DNA of 64,000 bases, taken from Sphaerisporangium sp. TRM90804. GTDB taxonomy: Bacteria > Actinomycetota > Actinomycetes > Streptosporangiales > Streptosporangiaceae. Location: assembly GCF_029846175.1 (NCBI RefSeq), contig NZ_JARWAC010000007.1, positions 496,001 to 560,000 of the forward strand, given 5' to 3'. Below the pieces are notes generated by a model that saw only the letters and a list, made by a program, of their open reading frames with translations, did not search any database and was not told the origin of the DNA. Numbering within the stretch: position 1 is the first letter of the stretch; each line of letters begins with the position of its first letter. The translations under genes and the position numbers were made by a program. Positions 1 to 64,000 of the stretch are shown here, piece after piece.

Positions 1-1609
1 TGACGACGAGGGCCGCCATCGGCCACGGCGAGCTCCACCAGGGGACGAGCTGCGCCAGGAAGGTCGACACCGCCACCGCGCCGGCGGCGACGGCCGCCAC
101 GCGGGTGGCGGCCAGCACCCGCACCCCGCCCCAGCGGCGGCGGAACGCCAGGGCGGCGAGCCCGTAGAACAGCACCTGCACGGCCACGAGGACGGCGAAG
201 AACGGGGCCCGCACCCGCACCAGCACCCGGCTGGCCAGATCGGCGTCGGCGAGCTCGGCGACGGTGGCGGCGACGCCACCGGGGGCGTCGCCGTCGGACA
301 CCCATGGGCGCCCGACCGCCCCTCGCGGCACCGGGGCGCCCAGCACGCCGAGGACGGTGGCGGTCACGTCGGTCACGGTCACCAGGGCGTCCTGGCGGGT
401 GGAGGTGGCGGTCAGGTGGCCCCGGCGGAACGGCTCGCCGCCGGGGGACGGCCCCCGGGCCGCGGCGACGTGCAGGTGCGCGGCGGCGGACACGTCGGAC
501 AGGCCCGCCACCAGGACGGTCGCGCCCGCGGGGGCCCGGCTCAGCACCTCGCCGACCCGCCGGTCGGCGTTCGCGACGGCCTGGGCGCGGGCCTGTGGGG
601 TGAGCTCGGGCGGCGGTGCGCCGGCGGTCGCGAGCCACGCGCGGGCCAGGTCGTCGACGTCCACCACGACGAGGGCGTGGCGGCTCAGGTCGCCGAGGCC
701 CTCGACGCCGCCGGCGTACGCCGCCACCCTGCCTGACCGGTCGGCGGCGGCGAGCGCGGCTCCGGGGCCCGCCGCGGCCACCGAGCCGCCGGCGTCGCGC
801 ACGGCCTGGCCGAGCAGGCCGAGCGCGGCCCGGTAGGAGGTCGCCGCGTTGTAGGACGCCAGGCCCTCCCACCCGGGCACGCTCGCCGAGCCGTCGGCGT
901 CCGCCCGGGGGGCGGCGGGCAGGACGCAGTCGGCGTCGGCCGACCCCGCCCGCTGCCCCGCCGACACCGTGAGCCACCCGGCCACCGGGCAGGTGCTCGC
1001 CCGATCGGGCCGCGGGTAGGCACGTGTGGACATCGAAGCCGCCCCGCCCTGCCCGACCAGCCCCCACAGATGAGGCGTCCCGCCCTGGCTCAGATCTCTC
1101 CATTCCAGGCCGGGAATCCCGACGAGCACCACGGTGCCCGCTCGCCGTGCGAACGCCTCTACGTCGCCCTCAGCTCCACGGAGACCCCATCCCGCGGCCG
1201 GCCCCCCGGAACCCCGAGCCAAGCGCTGAACACCCGAACCCCCAGCCGAACCGTGACGAGTCGAACCCTCAGCCGAACCGTGAAGAGTCGAACCCTCAGC
1301 CGAGCCGTGAAGAGGCGAACTCTTAACAGCCGAACCGTGAAGTATTGATCCCTTAACAGCCGGACCCTGAGCCGAGCCGTGAAGAGGCACCGAACCGTGA
1401 AGAGGCACCGGCCCTTGAAGAAGCGCTGCCCCCCGGCCTGAAGCGGCCCTATGCGCTGCCAGGTCCCCGATGACCCCGTCCGGCACCCCGGCATGGGCCG
1501 TACCAGCACAGAGCACCACCAACACCCCGGCGACCACCAGCGCCGCCCACCTGGCGCCCCGGGCCAAGCGAACGCCGAAGACCGCCTCGACGGCGTTCCG
1601 CCTGCTCAC
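1..1609 (-). CDS. Exported, membrane-anchored phosphatase-superfamily-like protein (C-terminus beyond window)
   Basis: The frame is open from a GTG at 1609 to the window edge (536 codons). The start is supported by an AGGAG/GAGG ribosome site 8-17 bases upstream. Basic residues and a hydrophobic stretch (AALVVAGVLVVLCAG, residues about 23-37) look like a signal peptide or anchor. Residues about 68-135 are low-complexity, built on a 9-residue repeat of the type LHGSAEGST. From about residue 165 a conserved-looking region begins (VVLVGIPGLEW, then YPRPDRAST, DVTATVLGVLGAP), resembling the metal-binding core of alkaline-phosphatase/sulfatase-like proteins. Near the visible end are hydrophobic membrane segments. 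An enzyme acting on the outside of the membrane is an inference; substrate and catalytic residues cannot be assigned. It is divergent from the glycosyltransferase at 2133. Confidence 0.6.
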   Translation of the reverse strand, partial: MSRRNAVEAVFGVRLARGARWAALVVAGVLVVLCAGTAHAGVPDGVIGDLAAHRAASGRGAALLQGPVPLHGSVPLHGSAQGPAVKGSILHGSAVKSSPLHGSAEGSTLHGSAEGSTRHGSAGGSGVQRLARGSGGPAAGWGLRGAEGDVEAFARRAGTVVLVGIPGLEWRDLSQGGTPHLWGLVGQGGAASMSTRAYPRPDRASTCPVAGWLTVSAGQRAGSADADCVLPAAPRADADGSASVPGWEGLASYNAATSYRAALGLLGQAVRDAGGSVAAAGPGAALAAADRSGRVAAYAGGVEGLGDLSRHALVVVDVDDLARAWLATAGAPPPELTPQARAQAVANADRRVGEVLSRAPAGATVLVAGLSDVSAAAHLHVAAARGPSPGGEPFRRGHLTATSTRQDALVTVTDVTATVLGVLGAPVPRGAVGRPWVSDGDAPGGVAATVAELADADLASRVLVRVRAPFFAVLVAVQVLFYGLAALAFRRRWGGVRVLAATRVAAVAAGAVAVSTFLAQLVPWWSSPWPMAALVV

Positions 1610-2118
1610 CGAAAATCCTCACTCCTGGCTGGGACGGCTCCGACTCGCAACCCTAATGCGACCCCCACCCGAGCCGCCCCGCCCGACCACCCGCCACCCA
1701 AGCGCACCCGGGTCCCCGCCGTAAACGGCGCCGCCCCCACCGCCCCACACCCCGCCGCCCCGGCGCCGGGTGGGCAGCCGGCGGGCGGGGAGGCGGGTCT
1801 GCGGGTAACGGTCACGGGTGGACGTCGCCCTGGGTGGTCGGTCGGGATCACGCGCGGTTGAGAGTGCCGGTTCTCCTGCCGTCAGCGGCGCCGCCCTCGC
1901 CGTCCCGCACCCCGCCCCGGCGCCGGGTGGGCAGCGGGCGGGTGGGTGAGGCGGGTCTGCGGGTGACGGTCACGGGTGGACGTCGCCCTGGGTGGTCGGT
2001 CGGGATCACGCGCGGTTGAGAGTGCCGGTCGCCTGCCGCCCCCACCGCACTCGTCCCCGCCGCCCGGTGGATTGGGAGCGCCGGCTGGGCGCGGGTGGTT
2101 GTCGGGGGGAGGGGGCGG
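1610..2118. repeat. Divergent intergenic region with a two-copy tandem duplication (about 158 bp period)
   Basis: This stretch between two divergent genes has no convincing gene. Positions about 1743-1872 recur at about 1902-2030 with a 158-base period and only small differences. Both copies carry the run AGGCGGGTCTGCGGGT (one base differs further on), the segment GGTCGGTCGGGATCACG and the end GGTTGAGAGTGCCGGT. The copies do not encode a shared protein. Function is unknown; a recent duplication or regulatory spacing are both possible. Confidence 0.75.
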
Positions 2119-2124
2119 TAGCCT
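2119..2124 (+). promoter_or_regulatory. -10 box TAGCCT of a probable leaderless transcript
   Basis: TAGCCT ends eight bases before the GTG at 2133. Transcription would begin at or next to the start codon, and no Shine-Dalgarno sequence is present. Confidence 0.55.
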
Positions 2125-2132
2125 GCGACGTC

Positions 2133-3710
2133 GTGAGGACTGGAGTGGGCGGCGGGAGGGCGTGGTGGGGGTGGCCGCTGGCGCTCCTGGTTCTCGGGGT
2201 GGCGGCGGTGCCGCTGGTCGCCCACTGGCTGACCAATCCGGCTGACCAGCGTCTGGTCGATCTCGACGTCTACCGCACCGGGGGCGAGAGCATCCTGCTC
2301 GGGCTTCCCGTCTACGACGTGATGACGCCCGCGCCGCAGCTTCTGCCGTTCACCTACCCGCCCGTCGCGGCCCTGCTGGCCGTGCCGCTCGCGCTGATGT
2401 CGTGGCCGGTGGCGCAGTGGGTGTGGACGGCGGGCGTGCTGCTCTGCCTCTTCGTGACGGTCTGGCACGGCTTCCGCGAACCGCTGAGCCTCGCCCGGCG
2501 CCCGGCCTGGGCGGCGCCCGCGCTTCTCGGGCTGCTGGCCGTCGCCTGCCTCTACCTGATGCCGATCCGCGACCAGGTGCGCTTCGGCCAGGTGGACATC
2601 CTGCTGGTCATGCTGTGCGCCGCCGACTGCCTGGCCCGCAGGCCCTGGTGGCCGCGCGGGCTGCTGATCGGCCTCGCCACGGCGGTCAAGCTCACCCCGG
2701 GCGTCTTCCTGATCCTGCTGCTGCTCACCGGCTTCGGCCCCGGAGCCCGGCCCGAGCAGCGCAGAGCCTTCTTCACGGCCGTCCTGACGACCACGCTGCT
2801 GACCCTCCTGCCCTTCCTGGTGATCCCGCACGACGCCGCCCAGTTCTGGTTCTCCGCGCTGCTCGACTCCGAACGGCTCGGGTCCAACACCGGCACCACG
2901 AACCAGTCGATCCGTGGAATGCTGCTGCGCCTCTACCTGCCCGACTGGCTCACGTCGGTGCTGTGGCTGGCGCTGGCGGGCCTGGTCGCCTGGTTCGGCT
3001 TCCGCGCGGCCCGCCGGGCCCTGCTGGGCGGCGACATGCTCGGCGCGGTGGCCCTGACGGGCCTGATGGCGGTGCTGGTCTCCCCGGTGGCCTGGATCCA
3101 CCACCTCGCCTGGGTGGTGGTGGCCCTGGCGGCCCTGGCCATCCCGGGGAACCCCCTGCTCACAACCGCCGCTCCGTACGACGGCCCGGGCCGCGCCTCT
3201 CCAAGAGACGGCCCGGCCCCCGCGCCGCGAGACGTCCCGCCCCTCGCGCGGGACGCCGGGCCGGGCCGGGCGGTCGCGTCCGGACAAGGTTCGGAGGTCC
3301 ACTCCCGGGCGGTCGCGTCCGGGCAAGGTCCGGAGGTCCATTCTCAGGCGGTCGCACCCGGGCCGGGTCCCGAGGGCCACGCCCAGGCGGGCGTGCCTCG
3401 GCGGGCCCCTGACACCCCCGCCATGCCTCAGCAGGCTTCCGAGGCCCACATCCGAGGGGTCGTGGCCCGAGGGGCGTCCGACGCCCATGGCCGAGCCGCC
3501 GGCATGCTCGACGACCCGGCGGCGCGCATACGTCTCGCGGTGGCGGCCTGGATCTTCTACGTGGTCCCCGTCCCCTGGTGGGGGGTCACGCTCCGCGCGG
3601 CCGAGATCCCCGTCCTCAGCCCGGTGGCGGGCAGGATCGTCCAGGACGCCTTCGGGCTGGGCGCCCTGGTGCTGGTGTGGCTGCTCGCCCGGCGCACCCG
3701 ATCACGCTGA
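2133..3710 (+). CDS. GT87 (DUF2029) polyprenol-phosphate mannosyltransferase-like membrane protein
   Basis: 525 residues with about ten hydrophobic segments. Hallmarks of the GT87 family are visible: an early extracytoplasmic acidic motif (DLDVYRTGGE, near residue 45), LPFTYPP, and GLATAVKLTP. Family members use polyprenyl-phosphate-mannose to add alpha-1,2 mannose on the outer membrane face (PimE and MptC types); the acceptor here is unknown. The GTG at 2133 is chosen because the upstream 47 codons read through the tandem repeat and a -10 box sits just before it. Oddly, a Gly/Pro-rich insertion with a 13-residue repeat (RAVASGQGPEVHS) lies between the last membrane segments. A large opposite-strand frame here is a GC shadow. 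Confidence 0.82.
   Translation: MRTGVGGGRAWWGWPLALLVLGVAAVPLVAHWLTNPADQRLVDLDVYRTGGESILLGLPVYDVMTPAPQLLPFTYPPVAALLAVPLALMSWPVAQWVWTAGVLLCLFVTVWHGFREPLSLARRPAWAAPALLGLLAVACLYLMPIRDQVRFGQVDILLVMLCAADCLARRPWWPRGLLIGLATAVKLTPGVFLILLLLTGFGPGARPEQRRAFFTAVLTTTLLTLLPFLVIPHDAAQFWFSALLDSERLGSNTGTTNQSIRGMLLRLYLPDWLTSVLWLALAGLVAWFGFRAARRALLGGDMLGAVALTGLMAVLVSPVAWIHHLAWVVVALAALAIPGNPLLTTAAPYDGPGRASPRDGPAPAPRDVPPLARDAGPGRAVASGQGSEVHSRAVASGQGPEVHSQAVAPGPGPEGHAQAGVPRRAPDTPAMPQQASEAHIRGVVARGASDAHGRAAGMLDDPAARIRLAVAAWIFYVVPVPWWGVTLRAAEIPVLSPVAGRIVQDAFGLGALVLVWLLARRTRSR
3270..3425 (+). repeat. In-frame 39-bp tandem repeat inside the GT87 gene
   Basis: GCGGTCGCGTCCGG and its variants begin at 3270, 3309 and 3348, and more weakly at 3387, giving a strict 39-base (13-codon) period. 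The repeat encodes a polar loop between membrane segments and keeps the reading frame. Confidence 0.75.
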
Positions 3711-4024
3711 CGCGGGCAGAGCCGTCTCACGTGCGGCCGGCCGCGGACGGCCAGGCGGAGCGTGCCGCTGGCCGCACCCGGCGTTCGCGGTGCGGGGGCG
3801 GGGGTGGGCGGCTGGGGTCGCAAGGCGGTGCGTGGGCACCGGTGGCCATCTCTCAGACGGGTGAGGTGGAGCGTGTCGCCGGACGCGTCGGGCGTTCGCC
3901 GTGCGGGGTGGGGGTGGGCGGCCGGGGTCGGCAAGGCGGTGAGCCGGCAGCGGTGGCCGAGGCGTTGGAGGTGGTACGCCCCCTGGTGTGCATATATGCC
4001 AGGTGGGCGGGTCCTTACGGGCGG
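3711..4024. repeat. Intergenic region with a degenerate two-copy repeat (about 111 bp period)
   Basis: No gene is visible between the GT87 gene and pheA. The segment from about 3753 (GCGGAGCGTGCCGCTGG, later GGCGTTCGCGGTGCGGGG) is echoed from about 3864 (GTGGAGCGTGTCGCCGG, GGCGTTCGCCGTGCGGGG). The copies are diverged, so this duplication looks older than the one at 1743-2030. Confidence 0.55.
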
Positions 4025-4030
4025 TAGCCT
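4025..4030 (+). promoter_or_regulatory. -10 box TAGCCT of pheA, leaderless type
   Basis: TAGCCT is followed by exactly six bases and then the ATG of pheA. There is no ribosome-binding sequence in that gap. Confidence 0.55.
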
Positions 4031-4036
4031 GCTGGT

Positions 4037-4954
4037 ATGCCGATCGCCTACCTGGGGCCCGAGGGCACCTTCTGCGAGGCCGCCCTGCGGATCCTCGACC
4101 CCGGCGCCGAGCGCCTGCCCTGTGCCAACGTCACGGCGGCGCTGGAGGCCGCGCGGGGTGGCGACGCCGAGGCCGCCGTCGTCCCGCTGGAGAACTCCGT
4201 CGAGGGCGCCATCACGGTAACGCTCGACGAGCTCGCCTGGGGGCGGCCGCTCCTGATCACCGCCGAGCTGCTGCTGCCCGTCGAGTTCTCCCTGCTCGTG
4301 CGGCCGGGCACCGGGCTGCCGCACATCAAGCGGGTCTTCACCCACCCGGCCGCGCTCACCCAGTGCCGCAACTACCTGGCGCGGCAGCTTCCCGACGCCG
4401 TGCTGGTCGCCGCCCCCTCCACAGCCGCCGCCGCGCTGGAGGTCTCCATGCCCGGCTCGCCGTACGACGCGGCGATCGGCCCGGCCATCGCCGGCGAGCA
4501 CTACGGGCTGGTCGAGCTGGCGGCGCGCATCGGCGACCGCGACGACACCGTCACCCGGTTCGTCCGCGTCGCCCGGCCCGGGGCCCTGCCCGCGCCCACC
4601 GGCGCCGACCGCACCTCGCTGGTGGCCTTCCTCAAGGACGACCACCCCGGCGCGCTGCTGGCGATGCTGAGCGAGTTCTCGGTGCGCGGGGTCAACCTGA
4701 CCCGCATCGAGTCGCGGCCCACCGGAGACGGCATCGGCCGCTATTTCTTCCACTTCGACGCCGAGGGCCACATCGGCGACGCCCGAGTGGGCGAGGCGCT
4801 GTCCGGCCTGCACAGGCTCTGCGCCGACGTGCGTTTCCTCGGCAGCTACCCCCGGGCCGACCGCCTGGCGCCCCAGGTCAGGACGGGCACCGGCGACGCC
4901 GAGTTCAGCGAGGCCGCGGGGTGGCTGGCCAGGGTCCGCGCGGGCGAGGTGTGA
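4037..4954 (+). CDS. pheA: Prephenate dehydratase
   Basis: 305 residues. It converts prephenate to phenylpyruvate, the committed step to phenylalanine, in the cytoplasm. The catalytic domain covers about residues 1-185, with GPEGTF at the N-terminus, ENSVEGAI at 52-59 and the essential TRF motif at 173-175. A C-terminal ACT domain (about 194-270) contains the phenylalanine-binding signature ESRP at 225-228, so feedback inhibition is expected. The ATG follows a TAGCCT box by six bases, indicating a leaderless mRNA. serS follows 63 bases downstream with its own promoter. Confidence 0.96.
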   Translation: MPIAYLGPEGTFCEAALRILDPGAERLPCANVTAALEAARGGDAEAAVVPLENSVEGAITVTLDELAWGRPLLITAELLLPVEFSLLVRPGTGLPHIKRVFTHPAALTQCRNYLARQLPDAVLVAAPSTAAAALEVSMPGSPYDAAIGPAIAGEHYGLVELAARIGDRDDTVTRFVRVARPGALPAPTGADRTSLVAFLKDDHPGALLAMLSEFSVRGVNLTRIESRPTGDGIGRYFFHFDAEGHIGDARVGEALSGLHRLCADVRFLGSYPRADRLAPQVRTGTGDAEFSEAAGWLARVRAGEV

Positions 4955-5005
4955 CCGGTCTCTCGCGGCACCGGTAATGCGCGCGAGCGCGGGCCCGGAC
5001 ATCGG

Positions 5006-5011
5006 TAGCCT
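5006..5011 (+). promoter_or_regulatory. -10 box TAGCCT of serS, leaderless type
   Basis: TAGCCT is followed by six bases and then the GTG start of serS. This leaves no room for a T-box or other leader riboswitch. Confidence 0.55.
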
Positions 5012-5017
5012 TGTCAC

Positions 5018-6280
5018 GTGATTGACCTGCGTACCCTTCGTGACCACCCCGACCGGCTCCGGGCGTCGCAGCGTGCCCGCGGCGAGGACGACTCCGTCGT
5101 CGAGACCCTGCTCGCCCTCGACGAGCGCCGCAGAAGCGCGCTGACCGGCTACGAGACGCTGCGTGCCGAGCAGAAGAGCGTCGGCAAGTCGGTGTCCGCC
5201 GCCTCCGGCGACGAGCGGGCGGCGCTACTCGCGCGGGCCAAGGAGCTCAGCGCCGGTGTGAAGGGCGCCGAGGCCGAGGCCGAGAAGCTCGCCAAGGAGC
5301 TCGACGAGCTGCTGTCGTCCGTGCCCAACGTCGTCGAGGAGGGCGCCCCGGTGGGCGGCGAGGACGACTACGTCGTCCTGGAGGAGGTCGGCGAGAAGCC
5401 CCGTTTCGACTTCACCCCGCGCGACCACCTCGAACTCGGCGAGATGCTCGCGGCGATCGACACCGAGCGCGGCGCCAAGGTGTCGGGGGCCCGCTTCTTC
5501 TTCCTGAAGGGCGTGGGCGCCCGGCTGCAGCTCGGCCTGCTCAACATGGCGATGCAGCAGGCCATCGAGGCCGGCTTCACGCCGATGATCACTCCGGTGC
5601 TGCTCAAGCCCGAGGCGATGGCCGGCACGGGCTTCCTCGGCTCGCACGCCTCGGAGGTCTACCGGCTGGAGGCCGACGACCTCTATCTCGTCGGCACCTC
5701 AGAGGCGCCCCTGGCGGCCTACCACTGGAACGAGATCCTCGACGGCGGGTCGCTGCCCATGCGGTACGCCGGGTGGTCGTCCTGCTTCCGGCGCGAGGCC
5801 GGGTCGTACGGCAAGGACACCCGGGGCATCATCCGCGTGCACCAGTTCGACAAGGTCGAGATGTTCTCCTACTGCCGCCCCGAGGACGCCGTCCAGGAGC
5901 ACGCGCGCCTGCTGGAGTGGGAGAAGCAGATGCTCGCGAAGGTGGAGCTGCCGTACCGCGTGATCGACATCGCGGCCGGCGACCTCGGGTCGTCGGCGGC
6001 CAGGAAGTTCGACTGCGAGGCGTGGCTGCCCACCCAGAACCGCTACCTGGAGCTGACCTCCACGTCCAACTGCACCGAGTTCCAGGCCAGGCGGCTCTCT
6101 GTGCGCTACAGGGACACCGACGAGAAGCCCAGGCACGTCGCCACCCTCAACGGCACCCTGGCGACCACACGGTGGATCGTGGCCATTCTGGAGAACCATC
6201 AGCAGGCCGACGGCTCAGTGGTGGTTCCCAAGGCGCTTCGCCCGTACGTCGGACTCGACGTGCTCGAACCGGTCAAATAG
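5018..6280 (+). CDS. serS: Seryl-tRNA synthetase
   Basis: 420 residues, normal length. It charges tRNA-Ser (and tRNA-Sec) with serine using ATP. Residues about 30-100 form the charged antiparallel coiled-coil arm that grips the long variable arm of tRNA-Ser. The class II core follows: TSE at 227-229, motif 2 around FRREAG and [10 protein letters not shown] (257-283), and motif 3 [16 protein letters not shown] (378-393). The start is GTG, read without a leader. Two tRNA-Ser genes lie in this same window, at 11,885 and 27,013. Confidence 0.97.
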
Positions 6281-6291
6281 CCCGTTAGACC

Positions 6292-6327
6292 AGATACCAC
6301 TTACTGTCAAGATAGTAAGTGGTATCT
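6292..6327. terminator. AT-rich perfect hairpin downstream of serS
   Basis: A perfect 14-base inverted repeat (AGATACCACTTACT and its complement) flanks an 8-base loop, 12 bases after the serS stop. It is much lower in GC than its surroundings and lacks a T-tract, so it could be a terminator or a protein-binding palindrome. Confidence 0.55.
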
Positions 6328-6381
6328 GCGTTCTACGGCTGTTATGTCCATTTACTACGTTGCTAGGTCGGTATACGACAC

Positions 6382-6416
6382 GAAGGCGGAGTTCGCTTTG
6401 CGCGAACTCCGCCTTC
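6382..6416. terminator. Bidirectional terminator between serS and the cold-shock gene
   Basis: A perfect 15-base stem (GAAGGCGGAGTTCGC) with a 5-base loop, placed between two convergent genes and ending 13 bases from the cold-shock stop codon. Confidence 0.8.
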
Positions 6417-6429
6417 TGTGTGTCAGTGG

Positions 6430-6633
6430 TCAGACGGCGCGGACCTGTGACGCCTGCGGGCCTTTCTGGCCCTGCGTGACCTCGAACTCCACCCGCTGCC
6501 CGTCTTCGAGGCTACGGTAGCCGCTGCCGACGATCTCGGAGAAGTGTACGAACACGTCCGGAGCGTCACCGTCCGGAGCGATGAATCCGTAACCCTTCTC
6601 GGCGTTGAACCACTTGACGGTTCCCTGAGCCAT
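6430..6633 (-). CDS. CspA-family cold-shock protein
   Basis: 67 residues: a single cold-shock domain that binds single-stranded nucleic acid and melts RNA structure. RNP1 appears as KGYGFI and RNP2 as VFVHFS; the protein begins [10 protein letters not shown], as is usual. The ATG at 6633 is chosen over an upstream in-frame start because a GGGAG ribosome site lies just before it and the family starts there. It converges on serS across a strong hairpin. Confidence 0.95.
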
Positions 6634-6869
6634 TAAAGCTCTCCCTGCGGTTGATCTTGGGGCCCACACCTCGCGAGCCCCGGGTTGTGTCGCACAGCTT
6701 CCCGGGGCCGCTCAGACAGTCAAGCTGGTTCTGCACATCGGGTTCAGCTAATACAACGCCACCACATCTAACACTATCGGAGCCCCTTTGTTCCCCCGCA
6801 TGGCGAGATTTTTCGCGGCCCGGGGTGAGGGGTGGCCCATGCGCCGACACAAGGCAAACTGGAGCTGTT

Positions 6870-7667
6870 ATGGTCAGCCCCAGACTCATCGCCACCGATC
6901 TCGACGGCACCGCCCTGCGGTCGGACGGCACGGTTTCCCCCCGTACGGCGGCCGCCTTCGCGATGGTGGAGCAGGCGGGCGCGATGCTCGTGTTCGTCAC
7001 GGCCAGGCCACCACGCTGGATGAGCGACGTGGCCAGCGCCGTGCGCCATCGCGGGCTCGCGATCTGCGCCAACGGCGCCCTCGTCTACGACCTGCACACC
7101 GAGGCGATCGTCGAGTCGCACCTCATCGAGGCCGAGGTGCTGGCGGAGGCGGTGAGCCGCCTGCGCGACCGGCTTCCCGAGCTCAGCTTCTCGGTGGAGT
7201 ACGAAGGCGGCTTCGCCCACGAGAGCGACTTCGGGCTTGGCGGCTGGGACAGCCTGCAGCTGACCGGGCTCAAGGTGGGCGTCTCCGCGCTGATCTCGGA
7301 GCCCTGCGCCAAGCTGCTGGCCTTCCACCCCGACATGAATCCCGACTCCCTGCACCTGCTGGTCGAGGAGGTGGTGGGCGACCTGCTCACCGCCACCCAC
7401 TCCAGCGGCAGGGCGCTGATCGAGATGAGCGCGCAGGGTGTGACCAAGGCCACGGCGCTCGCCAGGCTGGCCACCCGCAACGTCATCGAGCGCGGAGAGG
7501 TCGTCGCGTTCGGCGACATGCCCAACGACATCCCCATGCTGACCTGGGCCGGGACGTCCTACGCGGTCGCCAACGCCCACCACGACGTGCTGGCCGCCGT
7601 CACGCACGTGACGGCGGCCAACGACGACGACGGCGTGGCCGTCGTCCTGGAGAAGCTCTTCGGCTGA
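6870..7667 (+). CDS. HAD-superfamily Cof-type (IIB) phosphatase
   Basis: 265 residues. Motif I is DLDGT (10-14, nucleophile Asp10), motif II is the Thr of VTAR (44), Lys193 is the probable motif III residue, and motif IV is GDMPND (215-220). A cap domain sits between about residues 85 and 185. The family hydrolyses sugar phosphates, phosphorylated cofactors and similar small molecules; the substrate cannot be read from the sequence. The ATG at 6870 has GGAG five bases upstream. It is convergent with bpa. Confidence 0.9.
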   Translation: MVSPRLIATDLDGTALRSDGTVSPRTAAAFAMVEQAGAMLVFVTARPPRWMSDVASAVRHRGLAICANGALVYDLHTEAIVESHLIEAEVLAEAVSRLRDRLPELSFSVEYEGGFAHESDFGLGGWDSLQLTGLKVGVSALISEPCAKLLAFHPDMNPDSLHLLVEEVVGDLLTATHSSGRALIEMSAQGVTKATALARLATRNVIERGEVVAFGDMPNDIPMLTWAGTSYAVANAHHDVLAAVTHVTAANDDDGVAVVLEKLFG

Positions 7668-7672
7668 CGGCT

Positions 7673-7704
7673 CCCCTCCGCGCGCCCGGGGCGCGCGGAA
7701 GGGG
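7673..7704. terminator. GC-rich hairpin between the HAD gene and bpa
   Basis: CCCCTCCGCGCGCC and its near complement form a long stem with one bulged base, in the gap between convergent genes, so it probably ends both transcripts. Confidence 0.65.
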
Positions 7705-7711
7705 TGCCCGG

Positions 7712-8227
7712 CTACAGATAGGGGCCGGAAGCGCGGTGCGGCTCCTCCTGGGCCTGGGAGACGCCGCCGGGAAGGGCGCGGCGCATCTGCTCAAGCTGGG
7801 CCCGCGCGGCCATCTGCTGGGCGAAGAGCGTGGTCTGGATGCCGTGGAACAGGCCCTCCAGCCAGCCGACGAGCTGGGCGTGCGCCACCCGCAGCTCGGC
7901 GTCGCTGGGAGGCGGGGTGTCGTCGCCCGCGAACGGCAGCGACAGCCGCTCCAGCTCCTCCACCAGCTCGGGCGCCAAGCCGTCCTCCAGCTCCTTGATG
8001 GAGCTCTTGTGGATGTCCTTCAGGCGCTTGCGGCTGGCCTCGTCGAGGGGTGCGGCGCGGACCTCTTCGAGGAGCTGGCGGATCATGCTGCCGATGCGCA
8101 TCACCTTGGCGGGCTGCTCGACCAGCTCGGCGACGGAACGCTCCTCGTGCTCGGTTTTGTCGCCCTCCACCGAGAGGCCCTGCGGGCCCACGACCACGAT
8201 GTGCGGGGTGCTCTCCTCAGCATTCAT
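7712..8227 (-). CDS. bpa: Bacterial proteasome activator (Bpa/PafE type)
   Basis: 171 residues. This ATP-independent ring-forming activator opens the gate of the 20S proteasome to degrade unfolded proteins. It has the family architecture: disordered N-terminus, a helical bundle around SVAELVEQPAKVMRIGSM and LKDIHKSSIKELEDGL, a second bundle at AQLVGWLEGLFHGIQTT, and a C-terminal GPYL tail matching the GQYL-type motif that docks into the proteasome alpha ring. The ATG at 8227 is preferred over an upstream TTG because TAGGTT ends seven bases before it. The promoter lies at the end of the quinone reductase gene. Confidence 0.9.
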   Translation of the reverse strand: MNAEESTPHIVVVGPQGLSVEGDKTEHEERSVAELVEQPAKVMRIGSMIRQLLEEVRAAPLDEASRKRLKDIHKSSIKELEDGLAPELVEELERLSLPFAGDDTPPPSDAELRVAHAQLVGWLEGLFHGIQTTLFAQQMAARAQLEQMRRALPGGVSQAQEEPHRASGPYL

Positions 8228-8234
8228 GAGACTC

Positions 8235-8240
8235 AACCTA
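8235..8240 (-). promoter_or_regulatory. -10 box TAGGTT of bpa, leaderless type
   Basis: On the minus strand TAGGTT is followed by seven bases and the bpa ATG. It sits only two bases downstream of the preceding gene's stop codon. Confidence 0.5.
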
Positions 8241-8242
8241 GC

Positions 8243-9199
8243 TCACGGCGCCAACAGGACTTTCCCGATGTGAGCACTGGATTCCAGGATGCGGTGGGCC
8301 TCGGCGGCCTCCGCCATCGGCAGGGTCGCGTGGACGATCGGGCGGATCGCCCCGGCGTCCAGCAAGGGCCACACGTTCTCCAGGACCCCCCGGACGATGA
8401 CCCCCTTGTCGGGGACCGGGCGGTGACGCAGGCCGGCCGCGTGGATCCAGGCCCGCTTGGCCAGCAGTGCGCCGATGTCGAGCTCCCCCTTGGCGCCGCC
8501 CTGGAGCCCGATCACCACCAGCCGCCCGCCGGCGGCCAGCGCGGTGACGTTCTTCCTCAGGTACTTGGCCCCGACGATGTCGAGGATCACGTCCGCGGAA
8601 ACCCGCTCGGAGAAGTCCTCCTCGCGGTAGTCGATCGCCTCGTCGGCGCCGAGCTCCAGGCAGCGCCGCACCTTCGCGGGCGACCCCGCCGTGGCGACCA
8701 CCCGCGAGCCGAACGCCTTGGCGAGCTGGATGGCGAACGTGCCGATGCCGCTCGTGCCGCCGTGGACGAGAAGGGTCTCCCCGCGCCTCAGGCGCGCCGC
8801 CATGAAGACGTTCGACCACACCGTGCACGCCACCTCGGGCAGGCCGCCCGCCTCGACCGTGCTCACGCCGGCCGGCACCGGCAGCACCTGCTCCCACGGG
8901 ACGGCCACCCTCTCGGCGTACCCGCCGCCGGCGAGCAGGGCGCACACCTCGTCGCCCGGAGAGAACCCCTCGACGTCCTCGCCGACCTCGGCGACCACTC
9001 CGGAGCACTCGAGCCCCAGCAGATCGGAGACGCCGGGGGGCGGCGGGTACAGGCCGCGGCGCTGCATCAGGTCGGCGCGGTTGACGCCCGCCGCCGCCAC
9101 GTCGATCAGGACGTCTCCCCGCCCCGGCCTGGGATCGGGCACCTCACGCCACTCCAGTACCTCAGGTCCACCGGGCTCGGAAACCACGATCGCGCGCAT
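8243..9199 (-). CDS. NAD(P)H:quinone oxidoreductase, MDR superfamily (PIG3-like)
   Basis: 318 residues, zinc-free medium-chain reductase. The N-terminal GroES-like domain contains AGVNRADLMQRRGLYPPPPG, typical of the PIG3 subgroup. The Rossmann domain starts at VHGGTSGIGTFAIQLAKAFG (about 144-163). The expected reaction is NADPH-dependent reduction of quinones or other reactive carbonyls. The ATG is preceded on its strand by TACCTT and six bases, so it is probably leaderless. bpa follows 15 bases downstream and may be partly co-transcribed. Confidence 0.88.
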   Translation of the reverse strand: MRAIVVSEPGGPEVLEWREVPDPRPGRGDVLIDVAAAGVNRADLMQRRGLYPPPPGVSDLLGLECSGVVAEVGEDVEGFSPGDEVCALLAGGGYAERVAVPWEQVLPVPAGVSTVEAGGLPEVACTVWSNVFMAARLRRGETLLVHGGTSGIGTFAIQLAKAFGSRVVATAGSPAKVRRCLELGADEAIDYREEDFSERVSADVILDIVGAKYLRKNVTALAAGGRLVVIGLQGGAKGELDIGALLAKRAWIHAAGLRHRPVPDKGVIVRGVLENVWPLLDAGAIRPIVHATLPMAEAAEAHRILESSAHIGKVLLAP

Positions 9200-9205
9200 G
9201 TGATC

Positions 9206-9211
9206 AAGGTA
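9206..9211 (-). promoter_or_regulatory. -10 box TACCTT of the quinone reductase gene, leaderless type
   Basis: TACCTT on the minus strand ends six bases before the ATG at 9199. Confidence 0.45.
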
Positions 9212-9312
9212 GACGGGTAGCCAAGTCGGCGGTTGACCACGTTAGTAGTGATAGCGAACGGTAATCTTCAATTGTTTGCTGCCCCTTTAGCCCAGTCCCA
9301 AGGGGGAACACG

Positions 9313-11862
9313 GTGGCACGACACGATCGTGAGGATCCTCATTCCCTCGAAGAGCAGCTCGCCTGGCTCGACGCGATCAAGGAGAACGAGGAGCCGCCCG
9401 TCCCGGTGACCGTCGCCGCGGACGACACCGTCGTCTCGCCGTATCCGAACGATCCGTGGAGCCACGTGCCGGCGGAGCCGCCGGCGTCCCCGTCGCCGAT
9501 GTTCCGCGCCGCCGGCGAGCCGCCGCGCGGGGGCGCGCAGCCCGACGACGGTCCGGGTGAGCGCTCCGGCGACACCGCGGAGGTCCCGCGCGCCGCGGCC
9601 GAGAGCCTCGGCGGATGGCAGACCGGTGACGACCCCTGGGGCAGGCCGGGCGACGACAGGTGGGGGAAGCCCGAGGAGCCGTGGGGCACGCCCGACGCCT
9701 ACTCGTCCGGCTCCTCCGGGCCGGTCACGCCGCCGCCCGCGGGCAGCGCCCTCGGCGAGCGTCCCGCCGCCTCCTCCGGCAAGAGCGCCTTCGGCGAGCG
9801 GCCGTCCTCCGCCGGCGCCCTGGGTGAGCGGCCGTCCTCGGGCGGCGCCCTGGGCGAGCGTCCGGCGTCCACCCCGGGCGAGGCCGGGCGAACGGAGTCC
9901 GGCACCGGCGCCTTCGGCCTCCCGTCCGGCGGCTTCGGGGACGTCAAGCCGTCCGCCGGGGCCTTCGGCGAGCGCGGGCTGTCCGCGGGCGCGTTCGCCG
10001 AACGCCGTCCGGCGACGGAGACCGGCGCCTTCGGCGAGCCCCTCTCCGGCTCGGGCGCCTTCGGCGAGCCCGCCTCGCCGTCCGGCGCCTTCGCCAGGCC
10101 GGTCGTCGAGGAGCCCTCCGGCGAGCCCGCGGGCGAGGCGCCCGCCGCCGCCGGTTCCGCGACGCCTCCGGCGTCCCCCGCCGCGCAGCCGGTGAGCGAG
10201 GACACCGACAGCTTCACCTTCGGGTCGCTGGCCGAGAAGCCCTCGGGCGGCACCGGTTCGGGCTGGCCCTCCGCCGGCCTGGCCTCCTCGGCCACCAGGG
10301 CTCCCGCGGGCCCGGCGTCCCCGGGCGCCGGCGTGACCGGCGGCCGGTCGTCCAAGGGCGCGACGGAGGCGCCCGAGCCCTCCGGCGAGCCGGAGCCCGA
10401 CACGTCCGACACTCGGGCCCTGCGGGGGTGGCCGGACGTCCCGCGCCCGGCGGAGCCCTCCGTCGAGGCCGACCCCGAGCAGGAGCGTTTCAACGCCTTC
10501 GCGTCGTCCGGCGTGGACGCCGACGACATCGTCGTGCCCCGCGTGGAGCACGTGGTGTACGAGCCGGAGGAGAAGGCCGCGCCGCCGGCGCCCGCCGCGG
10601 GCGAGGCCCGGCCGGCGTCCGCCTCGCAGCCCCTCGCCGCGCAGCCGCCGCGCGCGCCGGCCTCCCCGCCCGCCACCAGCCCGCCCGCCACCAGCCCGCC
10701 CGCCACCAGCCCGCCCGCCACCAGCCCGCCTGCCACGGCTCCGCCGGCGCCCGCCCAGGAGGCGCCCGCCGCCGAGGCCGCGGCGGCGCAGGAGGCCCTG
10801 GAGGAGCGCCAGCCGTACCGGCCGCGCCGGCGCCAGTCGACACCCGCCGACGGCCCTCAGCCGGCCTTCGGCGCCCCGTCGCGCCCGCAGGGAGCCCGGG
10901 GGGCGGCCAAGGCGGCGGTCGGCACCCGGCAGACCGCCGACAGCCTCGACCCCGTCTCCCTGCTCCGGGGGCGCAAGAACGCGCCCGCCGGCGGCTGGCG
11001 CAGGCTCGTCTTCAAGGCGTCCGCCGGGCTGATCAAGCCGGGGGAGTCCGGCGAGGTCCGCCGCCGCCGCGAGCTGCTCGCCAGGGCGCGCACCCCCGTG
11101 GCCACCGGGCACCACCGCGTCGCGGTGCTCAGCCTCAAGGGCGGGGTCGGCAAGACGACGACCACGGTCGGCCTCGGCGCCACCCTGGGCTCGGTGCGCG
11201 GCGACCGCGTGATCGCCGTCGACGCCAACCCCGACCGCGGCACGTTGTCCGACAAGGTGGAGCTGGAGACCTCGGCGACCGTGCGCGACCTGCTCAACGA
11301 GCGGCAGCAGATCAAGCGGTACGTCGACATCCGCGCGTTCACCTCGCAGGCGCCGTCCCGGCTGGAGATCCTGGCCTCCGACCGCGACCCGTCGGTCTCC
11401 GAGGCGTTCAGCGCGGCCGACTACCAGACGGTGGCGCAGGTGCTGGAGAACTTCTACTCGATCTGCATCACCGACTGCGGCACCGGCCTGCTGCACTCGG
11501 CGATGTCGGGCGTGCTCGGCCTGGCCGACCAGCTCGTGCTGGTCAGCTCGCCGTCGGTGGACGGCGCCAGGGCGGCGTCGGCCACGCTCGACTGGCTGGA
11601 GGCCCACCACTACGCCGACCTGGTGAAGGACGCCACCGTGGTGCTGTGCAGCGTACGGCCGCGCTCGAAGTCGACCATCGACCTCGACAAGCTGGAGGCG
11701 CACTTCGCCGCCCGCTGCCGGGCCGTCATACGCGTGCCCTACGACCCGCACCTGGAGGAGGGCGCCGAGATCGACCTCGACCGCCTGCAGCCGGGCACCC
11801 GCGAGGCCTACCTGCTGCTGGCCGCCTCGGTGGGCGACGGGTTCGGCGGCCGCCCGCTGTGA
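9313..11862 (+). CDS. MinD/ParA-family ATPase with long disordered N-terminus (EspI-like architecture)
   Basis: 849 residues. The first about 580 are Pro/Ala/Gly/Glu-rich and repetitive (GAFGEP, ERPSSAGALG, five PPATS-type units). The last about 250 form a deviant-Walker ATPase: LSLKGGVGKTTTT near 606, AVDANPDRGTL, and ITDCGTGLLHS. This layout matches mycobacterial EspI and related actinobacterial MinD-like proteins that work with type VII secretion, but no secretion genes are visible nearby, so the role is inferred only as a membrane- or polar-associated ATPase. The GTG has AGGGGG upstream. It converges on tRNA-Ser. Confidence 0.8.
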   Translation: MARHDREDPHSLEEQLAWLDAIKENEEPPVPVTVAADDTVVSPYPNDPWSHVPAEPPASPSPMFRAAGEPPRGGAQPDDGPGERSGDTAEVPRAAAESLGGWQTGDDPWGRPGDDRWGKPEEPWGTPDAYSSGSSGPVTPPPAGSALGERPAASSGKSAFGERPSSAGALGERPSSGGALGERPASTPGEAGRTESGTGAFGLPSGGFGDVKPSAGAFGERGLSAGAFAERRPATETGAFGEPLSGSGAFGEPASPSGAFARPVVEEPSGEPAGEAPAAAGSATPPASPAAQPVSEDTDSFTFGSLAEKPSGGTGSGWPSAGLASSATRAPAGPASPGAGVTGGRSSKGATEAPEPSGEPEPDTSDTRALRGWPDVPRPAEPSVEADPEQERFNAFASSGVDADDIVVPRVEHVVYEPEEKAAPPAPAAGEARPASASQPLAAQPPRAPASPPATSPPATSPPATSPPATSPPATAPPAPAQEAPAAEAAAAQEALEERQPYRPRRRQSTPADGPQPAFGAPSRPQGARGAAKAAVGTRQTADSLDPVSLLRGRKNAPAGGWRRLVFKASAGLIKPGESGEVRRRRELLARARTPVATGHHRVAVLSLKGGVGKTTTTVGLGATLGSVRGDRVIAVDANPDRGTLSDKVELETSATVRDLLNERQQIKRYVDIRAFTSQAPSRLEILASDRDPSVSEAFSAADYQTVAQVLENFYSICITDCGTGLLHSAMSGVLGLADQLVLVSSPSVDGARAASATLDWLEAHHYADLVKDATVVLCSVRPRSKSTIDLDKLEAHFAARCRAVIRVPYDPHLEEGAEIDLDRLQPGTREAYLLLAASVGDGFGGRPL
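10666..10740 (+). repeat. 15-bp tandem repeat encoding PPATS
   Basis: Four perfect 15-base units (CCGCCCGCCACCAGC) and a fifth variant lie in frame inside the ATPase's disordered region. They are likely to vary in number between strains. Confidence 0.9.
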
Positions 11863-11884
11863 TCGCGCGGCGGCCGGGCCGGGG

Positions 11885-11971
11885 CGGAGGGTGTGGGATT
11901 CGAACCCACGAGGCCGTCGCCGACCTGGCCGCTTTCAAGGCGGCTGCACTCGTCCACTATGCGAACCCTCC
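11885..11971 (-). tRNA. tRNA-Ser (anticodon UGA)
   Basis: Read on the minus strand, the acceptor arms GGAGGGT and ACCCTCC pair and the anticodon loop is CTTGAAA. A long variable arm of the serine type and a GGTTCGAATCC T-loop are present. It is 87 bases with discriminator G; CCA is not encoded. It is read toward the end of the MinD-like gene. Confidence 0.95.
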
Positions 11972-12027
11972 AGTGCGACACCAACGATAGCGGGGCCGCG
12001 AAGCCGCTCGCGCGGGAGATTCCCGGA

Positions 12028-12858
12028 TCACTCGTAGGGTTCGGCGGGCTGGTCGACGCGGGTGAGGCCGGTGGCCTTCATCTCGGGGGCGACCGTGCCC
12101 TTGGGCAGCTTGTCGTACGGGGTCGCGACCCACGTGCCCGTCACCTCGACCCAGGTGTCGTCGGGCGGCGGGGCCACGCCGACCACGGCCACCCTGAGCG
12201 GGAACGCGTCGGCGGCGCAGCACCGCAGCTGCATGCGAGTGAGGTACCACTGGCCGCGCTTCTTGGAGCGGGCGACGAAGCCGGCCAGCCTGACGGGCTT
12301 GCCGGTCAGGGAGCGGTTGGTGTCGCCCCAGGCGCGCCCGATGAACTCACCCAGCGGCATGACCGTCACGCGGTCGCCGGCGAGGGCGCCGTACCCGTCG
12401 AGCACGGTGGGCCGGGGCTGAGGCGTCTCGTCGCGCCCGGCGGCGAAGGAGCCGAGGGCGGGCGGGGTGATGAGGAAGATGGCCATCACGGGCAGGCACA
12501 GCAGCCAGGCCACCCGGGGGCCGTGCCGGTGCCCCGCGTGCCCGGCGTGCCCGTCGTCCGGACTGTTCTCGCGGGCCGTGTCCCGGCCGTCCTCGGACGC
12601 CTCGCGCGCCCCGGCGTCCGGCGCGCGCCCGTCCGCCCAGGGCCCGTGCTCCGGCGGCCTGCGGTCGGGGACGAAGGGCCTGCGCCACTCCTGCACCAGC
12701 CCCATCACGCCGAGCAGGAAGACGACCAGCCCCGCCGCGATCAGCAGGGGGCGGAAGCCGGGTTTCACGTAGTTCAGGTAGGTCGTCGACAGGGCGGAGA
12801 TGCGCAGCAGCGCGCCGCCCAGCAAGGTCAGCACCAGGCTCTGGGCCATGCGGTTCAC
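12028..12858 (-). CDS. TIGR03943-family membrane/periplasmic protein (YcgQ-like partner of COG0701 permease)
   Basis: 276 residues. Two N-terminal membrane segments come first, then a His-rich linker (HAGHAGHRHGPRV), a third hydrophobic segment, and an exported domain with RCCAADAFPLRVAV near the C-terminus. The GTG start overlaps the stop of the upstream permease gene (GTGA), implying translational coupling. The pair is found together across Gram-positive bacteria; a metal-related transport role has been proposed for the families but not shown here. The His-rich linker fits that idea. Confidence 0.82.
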   Translation of the reverse strand: MNRMAQSLVLTLLGGALLRISALSTTYLNYVKPGFRPLLIAAGLVVFLLGVMGLVQEWRRPFVPDRRPPEHGPWADGRAPDAGAREASEDGRDTARENSPDDGHAGHAGHRHGPRVAWLLCLPVMAIFLITPPALGSFAAGRDETPQPRPTVLDGYGALAGDRVTVMPLGEFIGRAWGDTNRSLTGKPVRLAGFVARSKKRGQWYLTRMQLRCCAADAFPLRVAVVGVAPPPDDTWVEVTGTWVATPYDKLPKGTVAPEMKATGLTRVDQPAEPYE

Positions 12859-13883
12859 AGCAGCGCCCACCCCACCAGCGCGCTGACCGCGACGGCCAGC
12901 GTGAAAGTCAGGGGGACGAACCGGAGGGCGAACGCCCGCCCGAACGTCCCCGCCTGCAATGCGATCAGTTTCAGGTCGACCATGGGCCCCACCACCAGGA
13001 ACGCGAGCTTCGCCGTCGGGGAGAACGCCGTGAGGGAGGCGGCCACGAAGGCGTCGGCCTCGGAGCAGATGGACAGGACGACGGCCAGCAGGGCCAGCAC
13101 CAGCACCGACAGCCACGGCACGCCGGCCACCGCCGACAGCCAGGAGCGGGGGACGACCACGCTGAGCGTCGCGGCGGCCAGGCCGCCGACGACCAGGAAC
13201 CCGCCCGCGTGGAGCAGGTCGTGCCGCATCGCCGACACGAACGCCGCGTGGCGCGACTGGCCGGGCGGCACGTGGCGCGGAGGGACGCGCAGCCACTCGC
13301 GGCGGCCGAACGCCTGCCAGGCCCACCCGGCGAGCACGGCGACCACCAGCGAGGCGGCGAACCGGGCGACGACCATGAGCGGCTCGCCGGGGAAGGCCAC
13401 CGCGGTGGCCACCAGGACGACGGGGTTGATCGCCGGGGACGCGAGCAGGAAGGTGAGGGCCGCTGAGGGGGCGACGCCGCGTGACATCAGCCCCGACGCC
13501 ACCGGCACCGACGCGCACTCGCAGCCGGGCAGCACCATGCCCGCCGCCCCCGCGACCGGCACGGCGGCGTACGGCTTGGCGGGCAGCAGCCGGTTCCAGA
13601 CGGACGCGGGCACGAACGCCGTGATGGCGGCCGACAGGGCGACGCCGAACACCAGGAACGGCAGGGCCTGCACGCAGATCGCGACGAAGATCGTCGACCA
13701 GGTGCGCAGGGCCGGCGCGGTCAGGTAGGGCGCCAGCAGGACGTTGCCGAGCACGAGGAAGCCGACGAGGGCCGCGAAGACCCAGGGCAGGACCTGTGCC
13801 TCCGGAGCTCGACGTCCCCACGTCGGCGGGGGGACCGGACTGTCGGGCTCGGCCGCCCAGTCAAGGCTGCTTCGATCGCTCAT
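12855..13883 (-). CDS. COG0701 permease (DUF318/UPF0718 type)
   Basis: 342 residues with about ten membrane segments. The duplicated permease signature is visible around GCECASVPVASGLMSRGV followed by LTFLLASPAINPVV. The ATG at 13883 is preferred over a TTG one codon upstream. It has no clear ribosome site, so the start is less certain than the frame. It is the first gene of a two-gene operon with the TIGR03943 protein. Confidence 0.85.
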   Translation of the reverse strand: MSDRSSLDWAAEPDSPVPPPTWGRRAPEAQVLPWVFAALVGFLVLGNVLLAPYLTAPALRTWSTIFVAICVQALPFLVFGVALSAAITAFVPASVWNRLLPAKPYAAVPVAGAAGMVLPGCECASVPVASGLMSRGVAPSAALTFLLASPAINPVVLVATAVAFPGEPLMVVARFAASLVVAVLAGWAWQAFGRREWLRVPPRHVPPGQSRHAAFVSAMRHDLLHAGGFLVVGGLAAATLSVVVPRSWLSAVAGVPWLSVLVLALLAVVLSICSEADAFVAASLTAFSPTAKLAFLVVGPMVDLKLIALQAGTFGRAFALRFVPLTFTLAVAVSALVGWALL

Positions 13884-13966
13884 CAATGGTTCGGTGATGT
13901 CTTCGGATCTCGGGAGAGCCAGCAGGAGAAAGTTTCACGTTCCTTCGACGCCCTGACGCTACACCG

Positions 13967-15061
13967 TCAAACCCGCTGGAGCTGCCCAAGCAGCCAACTG
14001 GGGCCCGTGACCTCCGCGCCCAGCTCCCGGACCCGCCGGCGCAGCTCGCGGTCGGCGGTGACGACCAGCACCCGCTCCCACGGCCGGGTCGTCCTGATCT
14101 CGCGCACCGTCTCGACGATGGCGTCGTCGCCGTTCCCCGGCGCGTCCACCGCCGTCACCGGGCCCTGGGAGCGCAGGCCCCTGGCCGCGCCCTCGACGAC
14201 CATGATGAGTCTCGGGAACCACCTGGCGGGCGCGGGAAACCCCTCCGGGGGGCGCAGGCCGCGCCGCGCGAGCTCCTCGACGTCCGCCAGAAGCCGCCTG
14301 GCGGCCCCCGCGCGGTCGCGCCACCAGCCGTGCTCGGCGCGGGCGCCGACGATGTTGGCCGCGTCCAGGACGACGACGGACGGCGGCAGGGCGAGCTTGA
14401 TCTGCGGCCAGCTGTGCGCGAAGCCCGGGTGCAGCACCTCCCCGGCGTCGCGGTTCCCGGCGTGGCCGGGGTCGCGCCCGTCGTCGTCCCGGGCCCCGGC
14501 TTCGGCGTGCCCGGCTCCGGTCTCGCCCCCGGCCGGCTCGCCCCCGGCCGGCTCGCCCCCGCCTGACTCGACGACGACCGGCTCGACGACGACCGGGACG
14601 GCCGCGCCCGTCTGCTCCACCTCCGCGACGATCTCGACCGCCACCCGCAGGGTCTCCCCGGCGATCTCGTCGGCGCGCAGCCACCGCATCGCGGTGCTCT
14701 CGCCGTTCGCGGGCGCGGCGGGCAGCAGGGTGGCCGCCTCGGCGATCACCGTCGCGAACGACCAGCCTCCGTGGTCGTCCAGGTGCACCCCCAGGATGCG
14801 CAGCTCGTCGGCCGCCAGGGCGGCCTCCTCCAGCGCCTCGCGCAACGCTCCGGCGACGGCGTCCTCGTGGCTGTCGAGGGCTCCGCCGGGCAGGCCCCAG
14901 GTGCCGCCGTGGTGGCTCCACCCGGACCGCTTCTGCATCAGGACGTGAGGGGTTCCCTCGTCGTCGAAGTGGACGGCCAGCAGGCCCGAGGCGCCGTACA
15001 GCCCCCAATGCCGGTGGCCCTGATCGCACACGGCCCAGCCGTCGCCGTCCTTCACCGCCAT
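13967..15061 (-). CDS. NUDIX hydrolase fused to a NYN/PIN-like ribonuclease domain
   Basis: 364 residues from the ATG at 15061, which has GGAAAG just upstream; a GTG at 15130 would add 23 residues. The NUDIX box (G, five residues, E, seven residues, then REALEEAAL) is complete within about residues 55-80. After a Glu/Gly-rich linker with a GGEPA repeat, a second domain has VVVLDAANIVGA, GDDAIVETVREI and VLVVTADRELRRRV, the acidic pattern of NYN/PIN nucleases. A combined nucleotide-cleaning and RNA-cutting function is an inference. Confidence 0.82.
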   Translation of the reverse strand: MAVKDGDGWAVCDQGHRHWGLYGASGLLAVHFDDEGTPHVLMQKRSGWSHHGGTWGLPGGALDSHEDAVAGALREALEEAALAADELRILGVHLDDHGGWSFATVIAEAATLLPAAPANGESTAMRWLRADEIAGETLRVAVEIVAEVEQTGAAVPVVVEPVVVESGGGEPAGGEPAGGETGAGHAEAGARDDDGRDPGHAGNRDAGEVLHPGFAHSWPQIKLALPPSVVVLDAANIVGARAEHGWWRDRAGAARRLLADVEELARRGLRPPEGFPAPARWFPRLIMVVEGAARGLRSQGPVTAVDAPGNGDDAIVETVREIRTTRPWERVLVVTADRELRRRVRELGAEVTGPSWLLGQLQRV

Positions 15062-15191
15062 CTTTCCATCCTGCCGCAACGCGGCGGGCGCGTCCCCCGT
15101 CGCCCACCCCGGTCCGCCGGGCGCCGTCACCCCGGCCGGCCCGGACCAGCCACCCCTCTTGCCGGTATTCGGGGTGATCCGGCTGATCAGT

Positions 15192-15212
15192 GGGAAACCA
15201 ATCCTGTTTCCC
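15192..15212. promoter_or_regulatory. Inverted repeat in a divergent promoter region
   Basis: GGGAAAC and GTTTCCC face each other across seven bases, between the NUDIX-NYN gene and the membrane protein gene. It is a plausible operator. Confidence 0.4.
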
Positions 15213-15269
15213 GCTTGTGGTGTGATCCGGGCTTTCCCGGAACCCTCCAGGCGGTGCGCGCTGATTCGC

Positions 15270-15275
15270 TAGCAT
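15270..15275 (+). promoter_or_regulatory. -10 box TAGCAT, leaderless type
   Basis: TAGCAT ends nine bases before the ATG at 15285, with no ribosome site between them. Confidence 0.45.
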
Positions 15276-15284
15276 CCGTCAGCG

Positions 15285-16559
15285 ATGGACGGTTCCCTCT
15301 CCCCGGTCCGGCTGCCCCTCGACACCTTCCGCCTCGCGGGCCGTCTCTTCCTGCCGCTCGCCTTCTTCTACTCCCTCGGCGCGCTGGTCCACCAGGGCGT
15401 CATCCTGGCGGCGGTGCACCTGGCCGAGCCCCGGGGCTGGCACGCCTACCTGGGGTTCGGCGTGCTGAGCTTCGGCGTGCTGGTCACGCTGACGGCGTAC
15501 ATCGCGATGCTCACCACCGCGGGCCGCGCCCTGGGCACCCACGAGACCGAGGCCCGTTCGCTGGACGAGCGCGAGCGCCGCCTGGTGGACGCCATCGCGC
15601 ACACCCTGCTGCCGTTCCTCGTCTTCTACAGCGCCTGGAACCTGTTCGTCGACGACGTGCGCGCCTTCCAGCGGCTGTCGTCCGAGCTCGGCCCGCAGAT
15701 CGACCTGGACGCCACCGCGCTGGTGGCCGAGCTGTTCGACTTCAACATCCTGGTCGTGGCCATCACGCTGGGGGTCTTCGCGCTCAAGGTGGCCTGCGAG
15801 CGGCTGTACGAGAGGTTCAACCTGCGCGTCCTGGGGGTGGCCAACAGCGCCCTGGAGTGCATGTGGATGTTCTTCGGCATCATCTCCCTGGGCAACTGGA
15901 TCGGCCAGGGGGTCGACTGGCTGACCGGCCGCGTCGTCTGGGCCGACCTGACCGGTCTGATCGGCGGCCTGCCGCCGGTCGAAAGCCTGAAGCAGGCGGC
16001 CCAGGCCGTCGCGCCCTACCTGCCCGAGCTCAAGGACGGCCTGGTGCAGCCGCTCATCTGGCTCGCCATGGCCGCCGTCGTCCACAGCTCGTCGATGACC
16101 GACGAGATCAGGGTCATCCAGGGCACCCGCGTCGAGGCGCCGCTCTCGTCCTTCTGGCAACGGCTGCCCGCCCCGGTGCAGGCGGTGGCGGAGTTCTTCT
16201 CGCGCGGCTTCCGCGACAAGTACACGCCCCTGGCGAACGGCCTCCGCCTGGTCCTGCGCGTCGGCGCGCCCTTCTACCTGACGTTCTGCCTGATGTACGT
16301 GGCGCTCGAAGCGCTGGCGGCCGTCGGGTTCATGGCGCTCACCCGGCTGCTCGGGCCGCACGAGGTCCTGTGGTGGCAGATGTGGGAGGGCGCCGTCCTC
16401 TTCCCGGTCGACCTCGTGCACGAGGTGCTCCGCATCTGCCTGATCGCCGTCGCCTTCGACCTCGCCCTGCGCCAGGCGGGCGGCCCGGCCGCCGCTACGG
16501 AGCCAGTCGCACCGTCGCCCGGTCCGGCGACAGCCGCACCTCTACCCGCAGGTCGCTGA
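15285..16559 (+). CDS. Polytopic membrane protein of unknown function
   Basis: 424 residues with about seven or eight hydrophobic segments and a soluble region around residues 80-110. I do not recognise a family or catalytic motif. The C-terminus is a short Pro/Ala tail whose coding sequence overlaps by 65 bases the 3' end of a gene on the other strand. The ATG follows a leaderless-type -10 box. Confidence 0.75.
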   Translation: MDGSLSPVRLPLDTFRLAGRLFLPLAFFYSLGALVHQGVILAAVHLAEPRGWHAYLGFGVLSFGVLVTLTAYIAMLTTAGRALGTHETEARSLDERERRLVDAIAHTLLPFLVFYSAWNLFVDDVRAFQRLSSELGPQIDLDATALVAELFDFNILVVAITLGVFALKVACERLYERFNLRVLGVANSALECMWMFFGIISLGNWIGQGVDWLTGRVVWADLTGLIGGLPPVESLKQAAQAVAPYLPELKDGLVQPLIWLAMAAVVHSSSMTDEIRVIQGTRVEAPLSSFWQRLPAPVQAVAEFFSRGFRDKYTPLANGLRLVLRVGAPFYLTFCLMYVALEALAAVGFMALTRLLGPHEVLWWQMWEGAVLFPVDLVHEVLRICLIAVAFDLALRQAGGPAAATEPVAPSPGPATAAPLPAGR

Positions 16560-17061
16560 ACGCGTCGGCGGGCACGACGTACTCGGCCTGGATGGTGTGC
16601 TCCTTGCCCACGGGGACCGGCGCCAGGGTGTAGTCCTCGTCCAGCACCTGGCACGAGACCGCGTGCGGCGAGTCGGGCGCGAGGTCCGTACGGAACGACC
16701 GCTCCCAGACCCGCCCCGCCCCGTCGGCCGCGTAGATCTTGCAGGAGCCGGTCTCCCTGGCGAACCACGCGCTCGCCCTGGCGTCCCTGGGCGTGGCCGA
16801 GACGACCACGACCGCGATCTTCGTGCGCGGCGGCAGCGGCCGGGAGAACTCCTCCTGCAGCCTGCCCTCGGTGATGCTCTTCAGGCGCCACTCGACGCCG
16901 TCGAGCGTGGCGGCCCGTCCCTGGGAGGCCACGACCTCCCGGCCGCCCTTGCCCGAGCGCACCTCGTACTTCTCCCGCCACGGCAGCACGGCGGCGGCGA
17001 TCACGGCGGGGACCAGCACCAGCAGTCCCAGGCCGTAGGCGAGTTGGCGCCGCCAGGTCAC
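16495..17061 (-). CDS. Small membrane-anchored exported protein (third gene of a family operon)
   Basis: 188 residues with an N-terminal anchor (LGLLVLVPAVIAAAVLPW) and a beta-rich exported part. It starts with an ATGA overlap on the upstream gene. Length, anchor and content resemble the two genes before it, so the three may be one diverged family (DUF4352-like beta sandwich), which is an inference. Cys residues at SCKIYA and SCQVLD could form a disulfide. Its 3' end overlaps the convergent membrane protein gene. Confidence 0.7.
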   Translation of the reverse strand: MTWRRQLAYGLGLLVLVPAVIAAAVLPWREKYEVRSGKGGREVVASQGRAATLDGVEWRLKSITEGRLQEEFSRPLPPRTKIAVVVVSATPRDARASAWFARETGSCKIYAADGAGRVWERSFRTDLAPDSPHAVSCQVLDEDYTLAPVPVGKEHTIQAEYVVPADAFSDLRVEVRLSPDRATVRLAP

Positions 17062-17654
17062 AGCTCGCGCACCTGCCCGACCGTGAGCGAGGACGGCATC
17101 TCCTTCAGCAGCCGGCTCGCGTACGCGTCCGACAGGCCGAGGTCGACCTCCACGGCCGGGCCGAGGACGTCGAGGCCGCCCGCGCCATCGGCGTGCCGCG
17201 TCACGCTGAGCACCGCGCCCGCCAGGTCGCGGGCGGGGATCTCGAACAGCAGCGGCCCGTACACCGGGATGCCGGGCTGGAGCGTGACCTTGTCCAGCGT
17301 GTCCAGCACGGAGCTGGCCTCGTACTCCAGGCCGGCGCGGGTGCGCAGCCTGGCGCCCTGCGCCTGGAAGGTCTCGGTGGTCGCGGCGACGGTGGCCGAG
17401 ACCACCACCCAGATCCCCGGCGTGCTCCTCGGCTCGCGGACCAGGCCGTAGGGGTCGGTCATCCGGATCGTCCGGGCGGGCTGCACGCGGTCGACCCGGA
17501 GCTGGAAGGTGGTGGTGTCGACCTGGTGGCCGGTGCCGCCCCGGGAGGCGATCGGGGCGTACCGCTGGTCGGGGGACGGGGTGGCGCGCTGCACCGCGAC
17601 GTTGGCGGCGAACAGCGCCGCCGCGACGGCCGCCGCGACGAGGGTCCTCCTCAC
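17058..17654 (-). CDS. Small exported protein (second gene of the family operon)
   Basis: 198 residues with an N-terminal signal or anchor (LVAAAVAAALFAANVAV) followed by beta-rich sequence (TTFQLRVDRVQPA, GIWVVVSATVAATTETF) like DUF4352/telomeric-repeat-factor-type sandwich proteins. It is overlapped four bases with the genes on both sides. No enzyme motif is visible. Confidence 0.7.
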   Translation of the reverse strand: MRRTLVAAAVAAALFAANVAVQRATPSPDQRYAPIASRGGTGHQVDTTTFQLRVDRVQPARTIRMTDPYGLVREPRSTPGIWVVVSATVAATTETFQAQGARLRTRAGLEYEASSVLDTLDKVTLQPGIPVYGPLLFEIPARDLAGAVLSVTRHADGAGGLDVLGPAVEVDLGLSDAYASRLLKEMPSSLTVGQVREL

Positions 17655-18262
17655 CGGCCCACCTCCAGGTCGTAGATCACCACGTCCTCACCCGGGCGCC
17701 ACCTGGACAGCTCGGAGTCGAACCCCTCCTTGTATTCGCTGTCCCTCATGGTGATCTTCAGGTGGGTGGGGTCGGGCAGCGGCCTCGGCACCGTGTAGAC
17801 GAGCAGCACCCGCTCCTTGAGGCGCGGGTGAAGCTGGTCGCGGGTGTGCGCCCCGTCGCGGATCACCCCGGCCGCGCTCATGTCCTTGAAGCGGTCGATC
17901 GTCGCGCCGCTGGGGGAGACGGTGAGGTGCAGGTCCTGGGCCAGATCCCGCACGGTGGCGGTGTCGTGGCCGATGTTCTCCACCCGCAGTTCGACGGCCA
18001 GGAACCGGCCCGGCTTGGCGTCCCCGAACGCCGGGGCCGGGTCGACGGCCAGGAGGGAGACCTTCGCCGGCACGATCGTGAACCGATGCCCGGCGCTCAC
18101 CTCGCCGAGGCGGCGGCGCGGGACCTCGACCTCGGCCTCCTCCAGGCCGCCCGCCGGCCACGCGAGCGCCAGCGTGGTGGCCAGCACGAACACGGCGGCG
18201 GTGATGACGGCCCACGGCTTCGGAGCCCCCCGGCGTCCCTGCGAGCGCTCCGAAGAGGTCAC
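17651..18262 (-). CDS. Small exported protein (first gene of the family operon)
   Basis: 203 residues with one membrane segment (AVITAAVFVLATTLALAW) and an outer beta-rich domain (RFLAVELRVENIGHDTATVRD) like extracellular DUF4352 proteins. The GTG at 18262 is preceded on its strand by TATGAT and eight bases, a leaderless arrangement. The next two genes overlap in turn, so all three should be made together. Confidence 0.7.
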   Translation of the reverse strand: MTSSERSQGRRGAPKPWAVITAAVFVLATTLALAWPAGGLEEAEVEVPRRRLGEVSAGHRFTIVPAKVSLLAVDPAPAFGDAKPGRFLAVELRVENIGHDTATVRDLAQDLHLTVSPSGATIDRFKDMSAAGVIRDGAHTRDQLHPRLKERVLLVYTVPRPLPDPTHLKITMRDSEYKEGFDSELSRWRPGEDVVIYDLEVGR

Positions 18263-18270
18263 GGCCAGCG

Positions 18271-18276
18271 ATCATA
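18271..18276 (-). promoter_or_regulatory. -10 box TATGAT of the three-gene operon, leaderless type
   Basis: TATGAT on the minus strand ends eight bases before the GTG at 18262. Confidence 0.5.
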
Positions 18277-18442
18277 CGCGGCGATAACTCCCGAATGGGT
18301 GGTATCCCGGGTATTCATCACGCTTCGGCGGGAGAGACGTACGGGAAGCTCCGGGCCGGCTCCGACGCGGCGCGGTGGACTCCTTGCCCAGGCCGATCGT
18401 GAACGGCGCGGGCCGGGAACACGGCCCGGGCGAGCGTGGGCC

Positions 18443-19213
18443 TCACCCGCCGCCCTTGGAGAAGTGCTGGTAGTCCTTGGCGCCGGAGAAGTAGCCGCCC
18501 CACTCCCAGCCGTACTTCTCGAACAGGCTGACCACCCGGTCGCCGGGGTTGACGACACCCGGCTCGCGCAGCGGGCGCTTGGCGAAGGCCCGGGCGTTGC
18601 GGTGCGCGACCGAGCCGTCGGGCTCCACCCACGGGTTCTCCCGGGGGTTGAGGTCGATGGCCCGTCCGTACGCGTGCTTGGACCAGCTGGAGGCCCCGGT
18701 GGTCCTGCGGCAGTTGAACGCCGAGGTGTTGTCGGCCTCGATCGAGTCGAAGTCGCTGCCCTTGTAGACGTCGATCGTCCGCATGCGGGTGATGGGGAAC
18801 CGCCAGTCGTAGAGCCGCCGGAACACGGCGGTGACGTCGTCGGTGACCGCGCGGTGCACGACCAGCTCCCCGGTGTGCGCGCGTTCGTCGAAGCCCCAGT
18901 AGGTCATGGTGACCTTGCGCAGGTCTTCGGTCGGCACCGGGCAGCCGGGACGCCACGACTCGCCGAGCTCCCGCGCGGAGACCGCCGAGACCTTGGCGGT
19001 GAACCCGGGAGGCGACTCCGAGGTGGCCTCCGGCGACGCGGGCGGCGTCCGCGGGCGGCCGGACACCTGCGGGGAGGCCGACGGCGGCGCCGCGGAGGTC
19101 GTCGCGGGTTCGACGGTGACGCCGGTGCCCGTGCCGCCGCAGGCGGTGACGGCCGCCGTGAGGCAGGCCAGGGCGAGAAAGCCCAGGTGACGATGGTTTC
19201 TGGTCCGGGACAT
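18443..19213 (-). CDS. VanY/M15-type D-Ala-D-Ala carboxypeptidase lipoprotein
   Basis: 256 residues. A lipoprotein signal ends in TAAVTAC (Cys near 25), followed by a Ser/Pro/Thr-rich spacer. The zinc-peptidase signature SWSKHAYGRAIDLNP (about 184-198) and the downstream WGGYF and YQHFS supply the His, Asp and His zinc ligands typical of M15 enzymes. It should trim peptidoglycan stem peptides outside the membrane. The ATG follows TACGCT by five bases. Confidence 0.87.
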   Translation of the reverse strand: MSRTRNHRHLGFLALACLTAAVTACGGTGTGVTVEPATTSAAPPSASPQVSGRPRTPPASPEATSESPPGFTAKVSAVSARELGESWRPGCPVPTEDLRKVTMTYWGFDERAHTGELVVHRAVTDDVTAVFRRLYDWRFPITRMRTIDVYKGSDFDSIEADNTSAFNCRRTTGASSWSKHAYGRAIDLNPRENPWVEPDGSVAHRNARAFAKRPLREPGVVNPGDRVVSLFEKYGWEWGGYFSGAKDYQHFSKGGG

Positions 19214-19536
19214 ACGTCAGCGTAAGCCCGCCGCGTGCCTGGTCGTGACGCAATCGTGATCCGGGGCCGCGATGGCGTGTCGGCCGGGGTTGTGGACGCG
19301 CCGCGCCAGAGCTTTTACGTTGAAGACCTCGCGCACGTGTTCGAGGAGGCGCTACAGTCTTGGCCATCGCATCGAACACGGGTTCGGACAACAGGGCGTG
19401 GGTGAAGGGTGGTGTGCCATGTCGTGGCTCGCGGCACCGGCGCCTCAGGCGCTCGTCCTGGTCCCAGCCCCGCGCGATCCCGCGACACGCCGTAGCGCTT
19501 TCTACGGAAATCTAGGACGGCCTCTAGATCCGGCCA
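19214..19536. other. Divergent intergenic region
   Basis: It holds the promoter of the VanY-like gene (TACGCT, 19219-19224, minus strand) and the upstream region of the AAA ATPase. An in-frame ATG at 19419 with a GAAGGG site could extend the ATPase by 44 residues. That stretch is rich in codons rare here (CTA, ATA) and unlike a protein, so I treat it as non-coding. Confidence 0.5.
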
Positions 19537-19542
19537 TAAAGT
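19537..19542 (+). promoter_or_regulatory. -10 box TAAAGT of the AAA ATPase gene, leaderless type
   Basis: TAAAGT is followed by eight bases and the GTG at 19551, supporting that start over the ATG at 19419. Confidence 0.45.
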
Positions 19543-19550
19543 CCGAGAGC

Positions 19551-20732
19551 GTGGACCCCGTGCGCAATCCCTATGCCCCCGGTGCGGGGCAGCGCCCTCC
19601 GGAGCTCGCCGGGCGTGATCGTGAGCTGCAGCAGTTCGAGATCGTGCTGGAGCGGGTGGCCCGTGGCCGCCCCGAGCGCAGCATGGTCCTGACCGGGCTG
19701 CGCGGCGTCGGCAAGACCGTCCTGCTCAACACCTTCAAGTCGATGGCGATGCAGCGGCTGTGGGGCACCGGCAAGATCGAGGCCCGTCCCGAGCAGTCGA
19801 TCCGCCGTCCCGTGGCCGCCGCCCTGCACATGGCCATCCGCGAGCTGGCGCCCCGCCATCGGGCGCCCGAGCGCATCGAGGAGTTCCTCGGCGTGCTCAA
19901 GGCCTTCGCCATGCGCGACCCCTCGGCGGCGAAGGGCACGTCCCACTGGTCCCCGGCGATCGACGTGCCCGCCCGCCGCGGCAGGGCCGACTCCGGCGAT
20001 CTCGAGATCGACCTCACCGAGCTCTTCGTCGACGCCGCCTCGGTCGCCACCGATCTCGGCATCGGCATCGCCCTCTTCATCGACGAGATGCAAGACGTGC
20101 AGCCGCCCGACATCTCGGCCCTGTGCGCCGCCTGCCACGAGCTGTCGCAGAGCGGGGGCCCGCTGATCGTGGTGGGCGCCGGCCTGCCGCACCTGCCGAG
20201 CGTGCTGAGCGCCAGCAAGAGCTACTCCGAGCGCCTGTTCCGGTACGCCCGCATCGACCGGCTCGACCGCGAGGCCGCCGATCTCGCGCTCATCGCGCCC
20301 GCCGAGCGCGAGCAGGTCGAGTTCACCCCCGAAGCCCTCGACGCCCTGTACGAGGCGGCCGACGGCTACCCGTACTTCGTGCAGGCCTACGGCAAGGTCG
20401 CGTGGGATCTCGCGCCCCGCACCCCCATCACGGCCGACGACATCCGGGTGGCCGCGCCCGAGGCCGAGGAGGAGCTGGCGGTCGGCTTCTTCGGCAGCCG
20501 CTACGAGCGCGCGACCCCCGCCGAGCGCGACTACATGCACGCCATGGCCTCGGTCGGCGACGAGCCCGTGCCGACGGCCGACGTCGCCGAGCTGCTCGGC
20601 CGCAAGCCGTCCAGCCTGTCACCCGCCCGCGACAGCCTCATCAAGAAGGGACTCATCTACAGCGCCGAGCGCGGCCTCATCGCCTTCACCGTCCCGCACT
20701 TCGGCAGGTACCTCCGAGCCCAGCCGGTGTAG
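19551..20732 (+). CDS. AAA-family ATPase (archaeal-type ATPase_2/AAA_16) with C-terminal winged helix
   Basis: 393 residues. Walker A is GLRGVGKT (about 49-56), Walker B is ALFIDEMQDV, and sensor-like GAGLPHLP follows. The C-terminal part (VPTADVAELLGRKPSSLSPARDSLIKKGLIY) is a winged helix, so DNA binding is likely, as in STAND/ORC-like single-protein ATPases. The N-terminus NPYAPGAGQRPPELAGRD matches the usual start of this actinobacterial family. The physiological role is unknown. A strong hairpin ends the gene. Confidence 0.83.
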   Translation: MDPVRNPYAPGAGQRPPELAGRDRELQQFEIVLERVARGRPERSMVLTGLRGVGKTVLLNTFKSMAMQRLWGTGKIEARPEQSIRRPVAAALHMAIRELAPRHRAPERIEEFLGVLKAFAMRDPSAAKGTSHWSPAIDVPARRGRADSGDLEIDLTELFVDAASVATDLGIGIALFIDEMQDVQPPDISALCAACHELSQSGGPLIVVGAGLPHLPSVLSASKSYSERLFRYARIDRLDREAADLALIAPAEREQVEFTPEALDALYEAADGYPYFVQAYGKVAWDLAPRTPITADDIRVAAPEAEEELAVGFFGSRYERATPAERDYMHAMASVGDEPVPTADVAELLGRKPSSLSPARDSLIKKGLIYSAERGLIAFTVPHFGRYLRAQPV

Positions 20733-20779
20733 GCGCCGCAATCCCCGAGCCGGGCGCGGCGCCGCCGCGCTCCATCAAT

Positions 20780-20823
20780 CTCTCTACGGCTTTCTAGAGG
20801 GGAAGCTAGAGAGCCGTAGAGAG
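20780..20823. terminator. Long hairpin downstream of the AAA ATPase
   Basis: An 18-base stem (CTCTCTACGGCTTTCTAG against its complement, with one G-T pair) and an 8-base loop, between convergent genes. The TCTAG motif also occurs at 19510-19530 and 20955-20970. Confidence 0.75.
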
Positions 20824-20966
20824 TTGAATTCGCGCTGCCGGGCGGCCTTCGCGGGCCGCCCGGCAGCGCCGACGGCAGGCCGGTGCCGGGCCGGGCGCGT
20901 CCCGCCGTCGCCCGAAGGGGCCCGTCGATCGGAGCCGAGGGCGTCGATCGAGGAATCTAGGGCTGT

Positions 20967-21806
20967 CTAGTGCTGGGCCGATACTTCGACAGATTGCCGC
21001 AGACCGTTCTCCATGCCCGCCGCCGGAACGACGGTGACCCGAACCGGAGGGCGGCGCCCGCTCAGGTAGACCGCGAACACCACGTCCTCGGCGGTGCCGG
21101 CGGCGCCACGCGCGGGAAAGACGAAGAAGCGCCAGCACAGCTCCCGCCACGTGTCCGAGGGCTCGCCGGAGGTGAGCAGCCGCTCGTGCGCGCGCCACTC
21201 CGCGCTCGACCGCAGTCGGCTCGCGGCCTTCCCCGCCGGCATGGGGCGCTGCTCACACGGCGCGCGATACCGCAGCCGGGCGATGCCCTCGCCCATCTCG
21301 GGCGACAGAAGCGCCAGCAGGGCCGCGCCCGCGACCCCGGCCAGCCCCACCTCCCAGGTGAAGGCGGCCGGCAGGTCGGCGCCGGAGACCGGGACGACCG
21401 TGAGGATCACGGCCATGACCGTCAGCACCACGGCCCTGCCGATCGACCGCAGGCCGACCGGGGTGCCGCTGGTGTCTCCGAAGCAGCCGCAGCCGACGTC
21501 CGGCCGGCGCCGGCGCAGCTCCAGCAGCACGTACGTCGCCACCGAGAAGAACGCGATGGTGCCCCAGCGCGGCAGCGGGTGGTGGGTCAGCAGCAGGCCG
21601 GCCGCGAGCACCGTCTCACCGGCCGAACAGAAGATCATCACCGGTTTCCGCCAGCGTTCGGGCACCAGGACGCCGGGGCCGAGGCGCGAGAGCCCGCCCG
21701 GCTCCGACTCGCCGCCGGCCGTCGCCGCCTTCGCGACGCCGCCGAGGACGAGCATGAGGACGACAAGGCCGAGCGCGGCGGTGGCGACCGCCACATCCAC
21801 CGTCAC
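20967..21806 (-). CDS. MauE/DoxX-like membrane protein
   Basis: 279 residues with four to five membrane segments and the MauE-type cysteine motif GCGCFG (105-110), which in the family supports disulfide or redox maturation. A soluble C-terminal domain of about 100 residues follows. The GTG at 21806 has GGAGG upstream. It lies 65 bases behind a Cys-containing DPBB-like protein gene on the same strand, suggesting a redox pair. No amine dehydrogenase is nearby, so the classical methylamine role is unlikely. Confidence 0.78.
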   Translation of the reverse strand: MTVDVAVATAALGLVVLMLVLGGVAKAATAGGESEPGGLSRLGPGVLVPERWRKPVMIFCSAGETVLAAGLLLTHHPLPRWGTIAFFSVATYVLLELRRRRPDVGCGCFGDTSGTPVGLRSIGRAVVLTVMAVILTVVPVSGADLPAAFTWEVGLAGVAGAALLALLSPEMGEGIARLRYRAPCEQRPMPAGKAASRLRSSAEWRAHERLLTSGEPSDTWRELCWRFFVFPARGAAGTAEDVVFAVYLSGRRPPVRVTVVPAAGMENGLRQSVEVSAQH

Positions 21807-21871
21807 CCGGCACCTCCACGCGTCACCTGGTCGCCTCCCCGATCACTTCGTCCCCTCCAGCGGGCTCACCG

Positions 21872-22810
21872 TCATCCCATTCCGACGCGGGCGTTGAAGC
21901 AGCCCTTCACCAGATCCCCGCCCAGCTCGACGAACGAGACCGGCGACAGCTCCACGACGCGCCCGCGCGGCGAGGTGCCGCACTCCACGCACCGGTCGCA
22001 GAACCGCCCGGCCAGGCATCCGCAGGCCACCACCGGCAGCACCGCCGCGCGGCTCTCGCACACGTTGCTCACGTAGACCCGCGACCCGAGCGCCAGGTAG
22101 GGCAGCCCGACGCAGGAGGTCTCGGCGTCCTGGCAGCCGGAGTCGGCACGTTCCAGCATCGGGTACGCGACCCCGGCCTCACCCTCGTCGAAGGCGTCCG
22201 ACCAGGCGGCCGTCCCGGAGATCCTCGACTGCACGCCGCCGTAAGCGGGCGGCGGCGGCGGGACGGCGACCGCCCGGTAGGGGGGCTGCGAGGTGGCGGG
22301 CAGCCGCGCGAAGGCGACGCCGTCCTCGCGGGTGCCGATGGCGTCGAAGAGGTAGCCCGGTTCCATGCGCGGGTGGCGCACGTGGACGCGGCCGGAGGCG
22401 CCGTAGGGGATCACCACCGTGCGCGTTCCCCGGTGCGGCCCGCAGTCGAGCTCGACCGTGCGGTCTCTGCCCTGCCGGCCCAGGGCGACGATGATCCCGG
22501 TGATCCGGGTGATGCCTGCCCACAGGCACTCGGCCACACGTCCCGACTGACGGGCGCGGATCACGACACGCGCGCCCAGCGGCAGGTCGCCGGGGGCGAT
22601 CGGGCCCGCGTGCCAGGCCGTGGCCCAGGGCGCGATGACCAGCCGCTCCTCGCGCCCCTCGGGCGTCTCCACGATGACCAGGTGCGGGCTCACGTCGCGG
22701 ATCTCGCCGTTGACGCCGGTCAGCGCGGGCGACTCCTGCTCCATCGCCGAGGGGGCGGGGCTACGGCCGAGGACGGCCGACGCCAGAGCGTGCCGGCGCT
22801 CGACGTCCAT
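21872..22810 (-). CDS. Cys-rich protein with a C-terminal double-psi beta-barrel-like domain
   Basis: 312 residues from the ATG at 22810, chosen because GGGAGGGG precedes it. The N-terminal part has beta-rich stretches (HLVIVETPEGREERLVIAPW). The C-terminal 70 residues contain GSRVYVSNVCES, a Cys cluster (CGCLAGRFCDRCVECG) and VVELSPVSFVELGGD, resembling the end of RlpA/3D-type double-psi barrels. No signal peptide is clear. Its pairing with a MauE-like gene suggests disulfide-dependent function. The exact role is unknown. Confidence 0.7.
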   Translation of the reverse strand: MDVERRHALASAVLGRSPAPSAMEQESPALTGVNGEIRDVSPHLVIVETPEGREERLVIAPWATAWHAGPIAPGDLPLGARVVIRARQSGRVAECLWAGITRITGIIVALGRQGRDRTVELDCGPHRGTRTVVIPYGASGRVHVRHPRMEPGYLFDAIGTREDGVAFARLPATSQPPYRAVAVPPPPPAYGGVQSRISGTAAWSDAFDEGEAGVAYPMLERADSGCQDAETSCVGLPYLALGSRVYVSNVCESRAAVLPVVACGCLAGRFCDRCVECGTSPRGRVVELSPVSFVELGGDLVKGCFNARVGMG

Positions 22811-23100
22811 GGCCCCTCCCGGTCGCCGTGGCGAGTTCTCTCGCCCGTATAGGGTCACACGATTCGCCGTCGGCTCGGGATGGGGCGGGACAAATAATTC
22901 CTTCTCGGGTGAGCGTCGTGGAAAATTACCCACTCCCGGATGAACTCGTCACTGCCCGGCCCCGCCACCCGACTGTAACGATCTTTGCCGTCGGCGGGGC
23001 GAAACCTGGATGAAGGTTCAGCCGCATTATGGCCTCGGACTGCGATTCTGACGACGAGAACCCGAATGAATCACGGCCTTCGTCACGGCACGGGGATCGC
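22811..23100. promoter_or_regulatory. Divergent promoter region before the SigE-family sigma gene
   Basis: 290 bases with no gene. Near 23005-23025, GAAACCTGGATGAAGGTT contains AACCT facing AGGTT. GAAACC is similar to ECF -35 elements, so autoregulation of the sigma gene is possible. Confidence 0.3.
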
Positions 23101-23619
23101 ATGAGCGGCAAGGACGAGGAGTTCCGCGAGTACGTCGTCGCGCGCGGCCCGGCCCTGTTGCGGGTCGCCCTGCACCTGACCGGTCAGCCCGCCGACGCCG
23201 AGGACCTGCTCCAGGCCGCCCTGGCCAAGACCTACCTGGCCTGGGACCGCATCAACGACCGCACGTTGCTCGACGGCTACGTGCGGCGCGCCATGGTCAA
23301 CATCAACATCTCCTGGTGGCGCCGCAGGAAGCTGGAGGAGTACCCCTCCGAGGAGCTGCCGGACCTACCGGTCAGGGACCGGCCCGGCCCGGGCGAGCTC
23401 GACGAGCTGCTGGAGCAGGCGCTCAACCGCCTGCCGCCTCGCCAGCGCACGGCCGTCGTCCTGCGGTACTACGAGGACATGAGCGAGCCGGAGGTGGCCG
23501 AGGCGCTCGGCGTCAGCGTCGGCACGGTGAAGAGCACGGTGTCGCGGGCGGTGGCGAAGCTCCGCGGCGACCTGGTCGTCCTGGACGCGCCGGTGAAAGA
23601 GGCCCAGCCCCAGGTGTGA
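23101..23619 (+). CDS. SigE-family RNA polymerase sigma factor (ECF-like)
   Basis: 172 residues. Region 2 is seen in DAEDLLQAALAKTYLAWDRI and region 4 in LPPRQRTAVVLRYYEDMSE with the HTH AEALGVSVGTVKSTVSRAV. It matches the actinobacterial sigma-E-like group that opens with an ARGPALLR segment, so the ATG at 23101 is preferred over an in-frame ATG at 23029. No anti-sigma factor gene is adjacent, which is common for this group. Confidence 0.9.
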   Translation: MSGKDEEFREYVVARGPALLRVALHLTGQPADAEDLLQAALAKTYLAWDRINDRTLLDGYVRRAMVNINISWWRRRKLEEYPSEELPDLPVRDRPGPGELDELLEQALNRLPPRQRTAVVLRYYEDMSEPEVAEALGVSVGTVKSTVSRAVAKLRGDLVVLDAPVKEAQPQV

Positions 23620-23702
23620 GGGCGGAGCCGCCTCCGGGTTCGGCCCAGCGCTTGTCTTCCCGGCCGCCGCCGGGCCAGACTCGGTGATCGGAGGTGGCAC
23701 TG

Positions 23703-25304
23703 ATGCGCAGCACGATGCCCGAACACCCGCTCACCATCACCTCGATCATGCGCCACGGCACCGGCCTGTTCGGCGACCGCGAGGTGGTCACCTACACCGG
23801 GACGGGGTACCGGCGCACGACGTACCACGAGCTGGCCCGCGAGACGGCACGTCTGGCCGGCGCGCTGCGCGGGCTCGGCGTCGACGGCGACCAGCGGGTC
23901 GCCACCTTCGCCTGGAACACCACCGAGCACCTCGCCGCCTACCTCGCCGTGCCGAGCATGGGGGCGGTGCTGCACACGCTGAACATCCGGCTCTTCCCCG
24001 AGCAGGTCGTCTACATCGCCAACCACGCCGAGGACGACGTCGTCATCGTCGACGCGTCCCTGGTGCCGCTGCTCGCGCCGATGCTGCCCGAGATGAAGAC
24101 CGTGCGGCACGTGATCGTCGTCGGCGGCGCGCAGGTCGACACCACGCCGCTGGAGGCGGCGGGCAAGGAGCTGCACGACTATCGCGCCCTGCTCGACCAG
24201 GCGCCCGACCACTTCGACTGGCCCGAGCCGGACGAGCACAGCGCCGCGTCCATGTGTTACACCAGCGGCACCACCGGCCACCCGAAGGGCGTCGTCTACA
24301 GCCACCGCTCGGCCTACCTGCACTCCATGAGCGTCTGCACGGCCAACGCCGTGGGCCTGGGCGCGGGCGACCGCGTGCTGCCGATCGTCCCCATGTTCCA
24401 CGCCAACGCGTGGGGCCTGCCGTACGCCGCGCTGATGGCGGGCGCGTCGCTGGTGATGCCCGACCGCTTCCTCCAGGGCGAGCACCTGGCGAGGATCATC
24501 GCCGACGAGCGTCCGACGATCGCCGGAGCGGTGCCCACGATCTGGGCCGACCTACTGCGCCACGCCCGTCAGCACGACTCCGACCTGTCCTCGCTGCGGC
24601 TGGTGCCGTGCGGCGGCTCGGCGGTTCCCGAGTCGCTGATGCGCGCGCTGGAGGACGAGTTCGGCGTCCGCGTCGTGCAGGCGTGGGGGATGACCGAGAC
24701 CTCCCCGGTCGCGACGGTGGCCCACGCCGACTCCTGGGAGCTGCGGGCCACGCAGGGCAGGCTGCTGGCGGGCGTCGAGGGGCGGCTCGTCGGCCCCGGC
24801 GACACCGTGCTCGAACCCGACGGCGTGCAGGTGGGGGAGCTGGAGGTACGCGGGCCCTGGGTCACCGCCTCCTACCACCTCGACGAGGACACCTCGCGCT
24901 TCCACGACGGCTGGCTGCGCACCGGCGACGTGGGCAGGCTCGACGCCAACGGCTACGTGACGCTGACCGACCGCGCCAAGGACGTGATCAAGTCCGGCGG
25001 TGAGTGGATCTCGTCGGTGGAGCTGGAGAACGCGCTGATGGGGCACCCGGCCGTGCTGGAGGCGGCCGTCATCGGGGTGCCCGACGAGCGCTGGGGCGAG
25101 CGCCCGCTGGCCTGCGTCGTCCTCGACGGCACGGCCGAGGTGGCCGAGCTGCGCGACTTCCTGCGGGGGAAGGTGGCCCGCTGGCAGGTGCCCGAGCGGT
25201 GGGCGTTCGTCGAGGCCGTCCCCAAGACGAGCGTCGGCAAGTTCGCCAAGCGCGCCCTGCGTGAGATGCACGCGCGGGGCGAGCTCACCGTCGTGCAGCT
25301 CTGA
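23703..25304 (+). CDS. Fatty-acyl-CoA synthetase (AMP-binding family)
   Basis: 533 residues. The P-loop YTSGTTGHPKGV, the core WGMTETSPV and the hinge region TGDVGRLDANGYVTLTDRAK are all present. The C-terminal lysine loop is KTSVGKFAKRAL. It adenylates a fatty acid and transfers it to CoA in the cytoplasm; chain length cannot be read, though the layout is that of medium- to long-chain FadD enzymes. The ATG is preceded by GGAGG and eight bases. It ends four bases from the convergent MarR gene. Confidence 0.92.
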   Translation: MRSTMPEHPLTITSIMRHGTGLFGDREVVTYTGTGYRRTTYHELARETARLAGALRGLGVDGDQRVATFAWNTTEHLAAYLAVPSMGAVLHTLNIRLFPEQVVYIANHAEDDVVIVDASLVPLLAPMLPEMKTVRHVIVVGGAQVDTTPLEAAGKELHDYRALLDQAPDHFDWPEPDEHSAASMCYTSGTTGHPKGVVYSHRSAYLHSMSVCTANAVGLGAGDRVLPIVPMFHANAWGLPYAALMAGASLVMPDRFLQGEHLARIIADERPTIAGAVPTIWADLLRHARQHDSDLSSLRLVPCGGSAVPESLMRALEDEFGVRVVQAWGMTETSPVATVAHADSWELRATQGRLLAGVEGRLVGPGDTVLEPDGVQVGELEVRGPWVTASYHLDEDTSRFHDGWLRTGDVGRLDANGYVTLTDRAKDVIKSGGEWISSVELENALMGHPAVLEAAVIGVPDERWGERPLACVVLDGTAEVAELRDFLRGKVARWQVPERWAFVEAVPKTSVGKFAKRALREMHARGELTVVQL

Positions 25305-25308
25305 GCGT

Positions 25309-25887
25309 CTACGCCTTCGACCGCAGTCGTTCGTCCGGACCGGCCTGGTTCGGAATGGTCTTGCGCGCACCGGCCTGGTCCGGCACGGTCGCGGCCGGCG
25401 CGCAGGCGGTGGCCCGAGCGGCCTCGGCGGCGCCGGCGGTCGCGCACGGGCGCACGACGTCCCTGATGACGCGCAGGGTGCCGAGCAGCGTGTCGAGCTG
25501 CTCGGGGGTGAGCAGGCCGGTGAACCACGTCTCGATGTCCTGCACGTGGCGGGGGATGACGCCCTCCAGGCGGGCGAGCCCGTCGGCGGTGAGCGTGGCG
25601 TAGGAGGCGCGCCGGTCGGAGGCGCAGGCAACCCGCTTGACGAGCCCTTCGCGCTCCAGCCTGTCGACCACGCGGGTCACCCCGCTGGTCGACAGAGACG
25701 TCTGCGCGGCTAGGTCGCTCATGCGCAGCTTCTGTTCGGGGGAGCGCCCGAGCCGGATGAGGGTCTCGAAGTCGACCTCGGAAAGCCGGGACTCCGCGAG
25801 CGCGGGGGACAGCTTGTCCATGAGGCCGGCCTGGACCTCGACAAGAAGGCCGATGGCCGTGAGGCGAGGGTCGTCGAATGAGGTCAC
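25309..25887 (-). CDS. MarR-family transcriptional regulator
   Basis: 192 residues with a central winged helix (KLRMSDLAAQTSLSTSGVTRVVDRLEREGLV, then the wing ASDRRASYATLTADG). The C-terminal 35 residues are low-complexity. It is divergent from the yceI-like gene, with a perfect palindrome between them, so control of yceI is likely. The GTG follows TAAGAT by six bases. Confidence 0.9.
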   Translation of the reverse strand: MTSFDDPRLTAIGLLVEVQAGLMDKLSPALAESRLSEVDFETLIRLGRSPEQKLRMSDLAAQTSLSTSGVTRVVDRLEREGLVKRVACASDRRASYATLTADGLARLEGVIPRHVQDIETWFTGLLTPEQLDTLLGTLRVIRDVVRPCATAGAAEAARATACAPAATVPDQAGARKTIPNQAGPDERLRSKA

Positions 25888-25893
25888 GTGAAC

Positions 25894-25899
25894 ATCTTA
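25894..25899 (-). promoter_or_regulatory. -10 box TAAGAT of the MarR gene, leaderless type
   Basis: On the minus strand TAAGAT ends six bases before the GTG at 25887. Confidence 0.5.
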
Positions 25900-25919
25900 C
25901 CCGACGGTAGTTGACGGCG

Positions 25920-25929
25920 GGAATATTCC
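25920..25929. promoter_or_regulatory. Candidate MarR operator
   Basis: GGAATATTCC is a perfect 10-base palindrome at the -35 position of the MarR promoter. Outer half-sites GTAGTTG (25908-25914) and CAACTAC (about 25965) also face each other. Confidence 0.4.
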
Positions 25930-25990
25930 TCGGGTACATATCTGTTGAGGCAGACATCCTCACCGCAACTACTCACCGCAGGAGTCGTAC

Positions 25991-26554
25991 ATGAGCACTC
26001 GCGCCTGGGAAGGCCTGACCATCCCCCAGCCGGGCACCTTCGACCTGGATGCCTCGCACACGCGTATCGGGTTCGTCGCCAAGCACATGATGGTGACCAA
26101 GGTCCGCGGCCACTTCGGCGAGTTCACGGGGAGCATCACGCTGGCCGAGAACCCGCTGGACTCCTCCACCGAGGTGACGATCAAGGCCGCCAGCATCGAG
26201 ACCGGCAGCCCCGACCGCGACACCCACCTGCGCAGCGACGACTTCCTCGCGGCCGACAAGTTCCCCGAGCTGACCTTCCGCAGCACCCGCGTCCTCAGCC
26301 ACTCGGGCGACGAGTTCACGGTCGCCGGCGACCTCACGGTACGTGACGTCACCAAGGAGGTCACCCTCAAGGTCGAGTACGGCGGCTCCGGCGTGAACCC
26401 CTGGGGCGCCGAGGTCTTCGGCTTCTCGCTGGAGACCGAGATCGACCGCGAGGAGTTCGGCCTGACCTGGAACGTGGCTCTGGAGGCCGGCGGCGTCCTG
26501 GTCAGCAAGAAGGTCAAGATCGAGATCGAGGGCGAAGCCACCCGCCGAGCCTGA
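25991..26554 (+). CDS. YceI-family lipid-binding protein
   Basis: 187 residues, one YceI domain (PGTFDLDASHTRIGF, DRDTHLRSDDFLAADKFP, GDLTVRDVTKEVTL). The family forms a lipocalin-like barrel that binds polyprenoid lipids. There is no signal peptide here, as for many actinobacterial members, so it is probably cytoplasmic. The ATG has GCAGGAG six bases upstream. The divergent MarR gene is its likely regulator. Confidence 0.93.
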   Translation: MSTRAWEGLTIPQPGTFDLDASHTRIGFVAKHMMVTKVRGHFGEFTGSITLAENPLDSSTEVTIKAASIETGSPDRDTHLRSDDFLAADKFPELTFRSTRVLSHSGDEFTVAGDLTVRDVTKEVTLKVEYGGSGVNPWGAEVFGFSLETEIDREEFGLTWNVALEAGGVLVSKKVKIEIEGEATRRA

Positions 26555-26600
26555 CCCCGCAGCCCTCGCCGACGGCCCCACGGCAGCCCTCGCCGCCCCC

Positions 26601-26800
26601 GATCGCGCTCCACGACGATCCGCGGCAACCCGCCGCCCCGATCGTGAACCGCGACGATCAGCGGCGACCCGCTGTCCCGATCGTGAACCGCGACGATCCG
26701 CGGCGACCCGCTGTCCCGGCTCGCGAAACCGCCACGGCCCGCAGCGACCCGCTGTCCCAGATCGCGAAACGATCGCCCCGCGGCGACCTGCTACCTCGGA
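26601..26800. repeat. 39-41 bp tandem repeats downstream of yceI
   Basis: About five degenerate units begin near 26601, 26640, 26679, 26718 and 26760. The core is GATCGTGAACCGCGACGATC followed by CGGCGACCCGCTGTC. The two middle units are almost identical. The 39-base period keeps frame, but no start, ribosome site or recognisable protein is present, so I treat it as non-coding. Confidence 0.75.
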
Positions 26801-26808
26801 TCGCGGAC

Positions 26809-26859
26809 CGGTACCCACATTCTGTATCCACAGCCTGTGGATACAGAATGTGGGTACCG
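26809..26859. repeat. 51-bp near-perfect palindrome
   Basis: Arms 26809-26833 and 26835-26859 are exact complements around a single base. The centre reads TATCCACAG-C-CTGTGGATA, so each arm ends in a sequence close to a DnaA box. It is AT-rich relative to its surroundings and lies 150 bases before the prophage-bearing tRNA. Confidence 0.9.
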
Positions 26860-27012
26860 TCCTTTCTCAAACCCCCGCCCGCTGGCACGGCACCCGCGAG
26901 CCTCCACCGCAACGCCCCCGCCCCCACGGCCACCACGACTCACCCACCGACACGGCAACCCACTTTGCCGCCCGGCATGAACGCCGGTACTCTGTGCTGA
27001 GCCACTCGGCCA
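26860..27012. other. Non-coding stretch before tRNA-Ser(GCU)
   Basis: No gene is visible. It presumably includes the tRNA promoter, but I cannot point to its boxes with confidence. Confidence 0.4.
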
Positions 27013-27102
27013 GGAGGCTTCGCCTAGTCAGGTCTATGGCGCCGCACTGCTAATGCGGTTTGGGTCTACAGCCCATCCGGGGTTCAAATCCCCGAGCCTC
27101 CG
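27013..27102 (+). tRNA. tRNA-Ser (anticodon GCU), prophage integration site
   Basis: Acceptor arms GGAGGCT and AGCCTCC pair. The anticodon loop CTGCTAA gives GCU, and a long variable arm and the GGTTCAAATCC T-loop are present. GCA follows directly at 27102-27104. The integrase gene begins 104 bases downstream, the usual arrangement when a phage inserts in a tRNA 3' end. Confidence 0.96.
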
Positions 27103-27110
27103 CAGGAAAA
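27060..27110. other. Inferred attL region at the 3' end of tRNA-Ser
   Basis: Tyrosine-integrase phages usually use the T-arm and 3' end of the tRNA as the core site. The matching attR copy is not in this window, so the core cannot be delimited. Confidence 0.45.
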
Positions 27111-27144
27111 GGGCCCTTTCTCGTAAAGCGAGAAAGGGCCCTTT
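27108..27144. terminator. Bidirectional terminator between tRNA-Ser and integrase
   Basis: A perfect 16-base stem (AAAGGGCCCTTTCTCG) with a 5-base loop. Confidence 0.85.
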
Positions 27145-27206
27145 CGACGTCCTTAAGAGATCAACTAAGGCCGTGCCGGACCATTGCCGGACCATCCCGC
27201 AAACGA

Positions 27207-28565
27207 TCATGCGCCCTTCCGGCGCCGCGGGATCATCGCCACCGTCGCCTCCGCCGCCGCCTGGGCCAGCTGAGGCAGCACCGCGGCGTACACGTCGGCG
27301 GTGAACGCGTACCGCGAGTGGCCCAGCTCGGCGCTCACGACCTTCATATCCACGCCCGCCGCCAGCATGATCGTGGCCGCACAGTGCCGAAGGTCGTGGA
27401 ATCGAATAGGCGGCAGCCCAGCGGCGCGCGCGATCGCAGCGAACCGCTCTGAGACGTACTCCTCGCGTAGCGGCGATCCGTTCTCCTGCGTGAACAGCCG
27501 CCCCGAGTCGACCCACGTGGCACCGGCCGCTAGGCGCTCCTGGCGCTGGCGCAGGCGCCAAGCGCCGAGCAGGCCGACGTTCACCGCGTCGAGGGAGACC
27601 GTCCTCCAGGAGGACTCGGTCTTGAGGCCGGTGTCGTCCTCTTCTTCCGACTCCAGCAGGCTGATCGTGCCCTCTGCCAGCGCGGTGTTCTCCCATAACG
27701 CGCCGGCCGCCTCAGCTCGGCGCAGGCCTCGCGTCGCCACCAGGTGGTACAGCGGGTACAGCCGTTCCTGTGCCGCCTCGGCCTGGTCCAGGAACTTGCC
27801 GCACAACTCCGGTGTCCACACCATGACCTTGCCGGGGACACGTCCGGTCTGCCGCCACCGCTCGATCCGGGCCGCGGTCCACACCAGCGGCCGTACCTTG
27901 CGCACGGTCGGGAGTTCGACGTGCGGCGCGGGGTTGTGCACGATGCGCTTTTGACGCCATGCGGTGCCCAGTGCGCTGGACAGCACCCGGTGCACCCGAT
28001 GAATCCGCGCTGGCGACAACGGCGTCTTGCGCTTCAAGCCGGGCTTCTGCCCGTCGGGCCGCGGCCGCGTCCAGGGGGCGGGCGCCCGGGCGGCGAGTAG
28101 CCGGCGGAGCATCTCGCTCTGGTGTCCGCCCTCGGGCGCATTGTTGATCTGCGCCATGGCGGCGTACAGCTCGGCCAGGTGACTCTCACGTAAGGCGTCC
28201 AGGGGGACGTGCCCCAGGCCTGGCTTGCCGTACAGCCGCACCGCCTCGACATACGACTTGCGAGTGGAGTCCTTCAGACTCTTCTTGCCGGCCAGCCAGA
28301 TATCGAGCCAGCCGCCGAAGGTCAGGTTGCGCTCGATCACGATGCCCTTGGCGGTCTGCACCTGGAGGCCCGGAAGGGCTCGGTCCGCCTCGCCTTTCGT
28401 CCGGTACGGCCCCGCCCACGGGCGCCGGCGTTTGCCGTCGGTCCCAGGCGCTTCGTATCGGATCCACCATGCGCCATGATCGCGCTTGGTTAGCAACGGG
28501 CAGGACTGCCCGAGTTGCTTCCCGCCGGAATCGCGGCAGTTACACCGCTTGACAGGGCTTGGCAT
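27207..28565 (-). CDS. int: Phage tyrosine integrase
   Basis: 452 residues. A short Cys-containing N-terminus (CNC, then SCPLL) and an arm-binding domain come first, then a SAM-like core-binding domain (about 80-210) and the catalytic domain. Catalytic residues are visible: Arg282 in GLRRAE, His390 and Arg393 in HDLRH, His416 in LGHS, and the nucleophile Tyr426 in TADVY. It integrates into and excises from tRNA-Ser(GCU). The start has GGAGG five bases upstream. The gene before it ends nine bases away. Confidence 0.95.
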   Translation of the reverse strand: MPSPVKRCNCRDSGGKQLGQSCPLLTKRDHGAWWIRYEAPGTDGKRRRPWAGPYRTKGEADRALPGLQVQTAKGIVIERNLTFGGWLDIWLAGKKSLKDSTRKSYVEAVRLYGKPGLGHVPLDALRESHLAELYAAMAQINNAPEGGHQSEMLRRLLAARAPAPWTRPRPDGQKPGLKRKTPLSPARIHRVHRVLSSALGTAWRQKRIVHNPAPHVELPTVRKVRPLVWTAARIERWRQTGRVPGKVMVWTPELCGKFLDQAEAAQERLYPLYHLVATRGLRRAEAAGALWENTALAEGTISLLESEEEDDTGLKTESSWRTVSLDAVNVGLLGAWRLRQRQERLAAGATWVDSGRLFTQENGSPLREEYVSERFAAIARAAGLPPIRFHDLRHCAATIMLAAGVDMKVVSAELGHSRYAFTADVYAAVLPQLAQAAAEATVAMIPRRRKGA

Positions 28566-28574
28566 CGAAACCTC

Positions 28575-28946
28575 CTACGAGGAGAGGTGGCGAAGCAGGA
28601 AGGTGAGGTTGCCAGCGAGCTGCTCGGCGACCGTGAGGGGGACCAAGCCCTGCCGTAGGTAGAGATCAATCTGGTAAGGCTCGATGTCCAGCCGCACCGG
28701 CAGGCCGTGCATGTCGCGTTCCAGTAGTGGATGACATCGGACCACCGGTGCGGGATAGGAGCTCTTCCGCAGGTCCACAGTATTGAGCAGGTGGTTGCAC
28801 GCCTCCTGAAGTGGGATGACGACGTCAGGATGGACGTCGGTTCGAGCTATGCGCAGTTCGATCAGCCCGGCCACCCAGCGGGAGGCGACTAGGCCGACCA
28901 CGAACTCGATGGGGTCGGCGAGGCGGACGATGAGCTGAGGGGTCAT
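28575..28946 (-). CDS. Prophage hypothetical protein upstream of integrase
   Basis: 123 residues, family not recognised. It is hydrophobic at the N-terminus (FVVGLVASRWVAGLIEL) and lacks HTH or metal motifs. It lies nine bases before the integrase on the same strand, so it is probably co-transcribed with it. A recombination accessory role is possible but not shown. Confidence 0.6.
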   Translation of the reverse strand: MTPQLIVRLADPIEFVVGLVASRWVAGLIELRIARTDVHPDVVIPLQEACNHLLNTVDLRKSSYPAPVVRCHPLLERDMHGLPVRLDIEPYQIDLYLRQGLVPLTVAEQLAGNLTFLLRHLSS

Positions 28947-29099
28947 GGCCAGTCGGGGCCTTCCCGTCGGACGGGCCGCCGTGCGGTGGCGGCCAGTTGC
29001 CTTGGTAGCCGATTGTTACCTGACCCTTCCTCATGTTGTCGTCCGAAACCGCGAACGACATCGGGTTGTTATGCTCCGTGGTTACCCGATTGCAGACGG

Positions 29100-29597
29100 T
29101 TATTCCCGCATATGACGGGCTATGTCTTCAGCCATCCGGAGGAAACGGGCACGCTCTTGCGGTGACAAATCGGGGGGAACTTGGATCGCTTCTCGAGACC
29201 CTGCGGCCACCTCTTCCACAATGCGAACAAAATTCGCTCGCTCCTTTTCTGACAGCCCTTGCGGAATAGGCACGGCCTCCCATGACCCATCGGGTGCATC
29301 CTTCAGTCTCGCCACTTCAACGCCGAGCCACTGGGCCGCGGCCAGCTCCGCCAGCACGCGCGGAGCCACACTCATCGCCACACCGAGCGCGCGCAGGCGC
29401 CACAGCTCTGGAGCGCGACTGACCCGCCCCTTTGCGAGCTGGTTGATCCATCCGTGCTGCAGCGAGAAGCCTGTCTGGGGATCAACGGCCCTCTCTGCCA
29501 GGGCCCGCTCGCTCTCCCCATGCTCGGCCAGGTAGTCGCGTACGAACCGACTCAACTGATCGTCTGCAGTGCCGGGAGTCCCACCTCTCGTCGGCAT
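29100..29597 (-). CDS. HTH repressor-like protein (candidate immunity regulator)
   Basis: 165 residues from the ATG at 29597, which follows AGGAGGAG. The N-terminal half contains an HTH-like region (RALAERAVDPQTGFSLQHGWINQLAKGRVSRAPELWRL, with a longer loop than standard Xre). The C-terminal half has a duplicated 30-residue unit, QGLSEKERANFVRIVEEVA and then PDLSPQERARFLRMAEDIA. Position, divergent from the early operon and upstream of the integrase, fits the lysogeny repressor. Confidence 0.65.
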   Translation of the reverse strand: MPTRGGTPGTADDQLSRFVRDYLAEHGESERALAERAVDPQTGFSLQHGWINQLAKGRVSRAPELWRLRALGVAMSVAPRVLAELAAAQWLGVEVARLKDAPDGSWEAVPIPQGLSEKERANFVRIVEEVAAGSREAIQVPPDLSPQERARFLRMAEDIARHMRE

Positions 29598-29802
29598 GCT
29601 CCTCCTCGCCTGGCGGCCGAATCGAACACCGGCCCTTCCCTTGTACACGATAGGTACTGAGGTCAACTAGGTATGGGAGTAAACCAGACTCACCGCTGGC
29701 AACACGATGCCGCACAACGGATTCGACAGGTGCCACTAGACATCCATCGGCAACGACAGGTAGTGTCCGATTCATCGAACAACGAGAGCGCGAGGTGCGC
29801 CT
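29598..29802. promoter_or_regulatory. Divergent lysogeny-control region
   Basis: This 205-base region lies between the repressor-like gene and the early operon. It contains repeated short motifs TAGGTA (29651, 29669) and CGAATCGAAC / GATTCGACA / GATTCATCGAAC that could be operators. No promoter fits the consensus well. Confidence 0.4.
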
Positions 29803-30273
29803 GTGGCAAGGTCCATTCCCATCCTCACCCCCACAGATCCGAAGAAGCTGCAGAGCGCCATGTATGCCGCTGGCCTTGACACCGTGCGCCTCGCCCGAAC
29901 GGCCGGTGTGAGCAAGCAATACGTATCGCTGATCTTGCGAGGGCGCCGCCGCTGTCGCGCCTCCACGGCGCAGGCCATAGCGCAGGCCGTCGGTCGGTCG
30001 ACGGCTGACTTTTTCACGTCGGTGATGTACGAACAATCGAACAACAAGGAGCTCGGTATGCCCGCTACGGACGTCAGGACTGACGACCCCTACCTCACCT
30101 TCGAGGAGGTCGCCAGCCTCGCACGGATGAAGGTGAAGACGTTGCGGCACCTGCGCCACACCGGTAAGGGCCCCGACTTCTTCAAGATCGGCCGCCGCCT
30201 GAAGATCCGCGAGTCCAAGGCCCGCGACTGGATCCGCAGCTACGAGACCGGCTCGCCCGCGCCGACCCCCTGA
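29803..30273 (+). CDS. Xre-type HTH fused to an excisionase-type (HTH_17) domain
   Basis: 156 residues. Residues 1-75 form a Cro/Xre HTH (VRLARTAGVSKQYVSLILRG). Residues 85-150 form a winged excisionase-type domain (YLTFEEVASLARMKVKTLRHL, FFKIGRRLKIRESKARDWI). It is the first gene of the rightward operon, in the place of cro/xis. An in-frame ATG at 30058 has AAGGAG six bases upstream, so a 71-residue Xis-like protein could also be made alone. The GTG at 29803 has GAGGTG upstream. Confidence 0.8.
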   Translation: MARSIPILTPTDPKKLQSAMYAAGLDTVRLARTAGVSKQYVSLILRGRRRCRASTAQAIAQAVGRSTADFFTSVMYEQSNNKELGMPATDVRTDDPYLTFEEVASLARMKVKTLRHLRHTGKGPDFFKIGRRLKIRESKARDWIRSYETGSPAPTP

Positions 30274-30336
30274 ACGACGGCGCCCCCGGGCCGACGCACC
30301 GGCCGGGGGCGACAGCCAATCCCCGAGGAGGGATTC

Positions 30337-30546
30337 ATGAAGTCTATGTGGCAGGACCTCAGCGCGTTCGCGGAGATTCTCACACCGGCTGAGGTCGCAG
30401 CGATCTTCCGCGTCGACCCGAGAACCGTCACCCGCTGGGCGAAGCAGGGCCACCTCACGCACTTCTGGACGCTCGGCGGCCACCGCCGATTCCACCGCGA
30501 CGAGGTCCAGACCCTGATCAACGGCCAGGCCGGCGGCGACCGATGA
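30337..30546 (+). CDS. BldC-like small MerR-type DNA-binding protein
   Basis: 69 residues. LTPAEVAAIFRVDPRTVTRWAKQG and TLGGHRRFHRDEVQTLI closely follow the single-domain BldC group of actinobacterial regulators. It probably binds direct repeats cooperatively in the phage or host genome. It follows a hairpin at 30284-30314 and overlaps the next gene by ATGA. Confidence 0.88.
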   Translation: MKSMWQDLSAFAEILTPAEVAAIFRVDPRTVTRWAKQGHLTHFWTLGGHRRFHRDEVQTLINGQAGGDR

Positions 30547-30917
30547 CCTACGCCTACGCCTACGCCGACGACACGACCCGTCTCGGCCTCCAGCAGCGCA
30601 GCGCCGTCGTACTGCTGAGCCTGCTGGCCCGTGACCTTCCGGTCGCCCACTGGTCCCTGACCGACGTTCTGGCCGTTGACGACGTTGACGGCGAGGTGGA
30701 GGGCCACCTCTCGGGCGGCGACGACGCTCAACGTCGGCTTGCGCTCACCGCGTGGGCCACAGAGTTCGGCGTCCCCGCGACCTGGAAGCAGTACAAGGAT
30801 CACGACCCTGCGGGCGCCTGGGAGGTGCGGACCACGATCACCGGCGTCCGGGTCCGGATCTGGACGCAGCTCGCCACCTGCCCGGCAGCCGCCGCACCGC
30901 AGGGCGATGCCCTATGA
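30543..30917 (+). CDS. Prophage early hypothetical protein
   Basis: 124 residues, not recognised. It is acidic, with a weak helical region, and overlaps both neighbours by four bases. Confidence 0.7.
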   Translation: MTYAYAYADDTTRLGLQQRSAVVLLSLLARDLPVAHWSLTDVLAVDDVDGEVEGHLSGGDDAQRRLALTAWATEFGVPATWKQYKDHDPAGAWEVRTTITGVRVRIWTQLATCPAAAAPQGDAL

Positions 30918-31213
30918 GCGTCCTTCATGGCCACCGCGTGCGCCCGAAGGACGCGGCGATCCTCAGGCCGGAGATCGCCCCGCAAGAGGGCACGATCCCC
31001 GGCCGGGATCTAGTCGTCGGAGATGTCATCGACTTTCTCGGCCGCCGCTACGAGATCGACCACTTCATGCCCTACCTCGGCCAGCTCAGGGGCGTGCTCG
31101 GCGAGGGCGCCCGGGTGGCATGGAGTGGCGACTGGGGCATGACGATCGGCCCCAACGCCGCGATCCGCATCGTGCCGCGCCCGGCCGCCGCCATGCCCGG
31201 AGAGAGTCTGTGA
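30914..31213 (+). CDS. Prophage early hypothetical protein
   Basis: 99 residues, not recognised. It is beta-rich (VVGDVIDFLGRRYEIDHFMPYLGQ), begins at the ATG overlapping the previous stop (ATGA) and ends in a GTGA overlap. Confidence 0.7.
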   Translation: MSVLHGHRVRPKDAAILRPEIAPQEGTIPGRDLVVGDVIDFLGRRYEIDHFMPYLGQLRGVLGEGARVAWSGDWGMTIGPNAAIRIVPRPAAAMPGESL

Positions 31214-31494
31214 ACGGGCCGGACCACTTCCAGGAGGCCGAGCGCTGCGCCGCAGAGGCCGATGAGGCAGCCGAGTACGCCCAGCGCGAGGGCCAGGGGC
31301 GCGAGAACCCGGAGGACCAGGCCAACCGGGCTGCTGCCTGGCGGGCGGCCGAGCACGCCCGGGGGATGGGGCTGCTGCACGCCATGCTCGCGCAGGCCGC
31401 CGCCACCGCGATGCAGCCGTCGCAGTACAGCACGGGTCGGCCCGAGATCGCCCGGTGGTACGAGGTGGCGGGGGTGAAGCCCGATGCCGGGTGA
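31210..31494 (+). CDS. Prophage early hypothetical helical protein
   Basis: 94 residues from a GTG overlapping the previous stop. It is strongly helical and charged (AERCAAEADEAAEYAQREGQ), with no known motif. Confidence 0.65.
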   Translation: MNGPDHFQEAERCAAEADEAAEYAQREGQGRENPEDQANRAAAWRAAEHARGMGLLHAMLAQAAATAMQPSQYSTGRPEIARWYEVAGVKPDAG

Positions 31495-31669
31495 GACCGC
31501 CCAGGTCCGCGTCATCGGCACGCCCGCCGGCGTGGCCGCCGTGGCGGACCTGATCCGCCAGCAGCCGGGCTGGGAAGTGGTTCGCGAGTCCTCCGCGCCC
31601 GCGCGCCGAGCCGGCCACGTGCGGCTGTACATCGACGTGTGTGCGGGCGAGGTGCGCGATGCGGGCTGA
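31484..31669 (+). CDS. Small prophage protein
   Basis: 61 residues (AQVRVIGTPAGVAAVADLIRQQ, then HVRLYIDV). It has an alternating beta-alpha-beta pattern like small proteins seen in other actinobacterial phage early regions. It overlaps both neighbours. Confidence 0.65.
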   Translation: MPGETAQVRVIGTPAGVAAVADLIRQQPGWEVVRESSAPARRAGHVRLYIDVCAGEVRDAG

Positions 31670-31928
31670 CATCCGCTCCCGGGCGCTCGGCTACTACCGG
31701 TCCGGCGCCATCCGGGTCCTGGCCGCCAGCACCGCCGCGCCCTCGGATCGGCCCTTCTTCGTCGAGGCCCGGGTCCGGGGCCATCACAGCGACTACATCG
31801 TCCGCCACGAGCTGCGCGCGTGGACGTGCACCTGCCACGCCGACGGCTGCGCCCACGTGGCCGCCGTGCAACTGGCCACCGGCCATCCCTCGGCCGCCGC
31901 CCCTACCCCTTCCCCGAAAGGATCATGA
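31659..31928 (+). CDS. Small SWIM-type zinc-finger-like protein
   Basis: 89 residues from the ATG at 31659, which has GAGGTG upstream. The segment WTCTCHADGCAHVAAVQLA gives a CxC...CxH ligand set as in SWIM fingers, so binding to DNA or protein is likely. The function in the phage is unknown. Confidence 0.7.
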   Translation: MRADIRSRALGYYRSGAIRVLAASTAAPSDRPFFVEARVRGHHSDYIVRHELRAWTCTCHADGCAHVAAVQLATGHPSAAAPTPSPKGS

Positions 31929-32383
31929 TGCCCCCCACCATCCGGGAGACGCGCATCGGCGAGGAGACCGTCAGCGCGCTCGACTACTTCTCCCGCCTGA
32001 TCGGCGCGATCGAGGACGGCAACTGGCGCTACGCCCGCGACAAGCTGCGCCAGCTGCAGAACACGCTGGCCACCCTGGCCGCGCAGCTGGACCGCAAGAG
32101 CCCGGCCGCCGGGCCGCCGGTGGCCGCGTACGTGGCCAGGGAGTCCCTCCACTACCGGATCGGCAAGGCCCTGTACCGCCCGCCCGCCGGCGAGTCCACC
32201 CGCCCGGAGGTCGCCGACGACGACCCCCGGTTCACCGCCGGGCTTCTCATCGACGTGCAGGCGGTGCTGGAGCAGCACGGCTACCGCCTCCCCGACGCCG
32301 AGCGCGACCGGCACCAGGCGCTGGGCGGGCTGAAGGTCGCCCTACTGGCCGTGGTCCGCACCTTCGAGGGCGGGGCGCAGTGA
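31925..32383 (+). CDS. Prophage early hypothetical protein
   Basis: 152 residues, mainly helical, not recognised. Two ATGs in a row at 31925 and 31928 follow AAAGG; the first overlaps the previous stop. Confidence 0.7.
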   Translation: MMPPTIRETRIGEETVSALDYFSRLIGAIEDGNWRYARDKLRQLQNTLATLAAQLDRKSPAAGPPVAAYVARESLHYRIGKALYRPPAGESTRPEVADDDPRFTAGLLIDVQAVLEQHGYRLPDAERDRHQALGGLKVALLAVVRTFEGGAQ

Positions 32384-32808
32384 TCGTCGAGGACGAGGAC
32401 GGCAACGACATCGACCTGCGCGACCTCGCGGACGATCGCGAGCCTGAACCGCCCGATGACCCACCGCCGCTCGACCTCGACGAGATCGAGGCCCTGTACC
32501 AGGCCGCCCTCGGGGAGTCGGTCGTCCTCGGCCAGCACGGCATGACCGTGATGTTCAACGCCGTGCCCGAGCTGCTGGCCCGGTTGCGCGCGGCCGAGGC
32601 CGAGCTGGCGGAGCTGCGCGGCTGGGAGCACCGGTACGAGTACGTCGTCACCCTTGGCGCAGAACCGGCCAAGGACCACCCGTTTGCGGCATCGGCTGAG
32701 TCCGCCGAGTGGATGCGGGTGCACCCCGAGTGCGGCACGCCGTGGGTCCGCGACGTCACCACGTCCCCGTGGCGCCGCTACGAACCGCCGCCCGAGCCGC
32801 CGTTCTAG
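32380..32808 (+). CDS. Prophage early hypothetical protein
   Basis: 142 residues from a GTG in a GTGA overlap. An acidic N-terminus (VEDEDGNDIDLRDL) is followed by a helical segment (LARLRAAEAELAELRG). No family is recognised. Confidence 0.65.
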   Translation: MIVEDEDGNDIDLRDLADDREPEPPDDPPPLDLDEIEALYQAALGESVVLGQHGMTVMFNAVPELLARLRAAEAELAELRGWEHRYEYVVTLGAEPAKDHPFAASAESAEWMRVHPECGTPWVRDVTTSPWRRYEPPPEPPF

Positions 32809-32821
32809 CCCGTCGTGATGT

Positions 32822-32850
32822 GGTCTCCCGCCGCCCCACGGCGGGAGACC
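32822..32850. terminator. Hairpin within the early operon
   Basis: A perfect 11-base stem (GGTCTCCCGCC) and 7-base loop between two genes of the same operon. It may reduce downstream transcription. Confidence 0.7.
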
Positions 32851-32873
32851 GGCAACCCCGAAAGGCACCCAAC

Positions 32874-33170
32874 ATGATCAACGATAGCGGCCCCGAGGAG
32901 ACCACCTTCGCCTCCGCGCACAGCGGCGACCTGGTGCAGATCGCCGTGTGCAGCTCTCTGACCTGTACCCACCCGCCCGGCGACTGCCCCCGCGGCTGGC
33001 GACCGGCGGTACGGCTACTCGCCGAGCCGCGGCCCTGCCCCGACGGCTGCGGCGCCCGGTGCTGTACCGGCGTCACCACCGACGGCCACACCATCCCCGT
33101 CCACGCCGCGCCCACCCGCCGCATGCGGGTGGTCGAGCACGGCCCACGGCCCACCAGGAGATCTGCATGA
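32874..33170 (+). CDS. Small Cys-rich protein
   Basis: 98 residues with paired cysteines (CSSLTCTHPPGDC, CPDGCGARCC), so probably zinc-binding. AAAGG lies upstream of the ATG. No family is recognised. Confidence 0.65.
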   Translation: MINDSGPEETTFASAHSGDLVQIAVCSSLTCTHPPGDCPRGWRPAVRLLAEPRPCPDGCGARCCTGVTTDGHTIPVHAAPTRRMRVVEHGPRPTRRSA

Positions 33171-33610
33171 CCGACGATTCCGCCCTGCCCGCCGAGGCCT
33201 TCCCGCTGGCGATCTACAGCGCGGACCGGCACGCCACGCCCGACACCGTCCACGCGCAGGAGTCCGAGCAGGCGCTGATGCTGTGGATCTCCGGGCTGAT
33301 GCTGTCGACGCCGCGCAGCGCCGACGACACCCGGCTGCACGCCGCGATCGACATGTCTCGGGCCATCGCCCGGGCGGCCGAGCGGCACGGCGCCCAGCTG
33401 CGCGCTGAGCTGGAGCGCCGCGACCGCGAGCGGCAGGCCGACAAGGCCGAGGCCGCCGTGCGCGCCGCGGAGGCCGCCCGGCGCCACGCAGACACCTCCC
33501 CGCCGGGCCCCGGCGACACCGTGCTGATCCCAGCGGCCGGCCGCGCCGACCAGACCCTGGCCATGCCCGTGGCCAACGGTGAGCAGGAGGTGACCGGTGC
33601 TGGCCGCTGA
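33167..33610 (+). CDS. Prophage early hypothetical helical protein
   Basis: 147 residues with a long charged helix (LRAELERRDRERQADKAEAA). AGGAG precedes the ATG. It overlaps both neighbours. The function is unknown. Confidence 0.7.
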   Translation: MTDDSALPAEAFPLAIYSADRHATPDTVHAQESEQALMLWISGLMLSTPRSADDTRLHAAIDMSRAIARAAERHGAQLRAELERRDRERQADKAEAAVRAAEAARRHADTSPPGPGDTVLIPAAGRADQTLAMPVANGEQEVTGAGR

Positions 33611-33809
33611 GGCTCGTGACCACACCGGGTCCCCCATCTCGCCGTACGCACGGGTGATAGGTCAGCGCCAGCGCCTGGCCACGGTGACCGACGTCGGCAC
33701 CCTGGCCGGCCGCCCGGTGGTGTACCTGATGTGGGACCCGCGCCACCACCTGGCGGCCCGCCGCGACACCGTCGTGGCGTCGGCTGTTCGCGTGGTCGGG
33801 CGCCGGTAA
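33597..33809 (+). CDS. Small prophage hypothetical protein
   Basis: 70 residues of beta-rich sequence (RLATVTDVGTLAGRPVVYLMW). The GTG follows AGGAGG. Confidence 0.6.
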   Translation: MLAAEARDHTGSPISPYARVIGQRQRLATVTDVGTLAGRPVVYLMWDPRHHLAARRDTVVASAVRVVGRR

Positions 33810-34126
33810 TGGGCCTGTCCTGGGGCGAAGACCCTACCCAGACACCTCCCGTACCCGGCGGCGACACCGATCTCGCTGTGCGGCTGATGGAAGCCCTGGA
33901 GGCCCGCGACGGCCAGGCGCCACCCGAGCCGCAGCCGTGCATGCTCGCCGAGCTCGACGCGTACGGCAGCCGCCGCCTGGCCCGCCAGGCCATCCACGCC
34001 CGCAGTCGCGGCTGGCGCGCCTGGTTCGGCCGGCGATGGCACCCGTTCCCCTGCGCCTGCGAGCGGTGGCACATCGGCCCGCGCCAGCGCCGTATCCGCC
34101 GTCCGCTCACCGCCGCGAGCTCCTGA
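33809..34126 (+). CDS. Prophage early hypothetical protein
   Basis: 105 residues starting in a TAATG overlap. It is basic and Trp/Arg-rich at the C-terminus (RGWRAWFGRRWHPFPCACERW). No family is recognised. Confidence 0.6.
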   Translation: MGLSWGEDPTQTPPVPGGDTDLAVRLMEALEARDGQAPPEPQPCMLAELDAYGSRRLARQAIHARSRGWRAWFGRRWHPFPCACERWHIGPRQRRIRRPLTAASS

Positions 34127-34148
34127 TCACCACCACACCGGAGACCTC

Positions 34149-34577
34149 ATGATCATCAAGACGGAGATTCAGGACCAGGGGGCCACGGCGTTCGTCACCG
34201 TGTTCGCCGACCAGGACCCCATGCCCTGCGGCGTGCTGGTCATGAGCACCGCCGGGGCCGCCGAGCTGGTGGCACGCATTGCCGCCGGAGAGCCGCCCGA
34301 GGTTGAGGTCACGCCGAAGGTCGCCGCCCAGGTCCTCTACCACTACGGCCTGACCGGCGGCATGCAGGCCGGCTCGTTCATCACTGCGCTGATCACGGCG
34401 ATGACGAAGGCCGATCGCGACCACCTCCTGCGGCTGTCGACCGTTTACCCCGCCTACGCCGTCGCCGTCTACCTGGCCAGGGACACCGAGCACGGCAGGG
34501 GCTGGCTGCAGAACGTCGCCAAGCAGCGCCTGGTGGCCGACGCCAGCCCGGCCGACCCGGCCGAGGAGACGAGCTGA
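34149..34577 (+). CDS. Prophage early hypothetical protein
   Basis: 142 residues with a mixed alpha/beta pattern, not recognised. GGAG lies five bases before the ATG. It ends in a TGATG overlap with the coiled-coil gene. Confidence 0.7.
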   Translation: MIIKTEIQDQGATAFVTVFADQDPMPCGVLVMSTAGAAELVARIAAGEPPEVEVTPKVAAQVLYHYGLTGGMQAGSFITALITAMTKADRDHLLRLSTVYPAYAVAVYLARDTEHGRGWLQNVAKQRLVADASPADPAEETS

Positions 34578-34948
34578 TGACGGAATGGCCGCCCCGCACC
34601 AGGTCCGGCGCCGATGAGGAGCCGCTCCAGGTCCGCGTCGACCGGCTGGAGCGCGAGCTGGCATCGATGACCGCCCAGCGCGATCTCCTGCGCGAGCACC
34701 ACTCCTACGTCGACGACGGATCCCTGGACCACCTGCTTGCCCGCATCGGCGAGCTGCAGGCCGACAACAACCAGCTGCGCATCGCCGCCCAGACGGCAGA
34801 CCGCAGCGAACTGCTACGCGAACGGGACACTAACCGCCGGTTGGAGGCCGAGCTGGACCGCCTCCAGCGCGCCAACATGGCCGCCGACGTGGAGCTGCAG
34901 CGCCGGCCGTGGCGGCGAGGGAGCGGCCCTGCGGGTGCGACGTCGTGA
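34577..34948 (+). CDS. Coiled-coil prophage protein
   Basis: 123 residues; most of residues 18-110 is predicted coiled coil by heptad pattern (VDRLERELASMTAQRDLL, LRERDTNRRLEAELDRLQ). It may act as a scaffold or partner protein. The function is unknown. Confidence 0.7.
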   Translation: MTEWPPRTRSGADEEPLQVRVDRLERELASMTAQRDLLREHHSYVDDGSLDHLLARIGELQADNNQLRIAAQTADRSELLRERDTNRRLEAELDRLQRANMAADVELQRRPWRRGSGPAGATS

Positions 34949-35115
34949 AGCTCAGACAGGCGTGCCTGCTGCGCGGCCACTGGCCCCGCATCCACCGCGG
35001 CCGCCGCGCCACCATCTGCCTGCGCTGCTGGCCCTGCCGCCACTGCGGCGGCACCACCACGGCCTGCGTGGGCGAGTGCAGCGGCCGATTACGCGACCCG
35101 CCCCGGGAGGAGTGA
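34945..35115 (+). CDS. Small zinc-ribbon-like protein
   Basis: 56 residues from a GTG in a GTGA overlap. Paired cysteines and histidines (CLRCWPCRHCGG, CVGEC) indicate metal binding. Confidence 0.6.
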   Translation: MKLRQACLLRGHWPRIHRGRRATICLRCWPCRHCGGTTTACVGECSGRLRDPPREE

Positions 35116-35146
35116 CCGCGCACACGCGACACGGGACAGGAGAGGC

Positions 35147-36130
35147 ATGCAGGCGGGAGACCCGATCTACTGGACGTGGATTCGCATTCTGCGGCGCGTG
35201 GAGCTGGGCTTCGGTGAGGGCAAGGCGCGTGTCGGTTCGGACACGGTGCAGCACGTCGCCGCCATGGCCGTTACCTACGGCGACCCCGACGGCACCCACA
35301 TCCGCCCGAGCGTCGCCCGCCTCGCCCGTGTCTGCCGCAAGGACGAGAAGACCGTACGGCGGTGCCTAGGCCGCCTCCGGGAAGTGGGCCTGTTCATCCG
35401 CGTCTTCGAGGGCAGCTCAGCGGGCCGGTCCGGTAAGGCCGACGAATACCACCTGGCGATCCCGGACGATTTGCTGCAAAGGGTCGCGATGCTCGACCCG
35501 GACGAGAAGCACCTCGTTGTACCCGAAGGCGTTCAACCACCTCGTCTGAAGAAACCCCGGGCGAAGAAGACGGCCGCGCCCGCTGCAGAAACACCGGGTG
35601 GTGCACCCGCTGATGAACCGAAGCGGGTGGGCCGGCACCGGCTTCGCGAACCCGGATCACCGGGTGCAGCACCCGCTGATGTGCCTGTGGATAACCGGGT
35701 ATCACCGGGTGCTGCACCCGGTGATCAAGAGCTACTTGCCGGTAATCACCGGGTGCTGCTTCCCGGAACACCGGGTGCTGCTTCCAAGAACACCGGGTGC
35801 AGCACCCGCCCACCTACACAGGGACCTACACAGAGACCAACCCAGCACGCAGACATCTCTCCGTACGGCGCTGAGGAGGAAGGAAGCAGCGCCGCTCGCC
35901 GTGAGCCTCCGGCCAAGACTTCGACTCCGCGGTATCGCCAGCCGCCGCTCATGGTCGCCGTCCCCGACCTGCCGGACACGGCCGACTACGAACGCGCTCG
36001 CGACGCCCTCGCCGTGCTCCCCGATCTCGGCCATGCGCTCATCACCCAGGCCCGCCGCGACCTCGGGCCCACAGCCCCGCTCACCGCGCTGGTCGTCCAC
36101 GCCCACGCCCTGCTGCGGAGGTCCGCATGA
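35147..36130 (+). CDS. Phage replication initiator-like protein with iterons inside its gene
   Basis: 327 residues. The N-terminal about 100 residues form a winged-helix domain (HIRPSVARLARVCRKDEKTVRRCLGRLREVGLF) of the kind found in phage replication-O and plasmid Rep proteins. A low-complexity centre (about 145-235) is encoded by six copies of a palindromic repeat. The C-terminal about 60 residues are helical. The architecture, with a DNA-binding head and an origin embedded in the coding sequence, resembles lambda O, so this is the likely replication initiator. The start has GGAG four bases upstream. Confidence 0.75.
   Translation: MQAGDPIYWTWIRILRRVELGFGEGKARVGSDTVQHVAAMAVTYGDPDGTHIRPSVARLARVCRKDEKTVRRCLGRLREVGLFIRVFEGSSAGRSGKADEYHLAIPDDLLQRVAMLDPDEKHLVVPEGVQPPRLKKPRAKKTAAPAAETPGGAPADEPKRVGRHRLREPGSPGAAPADVPVDNRVSPGAAPGDQELLAGNHRVLLPGTPGAASKNTGCSTRPPTQGPTQRPTQHADISPYGAEEEGSSAARREPPAKTSTPRYRQPPLMVAVPDLPDTADYERARDALAVLPDLGHALITQARRDLGPTAPLTALVVHAHALLRRSA
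35592..35808. repeat. Iteron array, candidate prophage replication origin
   Basis: Six copies of CACCGGGTGCWGCACCCG-type palindromes start at 35592, 35658, 35703, 35747, 35769 and 35791; two are half-degenerate on the right arm. Start-to-start distances are 66, 45, 44, 22 and 22, close to multiples of 22. Copy 3 extends to a perfect 25-base palindrome (35701-35725). Copies fall in all three codon phases, so DNA sequence, not protein, is conserved. Confidence 0.85.
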
Positions 36131-36363
36131 TCTGGCCCTGGCTCGTCGCCCTGCTGCTCGTCTGGTCCACCATCGGCGCCGTCACCGCCCACGCCGCCTC
36201 CCGGTTGTTGTCCAGGTCGCTTCACCGCAGGGCGGGGTGGCTCGGAGCTGCGGTGGCCTGGGCCGAGTACCTGGCCGGCGTCATCGTCGCCGGTGCCCTG
36301 TGGCCGGTGGCCATGGCCATCTGGGCGCGCGGCGGGCGATTCGAGATCGAGTGGACCAGGTGA
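36127..36363 (+). CDS. Small membrane protein
   Basis: 78 residues with two hydrophobic segments (LVALLLVWSTIGAVTAHA and YLAGVIVAGALWPVAMAIWA). It overlaps the replication gene by ATGA. The function is unknown. Confidence 0.7.
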   Translation: MIWPWLVALLLVWSTIGAVTAHAASRLLSRSLHRRAGWLGAAVAWAEYLAGVIVAGALWPVAMAIWARGGRFEIEWTR

Positions 36364-36662
36364 CGCAGCCGCCGCTGTTCGACGTGCCTGAGCCACTCGA
36401 GCCCGAGCCGTTGGCCCGCCCTCGGCGCAGCAAACGGCGCCGCCCGGGGCCCATCTGCGACGACTGCCACCGGCGTGTGTGGGCCAGTGACTCGCTACGC
36501 GCCGGTCCCGACGGCCGCCGCCGCGGCGACAAGTGCCGGCGCAAGGCGAACCGCCGCTGGCGCCGCCTGCGCCTGCGCATGGGCCGGATCCGCCGGATGC
36601 GCCCCGGCCCCAACCAGCTCTCGATCCTCGACCCCAACCCGACCGACCAGGAGTCCCCGTGA
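36360..36662 (+). CDS. Small basic Cys-containing protein
   Basis: 100 residues, GTG start in a GTGA overlap; a GTG three codons earlier is possible. CDDCHRRV plus an Arg-rich tail (RRWRRLRLRMGRIRRMR) suggests nucleic-acid binding. Confidence 0.6.
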   Translation: MTQPPLFDVPEPLEPEPLARPRRSKRRRPGPICDDCHRRVWASDSLRAGPDGRRRGDKCRRKANRRWRRLRLRMGRIRRMRPGPNQLSILDPNPTDQESP

Positions 36663-37021
36663 TCACCAGCCCCGACCGCCGGCTCCGGCTATACGCCGTG
36701 CGCGCCACCGCCGTACTCGTCCCCGTGGCGGCCCTCATGCTCCTGCTGGTCCCCGGCCTCACCGGCGTGCTGCGCACCCTCGGCGTGCTCGCCGCCCTGC
36801 TGGTCGTCTTCCACGCCCTAGCTCGCACCGAGTCCCCACCGCCGCGACCCGGCCGGGAGGACTACCGCCGGGCCTTCCTGCACGCCTTCGCCGACCTGCG
36901 CGACGACCCCGACGACTTCGCCAGCCGCCTCGCCGACGTCGCCTACGGCGCCCAGCCCGCCCCGCACGAAGACCTGATCCGCACCCAGACGATCCGCCCC
37001 GTCCCCGGAGACCAGTGGTGA
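36659..37021 (+). CDS. Small membrane protein with cytoplasmic tail
   Basis: 120 residues with two membrane segments near the N-terminus (AVLVPVAALMLLLVPG, LGVLAALLVVFHAL) and a soluble C-terminal half. AGGAG precedes the GTG start. Confidence 0.65.
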   Translation: MITSPDRRLRLYAVRATAVLVPVAALMLLLVPGLTGVLRTLGVLAALLVVFHALARTESPPPRPGREDYRRAFLHAFADLRDDPDDFASRLADVAYGAQPAPHEDLIRTQTIRPVPGDQW

Positions 37022-37191
37022 CCCCGCCCGACCGCCGGCGCCTGCCCGTCTGGATCTGGGACCGCATCCTCACCAGCACCCTCCGGCCCTGCAGCCTGTG
37101 CGGCCACGCCCTGTGGACCGACAGCCCATGGACGATCTGCCGCCGCTGCGACCGCGCCCCCGGCGCACCCCTGCCCCCGAACTACCGCTGA
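37018..37191 (+). CDS. Small zinc-ribbon protein
   Basis: 57 residues. CSLCG and CRRCD form a CxxC...CxxC zinc ribbon. GTG start in a GTGA overlap. Confidence 0.65.
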   Translation: MTPPDRRRLPVWIWDRILTSTLRPCSLCGHALWTDSPWTICRRCDRAPGAPLPPNYR

Positions 37192-37226
37192 CCACCCGAA
37201 CGCCAGACCAGCCGAACGGAGACCCC

Positions 37227-37466
37227 GTGCCCAGCATGCGTGACCTCGTCACCCAGACCGGCCTGCCCGACAACACCCCCATCCTCCGAGTGCTGTCAGG
37301 ACTGACCTGGCACGTGCTCAACCCGCTGGCCGACGCCGAGATCGGCACCCTTGGAGCGCTCGCCCAGCGCACCGACGACGACCTGCTCGCGCTCCCCGGG
37401 TTCGGCCCGCGCCGCCTTGACGCCCTGCGTGCCGAGCTGCGGCGCATCGCCCCCGGCAAGGACTGA
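37227..37466 (+). CDS. Helix-hairpin-helix protein resembling the RNA polymerase alpha C-terminal domain
   Basis: 79 residues from the GTG at 37227 (GGAGA upstream). ALAQRTDDDLLALPGFGPRRLDALRAEL is an HhH unit of the alpha-CTD kind, which binds DNA non-specifically or contacts regulators. A role in redirecting host transcription is speculative. Confidence 0.7.
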   Translation: MPSMRDLVTQTGLPDNTPILRVLSGLTWHVLNPLADAEIGTLGALAQRTDDDLLALPGFGPRRLDALRAELRRIAPGKD

Positions 37467-37477
37467 CGGCGGCATCG

Positions 37478-37810
37478 GTGATCCCCCTGCCGCGCGAGCT
37501 GCGCGCCTGTCGCGACTGCGGCAAAGCGGTGCTGATCACGGTGACGCGCCTGGGCCGTTACCTGCTCGTCGACCCTCGGCCGGACGACAGGGGCAACCAG
37601 GCGTGCTACCGGGCCGAGCCGCGCACCTGGCACTCGCGCTCGCTCGACGCCGCCGGCGCGCTGCCGCCCGCGGCCTGGGAGCACCGATACGTGCCGCACG
37701 TCGCCACCTGCACACCCCCCGCCCGGCAGGAGGCGCTGCCCATCCCCCTGCCGCCCAACGTCACCCGGCTGGACCCCAAGCGCCGCAGGGCCCGCCGCCG
37801 ACCCCGATAG
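37478..37810 (+). CDS. Prophage hypothetical protein with zinc-ribbon N-terminus
   Basis: 110 residues. CRDCGKAVLIT near the N-terminus looks like half of a zinc knuckle; later Cys at ACYR and ATCTP may complete it. The C-terminus is very basic. Confidence 0.65.
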   Translation: MIPLPRELRACRDCGKAVLITVTRLGRYLLVDPRPDDRGNQACYRAEPRTWHSRSLDAAGALPPAAWEHRYVPHVATCTPPARQEALPIPLPPNVTRLDPKRRRARRRPR

Positions 37811-37817
37811 GAGAACC

Positions 37818-38369
37818 ATGTCCCCCCTGTCCCCGGCCGAAGAGCTGCGTGCCGCTGTGGCCCGCGTCCGCCATTGGCCCGCCGACCCGCTGATCGAGCC
37901 GCTCGCTGAGCTGCTGAGCCTGATCAGCACCAGCGTGGCCGAGTACGCCGCCACCGAACGCCCGGCTTCGGCTGACCGCGTGGCCCTGATCGATGAGCGC
38001 GGAGTCTGTCGCCCCGACTGGACCGCCGCTCTGGCGGTCGCCCGCGTGATCAACACCGAGCCCCGGTGCCTGGCGTGCACTGAAGCGCCTGCCCGGGACG
38101 GCAGCGAGTTCTGCCGCCTTTGCACGCCCGACGCCCACACCCGGCGGTGCGCCGCGCCCGGATGTGACCGGCCGATCGCCCGGCACCGGCTGATGTGCCT
38201 GGCGGACTGGCGCCTGGTGCCCGAGCCGACCCAGCGTGAGGTGACCCGCACCTACCGCACCAGGCAGCGGGACCTGAGAGCCCACCTGGCCGCCATCCGC
38301 GCGGCGCAGGACGCCGTCCGTCTGGCGCGCCAGGCGCAGGCCGCAGGGATCCGTGGTGTCCGTGCCTGA
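37818..38369 (+). CDS. Cys-rich prophage protein
   Basis: 183 residues. A helical N-terminal half is followed by zinc-binding sequence (CLACTEAPARDGSEFCRLC, CAAPGCDRPIARHRLMC). GGAG lies before the ATG. The C-terminal helix ends in a basic tail. Confidence 0.7.
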   Translation: MSPLSPAEELRAAVARVRHWPADPLIEPLAELLSLISTSVAEYAATERPASADRVALIDERGVCRPDWTAALAVARVINTEPRCLACTEAPARDGSEFCRLCTPDAHTRRCAAPGCDRPIARHRLMCLADWRLVPEPTQREVTRTYRTRQRDLRAHLAAIRAAQDAVRLARQAQAAGIRGVRA

Positions 38370-38922
38370 CCCCCGCACCTCCGAGTCGCCTCCTGGCACC
38401 ATCTGGGTCCAGTCCAACCTGCTGCCCAACGGCAGGTACGTCGTGGCCGTGCACTACGACGCGGACCGATCCCGCGTTCTGGACCGCGACGAGGCGCTGA
38501 AGTACGCCGCCGCCGTCCACGCCCTGGCCACCCACGCCGAGCACGACGCCGCGGTGGCCGCCCAGCTCTCCCAGCTCGGTCTGCCACGCGATGCCGTCGC
38601 GCAGGCCGTGGTCGACCTGCGCGCCCGCCGGCCGGCCATCGAGGAGGCCATCACAGCGCCGCTGTCGCTGACGCCAAGCGTCTCCGCCTCCCGTGGCGTC
38701 GGCTACCTGAAGCTGTCCATCAGCGGACGTCTGATCGCGCAGTGGGAGGTCGCCGACGCCCGTGACCACGCCAACAACGTCCTGACCGTGCTCGCGGCCG
38801 TCGACCTGGACGCCGTCTACCGCCGCTACCTGGTGATGACCGTCGGCCTGGACCGCAACCGCGCAGAGCGCGTCGTCGACGACCTCGCCAAGCACATCGC
38901 GAACGGAAACCGCCGTGGCTAA
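38353..38922 (+). CDS. Prophage early hypothetical protein
   Basis: 189 residues, alpha/beta, not recognised. It starts with two GTG codons in a row and overlaps the previous gene by 17 bases. Confidence 0.65.
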   Translation: MVSVPDPRTSESPPGTIWVQSNLLPNGRYVVAVHYDADRSRVLDRDEALKYAAAVHALATHAEHDAAVAAQLSQLGLPRDAVAQAVVDLRARRPAIEEAITAPLSLTPSVSASRGVGYLKLSISGRLIAQWEVADARDHANNVLTVLAAVDLDAVYRRYLVMTVGLDRNRAERVVDDLAKHIANGNRRG

Positions 38923-39130
38923 ACGCGCCCCAATCCGTCCCCTGCCGCCACAGCCGATGCCGGCCCGGCCGTGCGCCTACGGCTGCACCCCCTCCATCGG
39001 GTGGCGGCACTACCGCTCGGTGGGGTGGGAGCGGGCCTGCCGATCCCACCGCGGCGGCCAAGCCCTGGAGCGTTCCGGGGACTACGTCGCCGACGTCGCC
39101 GACGTCGAGCGCGATGGGCGGCCCGCATGA
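38915..39130 (+). CDS. Small basic prophage protein
   Basis: 71 residues. CAYGCTP and a later CRSH give possible metal ligands. It overlaps both neighbours. Confidence 0.6.
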   Translation: MAKRAPIRPLPPQPMPARPCAYGCTPSIGWRHYRSVGWERACRSHRGGQALERSGDYVADVADVERDGRPA

Positions 39131-40224
39131 GCGACGCCTTCGAGGCGGCCGACGTGCCCGCCCTGCGCCGGGACACGCTCACGTGGCTGACCGACGGCCG
39201 CGGCTTCGGCTTCCATGCGCAGATGTCCCGCTCGGCAGGCAGCATGCTCGGCCGCCCCGACCTCGACGGCAACCCCGCGGTCATGCGCGCCTACGCCGAA
39301 CTGGTGTGCGAGCAGGAGACCCGCGCCCTGCGCGACGCCGAGCTGTACTACGTGACCGCCGAGATGACGCGCATCGTCCGCGCCGCCGCCGCCGACCTGC
39401 CCGCCTTCGTGCCCGCCGAAGGCGACTTCCCCAGCGCGGCCGGCCTCATCGTGTTCGAGTCGCCGCTGGCCGAGTACCGGCGCCCCGAGAACGACATCAG
39501 CGCCATGATCGTCGAGGGGCGTGTCGTCATGGACTTCCGTGACCAGCCCTACGAGGACACCCGGGTGGTGGCCGCCACCTGGAGCCCGTGCACCATGCGC
39601 GGAAGCTGGGAGCACGGCGGGGTGTGGATGGGTTTCTACACCAGCCGCGCCCTCATGCTCGAGCGCATCCTGGACGACCGTGTCCGCGACGACCTGCGGC
39701 CCACTCTGGGGCCCCTGGTCCCGGACAACGAGTGCGGCATCAAGTACGTGAAGCCGGCGGAGCGCGAGCACCAGGAGGAGCTGCTGCGAGCGCACGACCA
39801 GCCCGGCTACACCAGCCACTGGGCCAAGTACCTGATGGCCACGCTGCTGCTGATGCGCCAGCCGCTGACCTACCAGCGCACCGAGCCGATCCGGCGAGGC
39901 CTGCGCCGACAGTTGGAGCGTTCCGGACTCCCGGCCGGGCCCGTCCAGATCCTGGACGCCCGGCCCCGCCGCTACACCACCGTGCCGCGCGACCAGGAGG
40001 CCGAGGACCAGCCGGAGGAGGACACCAGCCGCAAGCTGTCGGTCCGTTTTCCGGTCCGCGGGTTCTGGCGCCAGCAGTGGTATCCCTCCCGCGGCCTCCA
40101 TAGGCCCAAGTGGATCGCCGAGCACTGGCGCGGCCCCGACGACGCCCCGATCGCCCATCCAGAGCGTGTCCGCGTGCTGCGCTCCCACCCCGCTCAGCCC
40201 AACCAGGAGACCGACCATGGCTAG
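39127..40224 (+). CDS. Large prophage early protein of unknown function
   Basis: 365 residues from the ATG in an ATGA overlap. It is well-structured alpha/beta sequence with no motif I recognise. A C-terminal segment (WYPSRGLHRPKWIAEHWRGP) is Trp-rich. The last 25 residues contain HPERVRVLR, also found at the end of the winged-helix protein two genes on. This is the largest unassigned early gene. Confidence 0.75.
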   Translation: MSDAFEAADVPALRRDTLTWLTDGRGFGFHAQMSRSAGSMLGRPDLDGNPAVMRAYAELVCEQETRALRDAELYYVTAEMTRIVRAAAADLPAFVPAEGDFPSAAGLIVFESPLAEYRRPENDISAMIVEGRVVMDFRDQPYEDTRVVAATWSPCTMRGSWEHGGVWMGFYTSRALMLERILDDRVRDDLRPTLGPLVPDNECGIKYVKPAEREHQEELLRAHDQPGYTSHWAKYLMATLLLMRQPLTYQRTEPIRRGLRRQLERSGLPAGPVQILDARPRRYTTVPRDQEAEDQPEEDTSRKLSVRFPVRGFWRQQWYPSRGLHRPKWIAEHWRGPDDAPIAHPERVRVLRSHPAQPNQETDHG

Positions 40225-40555
40225 CATCTGTCCGCGAACCGTGCGGGGCCGGTACGGCGACCGTGACTGGCCGTGCATCCGCGGCGCCGGCCACCAGGGC
40301 GACTGTGAACCGCAGATCGACGCTCGCCACTACGCCGTCCCGCTGGAGGACATGCCCGCCAGGGCGCTGGCGAGTGAGCTGCGGGCCGCCCTGGCCCGTT
40401 TGGAGGCGTCCGAGCGCCGGATGCAGGCGTACGCGGCCAGTGTGGGCGCGCGCCTGGCGCGGCTGATCACCCAGCTTCAGACCCTCACCTCGGACCAGCG
40501 CAAGACCGTCCCAGCGGCGGCGGTCCGCGAGGCGCTGGAGCAGGCTCGTGGGTGA
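40217..40555 (+). CDS. Prophage early hypothetical protein
   Basis: 112 residues. The N-terminus contains CPRT, WPCIRGAGHQGDC (a possible metal site), then a long helix. AGGAG precedes the ATG. Confidence 0.65.
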   Translation: MASICPRTVRGRYGDRDWPCIRGAGHQGDCEPQIDARHYAVPLEDMPARALASELRAALARLEASERRMQAYAASVGARLARLITQLQTLTSDQRKTVPAAAVREALEQARG

Positions 40556-41096
40556 GCTGTGGCCCGACGACGGGCTCATCCGCATCGACCGATTCTCCGA
40601 GCGCGCCTGGCAGGGAGAACGGCTTCTGCACCTGCCTCCCCGGCTCTACCGGCTGCTGGTGGTCCTGCACACCAATGCCGGCACGGCCATGAGCCACGAG
40701 CGCCTCCTGCGCGACGCGTGGGGCTCCTCATGGCCCGGGGGGAGAAATGCGCTCGCCAGCGAGGTCGCGCATCTGCGGCGCCATCTGGGCGACCAAGCCC
40801 AAGAGTCCCGGTACATCGTCACCGTGCGCGGCGTCGGCTACCGCCTTGCGGAGTCAGCCGTCCCGTCGACGCCCTCACCCGGCGTCCCGGTCCGACCGGT
40901 CCGGGTGGACGGCCAGATCGTGCGAGATGCCACCGGCGCGGTCGTCGCGGTCGCCAGGACGCTTCGGGCGGCGACGTGGCTGGCGGCATGCGTGGACGCC
41001 ACCGGCCCCGGCAGCGGCCCTGAGGACGCGCCGAGCGTCCACCCCGAGCGTGTCCGCGTCCTGCGGCCGCGCCCCACCGAGAGGACATCCTCATGA
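40548..41096 (+). CDS. Receiver-less OmpR/PhoB-type winged-helix protein with shared C-terminal module
   Basis: 182 residues. Residues about 10-100 form a complete Trans_reg_C domain ending in the diagnostic YIVTVRGVGYRL. There is no receiver domain. Residues about 118-150 (VRDATGAVVAVARTLRAATWLAAC) form a module also present in the next gene and in the second winged-helix gene at 41942. The tail carries HPERVRVLR. It is probably a phage transcription regulator; the module may bind a common ligand or mediate assembly. Confidence 0.82.
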   Translation: MGELWPDDGLIRIDRFSERAWQGERLLHLPPRLYRLLVVLHTNAGTAMSHERLLRDAWGSSWPGGRNALASEVAHLRRHLGDQAQESRYIVTVRGVGYRLAESAVPSTPSPGVPVRPVRVDGQIVRDATGAVVAVARTLRAATWLAACVDATGPGSGPEDAPSVHPERVRVLRPRPTERTSS

Positions 41097-41458
41097 CTGA
41101 GATCATCGGCCCGCACGGCAGGGCTCACCGAGTTGCCCGGGCCAACTACCGGAGCGCGCACGCCGAGCTCGACGGCTGGATCATCACCGCGCCCACCTGG
41201 CATCCCCTGTGGTCCCAATACACGTTGAACGTGATGACCCTCGCGGACATGCCGGGCGTCCCGGCCGCTACCAGGCAGCGGCCCGGCGTCACCCACGAGT
41301 TGCTGGTGGCGGCACTCGATCCGGTGTTGCGGGACCCGCAGGGCGCGGTCGTCGCGGTCGCGATGTCGCTGGCGGCCGCGACATGGCTGGCGGAGTGCGC
41401 GGCCGCCGCCGGCCGCGCTGCGGAGACCCGCGGGGAGGTGCCTCGTGGCGATCACTAG
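41093..41458 (+). CDS. Prophage protein carrying the same C-terminal module without a winged helix
   Basis: 121 residues. The N-terminal 80 are unassigned (WIITAPTWHPLWSQYTLNVM). The C-terminal RDPQGAVVAVAMSLAAATWLAEC matches the module of its two winged-helix neighbours. It might act as an antagonist or partner lacking a DNA-binding domain. It overlaps both neighbours. Confidence 0.75.
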   Translation: MTEIIGPHGRAHRVARANYRSAHAELDGWIITAPTWHPLWSQYTLNVMTLADMPGVPAATRQRPGVTHELLVAALDPVLRDPQGAVVAVAMSLAAATWLAECAAAAGRAAETRGEVPRGDH

Positions 41459-41945
41459 GCGGGCCCTGGCCGAGGTGCTTGCGGGCACCGTCCCGCTGGC
41501 CATCCACGAACTGCGAGGGGCGACCTTCGAGGAGCGCCGCGCCCGGGCCGCTGGCGGTGTGGACCTGATCTGCACCCAGGCCGACGAGATGATGTACGGC
41601 AAGAAGCCGACCGGCGTGCTGACCGCGATCATCACCGGGGTCGCCGCGTGCGCGTACCAGCCCGGCGGCGTGACGATCCTGGGCCTGCACGCGTGCACCC
41701 ACCCGCACCCGGGGTGCCCGGCCTCGGCGACCAGGCCGCCGTGCTGCACCTGCGACCCCGAGCGATGCACCGCGCCCGCCGCCACCGGCCGCTGCCCGGC
41801 ACCCGAGGGGTGCGCGTGGTGCCGCAACGGATGCTCCACGGCCGACGGCCATTGCTGCGCCCCGACGAATCCGATGGGCCGCCTGGTCTTTCTGCCGGCG
41901 CCCGGCCTGCCGGGTTTCCCGACCAAGGAGACACCACGTTCATGA
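41445..41945 (+). CDS. Prophage protein with Cys-rich C-terminus
   Basis: 166 residues. The N-terminal 80 are helical (VDLICTQADEMMYGKKPTGV). The C-terminal half has about a dozen cysteines (CPASATRPPCCTC, CAWCRNGCS) and a His pair, so is probably metal-rich. The overlap with the following ATG (ATGA) supports the frame. Confidence 0.7.
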   Translation: MAITRRALAEVLAGTVPLAIHELRGATFEERRARAAGGVDLICTQADEMMYGKKPTGVLTAIITGVAACAYQPGGVTILGLHACTHPHPGCPASATRPPCCTCDPERCTAPAATGRCPAPEGCAWCRNGCSTADGHCCAPTNPMGRLVFLPAPGLPGFPTKETPRS

Positions 41946-42466
41946 TTCGCTTCCCCGATGACGCGCTGATCCGCCTCGACAGGCAGGCACAGCAGGCCTG
42001 GCACGGCCCCCACCAGCTGAACCTGTCCCCGACCGCCTACCGCCTGCTGCTTCACCTGGTCGACCATGCAGGAGCGGTCGCCACCTACGAGGAGCTGCTG
42101 CGCGCGGTATGGGGCGGCAAGCAGCTGCGTGACCTGCGGACCGTCCACACCCACGTCCGGATCCTGCGTGGGGCCCTGGGCGGGGTGGCCGCAGGGCACT
42201 ACATCACCACGGTGCGCGGCGTGGGCTACCGCCTGGAGACCAGCGCCGTACCCAGGCCCGGCGCCCCGGCGCCGGTCGTACGGCCGGATCGGCAGCCCCG
42301 GCTACCGCTGCGCGTCGTCCAACGTCAGATGCTCTACGACGCGAACGGCGAGCTGGTCGCGGTCGCAATGACCGCGCAGGTTGCGCACTGGCTGGCCGCC
42401 CGAATTGCGGAGCCGGATGCACCGGCGCAGATCACGACAGGGAGCACCGCACGCCATGGCCACTGA
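41942..42466 (+). CDS. Second receiver-less OmpR/PhoB-type winged-helix protein
   Basis: 174 residues, a paralogue of the protein at 40548: same opening (IRFPDDALIRLDR against ELWPDDGLIRIDR), the same YITTVRGVGYRL end of the winged helix, and the shared module as YDANGELVAVAMTAQVAHWLA. It starts in an ATGA overlap. The two may bind as a heterodimer or to related sites. Confidence 0.82.
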   Translation: MIRFPDDALIRLDRQAQQAWHGPHQLNLSPTAYRLLLHLVDHAGAVATYEELLRAVWGGKQLRDLRTVHTHVRILRGALGGVAAGHYITTVRGVGYRLETSAVPRPGAPAPVVRPDRQPRLPLRVVQRQMLYDANGELVAVAMTAQVAHWLAARIAEPDAPAQITTGSTARHGH

Positions 42467-43073
42467 ACCCCAGTCATGGCCCATCCGTGTCACCTTCACC
42501 TGGACTGGCCCGTCCGCATGCCTGCGCCACCTGGAACAAGGCGGCACCTTGGAGCACCGCCACGGCCACGACTACGCCTGGACCGTCACCCTGACGGGCG
42601 ACGTCGGCCCCGGCACCGTAGAGCAGCGAGAGGGTCGGGCCATGTGGCTCGCCGAGGACGCCCTGGCTGCGCATCTTGGGAGCGTGCTGGAGCAGACCAA
42701 CGACCCGGCACCGTACTTCACCCACCACGCTACCGAGCTACAGCTGGCGCCGATGGTTGGCGACCCCGACCAGACCGCCGACCGCCGCGCCGAGTGGGCC
42801 ACGCGCCAGAATCCAGAGTGGTCATCCGACCACCCACAGCCACCTCTGCCGGGCGACGAGGGCCCGGCCGGTAGCCCGGCGTACCCTCGCACCGTCACCG
42901 ACGACCAGAAGACCTGGGACGTCGCGCCCGAGGAGCGGCCGGAAAGGGCTTCCCGGTTCACCTGCCCGCGGTGCGGCCGCAGCTCAGCCCACCCCACCGA
43001 CACGGCAGAGGGCTACTGCGGTGCCTGCCACGACTGGACCGGTACCCCGGCCAGCGAGCCGAGCCGCCCGTGA
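42456..43073 (+). CDS. Prophage protein with C-terminal zinc ribbon
   Basis: 205 residues. The beta-rich N-terminal half (IRVTFTWTGPSACLRHL, HDYAWTVTLTGD) is unassigned. The C-terminus FTCPRCGRSS...YCGACHDW is a zinc ribbon. The ATG overlaps the previous gene. Confidence 0.7.
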   Translation: MATEPQSWPIRVTFTWTGPSACLRHLEQGGTLEHRHGHDYAWTVTLTGDVGPGTVEQREGRAMWLAEDALAAHLGSVLEQTNDPAPYFTHHATELQLAPMVGDPDQTADRRAEWATRQNPEWSSDHPQPPLPGDEGPAGSPAYPRTVTDDQKTWDVAPEERPERASRFTCPRCGRSSAHPTDTAEGYCGACHDWTGTPASEPSRP

Positions 43074-43957
43074 CCCTGCCCTGCCCCGTGCCTCGCTGCG
43101 ACCGCGTCATGCCCGGCATCCGCCCCATCTGCTGGGCATGCGACGCCGAACTCCAGCGCGACCTCGCAGAGGTGCCCGCCCTGGAGGTGGACCTGGGGGT
43201 GACGCTCAGCCGCCAGACCCGAACCGGGGACCGCGAAGGCGGCCGCCCGGCCGAGACGGCCCTGCCATGGGACCAGCGCGCGGCCACGGCCGCGGCCGAG
43301 CTGCACGCCACGCTCGTGCGCTGGCATCGCGTACTGGCCAAGGGCGCGCCCCGCGTGGCCGGCCCGATCTGCCTTGAGTGCCGGCACTCAAGCTGCGAGT
43401 GGAGCGATCTCGGCCGCGCGCCCGCTGACACCCTCGCCGACATCTCCCGCTGGGTGATCCGCCATCGCGTCCGTCTCCTGCGGCATCCGGCGGTGGCCGA
43501 GGCGGTCGATGACCTGCGCGCCGCGGTGAGGGGCGCGCGTCGCGCGATCGACCGGCCGCCAGCCACCTGGTACGCGGGCCCGTGTAGATGCGGGGCCGAC
43601 CTTAACGCCCGACACGGCGCGCCGATGATCCGGTGTCGGGCGTGCGGCGCGCACGTCACCACCGCGGCGCAGGTGCGGTGGCTGCTCGCCGAGGCGGCGG
43701 ATCATCTCGGCACGGCCACCGAGATAGCCCGGCTGTTGCACCCGTCCGGCATGAACGTCACCGCCGCGATGATCCGCGGCTACGCCCACCGCGGCGCCCT
43801 GGTCGCACGTGGGCGCGCCGGTCACCCGCTGTACCGGATCGGCGACGTGCTGGATCTCCTGGGCGGCGTGCTGCGGCCAGCCGGCCCCGCATGCGTGACG
43901 TGCCAGCACCGCACCTGCCAGCAGATCCGGGGCAAGAGAGTCCTGCCCGTAGCGTGA
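43070..43957 (+). CDS. Zinc-finger protein with MerR-like HTH, last gene of the early operon
   Basis: 295 residues from a GTG in a GTGA overlap. It has three Cys clusters (CPVPRC...CWAC, CLECRHSSC, CRCGADLN with CRACGAHV), then an HTH (TATEIARLLHPSGMNVTAAMIRGYAHRG) and a recognition-like end LVARGRAGHPLYRIGDVLDL. DNA binding is likely. It ends seven bases from the convergent leftward operon. Confidence 0.75.
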   Translation: MTLPCPVPRCDRVMPGIRPICWACDAELQRDLAEVPALEVDLGVTLSRQTRTGDREGGRPAETALPWDQRAATAAAELHATLVRWHRVLAKGAPRVAGPICLECRHSSCEWSDLGRAPADTLADISRWVIRHRVRLLRHPAVAEAVDDLRAAVRGARRAIDRPPATWYAGPCRCGADLNARHGAPMIRCRACGAHVTTAAQVRWLLAEAADHLGTATEIARLLHPSGMNVTAAMIRGYAHRGALVARGRAGHPLYRIGDVLDLLGGVLRPAGPACVTCQHRTCQQIRGKRVLPVA

Positions 43958-43964
43958 GGGACCG

Positions 43965-44405
43965 TCAGCCGTTGCCGCTTTCGTCGGGGTGGCTCTTGCG
44001 CGGGCGGCCCCCTCCCGCGCCTCGGCCGGGGCGAGCGGCGATCACCAGGTCCAGGGCTGCGCGCCGGATGTGCGCGACGCCCCCGACCTCGGACCAGCCG
44101 GGGAGCCGCCCGACCATGCGGTCATGACGCACCGTGCTGTACTCCACGCCCAAGTATTCGGCGGTGTCCTGCTCGTCCAGCAGGTCCTCCGGGTGCGGCC
44201 GGCCGATCGGCCACACTGGCAGCGGGCGCCCATCGCGAGCGGCTTCCACCTGGGCGCGGTCGTAGAGCGCCGTCTTGCGGCCGGGGTTCAGCGGCCGGAG
44301 CCCGTACCGGCCGGCGACCTTGGCGTTGCGCCACGTCGAGTACGCCTTGCCGAGGATCTGCGCGGCCTGGCGGCCGGTGACCGCGTCGCGGCCGTGCGGG
44401 ATCAA
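43965..44405 (-). CDS. Double-HTH DNA-binding protein with AT-hook-like tail
   Basis: 146 residues with two helix-turn-helix segments (TGRQAAQILGKAYSTWRNAK and DEQDTAEYLGVEYSTVRHDR). A C-terminal GAGGGRPRKSH resembles an AT-hook. The start overlaps the stop of the upstream gene (ATGA). It is likely a regulator. Confidence 0.75.
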   Translation of the reverse strand: MIPHGRDAVTGRQAAQILGKAYSTWRNAKVAGRYGLRPLNPGRKTALYDRAQVEAARDGRPLPVWPIGRPHPEDLLDEQDTAEYLGVEYSTVRHDRMVGRLPGWSEVGGVAHIRRAALDLVIAARPGRGAGGGRPRKSHPDESGNG

Positions 44406-44641
44406 GCGTCCCCCAGGGGTTCGTACGGCTCGGTGGGGTTGGGGTTGTAGTCACGGAACATGACCTCCGCCCCGTGCTCGTCGACCACGCGAAGGTGAAG
44501 CCAGAGCTCGGTGGTGCCCTCGCTGGTAGCGGCGGCCTGGGCGTGGGCCTGGCGGCACAGATCGTCCACCGCGGCCTCGGCCTCTGCGACGGTGGGGCGG
44601 GAGGCAAGGACGTTGTTCAGGTCGTCGCGGATCTCATACAT
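44402..44641 (-). CDS. Small prophage hypothetical protein
   Basis: 79 residues (ELWLHLRVVDEHGAEVMF), alpha/beta, not recognised. AAAGGAAG lies three bases before the ATG at 44641. Confidence 0.7.
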   Translation of the reverse strand: MYEIRDDLNNVLASRPTVAEAEAAVDDLCRQAHAQAAATSEGTTELWLHLRVVDEHGAEVMFRDYNPNPTEPYEPLGDA

Positions 44642-44729
44642 GATCTTCCTTTCTCTGGGGCCGACACCAGCATGGGGCGGGGCCGGCTGGTCGCGAGGAG
44701 CCGAATCGAATTCTGTGGATACGCGGATA

Positions 44730-44758
44730 CAGGGGGCGGGCTGAGTGCCCGCCCCCTG
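44730..44758. terminator. Terminator after the gene ending at 44761
   Basis: A 12-base stem (CAGGGGGCGGGC) with a 5-base loop, immediately after the stop codon. Confidence 0.85.
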
Positions 44759-44760
44759 CG

Positions 44761-45216
44761 TCACAGACCGCGAAAGACCTTCCAAGCCAGGTCGTAAGCC
44801 GCTGTCCAGACCTTGATCTGGGACTCGGCGGCGGCCCGGTCGTCCATGATGACCACCAGCGGCCCGACCCGCACCCGCAGTTCCCCGCACCCGCTGGGGC
44901 TGTGCAGGGGTGTCTTCCCCTGGACGTCCCGGCCGGTGATCCGCCCGGCCAGGGCCACCGACACCCAGACCATCGAGCCGGGGTCCAGCATGTAGCCGGG
45001 CGCCGCATCGCCGGAGGGGAAGATCTTCGGTAGGGCGGCCGCCGCGTCTCTCCAGACCCGCTGGGCGGAGTGGGCGGCGTCCATGTCACCGATGGTGATC
45101 ACCGCGCCTGGGGTGTAGACCCGGACCGCGTCCCGGAAGATCTCCGTCGCCGTGTCGTGCTCTCCGGCGTACCGGAGGGTCACCGTTGCGCGGCGGTCGG
45201 CCTTGATCTTCATCAT
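44761..45216 (-). CDS. Prophage hypothetical protein
   Basis: 151 residues from the ATG at 45216 (GAGGAG upstream). Alpha/beta sequence with SMVWVSVALAGRITGRDV and LRVRVGPLVVIMDD; no family recognised. It is leftward, with its own terminator. Confidence 0.7.
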   Translation of the reverse strand: MMKIKADRRATVTLRYAGEHDTATEIFRDAVRVYTPGAVITIGDMDAAHSAQRVWRDAAAALPKIFPSGDAAPGYMLDPGSMVWVSVALAGRITGRDVQGKTPLHSPSGCGELRVRVGPLVVIMDDRAAAESQIKVWTAAYDLAWKVFRGL

Positions 45217-45553
45217 CCGAGGCTCCTCTCTTGAGTTTTCAACCTGTCGCCGATCGGAGTTCCGACCCCCTCCCGACACAGAAAACATTACCACAGTCGT
45301 GCACCGATGGCGGGTGCTCTACGCACTCCGAAGGTAAAGAAAATCCAAGGTCAGGAGCTCCAGGAAGGAGGCGTCACCATTTCGGCCGGCCCGACGAAAA
45401 CCAAAGACCGGCGAGCGGGGCCCGAGGGCCCTTAATCGGAAGCTCGCCGGTCTCTCGGTTGAAACTCCTCCAGAGGAGGACCTCCATCTTAGGCGCCAGG
45501 GCCTACGGCGCCCCCCCTGCGACGCAGCAGGTCCCTGGCGCTACCGTCCGCCC
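45217..45553. other. Intergenic region with two hairpins
   Basis: No gene is seen. 45405-45453 holds a 12-base stem (AGACCGGCGAGC) around a GGGCCC-rich loop. 45493-45541 pairs GCGCCAGGG with CCCTGGCGC and would end the leftward gene at 45554. The promoter of the gene starting at 45216 should lie near 45240-45300, where the sequence is AT-richer. Confidence 0.6.
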
Positions 45554-45782
45554 CTACTGCGCGTCCGGCTGCCAGCCCTCCGGCGCCTCCACCGTGCTGC
45601 TGTTCCCGCACCGGCAGGAGAACTCCACCCCGGCCTCGATGTCGGAATGGTGGAACCCCCGCCGGGTACGGGCTGCCGCCGCCCCAGACCGCGACCGAAC
45701 GCCGCGTCGGCGGGATGTACCTGATCCAGATCATTTGGTCGTCGCGCTCGCAGGCATTGCAGCGCGGCTGGTTGTCGGCCAT
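45554..45782 (-). pseudogene. Small zinc-ribbon gene interrupted by a one-base frameshift
   Basis: From the ATG at 45782 the frame reads MADNQPRCNACERDDQMIW... to a run of five C on the plus strand (45656-45660). Removing one base from that run joins it to PAGFHHSDIEAGVEFSCRC and a natural end EGWQPDAQ at 45554. The restored protein is about 75 residues with CNAC and CRCG zinc ligands. This could be a real inactivation, a homopolymer sequencing error or a slippage site. Confidence 0.6.
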
Positions 45783-46065
45783 GGCTGGCCCCCCTTGGTT
45801 GTGACCACCCCCCGTGGGTGATCGACGGGCGTATCAAATACGGCCAAAGGGTTAAGGTCAATCGAGCCTGCCCGGTGGTGCTGGTTGACGTTGACCTGGG
45901 TGAACGCCGTCCTGTGATCGACTGGTCGCAAGAGCCTCGTGACGGGCTCGGCCCGACCTCCAAGAGTCGGAGCCCCAACTAACTTCCTTGTACTCGTTGA
46001 CGCGAGGATTCCCTCCACGCATACTTAATTGTAGTCAGTACAACGAAGTTTCTGGGGAGGGCACC
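45783..46065. promoter_or_regulatory. Promoter region of the DUF932 gene
   Basis: TTGACG (45997-46002) and CATACT (46020-46025) are 17 bases apart. TTGTACT (45988-45994) and AGTACAA (46037-46043) flank this promoter as an inverted repeat, a likely operator. Confidence 0.6.
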
Positions 46066-47322
46066 ATGACCACCACGCTCGACGTCAACGCCGCATTTGC
46101 CGCCACCAAGGCCGACCAGCTCGCCGCCCAGCGCGCCGACCGCGACCGCCGCATCCAGGCCGAGACCGACAAGGCCGCCTGGATCGAGCGCGAGGTCGCC
46201 GAAGGCCGCATGACCCAGGTCGGCGCCGACCGGTACCGCGTCACCCAGGGCTGGGACGCCGGGGAGGCTTTCACCGTCCGCCGCAACCTCGCCGGGCAGA
46301 TCGCCGAGGTGGTCGCCGAGCACGGCCTGGACGTCGCCGCCGACGGCACCGTGGCCCTGTACAGCGCGGTCCCCGCCTGGCACGGACTCGGCCAGATCAT
46401 CCCCGGCGGGATCAGTGACATCGACGAGGTACTGCGCCTGGCCGGGATCGACTGGGACGTAGCCTGCCGCGAGGTGCGCTACAGCTTCATGGGCCCCGCC
46501 GAGGACGCGCCCACGCTGCGCACCGCCGACGGCTTCCACGTCACCCTGCGCGAGGACACCGGCCAGGCCCTGGGCGTCGTCGGCAGCCGGTACGAGGTCA
46601 TCCAGAACCGCCGGATCTTCGAGTTCCTGGAGGAGCTCGTGGAACAGGGCGTGGTCTGGGAGTCCGCCGGAAGCCTGCGCGGCGGCCGCCGGGTCTTCGT
46701 CTCCATGCGCGTCCCGGAGAACATCGTGGTCGACCCCGGCGGCCTGAATGACGAGATCACCCTGTTCATCGCCGCGATCAACAGCCACGACGGCAGCAGC
46801 AAGGCCGAAACCGTGGTGACGCCGTGGCGGCCCGTCTGCAAGAACACCGAGCGGTTCGCCGTAAGGGACGCCCGCTTCCGCTGGGGCATCCGGCACACTG
46901 CCGGTGCCCTGGACCGGCTCGACGAGGCCCGGCGCAGTCTCGGCCTGACCCGCAAGTACGGCGAGGCGTGGGCTTCGGAGGAGACCACGCTCGCGCGCAC
47001 CAAGCTGGACACCGGCGAGTTCCACCGGATCATCGGCGAGCTGTGGCCGCTGGAGGAGGGCGCGACCGGCCGCGCGCTCACCTACGCCGGGCTGCGCTAC
47101 GAGCACCTGGACGCGATGTTCCGCGCCGAGTCCGAGCGCGTCGGCAGGACCGCCTACGCGGCCGAGCGGGCTGTGACCGACTACCTCGATCACGTCGCCC
47201 CCCGCCGCCCCGGCCGCACGATGACCGAGGAGGTCGCGCGCGCCACCGCCCTGCTGGAGGGGACGGACGACGAGCTGAAGTCCAAGGCCCACAAGAAGCT
47301 GATGCAGCTCGTTCGCCGCTGA
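46066..47322 (+). CDS. DUF932 (TIGR03299) phage/plasmid protein
   Basis: 418 residues from the ATG at 46066, with GGGGAGGG four bases upstream. The family core is visible (SAVPAWHGLGQII, GVVGSRYEVIQNRRIFEFLEEL, WRPVCKNTERFAV). DUF932 proteins are widespread on phages and plasmids; their role is not established, though recombination or replication links have been suggested. It has its own promoter. Confidence 0.88.
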   Translation: MTTTLDVNAAFAATKADQLAAQRADRDRRIQAETDKAAWIEREVAEGRMTQVGADRYRVTQGWDAGEAFTVRRNLAGQIAEVVAEHGLDVAADGTVALYSAVPAWHGLGQIIPGGISDIDEVLRLAGIDWDVACREVRYSFMGPAEDAPTLRTADGFHVTLREDTGQALGVVGSRYEVIQNRRIFEFLEELVEQGVVWESAGSLRGGRRVFVSMRVPENIVVDPGGLNDEITLFIAAINSHDGSSKAETVVTPWRPVCKNTERFAVRDARFRWGIRHTAGALDRLDEARRSLGLTRKYGEAWASEETTLARTKLDTGEFHRIIGELWPLEEGATGRALTYAGLRYEHLDAMFRAESERVGRTAYAAERAVTDYLDHVAPRRPGRTMTEEVARATALLEGTDDELKSKAHKKLMQLVRR

Positions 47323-47330
47323 ACATCCCG

Positions 47331-47356
47331 GGGCGGCCCCCACGTGGGCCGCCCCA
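47331..47356. terminator. Hairpin after the DUF932 gene
   Basis: A perfect 10-base stem (GGGGCGGCCC) and 6-base loop. Confidence 0.7.
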
Positions 47357-47375
47357 CCTCCCACGGAGCACCCAC

Positions 47376-47588
47376 ATGATCATCCCGGACGACATCGCCA
47401 CCCGCTTCACCGACGCCTTCGACCCCCTCGTGGCCGCCGAGGTGGCCCAGAGCCTGACCTGCTCCGAAGTGGACGCCCTGGCCGACCTGCTGACCGCGCT
47501 CGGCCGCCCCGATCTCGCCGCGGAGTGGGTGGACGCTCACGCCGACCAGGACGACCAGGGCGACGCGCACTACCGCCAGCCGCACTGA
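47376..47588 (+). CDS. Small acidic protein downstream of DUF932
   Basis: 70 residues (SEVDALADLLTALGRPDLAAEWVDAH). Small acidic proteins of this kind often follow DUF932 genes. GGAG precedes the ATG. The function is unknown. Confidence 0.7.
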   Translation: MIIPDDIATRFTDAFDPLVAAEVAQSLTCSEVDALADLLTALGRPDLAAEWVDAHADQDDQGDAHYRQPH

Positions 47589-47599
47589 CCTCCCGAACC

Positions 47600-47660
47600 C
47601 CTGAGGGCCGGACACGCGACCCGGGACCTACGTCCCTTCGACTCGCTTCCGGCCCTCAGG
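47600..47660. repeat. Inverted repeat with long loop
   Basis: CCTGAGGGCCGG (47600-47611) and its exact complement (47649-47660) flank 37 bases. It may act as a terminator or processing site. Confidence 0.6.
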
Positions 47661-47690
47661 CATTCCACGGCAGGAAAGGAGATCTTCCCC

Positions 47691-48005
47691 ATGGCTCCAG
47701 CCGGCGCGCACGCCCCTCCGCGTCACCACCCCCATAATCTTCCTATGACTGAGGACGATGCCGACCGCGACGTCTGGTGGACCATGGCCGACATCGCTGA
47801 GCACCTCGGCCTGAGAGTGCGCAGCGTCCGGACCTACCGCACCGCCGGCATCCTCCCCCGGGAGGATCACATGTTCGGCCGCACACCGGTGTGGCGGCCG
47901 GCCACCATCACCGGCTGGCAGCGCCCCGGGCAAGGGGCCGGCGGCGGCAGGCCCCGTAAGGACGCCACCGTGCCTCCAGAGCTCAGGCCTCAACCTCCGC
48001 AGTGA
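47691..48005 (+). CDS. MerR-like HTH protein with AT-hook-like tail
   Basis: 104 residues. WTMADIAEHLGLRVRSVRTYRTAGILPRED is a MerR-type HTH, and GAGGGRPRK near the C-terminus matches the tail of the protein at 43965. The ATG at 47691 follows AAAGGAG; a later ATG at 47745 is possible. It overlaps the convergent next gene by 23 bases. Confidence 0.75.
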   Translation: MAPAGAHAPPRHHPHNLPMTEDDADRDVWWTMADIAEHLGLRVRSVRTYRTAGILPREDHMFGRTPVWRPATITGWQRPGQGAGGGRPRKDATVPPELRPQPPQ

Positions 48006-48225
48006 TCCAGGGCGGACGGTAGTCGGGGCCGACGTGCACCTTCTGAAGGCGCTGACCTCGAGGGCAGGGACACTTCGGCGCGAGGCACTCATAGATCACA
48101 TACGTGGTCCCTCGTGGCCGCCACTCGCGAGTGTTCCGATCCCATGACTTGATCACTTCTCCGTCCCATTCGTGGATCACTGCCGGCTCGTTCGCCGGGC
48201 ACCATGTACACCTTGGCTCGTCCAC
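47983..48225 (-). CDS. Small Cys-rich zinc-binding-like protein
   Basis: 80 residues from the GTG at 48225 (AAGGGGGG upstream). CTWCPANEP and CLAPKCPCPRG supply metal ligands around a beta-rich centre. No family is recognised. Confidence 0.65.
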   Translation of the reverse strand: MDEPRCTWCPANEPAVIHEWDGEVIKSWDRNTREWRPRGTTYVIYECLAPKCPCPRGQRLQKVHVGPDYRPPWITAEVEA

Positions 48226-48716
48226 TGTCGGACCCCCCTTCTGGCCGTCTGCACACCAACGGACGATGTGCACACCTCCGGGCGGAGGCGGCTGTAGTAG
48301 ACCAGATAAGTGAACTAAGCGCAGGTTTGAGGTTTCCGCAGGTCAGAGGCGTTACATGACAGACAGCATGCGCAAACGCATCGTCGTGATCAGCTGACAC
48401 GATCAGGCCCGCTCAGTGCGGGCAGCGGGCGCTCTGATCGCCGAGCCGTCGACGAGCGCCCCGACGCCCAAGGCCGGCCGCACCTGCTCTACCGGATCGG
48501 CGACATGCTGCCTTCTCGCTGGCAATGCCGGCCCTGATCAGAGCTGCACACCCAGTATGTTCGCAACACCTGTTGGCAACTCCGAGCCGGGAGGGTGCCA
48601 CGTGATGGCGATCGCTTGACTAAGTGCTGCTTCACCTGGGGATATGTTCAGTTGGCGACGAGTTGACATGCACTCGCCAAGTACGTCCAACGCTTGCGAT
48701 TTTCGCAATTAGAACA
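48226..48716. promoter_or_regulatory. Intergenic region with gene remnant and operators for the Xre-ImmA gene
   Basis: Three things are visible. GTTTCCGCAGGTCAGAGG at 48332 resembles motifs before the terminase. A frame around 48451-48540 reads GRPHLLYRIGDML, like the end of the protein at 43070, and looks like a remnant. TTGGCGA (48652-48658) faces TCGCCAA (48674-48680), and TTGCGA-TTT-TCGCAA (48694-48708) is a perfect hairpin overlapping a -35 box. Confidence 0.55.
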
Positions 48717-48722
48717 TAGAGT
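48694..48722 (+). promoter_or_regulatory. Promoter and operator of the Xre-ImmA gene
   Basis: The -35 TTGCGA (48694-48699) and -10 TAGAGT (48717-48722) are 17 bases apart, and the ATG follows six bases later (leaderless). The -35 lies inside the palindrome TTGCGA-TTT-TCGCAA, as expected for self-repression by the Xre protein. Confidence 0.65.
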
Positions 48723-48728
48723 CGGGCT

Positions 48729-49847
48729 ATGGGTGGGGACACAAGCAAGCGGATCCAACAGCTGATAGCAGAGAGTGATCTCAATCAAACCGAGTTCGCC
48801 GCTAGGGTCGGCCTCGACGCACCCAAGTTTTCGAAGTCGCTAAGTGGAACCCGGCGCTTCACCTCCTTGGACCTGGCCCGTATCGCCGAGGTAGGAGGGG
48901 TGACTGTCGACTGGCTGCTCGGCATCGACAAGCCTGCGCCCGCCCTGGCCGCCCGCAGTCGCGACGTGACGACCTCCGAGAAGCAGGCCATCGCTGAGGC
49001 GCAACGACTGGCACAATTCTGGTCAGACCTGGCCTTCCTCAACTACAGGCAACCGCGGGTAGACCTAGGATCGACTCCTCGCCGAAGTTCGTGCCTCGTT
49101 CAAGGCCGCGAACTCGCGGAGTCGGCTCTAGAGCACGCGGCGAAGCGCGGCGTCGAACCCTGGCGAATGCGAGATCTCGCTCCCCTGGTCGAGGATGTAT
49201 TCGGAATCGACGTTCGGATCATGCCTTTCGCCAACGGCTACGACGGTCTGAGCTGGGGCGACGACACCTGCAAACTCATGGTGGTTGCCACGTCCGAAGT
49301 CCCCGCACGCCAGCGGTTCAATATCGCTCATGAGCTTGGTCATCTCCTCGCTGGCGACGATCAAGGTCTTCACCTCGATGCCAACATGAGCGATGCGGAG
49401 CACAGGAAAGACCCTTCGGAAAAGCGGGCCAACGCATTCGCCACCGAGTTCCTGCTTCCGAGAAAAGTACTCCAGGAAAAGACGAAGAACATCGCATGGT
49501 CTGACCGGTCATTTGCCGAGCTAGCCTGTGATCTATGGGTCTCTCCCGTTAACCTCGCCTGGCGGTTGTATAACCTCAAACTGATCACCAGCGAGCAGTG
49601 CAGCAGGTTCCGCAGTATGCGAGGGATCGATACCGCCCTGCTCGCCGAGCGGATGGATCTTCACTGGCAGTGGATCGCCTCCGCAGGTCAACCCAGAGTC
49701 TCGGTGCCCCTGATACGGGCGGCCTTCCTGGCCTATCAGCGAGGTGACGCGACACTGCGGCCCCTCGCCAACATCATCGGCGTGGACACCGATTTCCTAC
49801 GACACGCCATAGACGGAGCACGAGAGGAATCTCCTGTTTCCTCATGA
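48729..49847 (+). CDS. Xre-family HTH fused to ImmA/IrrE-type zinc metalloprotease domain
   Basis: 372 residues. Residues 8-65 form the Xre HTH (LNQTEFAARVGLDAPKFSKSLSG). From about 120 an ImmA/IrrE (DUF955, COG2856) peptidase domain follows, with HELGH at 201-205 and the third ligand Glu231 before RANAFATEFLLP. Such proteins act as antitoxin-like repressors or cleave a phage repressor. The next gene overlaps by ATGA and encodes a PIN-like protein, so the pair looks like a toxin-antitoxin or defence unit. GC content is lower than in flanking phage genes. Confidence 0.85.
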   Translation: MGGDTSKRIQQLIAESDLNQTEFAARVGLDAPKFSKSLSGTRRFTSLDLARIAEVGGVTVDWLLGIDKPAPALAARSRDVTTSEKQAIAEAQRLAQFWSDLAFLNYRQPRVDLGSTPRRSSCLVQGRELAESALEHAAKRGVEPWRMRDLAPLVEDVFGIDVRIMPFANGYDGLSWGDDTCKLMVVATSEVPARQRFNIAHELGHLLAGDDQGLHLDANMSDAEHRKDPSEKRANAFATEFLLPRKVLQEKTKNIAWSDRSFAELACDLWVSPVNLAWRLYNLKLITSEQCSRFRSMRGIDTALLAERMDLHWQWIASAGQPRVSVPLIRAAFLAYQRGDATLRPLANIIGVDTDFLRHAIDGAREESPVSS

Positions 49848-50383
49848 GCTACTACGTCTACTGGTTTCCCGATAACACTGTGCTGATCAACTTCGCGTGC
49901 GTTTCCCGCCTGGACCTTTTGGAGCAGATTCTTCGCGGGCGCGGGCGCTGGACGGAGGCCATCGCCGAGGAGGCGAAGAGATCGGCGCGTATCTACCCCG
50001 ACCTCGACAGCATCGCTCGAGATGCGTGGCTCGGTGACCCGATCGAGGTCTGGGAGCCCAACGACATACTGACTATCGAAAGAATCCGCCGAGCTGCGTT
50101 CGGCGGGACCGTCGATAAGCCTATGAAGCACCTTGGTGAGGCACAGACCTGCCACGTGATCCGAACCAATCCGGTGTACGCCCAGTCCTTCTGGATCACC
50201 GACGATCACGATGCTGCCGAGTACGCCAAGCGGCAAGGGATCACTACACGCGACACGATGGACCTGATGTCTGAAGGCGTTCAGGACGGCTGCTGCACGC
50301 GAGACGAAGGGTTCAAGCTCCTTGAGGAGATGGCACAGATGGGCCGTGCCATTCGTGTCCCCCGACATCCATCAGACCTATGA
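49844..50383 (+). CDS. PIN-like domain protein, candidate toxin partner
   Basis: 179 residues. The pattern DNTVLINF (Asp10), AEEAKRSA (Glu42/43), HLGEAQT (Glu99) and TDDHDAAEYAKRQGI (Asp120/121/123) fits the four-acid active site of PIN ribonucleases. It starts in an ATGA overlap with the Xre-ImmA gene. The proposed action is RNA cleavage released when the partner fails. This is inference; no test is possible from sequence alone. Confidence 0.72.
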   Translation: MSYYVYWFPDNTVLINFACVSRLDLLEQILRGRGRWTEAIAEEAKRSARIYPDLDSIARDAWLGDPIEVWEPNDILTIERIRRAAFGGTVDKPMKHLGEAQTCHVIRTNPVYAQSFWITDDHDAAEYAKRQGITTRDTMDLMSEGVQDGCCTRDEGFKLLEEMAQMGRAIRVPRHPSDL

Positions 50384-50464
50384 GGCGGGCAGCAACTTCG
50401 CCCTGATGGCACCGCTTGACACTGAGCTGGGCGAACGCCAACATGTGATCAGATGCAATCGATC

Positions 50465-50484
50465 AGGCCCGCCCCGGCGGGCCT
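50465..50484 (+). terminator. Intrinsic terminator after the PIN-like gene
   Basis: AGGCCCGCC pairs with GGCGGGCCT and is followed by a pyrimidine/T-rich run (TTCCTTATCT). Confidence 0.75.
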
Positions 50485-50523
50485 TCCTTATCTCTGAGCG
50501 CTGGACTGTGGTCATACTGGGCA

Positions 50524-51042
50524 ATGGCTTCGGAATGGGTTGCCCCCGTATGTGCTGGTGCAGCTGGGTCGATAGGTGTCTTCTTCACATGGCTATCCAG
50601 CCATCAAGGACGCAACCACGTTGAGCGAGTGGCCGAGCAGGCGGCCTCGGCCCAGAAAGATCTTGCCAGGGAAGAGCGTCGAGCTGCGGCTTACCTCGAC
50701 GTACTGACCAGCGTGAACGGCATGACCTTCACGATCATCATGATGACCGCTGTGATGACGACGGGCGGAGAGCCCAAACAAGATCCCCTGCCGAATCAGT
50801 CAGAGCAAGCGGCGCTGAAGGCCAAGGTCACTGCCTACGGATCTCCAGAAGCCAGGGCGATCTTTGATGAGTGGTACAAGACCGCTCAAACTATGGTGAA
50901 CACCTACAACCTCCTGCAGATGGACCTGGGCCCAGATGTCTCCCGTGCTGACCTGTGGAAGAAGCAGGAGGCCAGTCGGATGGCGCTAAACGAGGCGTCC
51001 GAACAGCTCAATGATCAGATGAATAGGGACTTGACGAGGTAG
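50524..51042 (+). CDS. Membrane-anchored coiled-coil protein of unknown function
   Basis: 172 residues. An N-terminal membrane segment (VCAGAAGSIGVFFTWL) is followed by a charged helix (RVAEQAASAQKDLAREERRA), a second weak hydrophobic patch (FTIIMMTAVMTT) and a helical C-terminus. It sits next to the Xre-ImmA/PIN pair in the same low-GC island. Superinfection exclusion is one possibility; there is no direct evidence. Confidence 0.65.
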   Translation: MASEWVAPVCAGAAGSIGVFFTWLSSHQGRNHVERVAEQAASAQKDLAREERRAAAYLDVLTSVNGMTFTIIMMTAVMTTGGEPKQDPLPNQSEQAALKAKVTAYGSPEARAIFDEWYKTAQTMVNTYNLLQMDLGPDVSRADLWKKQEASRMALNEASEQLNDQMNRDLTR

Positions 51043-51574
51043 CGCATGGCCGCGCCGGCTGAGGCTATGCACTTTTCAGAAACTTCCTGACCCCTCGGGA
51101 CGGTCAGGGAGATGAGAATGGGGAACCGGGAAGGGCGACGGGGACACGCGGCCCCCGTCGCCCGCCCAAGTCGCCGCTCTGCGCCACACGGAGACCGGCT
51201 GATGTCCACCAAGATTTGGGAATGGGCGGCCATCGCTGGCTGGCCCCGCGGCGCGCTCATCTCGTAGCTGCTACGTGACCAAGTGCCGTGGATCACGTTC
51301 GTGAGCTGGTACGCCATCGTCATCAGCCACACCACCATGTGGCCGGCCCGAGATCGTGAGGTCCTGTGTCCCCCCGCACAGGGCCTCACCTGCACGCCGG
51401 GGAGGTCGACGTGATGGTCACCGTCCAGCAACTGCAGCGCATGGCTGGTGCCCGTGCCGCGATCCTCGCCGATGGGGATTGGTAGAGCGTGGCGGGTTGT
51501 CTGGCCCGCCGCCTGCCCCTTCAGGAGGGGAGGAAGACGTGGACCTGATCAAGGAAGCAGCGCCTCGATCCTGA
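51043..51574. other. Region of small or broken genes before the HNH-kinase gene
   Basis: No intact gene over 60 codons is convincing. Besides the amber-interrupted frame at 51202, a 23-codon frame (51414-51485, MVTVQQLQRMAGARAA) begins at ATG after GGGGAGG. It might be a small protein or a remnant. A small GC-rich hairpin (GGGACGGGG-type) is near 51140. Confidence 0.4.
51202..51414 (+). pseudogene. Small membrane-protein-like ORF with an in-frame TAG
   Basis: ATG at 51202 follows GGAG. The frame gives MSTKIWEWAAIAGWPRGALIS, then TAG (51265-51267), then LLRDQVPWITFVSWYAIVIS and on to TGA at 51412. The downstream half is hydrophobic and protein-like. It may be a gene broken by one nonsense change or an amber readthrough product. 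Confidence 0.45.
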
Positions 51575-52336
51575 ATGCCGTCCGCGCCGCCGCAGCGATG
51601 CTCGATCTGTCGCCAACTCCACACCACCGCGCGCCGCATCTGCCCAAACTGCGCGCGCGCCCGCCAGCGGGCCCGGCCTACCGCCGCTCGGCGGGGCCTG
51701 GGATATGACCATCAGAAGGCGGCGGCTCAGGTGCTGGCGGACGCGACCGTGTGCGCGGTCTGCCTCAAGCCGCCGACGGCGGCCGACCCGCTCACCGCCG
51801 GCCACATACTCGACCGGCAGCTCGGCGGCACCAACGACCCGAGCAACTACCAGCCCGAGCACCAGTCGTGCAACTTCGCCAAGCGCGCGGCTGACGCGCA
51901 CGTCGTGCTGGTCACCGGCCCGCCGTGCGCGGGCAAGACCACCTACGCGCAGCACTTCGCCCTCGAGGGCGACTTGGTGCTGGACCTGGACACCATCGCC
52001 CGGGATCTTGGCAGCACCAGGTACTGGCACCACGACCCGGCGACGCTGGCCCGCGCCGATGCGGTGATGCGGCGCCAGGTGCTGAAGGTGGCGGCCACCC
52101 GGACGGGGCGAGTGTGGATCATCCGCTGTGTGCCTAACGGCCGGACGCGTACGGGGCTGGCGCGGATGGTGCGGGCGGACAAGGTGGTGGTGCTGCTGCC
52201 CAGGGGCAGCACCCTGGTGGCAAGGGCGAGGCGCAGGCCGGACGTGATGGCCACGGTGACGGCGATCAATGAGTGGCAGTCGGCCTACACCGAGGGCGCG
52301 CTGGACACGGTGATCACGAGCTGGCGCCGCCGTTGA
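51575..52336 (+). CDS. HNH endonuclease fused to a P-loop kinase-like domain
   Basis: 253 residues. Residues 9-27 are a zinc knuckle (CSIC...CPNC). Residues 60-100 are an HNH nuclease: CAVC, AGHILD (His77), then EHQSCN (His96, Cys99). Residues 110-250 form a P-loop domain with Walker A GPPCAGKT (115-122), DLDTIARDLG and a helical lid, resembling AAA_33/polynucleotide or zeta-type kinases. Phage HNH proteins beside terminases help cut packaging sites; the added kinase-like domain is unusual and may process DNA ends or nucleotides. Confidence 0.83.
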   Translation: MPSAPPQRCSICRQLHTTARRICPNCARARQRARPTAARRGLGYDHQKAAAQVLADATVCAVCLKPPTAADPLTAGHILDRQLGGTNDPSNYQPEHQSCNFAKRAADAHVVLVTGPPCAGKTTYAQHFALEGDLVLDLDTIARDLGSTRYWHHDPATLARADAVMRRQVLKVAATRTGRVWIIRCVPNGRTRTGLARMVRADKVVVLLPRGSTLVARARRRPDVMATVTAINEWQSAYTEGALDTVITSWRRR

Positions 52337-52523
52337 TCAAGGAGCCCATGATCATTGCTTGCCGGATCGGCCCATGTTTCCGCAGGTCGCAGGCCTAGAC
52401 GAAACGATCAAGCGCCCACCCCCCGGGTGTGTTTTCCCAGGTCAGAAGGGGTGCCTCTAGACCTGCCGCCCAGGCTTCCGTTTTCCGTCTCAGAAATGGA
52501 TCTTTTTTCCCGGAGGAGGGTGC
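52337..52523. promoter_or_regulatory. Region with repeated GTTTTCC-AGGTCAGAAGG motifs, candidate packaging site
   Basis: Degenerate copies of a 19-base motif lie at 52376, 52431 and 52480, about 50 bases apart: GTTTCCGCAGGTCGCAGG, GTTTTCCCAGGTCAGAAGG and GTTTTCCGTCTCAGAAATGG. They sit directly upstream of the small terminase gene, where cosB or pac sites usually lie. A fourth copy is at 48332. Confidence 0.55.
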
Positions 52524-53015
52524 ATGACCGCAACAAAGGGGCGTAAAGCCACTCCGACGGGACTAAAGCTCATTGAAGGTCGCGGAACGGGCAGGGATGG
52601 GAAGGCGCGGGACTCGGGCGGCCGTGAGGTCAAGCCCGCCCCCGCCTTCCGTCGTCTTCCCCCTGAGCGCCCGGCGGATCTCAGCGGCACGGCCGCGGTG
52701 ATGTGGGACGAGTTCGTCGCCGAGCTCGCCCGGCTGCAGCTGCTCGCACCGACCCACGGGCCCGCGCTGGAGATGGCCTGCGAGGCGTACGCCCGGTGGA
52801 AGGACGCCAAGGAGCGCCTGGGGTTCTCCGGGATGACGTACACCTCCGACAGCGGCCTGGTGAAGACCCATCCCCTGGTCGGCATCGTGGAGCGGGCGTC
52901 GGCCGAGTTCCGCGCCTGGTGCGCCGAGTTCGGCCTGACGCCGGCCGCCGAGACCAAGCTCACGTCACCGGCCGCTGACGGCGACAAGGAGAACCCCTTC
53001 GCCGGCACCGGGTAG
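52524..53015 (+). CDS. Terminase small subunit (P27 family)
   Basis: 163 residues. The opening KATPTGLKLIEGRG and the central helical region (DLSGTAAVMWDEFVAELARLQLL) with HPLVGIVERASAEFRAWCAEFGLTP are typical of P27-type small terminases, which recognise packaging DNA and recruit the large subunit. GGAGGAGGG lies before the ATG. The large subunit begins seven bases downstream. Confidence 0.92.
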   Translation: MTATKGRKATPTGLKLIEGRGTGRDGKARDSGGREVKPAPAFRRLPPERPADLSGTAAVMWDEFVAELARLQLLAPTHGPALEMACEAYARWKDAKERLGFSGMTYTSDSGLVKTHPLVGIVERASAEFRAWCAEFGLTPAAETKLTSPAADGDKENPFAGTG

Positions 53016-53021
53016 CGCCCG

Positions 53022-54827
53022 GTGTCCCGGGTCGACGGCAAGAGCCCGGCGCCGGCGGGGACCAGGCGCCGCGGCCGCGGGTACGTGCCGAGCGCCGCAG
53101 AGCTCAAGCGGCTCAAGCTCTCGCCCGAGGTCGCGTGGTATCTGCAGGACCGTGGCATCCCGCTGCCGGACTGCCCGCCGACGATCAAGACTCCCGAGGC
53201 CGGGGAGCTGCTCAAGACGGCGCGCTTCGATCCCGAGCGCGTCGACAAGGTCTTGGCCGCTTTCCGCCAGCTGCGCCACACCAAGGGTCGCTGGGCGGGC
53301 CAGCCGCTCAATCCCGACCCGTGGCAGGTCGCGTACGTCATCGCCCCGGTCTTTGGGTGGGTGAAGAAGAACCGGCGCGGCCAGTGGGTTCGCGTCGTCC
53401 GCAGTCTCTACGTCGATGTGCCGAGGAAGAACGGCAAGTCGACGTTGTGCGGCGGGCTCGGGCTGTACCTGACGGCGGCCGACGGCGAGGGCGGTGCGGA
53501 GGTCGTCGCCGCGGCGACGACCAAGGAGCAGGCCAACTACGTCTTCGGCCCGATCAAGGCGCTGTGTGACCACGCGCCCGCGGTGAAGCCGTACGTCAAG
53601 TCCCTCGCCCAGAAGATCATTCACAAGGCGACCGGTTCGACGTTCTGCCCGGTCGCCAGCGTCGCCGAGGCGTTGCACGGCGGCAACATCCACGGCGGGA
53701 TCATCGACGAGCTGCACGTTCACAAGGACGGGGCGCTCGTCGAGGCGATCGAGACGGGCACCGGCAGCCGTGACCAGCCGCTGATCGTCATCATCACCAC
53801 GGCGGACGACGGCCGCACGAACACGATCTACGCCAGGAAGCGCAAGCGGGTCGAGGAGCTCGCGCGCCGGGTGATCCGGCACGCCAGCACCTACGGCGTG
53901 GTGTGGGGCGCGGACGAGAAGGACGACCCCTTCGCGGTCGCGACCTGGAAGAAGGCCAACCCGGGGTTCGGGATCTCACCCACGCACGAGTACCTGGAGG
54001 AGAAGGCCGCCGAGGCCCGCCAGGACCCGGCCGTCCTGGCCTCGTTCCTGCGGCTGCACCTGGGGATCCGCACCAAGCAGACCACCCGGTACATCACGCT
54101 GGCCGACTGGGACGGCGCGGCGGCCATCGTGGAGGAGGCGGCGCTGGCTGGCCGCGCGTGCCACGGCGGCCTGGACCTGAGCAACGTGGAGGACGTCACC
54201 GCGCTGTGCTGGCTGTTCCCGGACCGGGAGGCCGGCACCTTCGACGCGGTCTGGCGGTTCTGGCTGCCGGAAGCGCGGCTGAAGGACCTGAACAAGCGCA
54301 CCGCGGAGAATGCCGAGGTGTGGGTCCGCGAGGGGTGGCTGACCCTGACCGCGGGGAACGTCATCGACCTGGAAGCGGTCGAGGCGCAGATCGACAAGGA
54401 CGCCCAGGTGTTCGCCGTCCAGACCGTGGGCTACGACCGGTGGGGAGCCACCGACGTGGTGCGCCGGCTGGGTGAGAAGGGCATGACGTGCGTGCCCATC
54501 TCGCAGGGCGCCGCGTCGTTGAACGACCCGCTGAAGAACGTGCTGCGCACGTTGAAGGCGGGTCTGTTCCGGCAGGGCGGGCATCCGGTCATGCGGTGGA
54601 TGATCGACAACTTGGCGACCGTCGCGACCCACGACGGCGCCTTGGTCAAGCCGGACAGGGCCAATTCCGGCGACAAGATCGACGGTGTGAGCGCGCTGGT
54701 CAACGCCATGAAGGAATGCATGGACGCCCAGCAGGCCGAACAGCAGGCACCGCCCGCGGCCGCCGACTCGGCGGCTCCCTGGGACGACCGCGACCTGTGG
54801 CGCCCGACCGGTCGCCTGAACATCTGA
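53022..54827 (+). CDS. Terminase large subunit
   Basis: 601 residues. The N-terminal ATPase has Walker A VPRKNGKST (133-141) and Walker B GGIIDELHVH (225-234). The C-terminal nuclease domain carries Asp-containing GLDLSNVEDVT and later acidic motifs (YDRWGATD, DKIDGVSALVNAM). It pumps and cuts concatemeric phage DNA into the prohead. Length and layout match HK97-like Terminase_1 proteins. GTG start. Confidence 0.95.
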   Translation: MSRVDGKSPAPAGTRRRGRGYVPSAAELKRLKLSPEVAWYLQDRGIPLPDCPPTIKTPEAGELLKTARFDPERVDKVLAAFRQLRHTKGRWAGQPLNPDPWQVAYVIAPVFGWVKKNRRGQWVRVVRSLYVDVPRKNGKSTLCGGLGLYLTAADGEGGAEVVAAATTKEQANYVFGPIKALCDHAPAVKPYVKSLAQKIIHKATGSTFCPVASVAEALHGGNIHGGIIDELHVHKDGALVEAIETGTGSRDQPLIVIITTADDGRTNTIYARKRKRVEELARRVIRHASTYGVVWGADEKDDPFAVATWKKANPGFGISPTHEYLEEKAAEARQDPAVLASFLRLHLGIRTKQTTRYITLADWDGAAAIVEEAALAGRACHGGLDLSNVEDVTALCWLFPDREAGTFDAVWRFWLPEARLKDLNKRTAENAEVWVREGWLTLTAGNVIDLEAVEAQIDKDAQVFAVQTVGYDRWGATDVVRRLGEKGMTCVPISQGAASLNDPLKNVLRTLKAGLFRQGGHPVMRWMIDNLATVATHDGALVKPDRANSGDKIDGVSALVNAMKECMDAQQAEQQAPPAAADSAAPWDDRDLWRPTGRLNI

Positions 54828-54837
54828 GGGAGGCCCG

Positions 54838-55089
54838 ATGATCGTCAGTTTCCGGCTGCCCAGCATCTCGCTGGGCGCGGTCAGCAACATGGTCGGCCTG
54901 CTCGGCCTGGTCGCGGTCGCCGTCGCGGTGGGCGGCCTGCTCGGATCCTGGTGGTGGACGTGCCTTTCGGGCGGCGTCTTCGCGGTCGGCCTGGCCGTGC
55001 TGGCCGGGATGAGCGCCCAGGCGCAGGCCCAGGCCGAGGCCGCCGGGCAGGCGCCTGCCGTGCTGCGGCCGGCGGCTGAGGCGTCGTGA
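54838..55089 (+). CDS. Small membrane protein between terminase and portal
   Basis: 83 residues with two membrane segments (VGLLGLVAVAVAVGGLLG and GGVFAVGLAVLAGM) and an Ala/Gln tail. GGGAGG precedes the ATG, and the end overlaps the portal gene (GTGA). The function is unknown. Confidence 0.7.
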   Translation: MIVSFRLPSISLGAVSNMVGLLGLVAVAVAVGGLLGSWWWTCLSGGVFAVGLAVLAGMSAQAQAQAEAAGQAPAVLRPAAEAS

Positions 55090-56558
55090 GGTCGATCTTC
55101 GCGCCGCCGCGCCGCCCCCAGACCCGGGCGGCGGAGGCCTCGCCCGCACAGATCGCCGCCACCGGCGCCTCTGGGTACGGCGCCGGTGACCCGGTCGACA
55201 ACGAGCCGGGGTGGCGGCCGCTGGGGTCGGCGGGCCGGCGCGAGGTGCCGTACTGGACGCATGAGCGGGCCCGCACGTTTTCGGTGGCCGGCTACCGCAG
55301 CAATCCGATGGCCCGGGCGATCATCGACACCTACACCAGCTTCTGTGTCGGTGACAGCGGTGTGAGTTACCAGGTCACCAACGCGCAGGTGCGGGCCGTC
55401 GTGGACGAGTTCTGGGCCGACCCGCGCAATAACCTGTCGGGCATCCAGGAGTTGTTCCTCCGCGACCAGCTGATCATGGGCGAGACGCTGCTGGAGCTCA
55501 TGGAGGGCCAGGGCTCGGGCGTGGTGCGGTTCTCGCCGATCGACACCACCGGCGTGACGAACGTGTCGCTGGTCGGCGGGAACCCGCTGTGGCCGCACCA
55601 GGTCATCTTGGGCCAGGCCGCGGGCGATGAGCGGCGGGTGACGGTCGCCGCGGTGGACGACGGCACCGGCCTGCGGACCGGCGGCGCGATGTGGTGGACC
55701 CCGTTCAAGACGTTGATCACCGACAAGCGGTCCATGCCGTTCATGACGCCGATCCTGGACTGGTTGGACGCCTACGACACCGTGCTGTCCAACCTGATCG
55801 ACCGCACGGCGCTGGCCCGCTACCTGGTGTGGACGGTCAAGGTGGCCGGCGGCAAGGAACAGGTCGACCAGTTCGTGAGGGACCGCGGCGGGCTGCACGT
55901 GCCGCGCTCAGGGTCGGTCGAGGTCCACAACGAGTCGGTGGAGTGGTCGGCGAAGACGGCCGAGACCGGCGCGTATGAGGACACCGCGGCGAACCGGTCC
56001 GTGCTGACCATGATCGCCGGTGGCTCCGGTCTGGCCAAGACCTGGTTGGCCGAGCCGGAGGACGCCAACCGCGCGACGTCGCTGACCATGGCCGAGCCGG
56101 TACGGCGGCGCGTGCAGGGCGTGCAGCGGCAGTGGCTGGGCTACCAGACCGAGCTGAGCCGCTTCGCCGTGGACCGCGCCGTGGCCGCCGCCCGCCTGCC
56201 CAGGATGGTCGAGGCGACCGACCCCAAGACCGGCGAGACGTATGAGATCCCCGCCGCGATGGCGGTCACCGTGACCGGGCCGGAAGTGGCCGCGGCCGAC
56301 GCCTCGATCGGCGCCCAGGTCCTGCTCAACCTGTCCACCGGTCTGGAGCACCTGGTCCAGAACGGCGTCCTCACCCGGGACGCGGCGGCCGTGGCCGCCC
56401 GCAAGGCCTGGGAGGACTACATGGGCATCCCGTACTCCTCTGACCTGGGCAAGCCCGATGCCGATCCTGACGACGTCGCGACGGCTGTCGACGACGCCAA
56501 GTCCAACAAGCTCGGCCGCCTGGCGGTCGTGGGAGGAGCTGGCCGAAGTGACACGTGA
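55086..56558 (+). CDS. Phage portal protein
   Basis: 490 residues. Position after the terminase and an alpha/beta wing-stem layout (NPMARAIIDTYTSFCVGDSGV, LRDQLIMGETLLEL, MTPILDWLDAYDTVLSNLIDRTALARYLVW) fit a portal. The portal forms the dodecameric DNA channel at one head vertex. The C-terminal 60 residues are acidic and probably face the capsid lumen. Confidence 0.88.
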   Translation: MRSIFAPPRRPQTRAAEASPAQIAATGASGYGAGDPVDNEPGWRPLGSAGRREVPYWTHERARTFSVAGYRSNPMARAIIDTYTSFCVGDSGVSYQVTNAQVRAVVDEFWADPRNNLSGIQELFLRDQLIMGETLLELMEGQGSGVVRFSPIDTTGVTNVSLVGGNPLWPHQVILGQAAGDERRVTVAAVDDGTGLRTGGAMWWTPFKTLITDKRSMPFMTPILDWLDAYDTVLSNLIDRTALARYLVWTVKVAGGKEQVDQFVRDRGGLHVPRSGSVEVHNESVEWSAKTAETGAYEDTAANRSVLTMIAGGSGLAKTWLAEPEDANRATSLTMAEPVRRRVQGVQRQWLGYQTELSRFAVDRAVAAARLPRMVEATDPKTGETYEIPAAMAVTVTGPEVAAADASIGAQVLLNLSTGLEHLVQNGVLTRDAAAVAARKAWEDYMGIPYSSDLGKPDADPDDVATAVDDAKSNKLGRLAVVGGAGRSDT

Positions 56559-56982
56559 TCAGGCTGCCCGCGCGATCGGCGTGGCCGTCACCGAGATCCA
56601 GAGCGCGGAGCACGCCGCTCACGGCGTGGCCGTGGTCATGTCCAACGGGGCGCGCCGGCTGATCACCGATGACGGCGTCTTCGCGACCGACGATCACCCC
56701 GGCAACGAGCACCTGCGGCGCTGGTACGCGCCCCTGGAAGGCGCGGAGCGCGACCTCGAGGTCGACCCCGATGACGGCCGCGCGGGGGAGATCGGCGCCG
56801 CCGGCGACGGCGGCCGCAGGCAGGGCGGCGGCGAGCTGGTGGTCTCGGACGGCTCTGCCGACCAGGCCATGAAGCCCGCCGGCGACGACCCGGAACGGGC
56901 CCAGGCCGAGCCCGAGCAGGAGCCGGCCAAGCCCATCGCGCGCAAGAGCCGAACCGAGCGGCTGGGGAGGGTGAACCGGTGA
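56548..56982 (+). CDS. Small acidic late protein between portal and capsid genes
   Basis: 144 residues from the GTG at 56548 (GGAGGAG upstream); the longer frame to 56458 reads the portal gene out of phase. Residues 1-70 are structured; the rest is Gly/Asp/Glu-rich and probably disordered. A head morphogenesis accessory role is possible. It overlaps both neighbours. Confidence 0.65.
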   Translation: MTRDQAARAIGVAVTEIQSAEHAAHGVAVVMSNGARRLITDDGVFATDDHPGNEHLRRWYAPLEGAERDLEVDPDDGRAGEIGAAGDGGRRQGGGELVVSDGSADQAMKPAGDDPERAQAEPEQEPAKPIARKSRTERLGRVNR

Positions 56983-57482
56983 CCTACACCACACACGGAC
57001 ACTGGATCGGGGACGGCGAACCGACCGAGCCGCGGCCCGCTGCGGTGGCCAGGTGCGGAGGGCCGGGCCTGTGCGGAGTCTGCAACCAGGAGGCGTGCAC
57101 CGCCGGGTTCCGCGGCCAAGACGCCCCAGTCCCGGCGGCCGGAGCCGCCGGCGTCACGTGTCCCCAGTGCGGCCACACGTTCGAAGTGGGCACGGGCGCC
57201 CGCCCGCAGCGTGTGGGGGAAGGTCACCCGGTGACCTACACCAGGCACGGACACTGGATCGGCCCAGGCGAGCCCACCGAGCCCTGGCCCGGGGCGCCGG
57301 CCAGGTGCGGAGGGCCGGGCCTGTGCCCGGAGTGCAACCAGGAGGCGTGCACGGTCGGCTTCCGCGGCGAGGATGCCTCGCTGGCCGCGACCGGCGAGGC
57401 CGCGGCCCGCTGCCCCGCGTGCGGGCACACCTTCGACGCAAGCGCCGGCGACCAGCCGCGGCGGGTGACCGAGACGGCGACG
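56979..57482 (+). repeat. 252-bp in-frame tandem duplication at the start of the capsid gene
   Basis: The second copy begins at 57231. GGACACTGGATCGG, AGGTGCGGAGGGCCGGGCCT and AACCAGGAGGCGTGCAC are shared, and the ribosome site and GTGACCTACACCA start context are duplicated too. Confidence 0.9.
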
Positions 57483-59843
57483 GCGGTCGAGGCGCTCATC
57501 GATGGCGAGCTGTCCTACGACGACAAGCGCGAGCTGGTGCGCGCCGCGCTCGTCGCGCGGAACCGCACCCAGGCCGGCACCTCCTACGGCTGGGTGTACA
57601 TCAGCGACCTGACCGACAGCGCCGTGGTGTACGCCAGCTTCACCGACGACCTCTACCAGTGCGACTACACGATCGGCGCGGGCAACACGGTCGAGCTCGG
57701 CGAGCCGTTCCGGGTGGTGCGCACCTACGCGCCCGACCCGGCCGCCGCGCCCACGCCGGACGAACCGGTCGCCGGCGAGGTGCTGGTGGAGACCCACCGG
57801 GTGTCGGCGGCCGCCGACGCCCGTGTCATCGAGGCCAAGGGCACCGGGGCGGACGGCGGCCGGATCTTCCGCGTCCGCATGATCCGCGCCGGCGACTCCA
57901 AGAACGGCCGCCGCTACCCGCAGGCCGTACTAGCGGCAGCGGCCGCCCTGTACGAGGGCAGCAAGGCCTTCGACCGCCACCGCGACCTGGCCGAGCTGAA
58001 GTCCGGCACCATCCAAGGCCTGGTCGGCGCCTACCGGCAGGTCGAGGCGGCCGAGGACGGCCTGTACGCCGACCTGCACCTGCTGCCGGGCGCGAAGCAC
58101 GCGGCCGAGGCGCTGGACGCTGCCCTGGCGGGCCAGGCCGACGGCCTGAACCCGCTGGTGGGGCTGTCGCACGACGTCTACGCCACCTTCACGCCGGTCA
58201 CCGAGAACGGCGTGCAACTGCAGGAAGCCACCGCCATCACCAAGGTCAACAGCGTGGATCTGGTCTCCGACCCGGCCGCCGGCGGCAAGGCCTCCCGTGT
58301 CATCGCCAACACCATCACGGGCGCGGAGCCCACAACCGAGACGGAGGCACCCGTGCCCGCGACGAAGCAGGAGATCCTGGCCGCGTTCAAGGACGCGACA
58401 CCGGAGGAACTGGCCGAGGTCGGCCTGGCCAAGGCGGCCGAGACCACGGCCGTGCCGGCCAAGCCCGCCGATCCGCCCACGTCGGAGAAGGTGCTGGAGG
58501 GCACTGTCGCCCAGCCCAAGGCCGGGTGGATGGCCAAGGCGATGATCAAGGCGATGGTGGCCGACGCGGGCCTGCCCGAGACCGCCGTCGAGGCCATCAC
58601 CGGCGCGCTGCCCGACCGGATCACCGAGGCCGACGTCGCCTCCCAGATCGCCGGCGTGAAGGGCGGGATGGCGATCCTGGAGCGGGCATCGCTGCTCCCG
58701 AGCGTTACCGTCACGGTGACGCAGGAGTCCCGTGATGCCAAGATCAAGGCGCTGGACGCGTTCTTCGACGGTCGCCACAGCGAGGGCTACCACTCATTCA
58801 AGCAGGCCTACTTCGACTTCACCGGCTACCGGTCCACCGACTGGACCGAGGATGTCAACCGGCGAATCTTGCGCGAGTCCTTCGGCATCGGCTTCGACTC
58901 CGGGATACGCGCCGAGGAGTCCTTGGACACCACCACCTGGGCGCAGGTCCTGGGCGACTCCATCACCCGGCGGATGATGGCGCTGTACTCGCTGCCCAGC
59001 CTGCAGTCCTGGCGGCAGATCGTCTCCTCCTTCGTGCCCATCAACGACTTCCGGACGCAGCGCGTCGGGCGGGTCGGCGGGTACGGGACGCTGCCGGTCG
59101 TGGCCGAAGGCGGCCCCTACCAGCCGCTCACCAGCCCGCCTGACGAGGAGGCGTCCTACGCGCTGAGCAAGAAGGGCGGGACGGAAGACTTGACGATGGA
59201 GATGATCGTCAACGACGACGTCCGGGCCATCTCCGCCATCCCGACCAAGCTCGGCCGGGCCGCCGCGCAGACATTGTTCCGCTTCGTCTGGGACTTCCTG
59301 CGGCTCAACGTCGTGTGCACCTACGACGGGGTGCCCCTGTTCCATGCCTCGCACGGCAACAACATCACCACCAGCGTCCTGACGCAGACCGCGCTGACCA
59401 CCGCCCGGATGCGGATGCGTCAGCAGGCGGCCTACGGCGACGCCTCCGAGATCCTGGACAACACGCCGCGGCACCTGATCGTCCCGGCCGCGCTGGAGGA
59501 GGCCGGCTGGACGCTGGCCACCAGCGCCGTGTCGGTCGGCGGCGTCGCCACCGACGCCGAGCTGTCGCGCACGGCGCCGAACCTGCACCAGAACCTGAAC
59601 CTGATCGTGCTGTCCTACCTGACCGACCCGAGCGACTGGTTCCTGGCGGCCGACCCGGCCGCGGTGCCCACCATCGAGATCGGGTTTTTCCAGGGCAGGC
59701 AGGATCCGGAGCTGTTCACGCAGGCGGACGGCAACGTCGGATCCATGTTCAACGCGGACAAGATGACGCTGAAGATCAGGCACATCTACTCCGGCACGGT
59801 CCTGGACCACCGCGGATTCTACGGCGGCGTGGGCGTCGCCTGA
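56979..59843 (+). CDS. Prohead protease-scaffold-major capsid fusion with duplicated Cys-rich head
   Basis: 954 residues. Residues 1-84 and 85-165 are a tandem duplication of a Cys-rich module (TRHGHWIGPGEPTEP, CGGPGLCPECNQEACT, CPACGHTF). Residues about 287-430 resemble a prohead protease with His near 330 (FDRHRDLAE) and Ser near 395 (VGLSHDVYATF). About 440-580 is helical scaffold-like sequence. About 590-954 is the coat protein (SLQSWRQIVSSFVPINDF, LTMEMIVNDDVRAI, NVGSMFNADKMTLKIRHIY). The second module copy has its own GTG (57231) and GGAAGG site, so two N-termini are possible. Confidence 0.87.
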   Translation: MTYTTHGHWIGDGEPTEPRPAAVARCGGPGLCGVCNQEACTAGFRGQDAPVPAAGAAGVTCPQCGHTFEVGTGARPQRVGEGHPVTYTRHGHWIGPGEPTEPWPGAPARCGGPGLCPECNQEACTVGFRGEDASLAATGEAAARCPACGHTFDASAGDQPRRVTETATAVEALIDGELSYDDKRELVRAALVARNRTQAGTSYGWVYISDLTDSAVVYASFTDDLYQCDYTIGAGNTVELGEPFRVVRTYAPDPAAAPTPDEPVAGEVLVETHRVSAAADARVIEAKGTGADGGRIFRVRMIRAGDSKNGRRYPQAVLAAAAALYEGSKAFDRHRDLAELKSGTIQGLVGAYRQVEAAEDGLYADLHLLPGAKHAAEALDAALAGQADGLNPLVGLSHDVYATFTPVTENGVQLQEATAITKVNSVDLVSDPAAGGKASRVIANTITGAEPTTETEAPVPATKQEILAAFKDATPEELAEVGLAKAAETTAVPAKPADPPTSEKVLEGTVAQPKAGWMAKAMIKAMVADAGLPETAVEAITGALPDRITEADVASQIAGVKGGMAILERASLLPSVTVTVTQESRDAKIKALDAFFDGRHSEGYHSFKQAYFDFTGYRSTDWTEDVNRRILRESFGIGFDSGIRAEESLDTTTWAQVLGDSITRRMMALYSLPSLQSWRQIVSSFVPINDFRTQRVGRVGGYGTLPVVAEGGPYQPLTSPPDEEASYALSKKGGTEDLTMEMIVNDDVRAISAIPTKLGRAAAQTLFRFVWDFLRLNVVCTYDGVPLFHASHGNNITTSVLTQTALTTARMRMRQQAAYGDASEILDNTPRHLIVPAALEEAGWTLATSAVSVGGVATDAELSRTAPNLHQNLNLIVLSYLTDPSDWFLAADPAAVPTIEIGFFQGRQDPELFTQADGNVGSMFNADKMTLKIRHIYSGTVLDHRGFYGGVGVA

Positions 59844-59887
59844 GCCCAGCCCGGCCCCACACCGACCAACACGAAAGGAGTCCGACA

Positions 59888-60304
59888 GTGACCCTGTGGA
59901 GCGAGCTGCGCGGCAACAACATCATGTGCATCCAGGTGCCCGCCAAGGCCATCAACGTGGCCGGCGAGCCCACCATTCAGGCACCCCAGCGCGGCACGAT
60001 CATCGCCGCCACGTGGACGCCCGCCGCGGCGATCACCGCCAACGCGACCAACTACTTCACGCTGACCTTCCGCAACCGCGGCCAGGCCGGCGCGGGCACC
60101 GTCCAGTGGGCGACCGCTCGCCTCTACAACGTGCCCACCACCGGAGACAGCGTCGCCAACGTCCCGGAGGCGCTGACCCTGCACGCCACCCTGGCCAACC
60201 GCGACGTCGCCGCCGGCGACCTGCTGAGCGTGCACATCACCCACACCGCCAGCGGCCTGGCCGTCCCGGACGGGGTGGTCGCCATCACCTGGCGGCTGCG
60301 CTGA
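59888..60304 (+). CDS. Head-associated beta-rich protein (decoration or fibre candidate)
   Basis: 138 residues directly after the capsid gene (AAAGGAG upstream of the GTG). The sequence is beta-sandwich-like (TNYFTLTFRNRGQAGAGTVQW, TLHATLANRDVAAGDLLSVHI). Head decoration proteins often occupy this position. The family is not recognised. Confidence 0.65.
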   Translation: MTLWSELRGNNIMCIQVPAKAINVAGEPTIQAPQRGTIIAATWTPAAAITANATNYFTLTFRNRGQAGAGTVQWATARLYNVPTTGDSVANVPEALTLHATLANRDVAAGDLLSVHITHTASGLAVPDGVVAITWRLR

Positions 60305-60588
60305 TGGCCCTGATCAGGCCCGTCGCGCTGACGGGCTCTGATCAGGCGGTCGTCGCCGCCCCGGCCGTGTACCGGGGCCTCACCGTGCGGGAGACCTCCG
60401 GCTCGGCGGGCGCGGTGCTGCGCCTGCACGACAACGCCTCGGCCGGATCGGGGACCATCCTGCAGACGGTGGCGCTGGCCCAGGGTGAGAGCGCCAACCT
60501 CATGCATCCCGACGGCGTGTGGGCGGTGAACGGCATCTACGCCGACGTCGTGTCCGGCGCGATCGAGGGATCGGTCTACATCGCATGA
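60304..60588 (+). CDS. Small late structural-like protein
   Basis: 94 residues, beta-rich (GLTVRETSGSAGAVLRLHDNAS), starting in a TGATG overlap. It may be a head surface or fibre protein. No family is recognised. Confidence 0.6.
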   Translation: MALIRPVALTGSDQAVVAAPAVYRGLTVRETSGSAGAVLRLHDNASAGSGTILQTVALAQGESANLMHPDGVWAVNGIYADVVSGAIEGSVYIA

Positions 60589-61574
60589 ACGGCGGCAGGA
60601 TCCTGCGCGGCCGGGCCGCGACCCTCACCCACACGTTCCTGATGGACGAGGAGACGCCGGGCGAGTCCTCCACCCCGGTCACCGTGGCGATCACCGACGC
60701 AGGCGGGCACCCGGTCGCCTCGGGGACCGCGACCGGCGCCGGCGGACGGTACTCCTTCCCGGTGGCCGCCCAGGCCCAGCTCACCCATCTCACCGCGGCC
60801 TGGTCGGCCACCATCGGCGGCCAACCGGTACTCGAGGCCGACCTGGTCGAAGTGGTCGGTGGGTTCTTCTTCGACCTGGGCGTGGCGCGCGCCAGCGACG
60901 CCTCGCTCGCCGACACCGGCAAGTACCCCTCCGCCGACCTGGCGATCAGCCGCCAGGAGGTCGAGGAGGAGTGCGAGCGGATCTGCCAGCGGGCGTTCGT
61001 CCCCAGGTACCGGCGGGTCATCCTGGGCGGCAGCGGCACACCGGATCTGCTGCTGCCCGACGGCGGCGACGAGTACGTCGCCGGCATGCTGCTGCGCGGC
61101 GTGCGGACGGTGCGTTCGGCGAGCGTCGCGCCGCGCATCGGCCAGACCTTCGTGCCCCTGACGGTCGGCCAGCTGGCGGCGTGCGCGGTCACCGTCGACG
61201 GGCTGCTGCGCCGTACCGATGGCGGGGTGTGGACCGAGGGCATCTGCAACGTGCTGTTGGAGTACGAGTACGGGTCGGACGCCCCGCCGGCCGACCTGCG
61301 GCGTGCATCGCTGCTGCGGCTCAGGAGCCGGGCCAACATCCACCGCTCAGGGGTGCCCGACCGGGCCATCTCGTTCACCGTGGCCGAGGGCGGCACCTAC
61401 CGGCTGTCGACGCCGTCGGCCTCACGCACCGGCGTGCCCGAGGTCGACGCGGTCTATGACCGGTACTCCCGCGGCCCGCGTGGCACCGGAGACCAGGACG
61501 GCTCCACGCCCGCGTCGCGATCGCTGAACTTCGACCCCCAGCGGGGGTCGCTGTTCCACGGGGGTGAGCGGTGA
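60585..61574 (+). CDS. Head-tail connector-like protein with Ig-like N-terminus
   Basis: 329 residues from an ATGA overlap. Residues 1-90 are Ig-like (TPVTVAITDAGGHPVASGTATGAGG). Residues about 105-300 have helical adaptor features (DLAISRQEVEEECERICQRAFVPRYRR, LRRASLLRLRSRANIH) as in gp6-type connectors. Position between capsid and tail genes supports this. Confidence 0.7.
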   Translation: MNGGRILRGRAATLTHTFLMDEETPGESSTPVTVAITDAGGHPVASGTATGAGGRYSFPVAAQAQLTHLTAAWSATIGGQPVLEADLVEVVGGFFFDLGVARASDASLADTGKYPSADLAISRQEVEEECERICQRAFVPRYRRVILGGSGTPDLLLPDGGDEYVAGMLLRGVRTVRSASVAPRIGQTFVPLTVGQLAACAVTVDGLLRRTDGGVWTEGICNVLLEYEYGSDAPPADLRRASLLRLRSRANIHRSGVPDRAISFTVAEGGTYRLSTPSASRTGVPEVDAVYDRYSRGPRGTGDQDGSTPASRSLNFDPQRGSLFHGGER

Positions 61575-62014
61575 CGGTGCTGGCGTCCAACGTGGTCGCG
61601 GTCAAGCAGAGGCTGTTCGACCTGATCGCGGATCTGCCGCTGGGTGATGTGCAGGTCTCCTACGGCCCGCCGGCCAACCCCGAGCGCGACATGGTCTACC
61701 TGGGCGGGGCTCAGGGGCCCTACGCGATCACCGCGATGCGGGTCGGGGGCCGGGTACCCCGTACCGAGACGCTGTCCCTGGCGGTGTACAGCGTCGCGAC
61801 CGTCCCTGGTGGCACCGTCGCCGACGCCGAGGCCCGCGCGGTCGAGCTCGGCGGTCTCATCATCGCGGCCGTCGCCGGCGACCCCACGCTCGGCGACCTG
61901 GAAGGGCTGAAGCGGATCACCATCGCCGGGATGGAGCTGGAGTCCGGTGCCGACGACGACGCCGCCATGGCCGCGTTGACCTTGACGTTCGAGGCGCTGT
62001 CCCACCTGCAGTGA
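61571..62014 (+). CDS. Neck or tail-completion protein candidate
   Basis: 147 residues. It opens with VKQRLFDLIADLP and has the alternating pattern (ETLSLAVYSVA, AALTLTFEAL) of phage tail terminator proteins. It overlaps the connector gene by four bases. Confidence 0.65.
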   Translation: MTVLASNVVAVKQRLFDLIADLPLGDVQVSYGPPANPERDMVYLGGAQGPYAITAMRVGGRVPRTETLSLAVYSVATVPGGTVADAEARAVELGGLIIAAVAGDPTLGDLEGLKRITIAGMELESGADDDAAMAALTLTFEALSHLQ

Positions 62015-62098
62015 GCGCAGCAGGTGCACAGCGATCCGGGGGGACACCGTCTATTTCGGCGCGGCGATGATCGTCCGCGTCGTCGGGAAGGGGCTGAG

Positions 62099-62302
62099 AT
62101 GGCAGACAAGAGCGAGAAGGCCGGTGACAAGGTCCGGGCCAGGGTCGTCGGGACGTGCGAGGTGGCCGGCACCGCGCCGGGCGGCACCGTGGACCTGGAC
62201 CCGGAGCAGGTCAACGTTCCGGCGCTGGTCGAGGCGGGGCACATCGAGATCTCCAAGAGCGCGGCGGAGCGGCTGACCGCGCCGAGCGCTCCGGAGTCCT
62301 GA
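62099..62302 (+). CDS. Small late protein
   Basis: 67 residues from the ATG at 62099 (AAGGGG upstream). Beta-rich, basic then acidic (VRARVVGTCEVAGTAPGG, EAGHIEISKSAAERL). It overlaps the next gene by one base (TGATG). No family is recognised. Confidence 0.6.
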   Translation: MADKSEKAGDKVRARVVGTCEVAGTAPGGTVDLDPEQVNVPALVEAGHIEISKSAAERLTAPSAPES

Positions 62303-62607
62303 TGGCCCGCAGGATGCTCCGTCACCGGGTGGTCGTGAGTGATAAGCCGGCCGTCGTCAAGATGGCCGGGGACCCGGTCCATGTCGCGGCCGGCCGGATC
62401 GGCGTGGGCGAGAACGCGGCCCGCGTCGTGGATTTCTGGGCCGAGGGCGCCGGCTGGGACGACCCCGACACCCGGGTGCCGCGGACCTTCCAGGTGTTCG
62501 GGACCGGTCACCCGCTCCCTGAGGGCGCCAGGTGGTGGGGGACGACACCGCGCTGCCCCGACGGCCTGGTGTGGCACCTGTACGAGCTCCCAGGGGGTCC
62601 GTCGTGA
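62302..62607 (+). CDS. Small late hypothetical protein
   Basis: 101 residues. A repeated-sheet pattern (VVDFWAEGAG, FQVFGTGHPLP) ends in LVWHLYELPGG, like short domains in other actinophages. GGAG precedes the ATG. Confidence 0.65.
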   Translation: MARRMLRHRVVVSDKPAVVKMAGDPVHVAAGRIGVGENAARVVDFWAEGAGWDDPDTRVPRTFQVFGTGHPLPEGARWWGTTPRCPDGLVWHLYELPGGPS

Positions 62608-63338
62608 GCGTCATCGCGCTGCTGAACGCGTTCTGTTACGTCCACGCCCACGACTTCACCGCCGACTCCAACGCGCTGACCTTCTCCGGCGAGGCGGCCG
62701 AGAACGACGCCACCACGTTCCGCAGCCAGGGCTGGAAGACACTCGGGCCCGGCGGCCTGCGCTCGGGCGTGCTGAACATGGGCGGGTTCTGGCAGTCCGC
62801 CTCCTCCGACGCCGTGGACCCGATCACGTGGAACGACCTCGCCGTGCCCGACCGGGTGATGACCTTCGGACCGATCGAGACCGAGGGCAACCCCGCCTAC
62901 ATGTGGCAGGGCGCCCACTACCAGTACCAGCTCGGCGGTGCGGGTCTCGGCGAGCTGGCGCCGTACTCCCTGGAGGGGCACGGCAGCAACTCCATCGGCG
63001 TGGTCCGCGGCCGGCTGGCAGCCGCCATGCAGGTCAAGGCCGCCACCGGCGTGCTCGGCAGCGCGCTGCAGCTGGGCGCGGTTGGCGCCGCCCAGTACCT
63101 GTACGCGACCCTGCACGTGCTCGGCACCCCGGGGACGACGATCACCGTGCAGCTGCAGAGCGACGACAACGCCGGGTTCACCAGCGCGACGACCCGGGCG
63201 ACGCTGGGCCCGATCACCACGGCCGGCGGCACGTGGATGCCGCGGGTAGCCGGCGCCATCACCGACGACTACTACCGGTTCAACATCTCGGCCGTGACCG
63301 GCAGCTTCACTCTCGCGGGCGCGATCGGCGTCCAGTAA
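62604..63338 (+). CDS. Major tail (tube) protein candidate
   Basis: 244 residues from a GTG in a GTGA overlap. VIALLNAFCYVHAHDFTADSN and GWKTLGPGGLRSGVLNMGGFW are tail-tube-like, and the same pattern returns in the next gene. The C-terminal 110 residues form a separate beta-rich domain (TTITVQLQSDDNAG). Confidence 0.72.
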   Translation: MSVIALLNAFCYVHAHDFTADSNALTFSGEAAENDATTFRSQGWKTLGPGGLRSGVLNMGGFWQSASSDAVDPITWNDLAVPDRVMTFGPIETEGNPAYMWQGAHYQYQLGGAGLGELAPYSLEGHGSNSIGVVRGRLAAAMQVKAATGVLGSALQLGAVGAAQYLYATLHVLGTPGTTITVQLQSDDNAGFTSATTRATLGPITTAGGTWMPRVAGAITDDYYRFNISAVTGSFTLAGAIGVQ

Positions 63339-63348
63339 GGAGACCCCC

Positions 63349-63753
63349 ATGGCCGTGATGGCCCTGCTCAACCAGTACCTCGTGATCAACGCTGTCAACC
63401 TGTCCGACCACATGAAGGGCGCCACCCTGACCGTGGAGGCCGCCCAGCTGGACCCCACCGCGATGGGCGACGGCTGGGTCCGCGCCGCCGGCGGCCTGAA
63501 GAGCGGTCAGCTGCAGACCGAGTGGCTCGACGACGTCGCCGCCTCCTCGGTCGACGCCACGCTGTGGCCGCTGCTCGGCACGGTCGTGACGTTCGAGGTC
63601 CGGCTGGACGCCGGGGCGGTCGGCGCCGGTAACCCCAAGTACACCGGCAGCGTGTTCATCGGCTCGCACATGATCGGCGGGGGCATCGGCGAGCTGCCGA
63701 TGAAGAACCCGACCTACCCGACCTCGGGCGCGGTCACCCGGGCCACCTCCTAG
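63349..63753 (+). CDS. Second tail-tube-like protein
   Basis: 134 residues. ALLNQYLVINAVNLSDHMK and GWVRAAGGLKSGQLQTEWLDD align with the first half of the preceding protein, so the two are paralogues with different tails. GGAG precedes the ATG. Confidence 0.72.
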   Translation: MAVMALLNQYLVINAVNLSDHMKGATLTVEAAQLDPTAMGDGWVRAAGGLKSGQLQTEWLDDVAASSVDATLWPLLGTVVTFEVRLDAGAVGAGNPKYTGSVFIGSHMIGGGIGELPMKNPTYPTSGAVTRATS

Positions 63754-63762
63754 GAGCCCACC

Positions 63763-64000
63763 GTGGTGGTGGCGGTCAGCTTCGACGGCAACCAGGAGCT
63801 GCGCAAGCTCGTCGTCGATTTCGGGAAGATGCCGCCGGCACTGCGTAAGGAGCTCCGCCCGGCGCTGCAGCGGGGCGCGCAGCCGATCCTGGCGCAGTCG
63901 CGGGCGAACTCCGCCTGGTCCACGCGGATCCCGCAGGCGACCCGAATCAGCCCGAGGTTCGCCAAGCGCCGCGGCGGGATCGTCATCGTCGTCAGCAGTC
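63763..64000 (+). CDS. Tail morphogenesis protein, HK97 gp10-like (cut by window edge)
   Basis: The first 79 residues are visible, from a GTG with GGAG six bases upstream. VSFDGNQELRKLVVDFGKMPPALRKELRPALQRGAQPI has the helical opening of HK97 gp10-type tail-completion proteins. The C-terminus is outside the window. Confidence 0.65.
   Translation, partial: MVVAVSFDGNQELRKLVVDFGKMPPALRKELRPALQRGAQPILAQSRANSAWSTRIPQATRISPRFAKRRGGIVIVVSS

Follow-up and report, generated by a model that had tools for sequence, protein, structure and literature searches.

A candidate theta-type replication origin with an embedded DnaA box inside an O-like initiator gene of a Sphaerisporangium prophage

A replication gene of Sphaerisporangium sp. 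TRM90804 carries six short repeats in the middle of its coding sequence, and the question is whether the repeats and the gene together make up a replication origin, as in phage lambda, or whether the repeats serve the gene in some other way. We have analysed this locus within a stretch of 64,000 nucleotides (the window hereafter) and in homologous loci. The element is a prophage, since it carries terminase, portal and capsid genes. No convincing attR copy of the tRNA-Ser 3' end was found up to the contig end, so the right end of the prophage was probably not assembled. To our knowledge, few origins of actinobacterial temperate phages have been described. The features are as follows.

27207–28565, minus strand: tyrosine integrase gene, adjoining tRNA-Ser(gct) at 27013–27103
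35147–36130, plus strand: O-like initiator gene, 327 aa, with winged helix, disordered linker and C-terminal helical domain (PHROG, AlphaFold2)
35159–35551, plus strand: coding part of the winged-helix DNA-binding domain, about residues 5–135 (AlphaFold2 helices and strands)
35567–35968, plus strand: coding part of the predicted disordered linker, residues 141–274, which holds the array (low pLDDT)
35590–35614, no strand: iteron 1, inverted half-site pair, 10 + 11 of 12 (half-site scoring, as for iterons 2–5)
35656–35680, no strand: iteron 2, inverted half-site pair, 12 + 11 of 12
35686–35694, minus strand: perfect DnaA-box consensus TTATCCACA (TGTGGATAA on the plus strand), in frame within PVDN
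35701–35725, no strand: iteron 3, inverted half-site pair, 12 + 12 of 12
35745–35756, plus strand: iteron 4, direct half-site
35767–35778, plus strand: iteron 5, direct half-site, 22 bp from iteron 4
35789–35813, plus strand: iteron 6, direct half-site, 22 bp from iteron 5, with a weak right arm (8/12) that abuts the A/C-rich tract
35813–35848, plus strand: three A/C-rich 12-mers, CCTACACAGGGA, CCTACACAGAGA and CCAACCCAGCAC, directly after the last iteron; candidate unwinding element
35978–36124, plus strand: coding part of the C-terminal three-helix domain, residues 278–326, candidate replisome-recruiting domain (AlphaFold2)
53022–59843, plus strand: terminase large subunit, portal and capsid genes

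The original prediction had described six palindromic repeats starting at 35592, 35658, 35703, 35747, 35769 and 35791. On re-scanning, all six starts were correct, and so were the spacings (66, 45, 44, 22 and 22) and the codon phases (1,1,1,0,1,2); the phase changes because each 22-bp step necessarily shifts the reading frame. The repeats are indeed six, but full palindromes are three only. Scored with a 12-bp half-site, the array consists of three inverted pairs, starting at 35590, 35656 and 35701, and then three half-sites of the same orientation at exact 22-bp steps, starting at 35745, 35767 and 35789. The repeats are far above chance expectation. When the 64 kb were scanned with the half-site ATCACCGGGTGC, all eight sites with at least 11 of 12 identities fell inside the array. 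With up to three mismatches allowed, the repeat pattern is found 11 times in the window, where 0.83 occurrences would be expected; 10 of the 11 fall inside the array, and none of 100 shuffles reached 11. At no more than one mismatch, all six matches of the whole 8.3-Mb genome lie inside the array, while with up to three mismatches the genome-wide count shows no excess (237 vs 266 for a reversed-pattern control). No RNA family matched at gathering scores between 34000 and 37500. One pattern scan gave two terminator-like inverted repeats on the minus strand of the array region, against 0.5 expected.

The earlier claim that the repeat is kept as DNA and not as a peptide is supported by comparison with the Sphaerisporangium album copy of the gene (L010). 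Identity at third codon positions falls from 0.81 in the array to 0.51 in the helix-turn-helix (HTH) part (Fisher p 4e-6) and to 0.62 in the C-terminal part (p 0.005), which argues that the array is constrained at the DNA level. Within the array, the third position is as conserved as the first and second (0.78 and 0.81), and the amino-acid identity is similar throughout (0.68, 0.73 and 0.67 for the array, the HTH and the C-terminal part). A stretch around CGTACGGCGCTGAGG further along (window 35850–35880) is also conserved, and reads as PYGAE-EG or PYGAEVEG in coding members; by eye, similar DNA seems to be kept in L046 past the stop of the HTH frame.

Two further parts of the layout, the DnaA box and the A/C-rich 12-mers, had been missed in the original prediction. 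The sequence TTATCCACA, which we take to be the E. coli DnaA-box consensus, occurs in a single perfect copy in the 64-kb window, and this copy lies between iterons 2 and 3. Behind the last iteron, the tract is low in G and rich in A and C, without being AT-rich. It contains the lowest-stability 50-bp window of the gene (35811–35860), which is only moderately unstable, as 1220 of 63,950 such windows in the 64 kb are equally or less stable. Its A/C content is more extreme: the value of the 55-bp stretch 35809–35863 is reached by 184 of 63,945 windows on this strand and by 60 on the other.

The encoded protein can be compared with known initiators in several ways. In the AlphaFold2 model, block means of pLDDT are 71–92 for residues 11–120 of the winged helix and 84–94 from residue 281 onward in the C-terminal domain, and values are below 50 at residues 141–157, 159–221 and 223–274 of the linker. 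It is because of this linker that the whole model scores low (mean pLDDT 64.6, pTM 0.39). From the half-site positions and the model, the iterons sit between the coding parts of the DNA-binding and the C-terminal domain. We have taken RKDEKTVRRCLGRL as the recognition helix. The window protein gives weak replication-initiation matches in PHROG (best E 8.4e-5; the O-like phrog_678 at 4e-4) and weak Pfam matches to HTH_29 and HTH_36, both under the cut-offs. Among 14 family members, phrog_270 is matched by 11 and the O-like phrog_391 by 10 (best E 2.5e-10). With the relative L052 as query, 266 phage records were retrieved, including "DNA replication protein O" of enterobacterial phages at E 1e-7 to 1e-8. 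The model has 44 matches at E no more than 1e-3 in a library of predicted viral structures; among them is a putative phage replication protein O (E 7.5e-5), with low TM-scores (0.24, 0.35). The nearest solved structures include 4pql, 5kbj and 4pt7, at E 0.011 at best and with other winged-helix regulators close behind. Their titles name a DNA-binding protein N-terminal domain, a Rep-DNA complex and an initiator, and we take them to be RepA_N proteins. These comparisons suggest that the winged-helix protein is a distant relative of the phage O-type initiators. The C-terminal domain can be aligned with five relatives; Pfam gave nothing for it at E up to 1, and its matches to PDB sequences, at E 0.26 or worse, are taken as chance. 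For the full-length protein, no direct phage relative appeared at 1e-5, a single plasmid match was found (Micromonospora CP108834), and the single-protein query of viral contigs gave no relatives.

We have searched for relatives with an alignment of the HTH domain, and matches at E up to 1e-8 were found in 28 of 341 family genomes and 17 of 394 genomes drawn from the class, where the two sets overlap and the source genome is counted in both. For each locus, an identical procedure with 25 shuffles was applied to three stretches, namely upstream of the HTH, behind it (post-HTH) and downstream; 54 or 55 of 56 loci were usable. Behind the HTH, 33 of 54 loci have a repeat family that beats all 25 shuffles, compared with 4 of 55 upstream and 3 of 55 downstream; some of the 54 loci are weak homologs, with E as high as about 1e-8 and, for a few, 1e-5, and the loci are partly non-independent (close pairs L035/L036 and L041/L042). 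At least two same-strand spacings of 21–23 bp are seen behind the HTH in 22 loci, against none upstream and none downstream. De novo repeat search showed an array in this place in most of the clear homologs, with a repeat sequence that differs by clade (ATCACCGGGTGC, ACACCGGTCAC, ATCACCGGACA, AACCACCGGCA, ATCAGGTGTCA, TTTCTACGGACA, TCTGGGGATCAC and others). What recurs in relatives is the position of the array behind the HTH; the repeat itself is clade-specific and sometimes lies outside the gene. The reading frame runs through the array in the window, L010, L034, L037, L038, L041, L042 and L048. In L027 and L061 the HTH gene stops within the first repeat pair, and in L043–L045 and L047 the ORF stops ahead of the array. 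The order of parts recurs in actinobacterial homologs, whether the array is coding or the gene ends at or before it.

On the other hand, not every homolog has such an array. In the post-HTH test, repeats fail to beat the shuffles in L040, L051, L081–L083 and others. A first repeat scan had used regions of 1.4–1.7 kb and 40 shuffles; L041 and L042 were not above all shuffles there and are above them in the shorter post-HTH stretch. L040, L051, L053, L064–L066, L073 and others beat the shuffles in neither scan and are thus without statistical evidence of an array. For the weak homologs L067, L070, L071, L075 and L033, the first-scan signal came from GC-rich stretches and is absent behind the HTH, and these candidates were rejected. 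Among named phages, gp53 of Mycobacterium phage phiGD34-2 (L078), annotated as a helix-turn-helix protein only, has CGACCGGACACC repeats, two TGTGGACAA boxes and CCCACCTA, and Mycolicibacterium phage WillG (L079) has CTCACGGGACAT repeats. No such array is detectable in Microbacterium phage ValentiniPuff (L080), and the short repeats of Rhodococcus phage Tonitrus, E. coli phage PhiR49_2 and Arthrobacter phage Cupello (L081–L083) do not beat shuffles.

The DnaA box recurs with the array. In all 56 loci, 19 perfect boxes are found in the post-HTH stretches of 16 loci (24,439 bp), and none in 167,467 bp of flanks; we rely on this count rather than on an earlier one over 39 of the 56 loci, from which 17 judged array-less had been left out. 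The coding members of alignment A2 translate the box as PVDN, which is nearly invariant; L040 is the exception. L027 and L061 have one copy inside the array in the opposite orientation and a second copy further along, while the TTTCTACGGACA clade (L029, L039, L059) has no perfect box. For the tract after the last iteron, tested in 34 of the 56 loci, A+C is in the top 5% of the locus in 17 and G in the lowest 5% in 21; several misses are read as misplaced automatic array ends (L029, L042, L081).

Since the ideas of the DnaA box and the A/C-rich tract came from the loci first tested, the sole independent test is a held-out set, L086–L093, fetched after the expectations had been fixed. It comprises eight loci, six of them distinct (L086 = L090, L087 = L092). 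All eight beat all 40 shuffles, and in all eight the last two spacings are 21–22 bp. A perfect DnaA box lies in the region in seven, while L089 has none there and one in the flank. By eye, CCACC followed by A/C-rich repeats is present in 8/8. In seven, the frame ends 6–27 bp past the HTH match and does not translate the array; in L089 it continues. In the Nocardia loci of this set, the gene ends at the array or ahead of it, and the array is kept all the same.

Does the protein track the sequence of its array? For 28 of the 56 loci, the distance between motifs correlates with the distance between recognition helices (r 0.52 with hand-read and 0.39 with automatic half-sites; p at most 2e-4), and also with the distance over the remainder of the domain (r 0.45 and 0.38). 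In a thinned subset of 17 non-redundant loci, hand-read half-sites retain the correlation for the helix (r 0.37, p 0.0012) and not for the rest of the domain (p 0.25), and automatic half-sites give a trend (helix r 0.18, p 0.067; rest p 0.21). Among all 14-column blocks, the highest r for automatic motifs, 0.27, belongs to the block that covers the second half of this helix and the residues after it. These correlations lend moderate support to the argument that the winged-helix protein reads its own array.

Based on the above comparisons, the array and the gene most probably form the prophage's theta-type replication origin inside an O-like initiator gene; we put the probability at a little over 80%. 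The layout is best read as RK2-like, with a DnaA box, iterons and 12-mers, placed within a lambda-O-like gene. In such an origin, winged-helix dimers would bind the inverted pairs and then align on one DNA face along the 22-bp direct sites, host DnaA would bind the box and assist, and the complex would melt the adjoining low-G, A/C-rich repeats. The C-terminal domain may help to recruit the host helicase or primase. The linker would be mainly translated origin DNA, and its peptide sequence would therefore matter little.

Helix-turn-helix proteins often autoregulate, and the array could be an operator through which the protein controls its own or a neighbour's transcription, with replication starting elsewhere. 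The two terminator-like inverted repeats would suit this explanation. We consider it unlikely, as the array follows the part that codes for the HTH, in the gene or behind it, and is not at the promoter of the gene; no sigma-70-like promoter was found in 34500–36800, and the recurrently placed DnaA boxes and A/C-rich repeats suit an origin better. Somewhat less likely still, the array may be the relic of a once-active origin in a decayed or assembly-truncated prophage. The attR copy that was not found up to the contig end would fit such a truncation, whereas the initiator frame is open, and the iterons and the DnaA box are kept with codon-silent constraint relative to L010.

A partition or incompatibility site, that is, centromere-like iterons bound by a partner protein, is improbable. 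Some extrachromosomal mycobacteriophage prophages do carry parS near repA, according to parts of PMC7157519; here, an integrase lies beside a tRNA gene, and neither ParA nor ParB was recognised among the 33 ORFs scanned. Besides, DnaA boxes are unexpected at a centromere, and the repeat sequence tracks the HTH protein. We give even less credit to a low-complexity coding repeat, in which a PGAAP-like linker would leave the DNA repeat as a by-product of GC-rich codons. The genome is high in GC and two of the palindromes encode the identical peptide SPGAAP in one frame; yet the three 22-bp-spaced sites fall in three phases with different peptides, the third positions of the array are conserved like the first and second, unlike in the flanking domains, and the untranslated arrays of L027, L061 and the Nocardia loci contradict it.

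Theta origins that lie within O-like initiator genes are already known as an arrangement, and the part of lambda O that binds DNA is N-terminal. The analogy with lambda, in which origin and initiator form one unit, had been drawn in the original prediction, and it is borne out comparatively by the O-like relatives and by the arrays in 33 of 54 loci and 8 of 8 held-out loci. In both systems, iterons inside the initiator gene are followed by a tract proposed to melt. Lambda has four 18-bp iterons and a 38-bp AT-rich tract at bases 39034–39160 within O (excerpts of PMC3349717), and two DnaA-box-like sites downstream of pO (excerpts of PMC3985674). The differences are that here a perfect DnaA box lies among the iterons, iterons 4–6 are direct half-sites 22 bp apart, the tract consists of A/C-rich 12-mers, and the ORFs scanned held no recognisable P-like loader. 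The box and the 12-mers bring the layout nearer to an RK2-type oriV than that of lambda is, the array lies outside the gene in several homologs, and some, such as L080, have none. In RK2 oriV, DnaA boxes and iterons are followed by an unwinding element of 13-mers (excerpts of PMC4980987). A DnaA box and iterons are present here too, and the tandem repeats, a candidate unwinding element, are A/C-rich 12-mers instead of 13-mers; our array is inside or directly behind an O-like gene. RK2-type Reps have two winged-helix domains, whereas our model has a single one, joined by a disordered linker to a domain of three helices.

A comparable domain order is found in RepA_N proteins such as pSK41 Rep and in the pPR9 chimera with a pfam13730 N-terminus, where a winged-helix N-terminal domain and a C-terminal domain are joined by a linker encoded by the origin, with the Rep boxes in the middle of rep (excerpts of PMC5703833). 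The difference is that our protein, from a high-GC actinomycete phage and with a DnaA box in its gene, shows weak fold similarity (E 0.011 at best); it has no match to the RepA_N domain PF06970 at E up to 1. In repABC replicons, the origin also lies mid-gene, in repC, but repC of p42d is described as having neither iterons nor DnaA boxes in the excerpts of PMC3155836. For extrachromosomal mycobacterial prophages, excerpts of a 2020 study go no further than a likely origin within repA or upstream of it, and in some a parS with five direct repeats lies just downstream of repA (PMC7157519). Other literature considered in part covers AICEs (PMC3218068), pWTY27 (PMC3583192) and Stx-phage replication units with HTH_36 proteins (PMC8951638). 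An AICE related to RepAM or pMEA300 was also considered for our element and dropped: terminase, portal and capsid genes are present, the initiator has no match to the RepAM domain (DUF3631, PF12307) at E up to 1, and no FtsK match occurs among the ORFs scanned. In the open-access literature, as far as titles and abstract openings go and with most subscription journals outside the scope, no description of this array family was found. What is new here is the embedded DnaA box, the polarity from inverted pairs through 22-bp direct half-sites to A/C-rich 12-mers, its occurrence in coding or non-coding form, and the wide diversification of the repeat.

Several other features of the prophage are worth recording. 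The 33 ORFs scanned, a part of those in the element that does not extend to the small ones directly behind the initiator gene (36127–36662), gave no recognisable gene for a helicase or a loader; E. coli phage PhiR49_2 has DnaC and a helicase beside O. A small gene near the initiator, 37098–37466, encodes a domain like the RNA polymerase alpha C-terminus (PF03118, E 1.6e-5, above the cut-off). At 40548–41096, an OmpR-type winged helix (PF00486) begins at residue 27 of 182, so that a receiver domain cannot fit ahead of it; by eye, the ORF at 41648–42466 resembles this protein. The product of 48729–49847 is a fusion of an HTH with an M78 (IrrE-like) peptidase, a likely prophage regulator. A single ORF at 51575–52336 has matches to HNH nuclease and AAA-type NTPase and a PHROG match to terminase small subunit. 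The 954-aa capsid protein of 56979–59843, with an N-terminal zinc-ribbon match and with protease and major-head PHROG matches, is apparently a fused protease-capsid. Finally, an inverted repeat lies at 27108–27144, directly after tRNA-Ser(gct) and before the integrase gene.

Overall, a whole origin layout is legible here from the sequence and predicts held-out loci. It would join two textbook designs, namely the lambda origin in the initiator gene and the oriV made of DnaA box, iterons and 13-mers, and the origin-like array moves in and out of coding sequence, always behind the DNA-binding domain. We further suggest, at about even odds, that a movable cassette is common to actinobacterial phages: behind a winged-helix domain, within about 100 bases, comes the array that belongs to it, often together with a DnaA box and A/C-rich repeats for melting, and this DNA may be translated or not. 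Domain and array would diversify in step and give rise to many specificities, each distinct from the others, and related prophages could then be copied in the same cell without interfering with each other. How initiator and origin co-evolve becomes directly testable on a set of natural domain-array pairs. If this suggestion is true, the shared cassette family would be a natural recognition code for this helix-turn-helix class.
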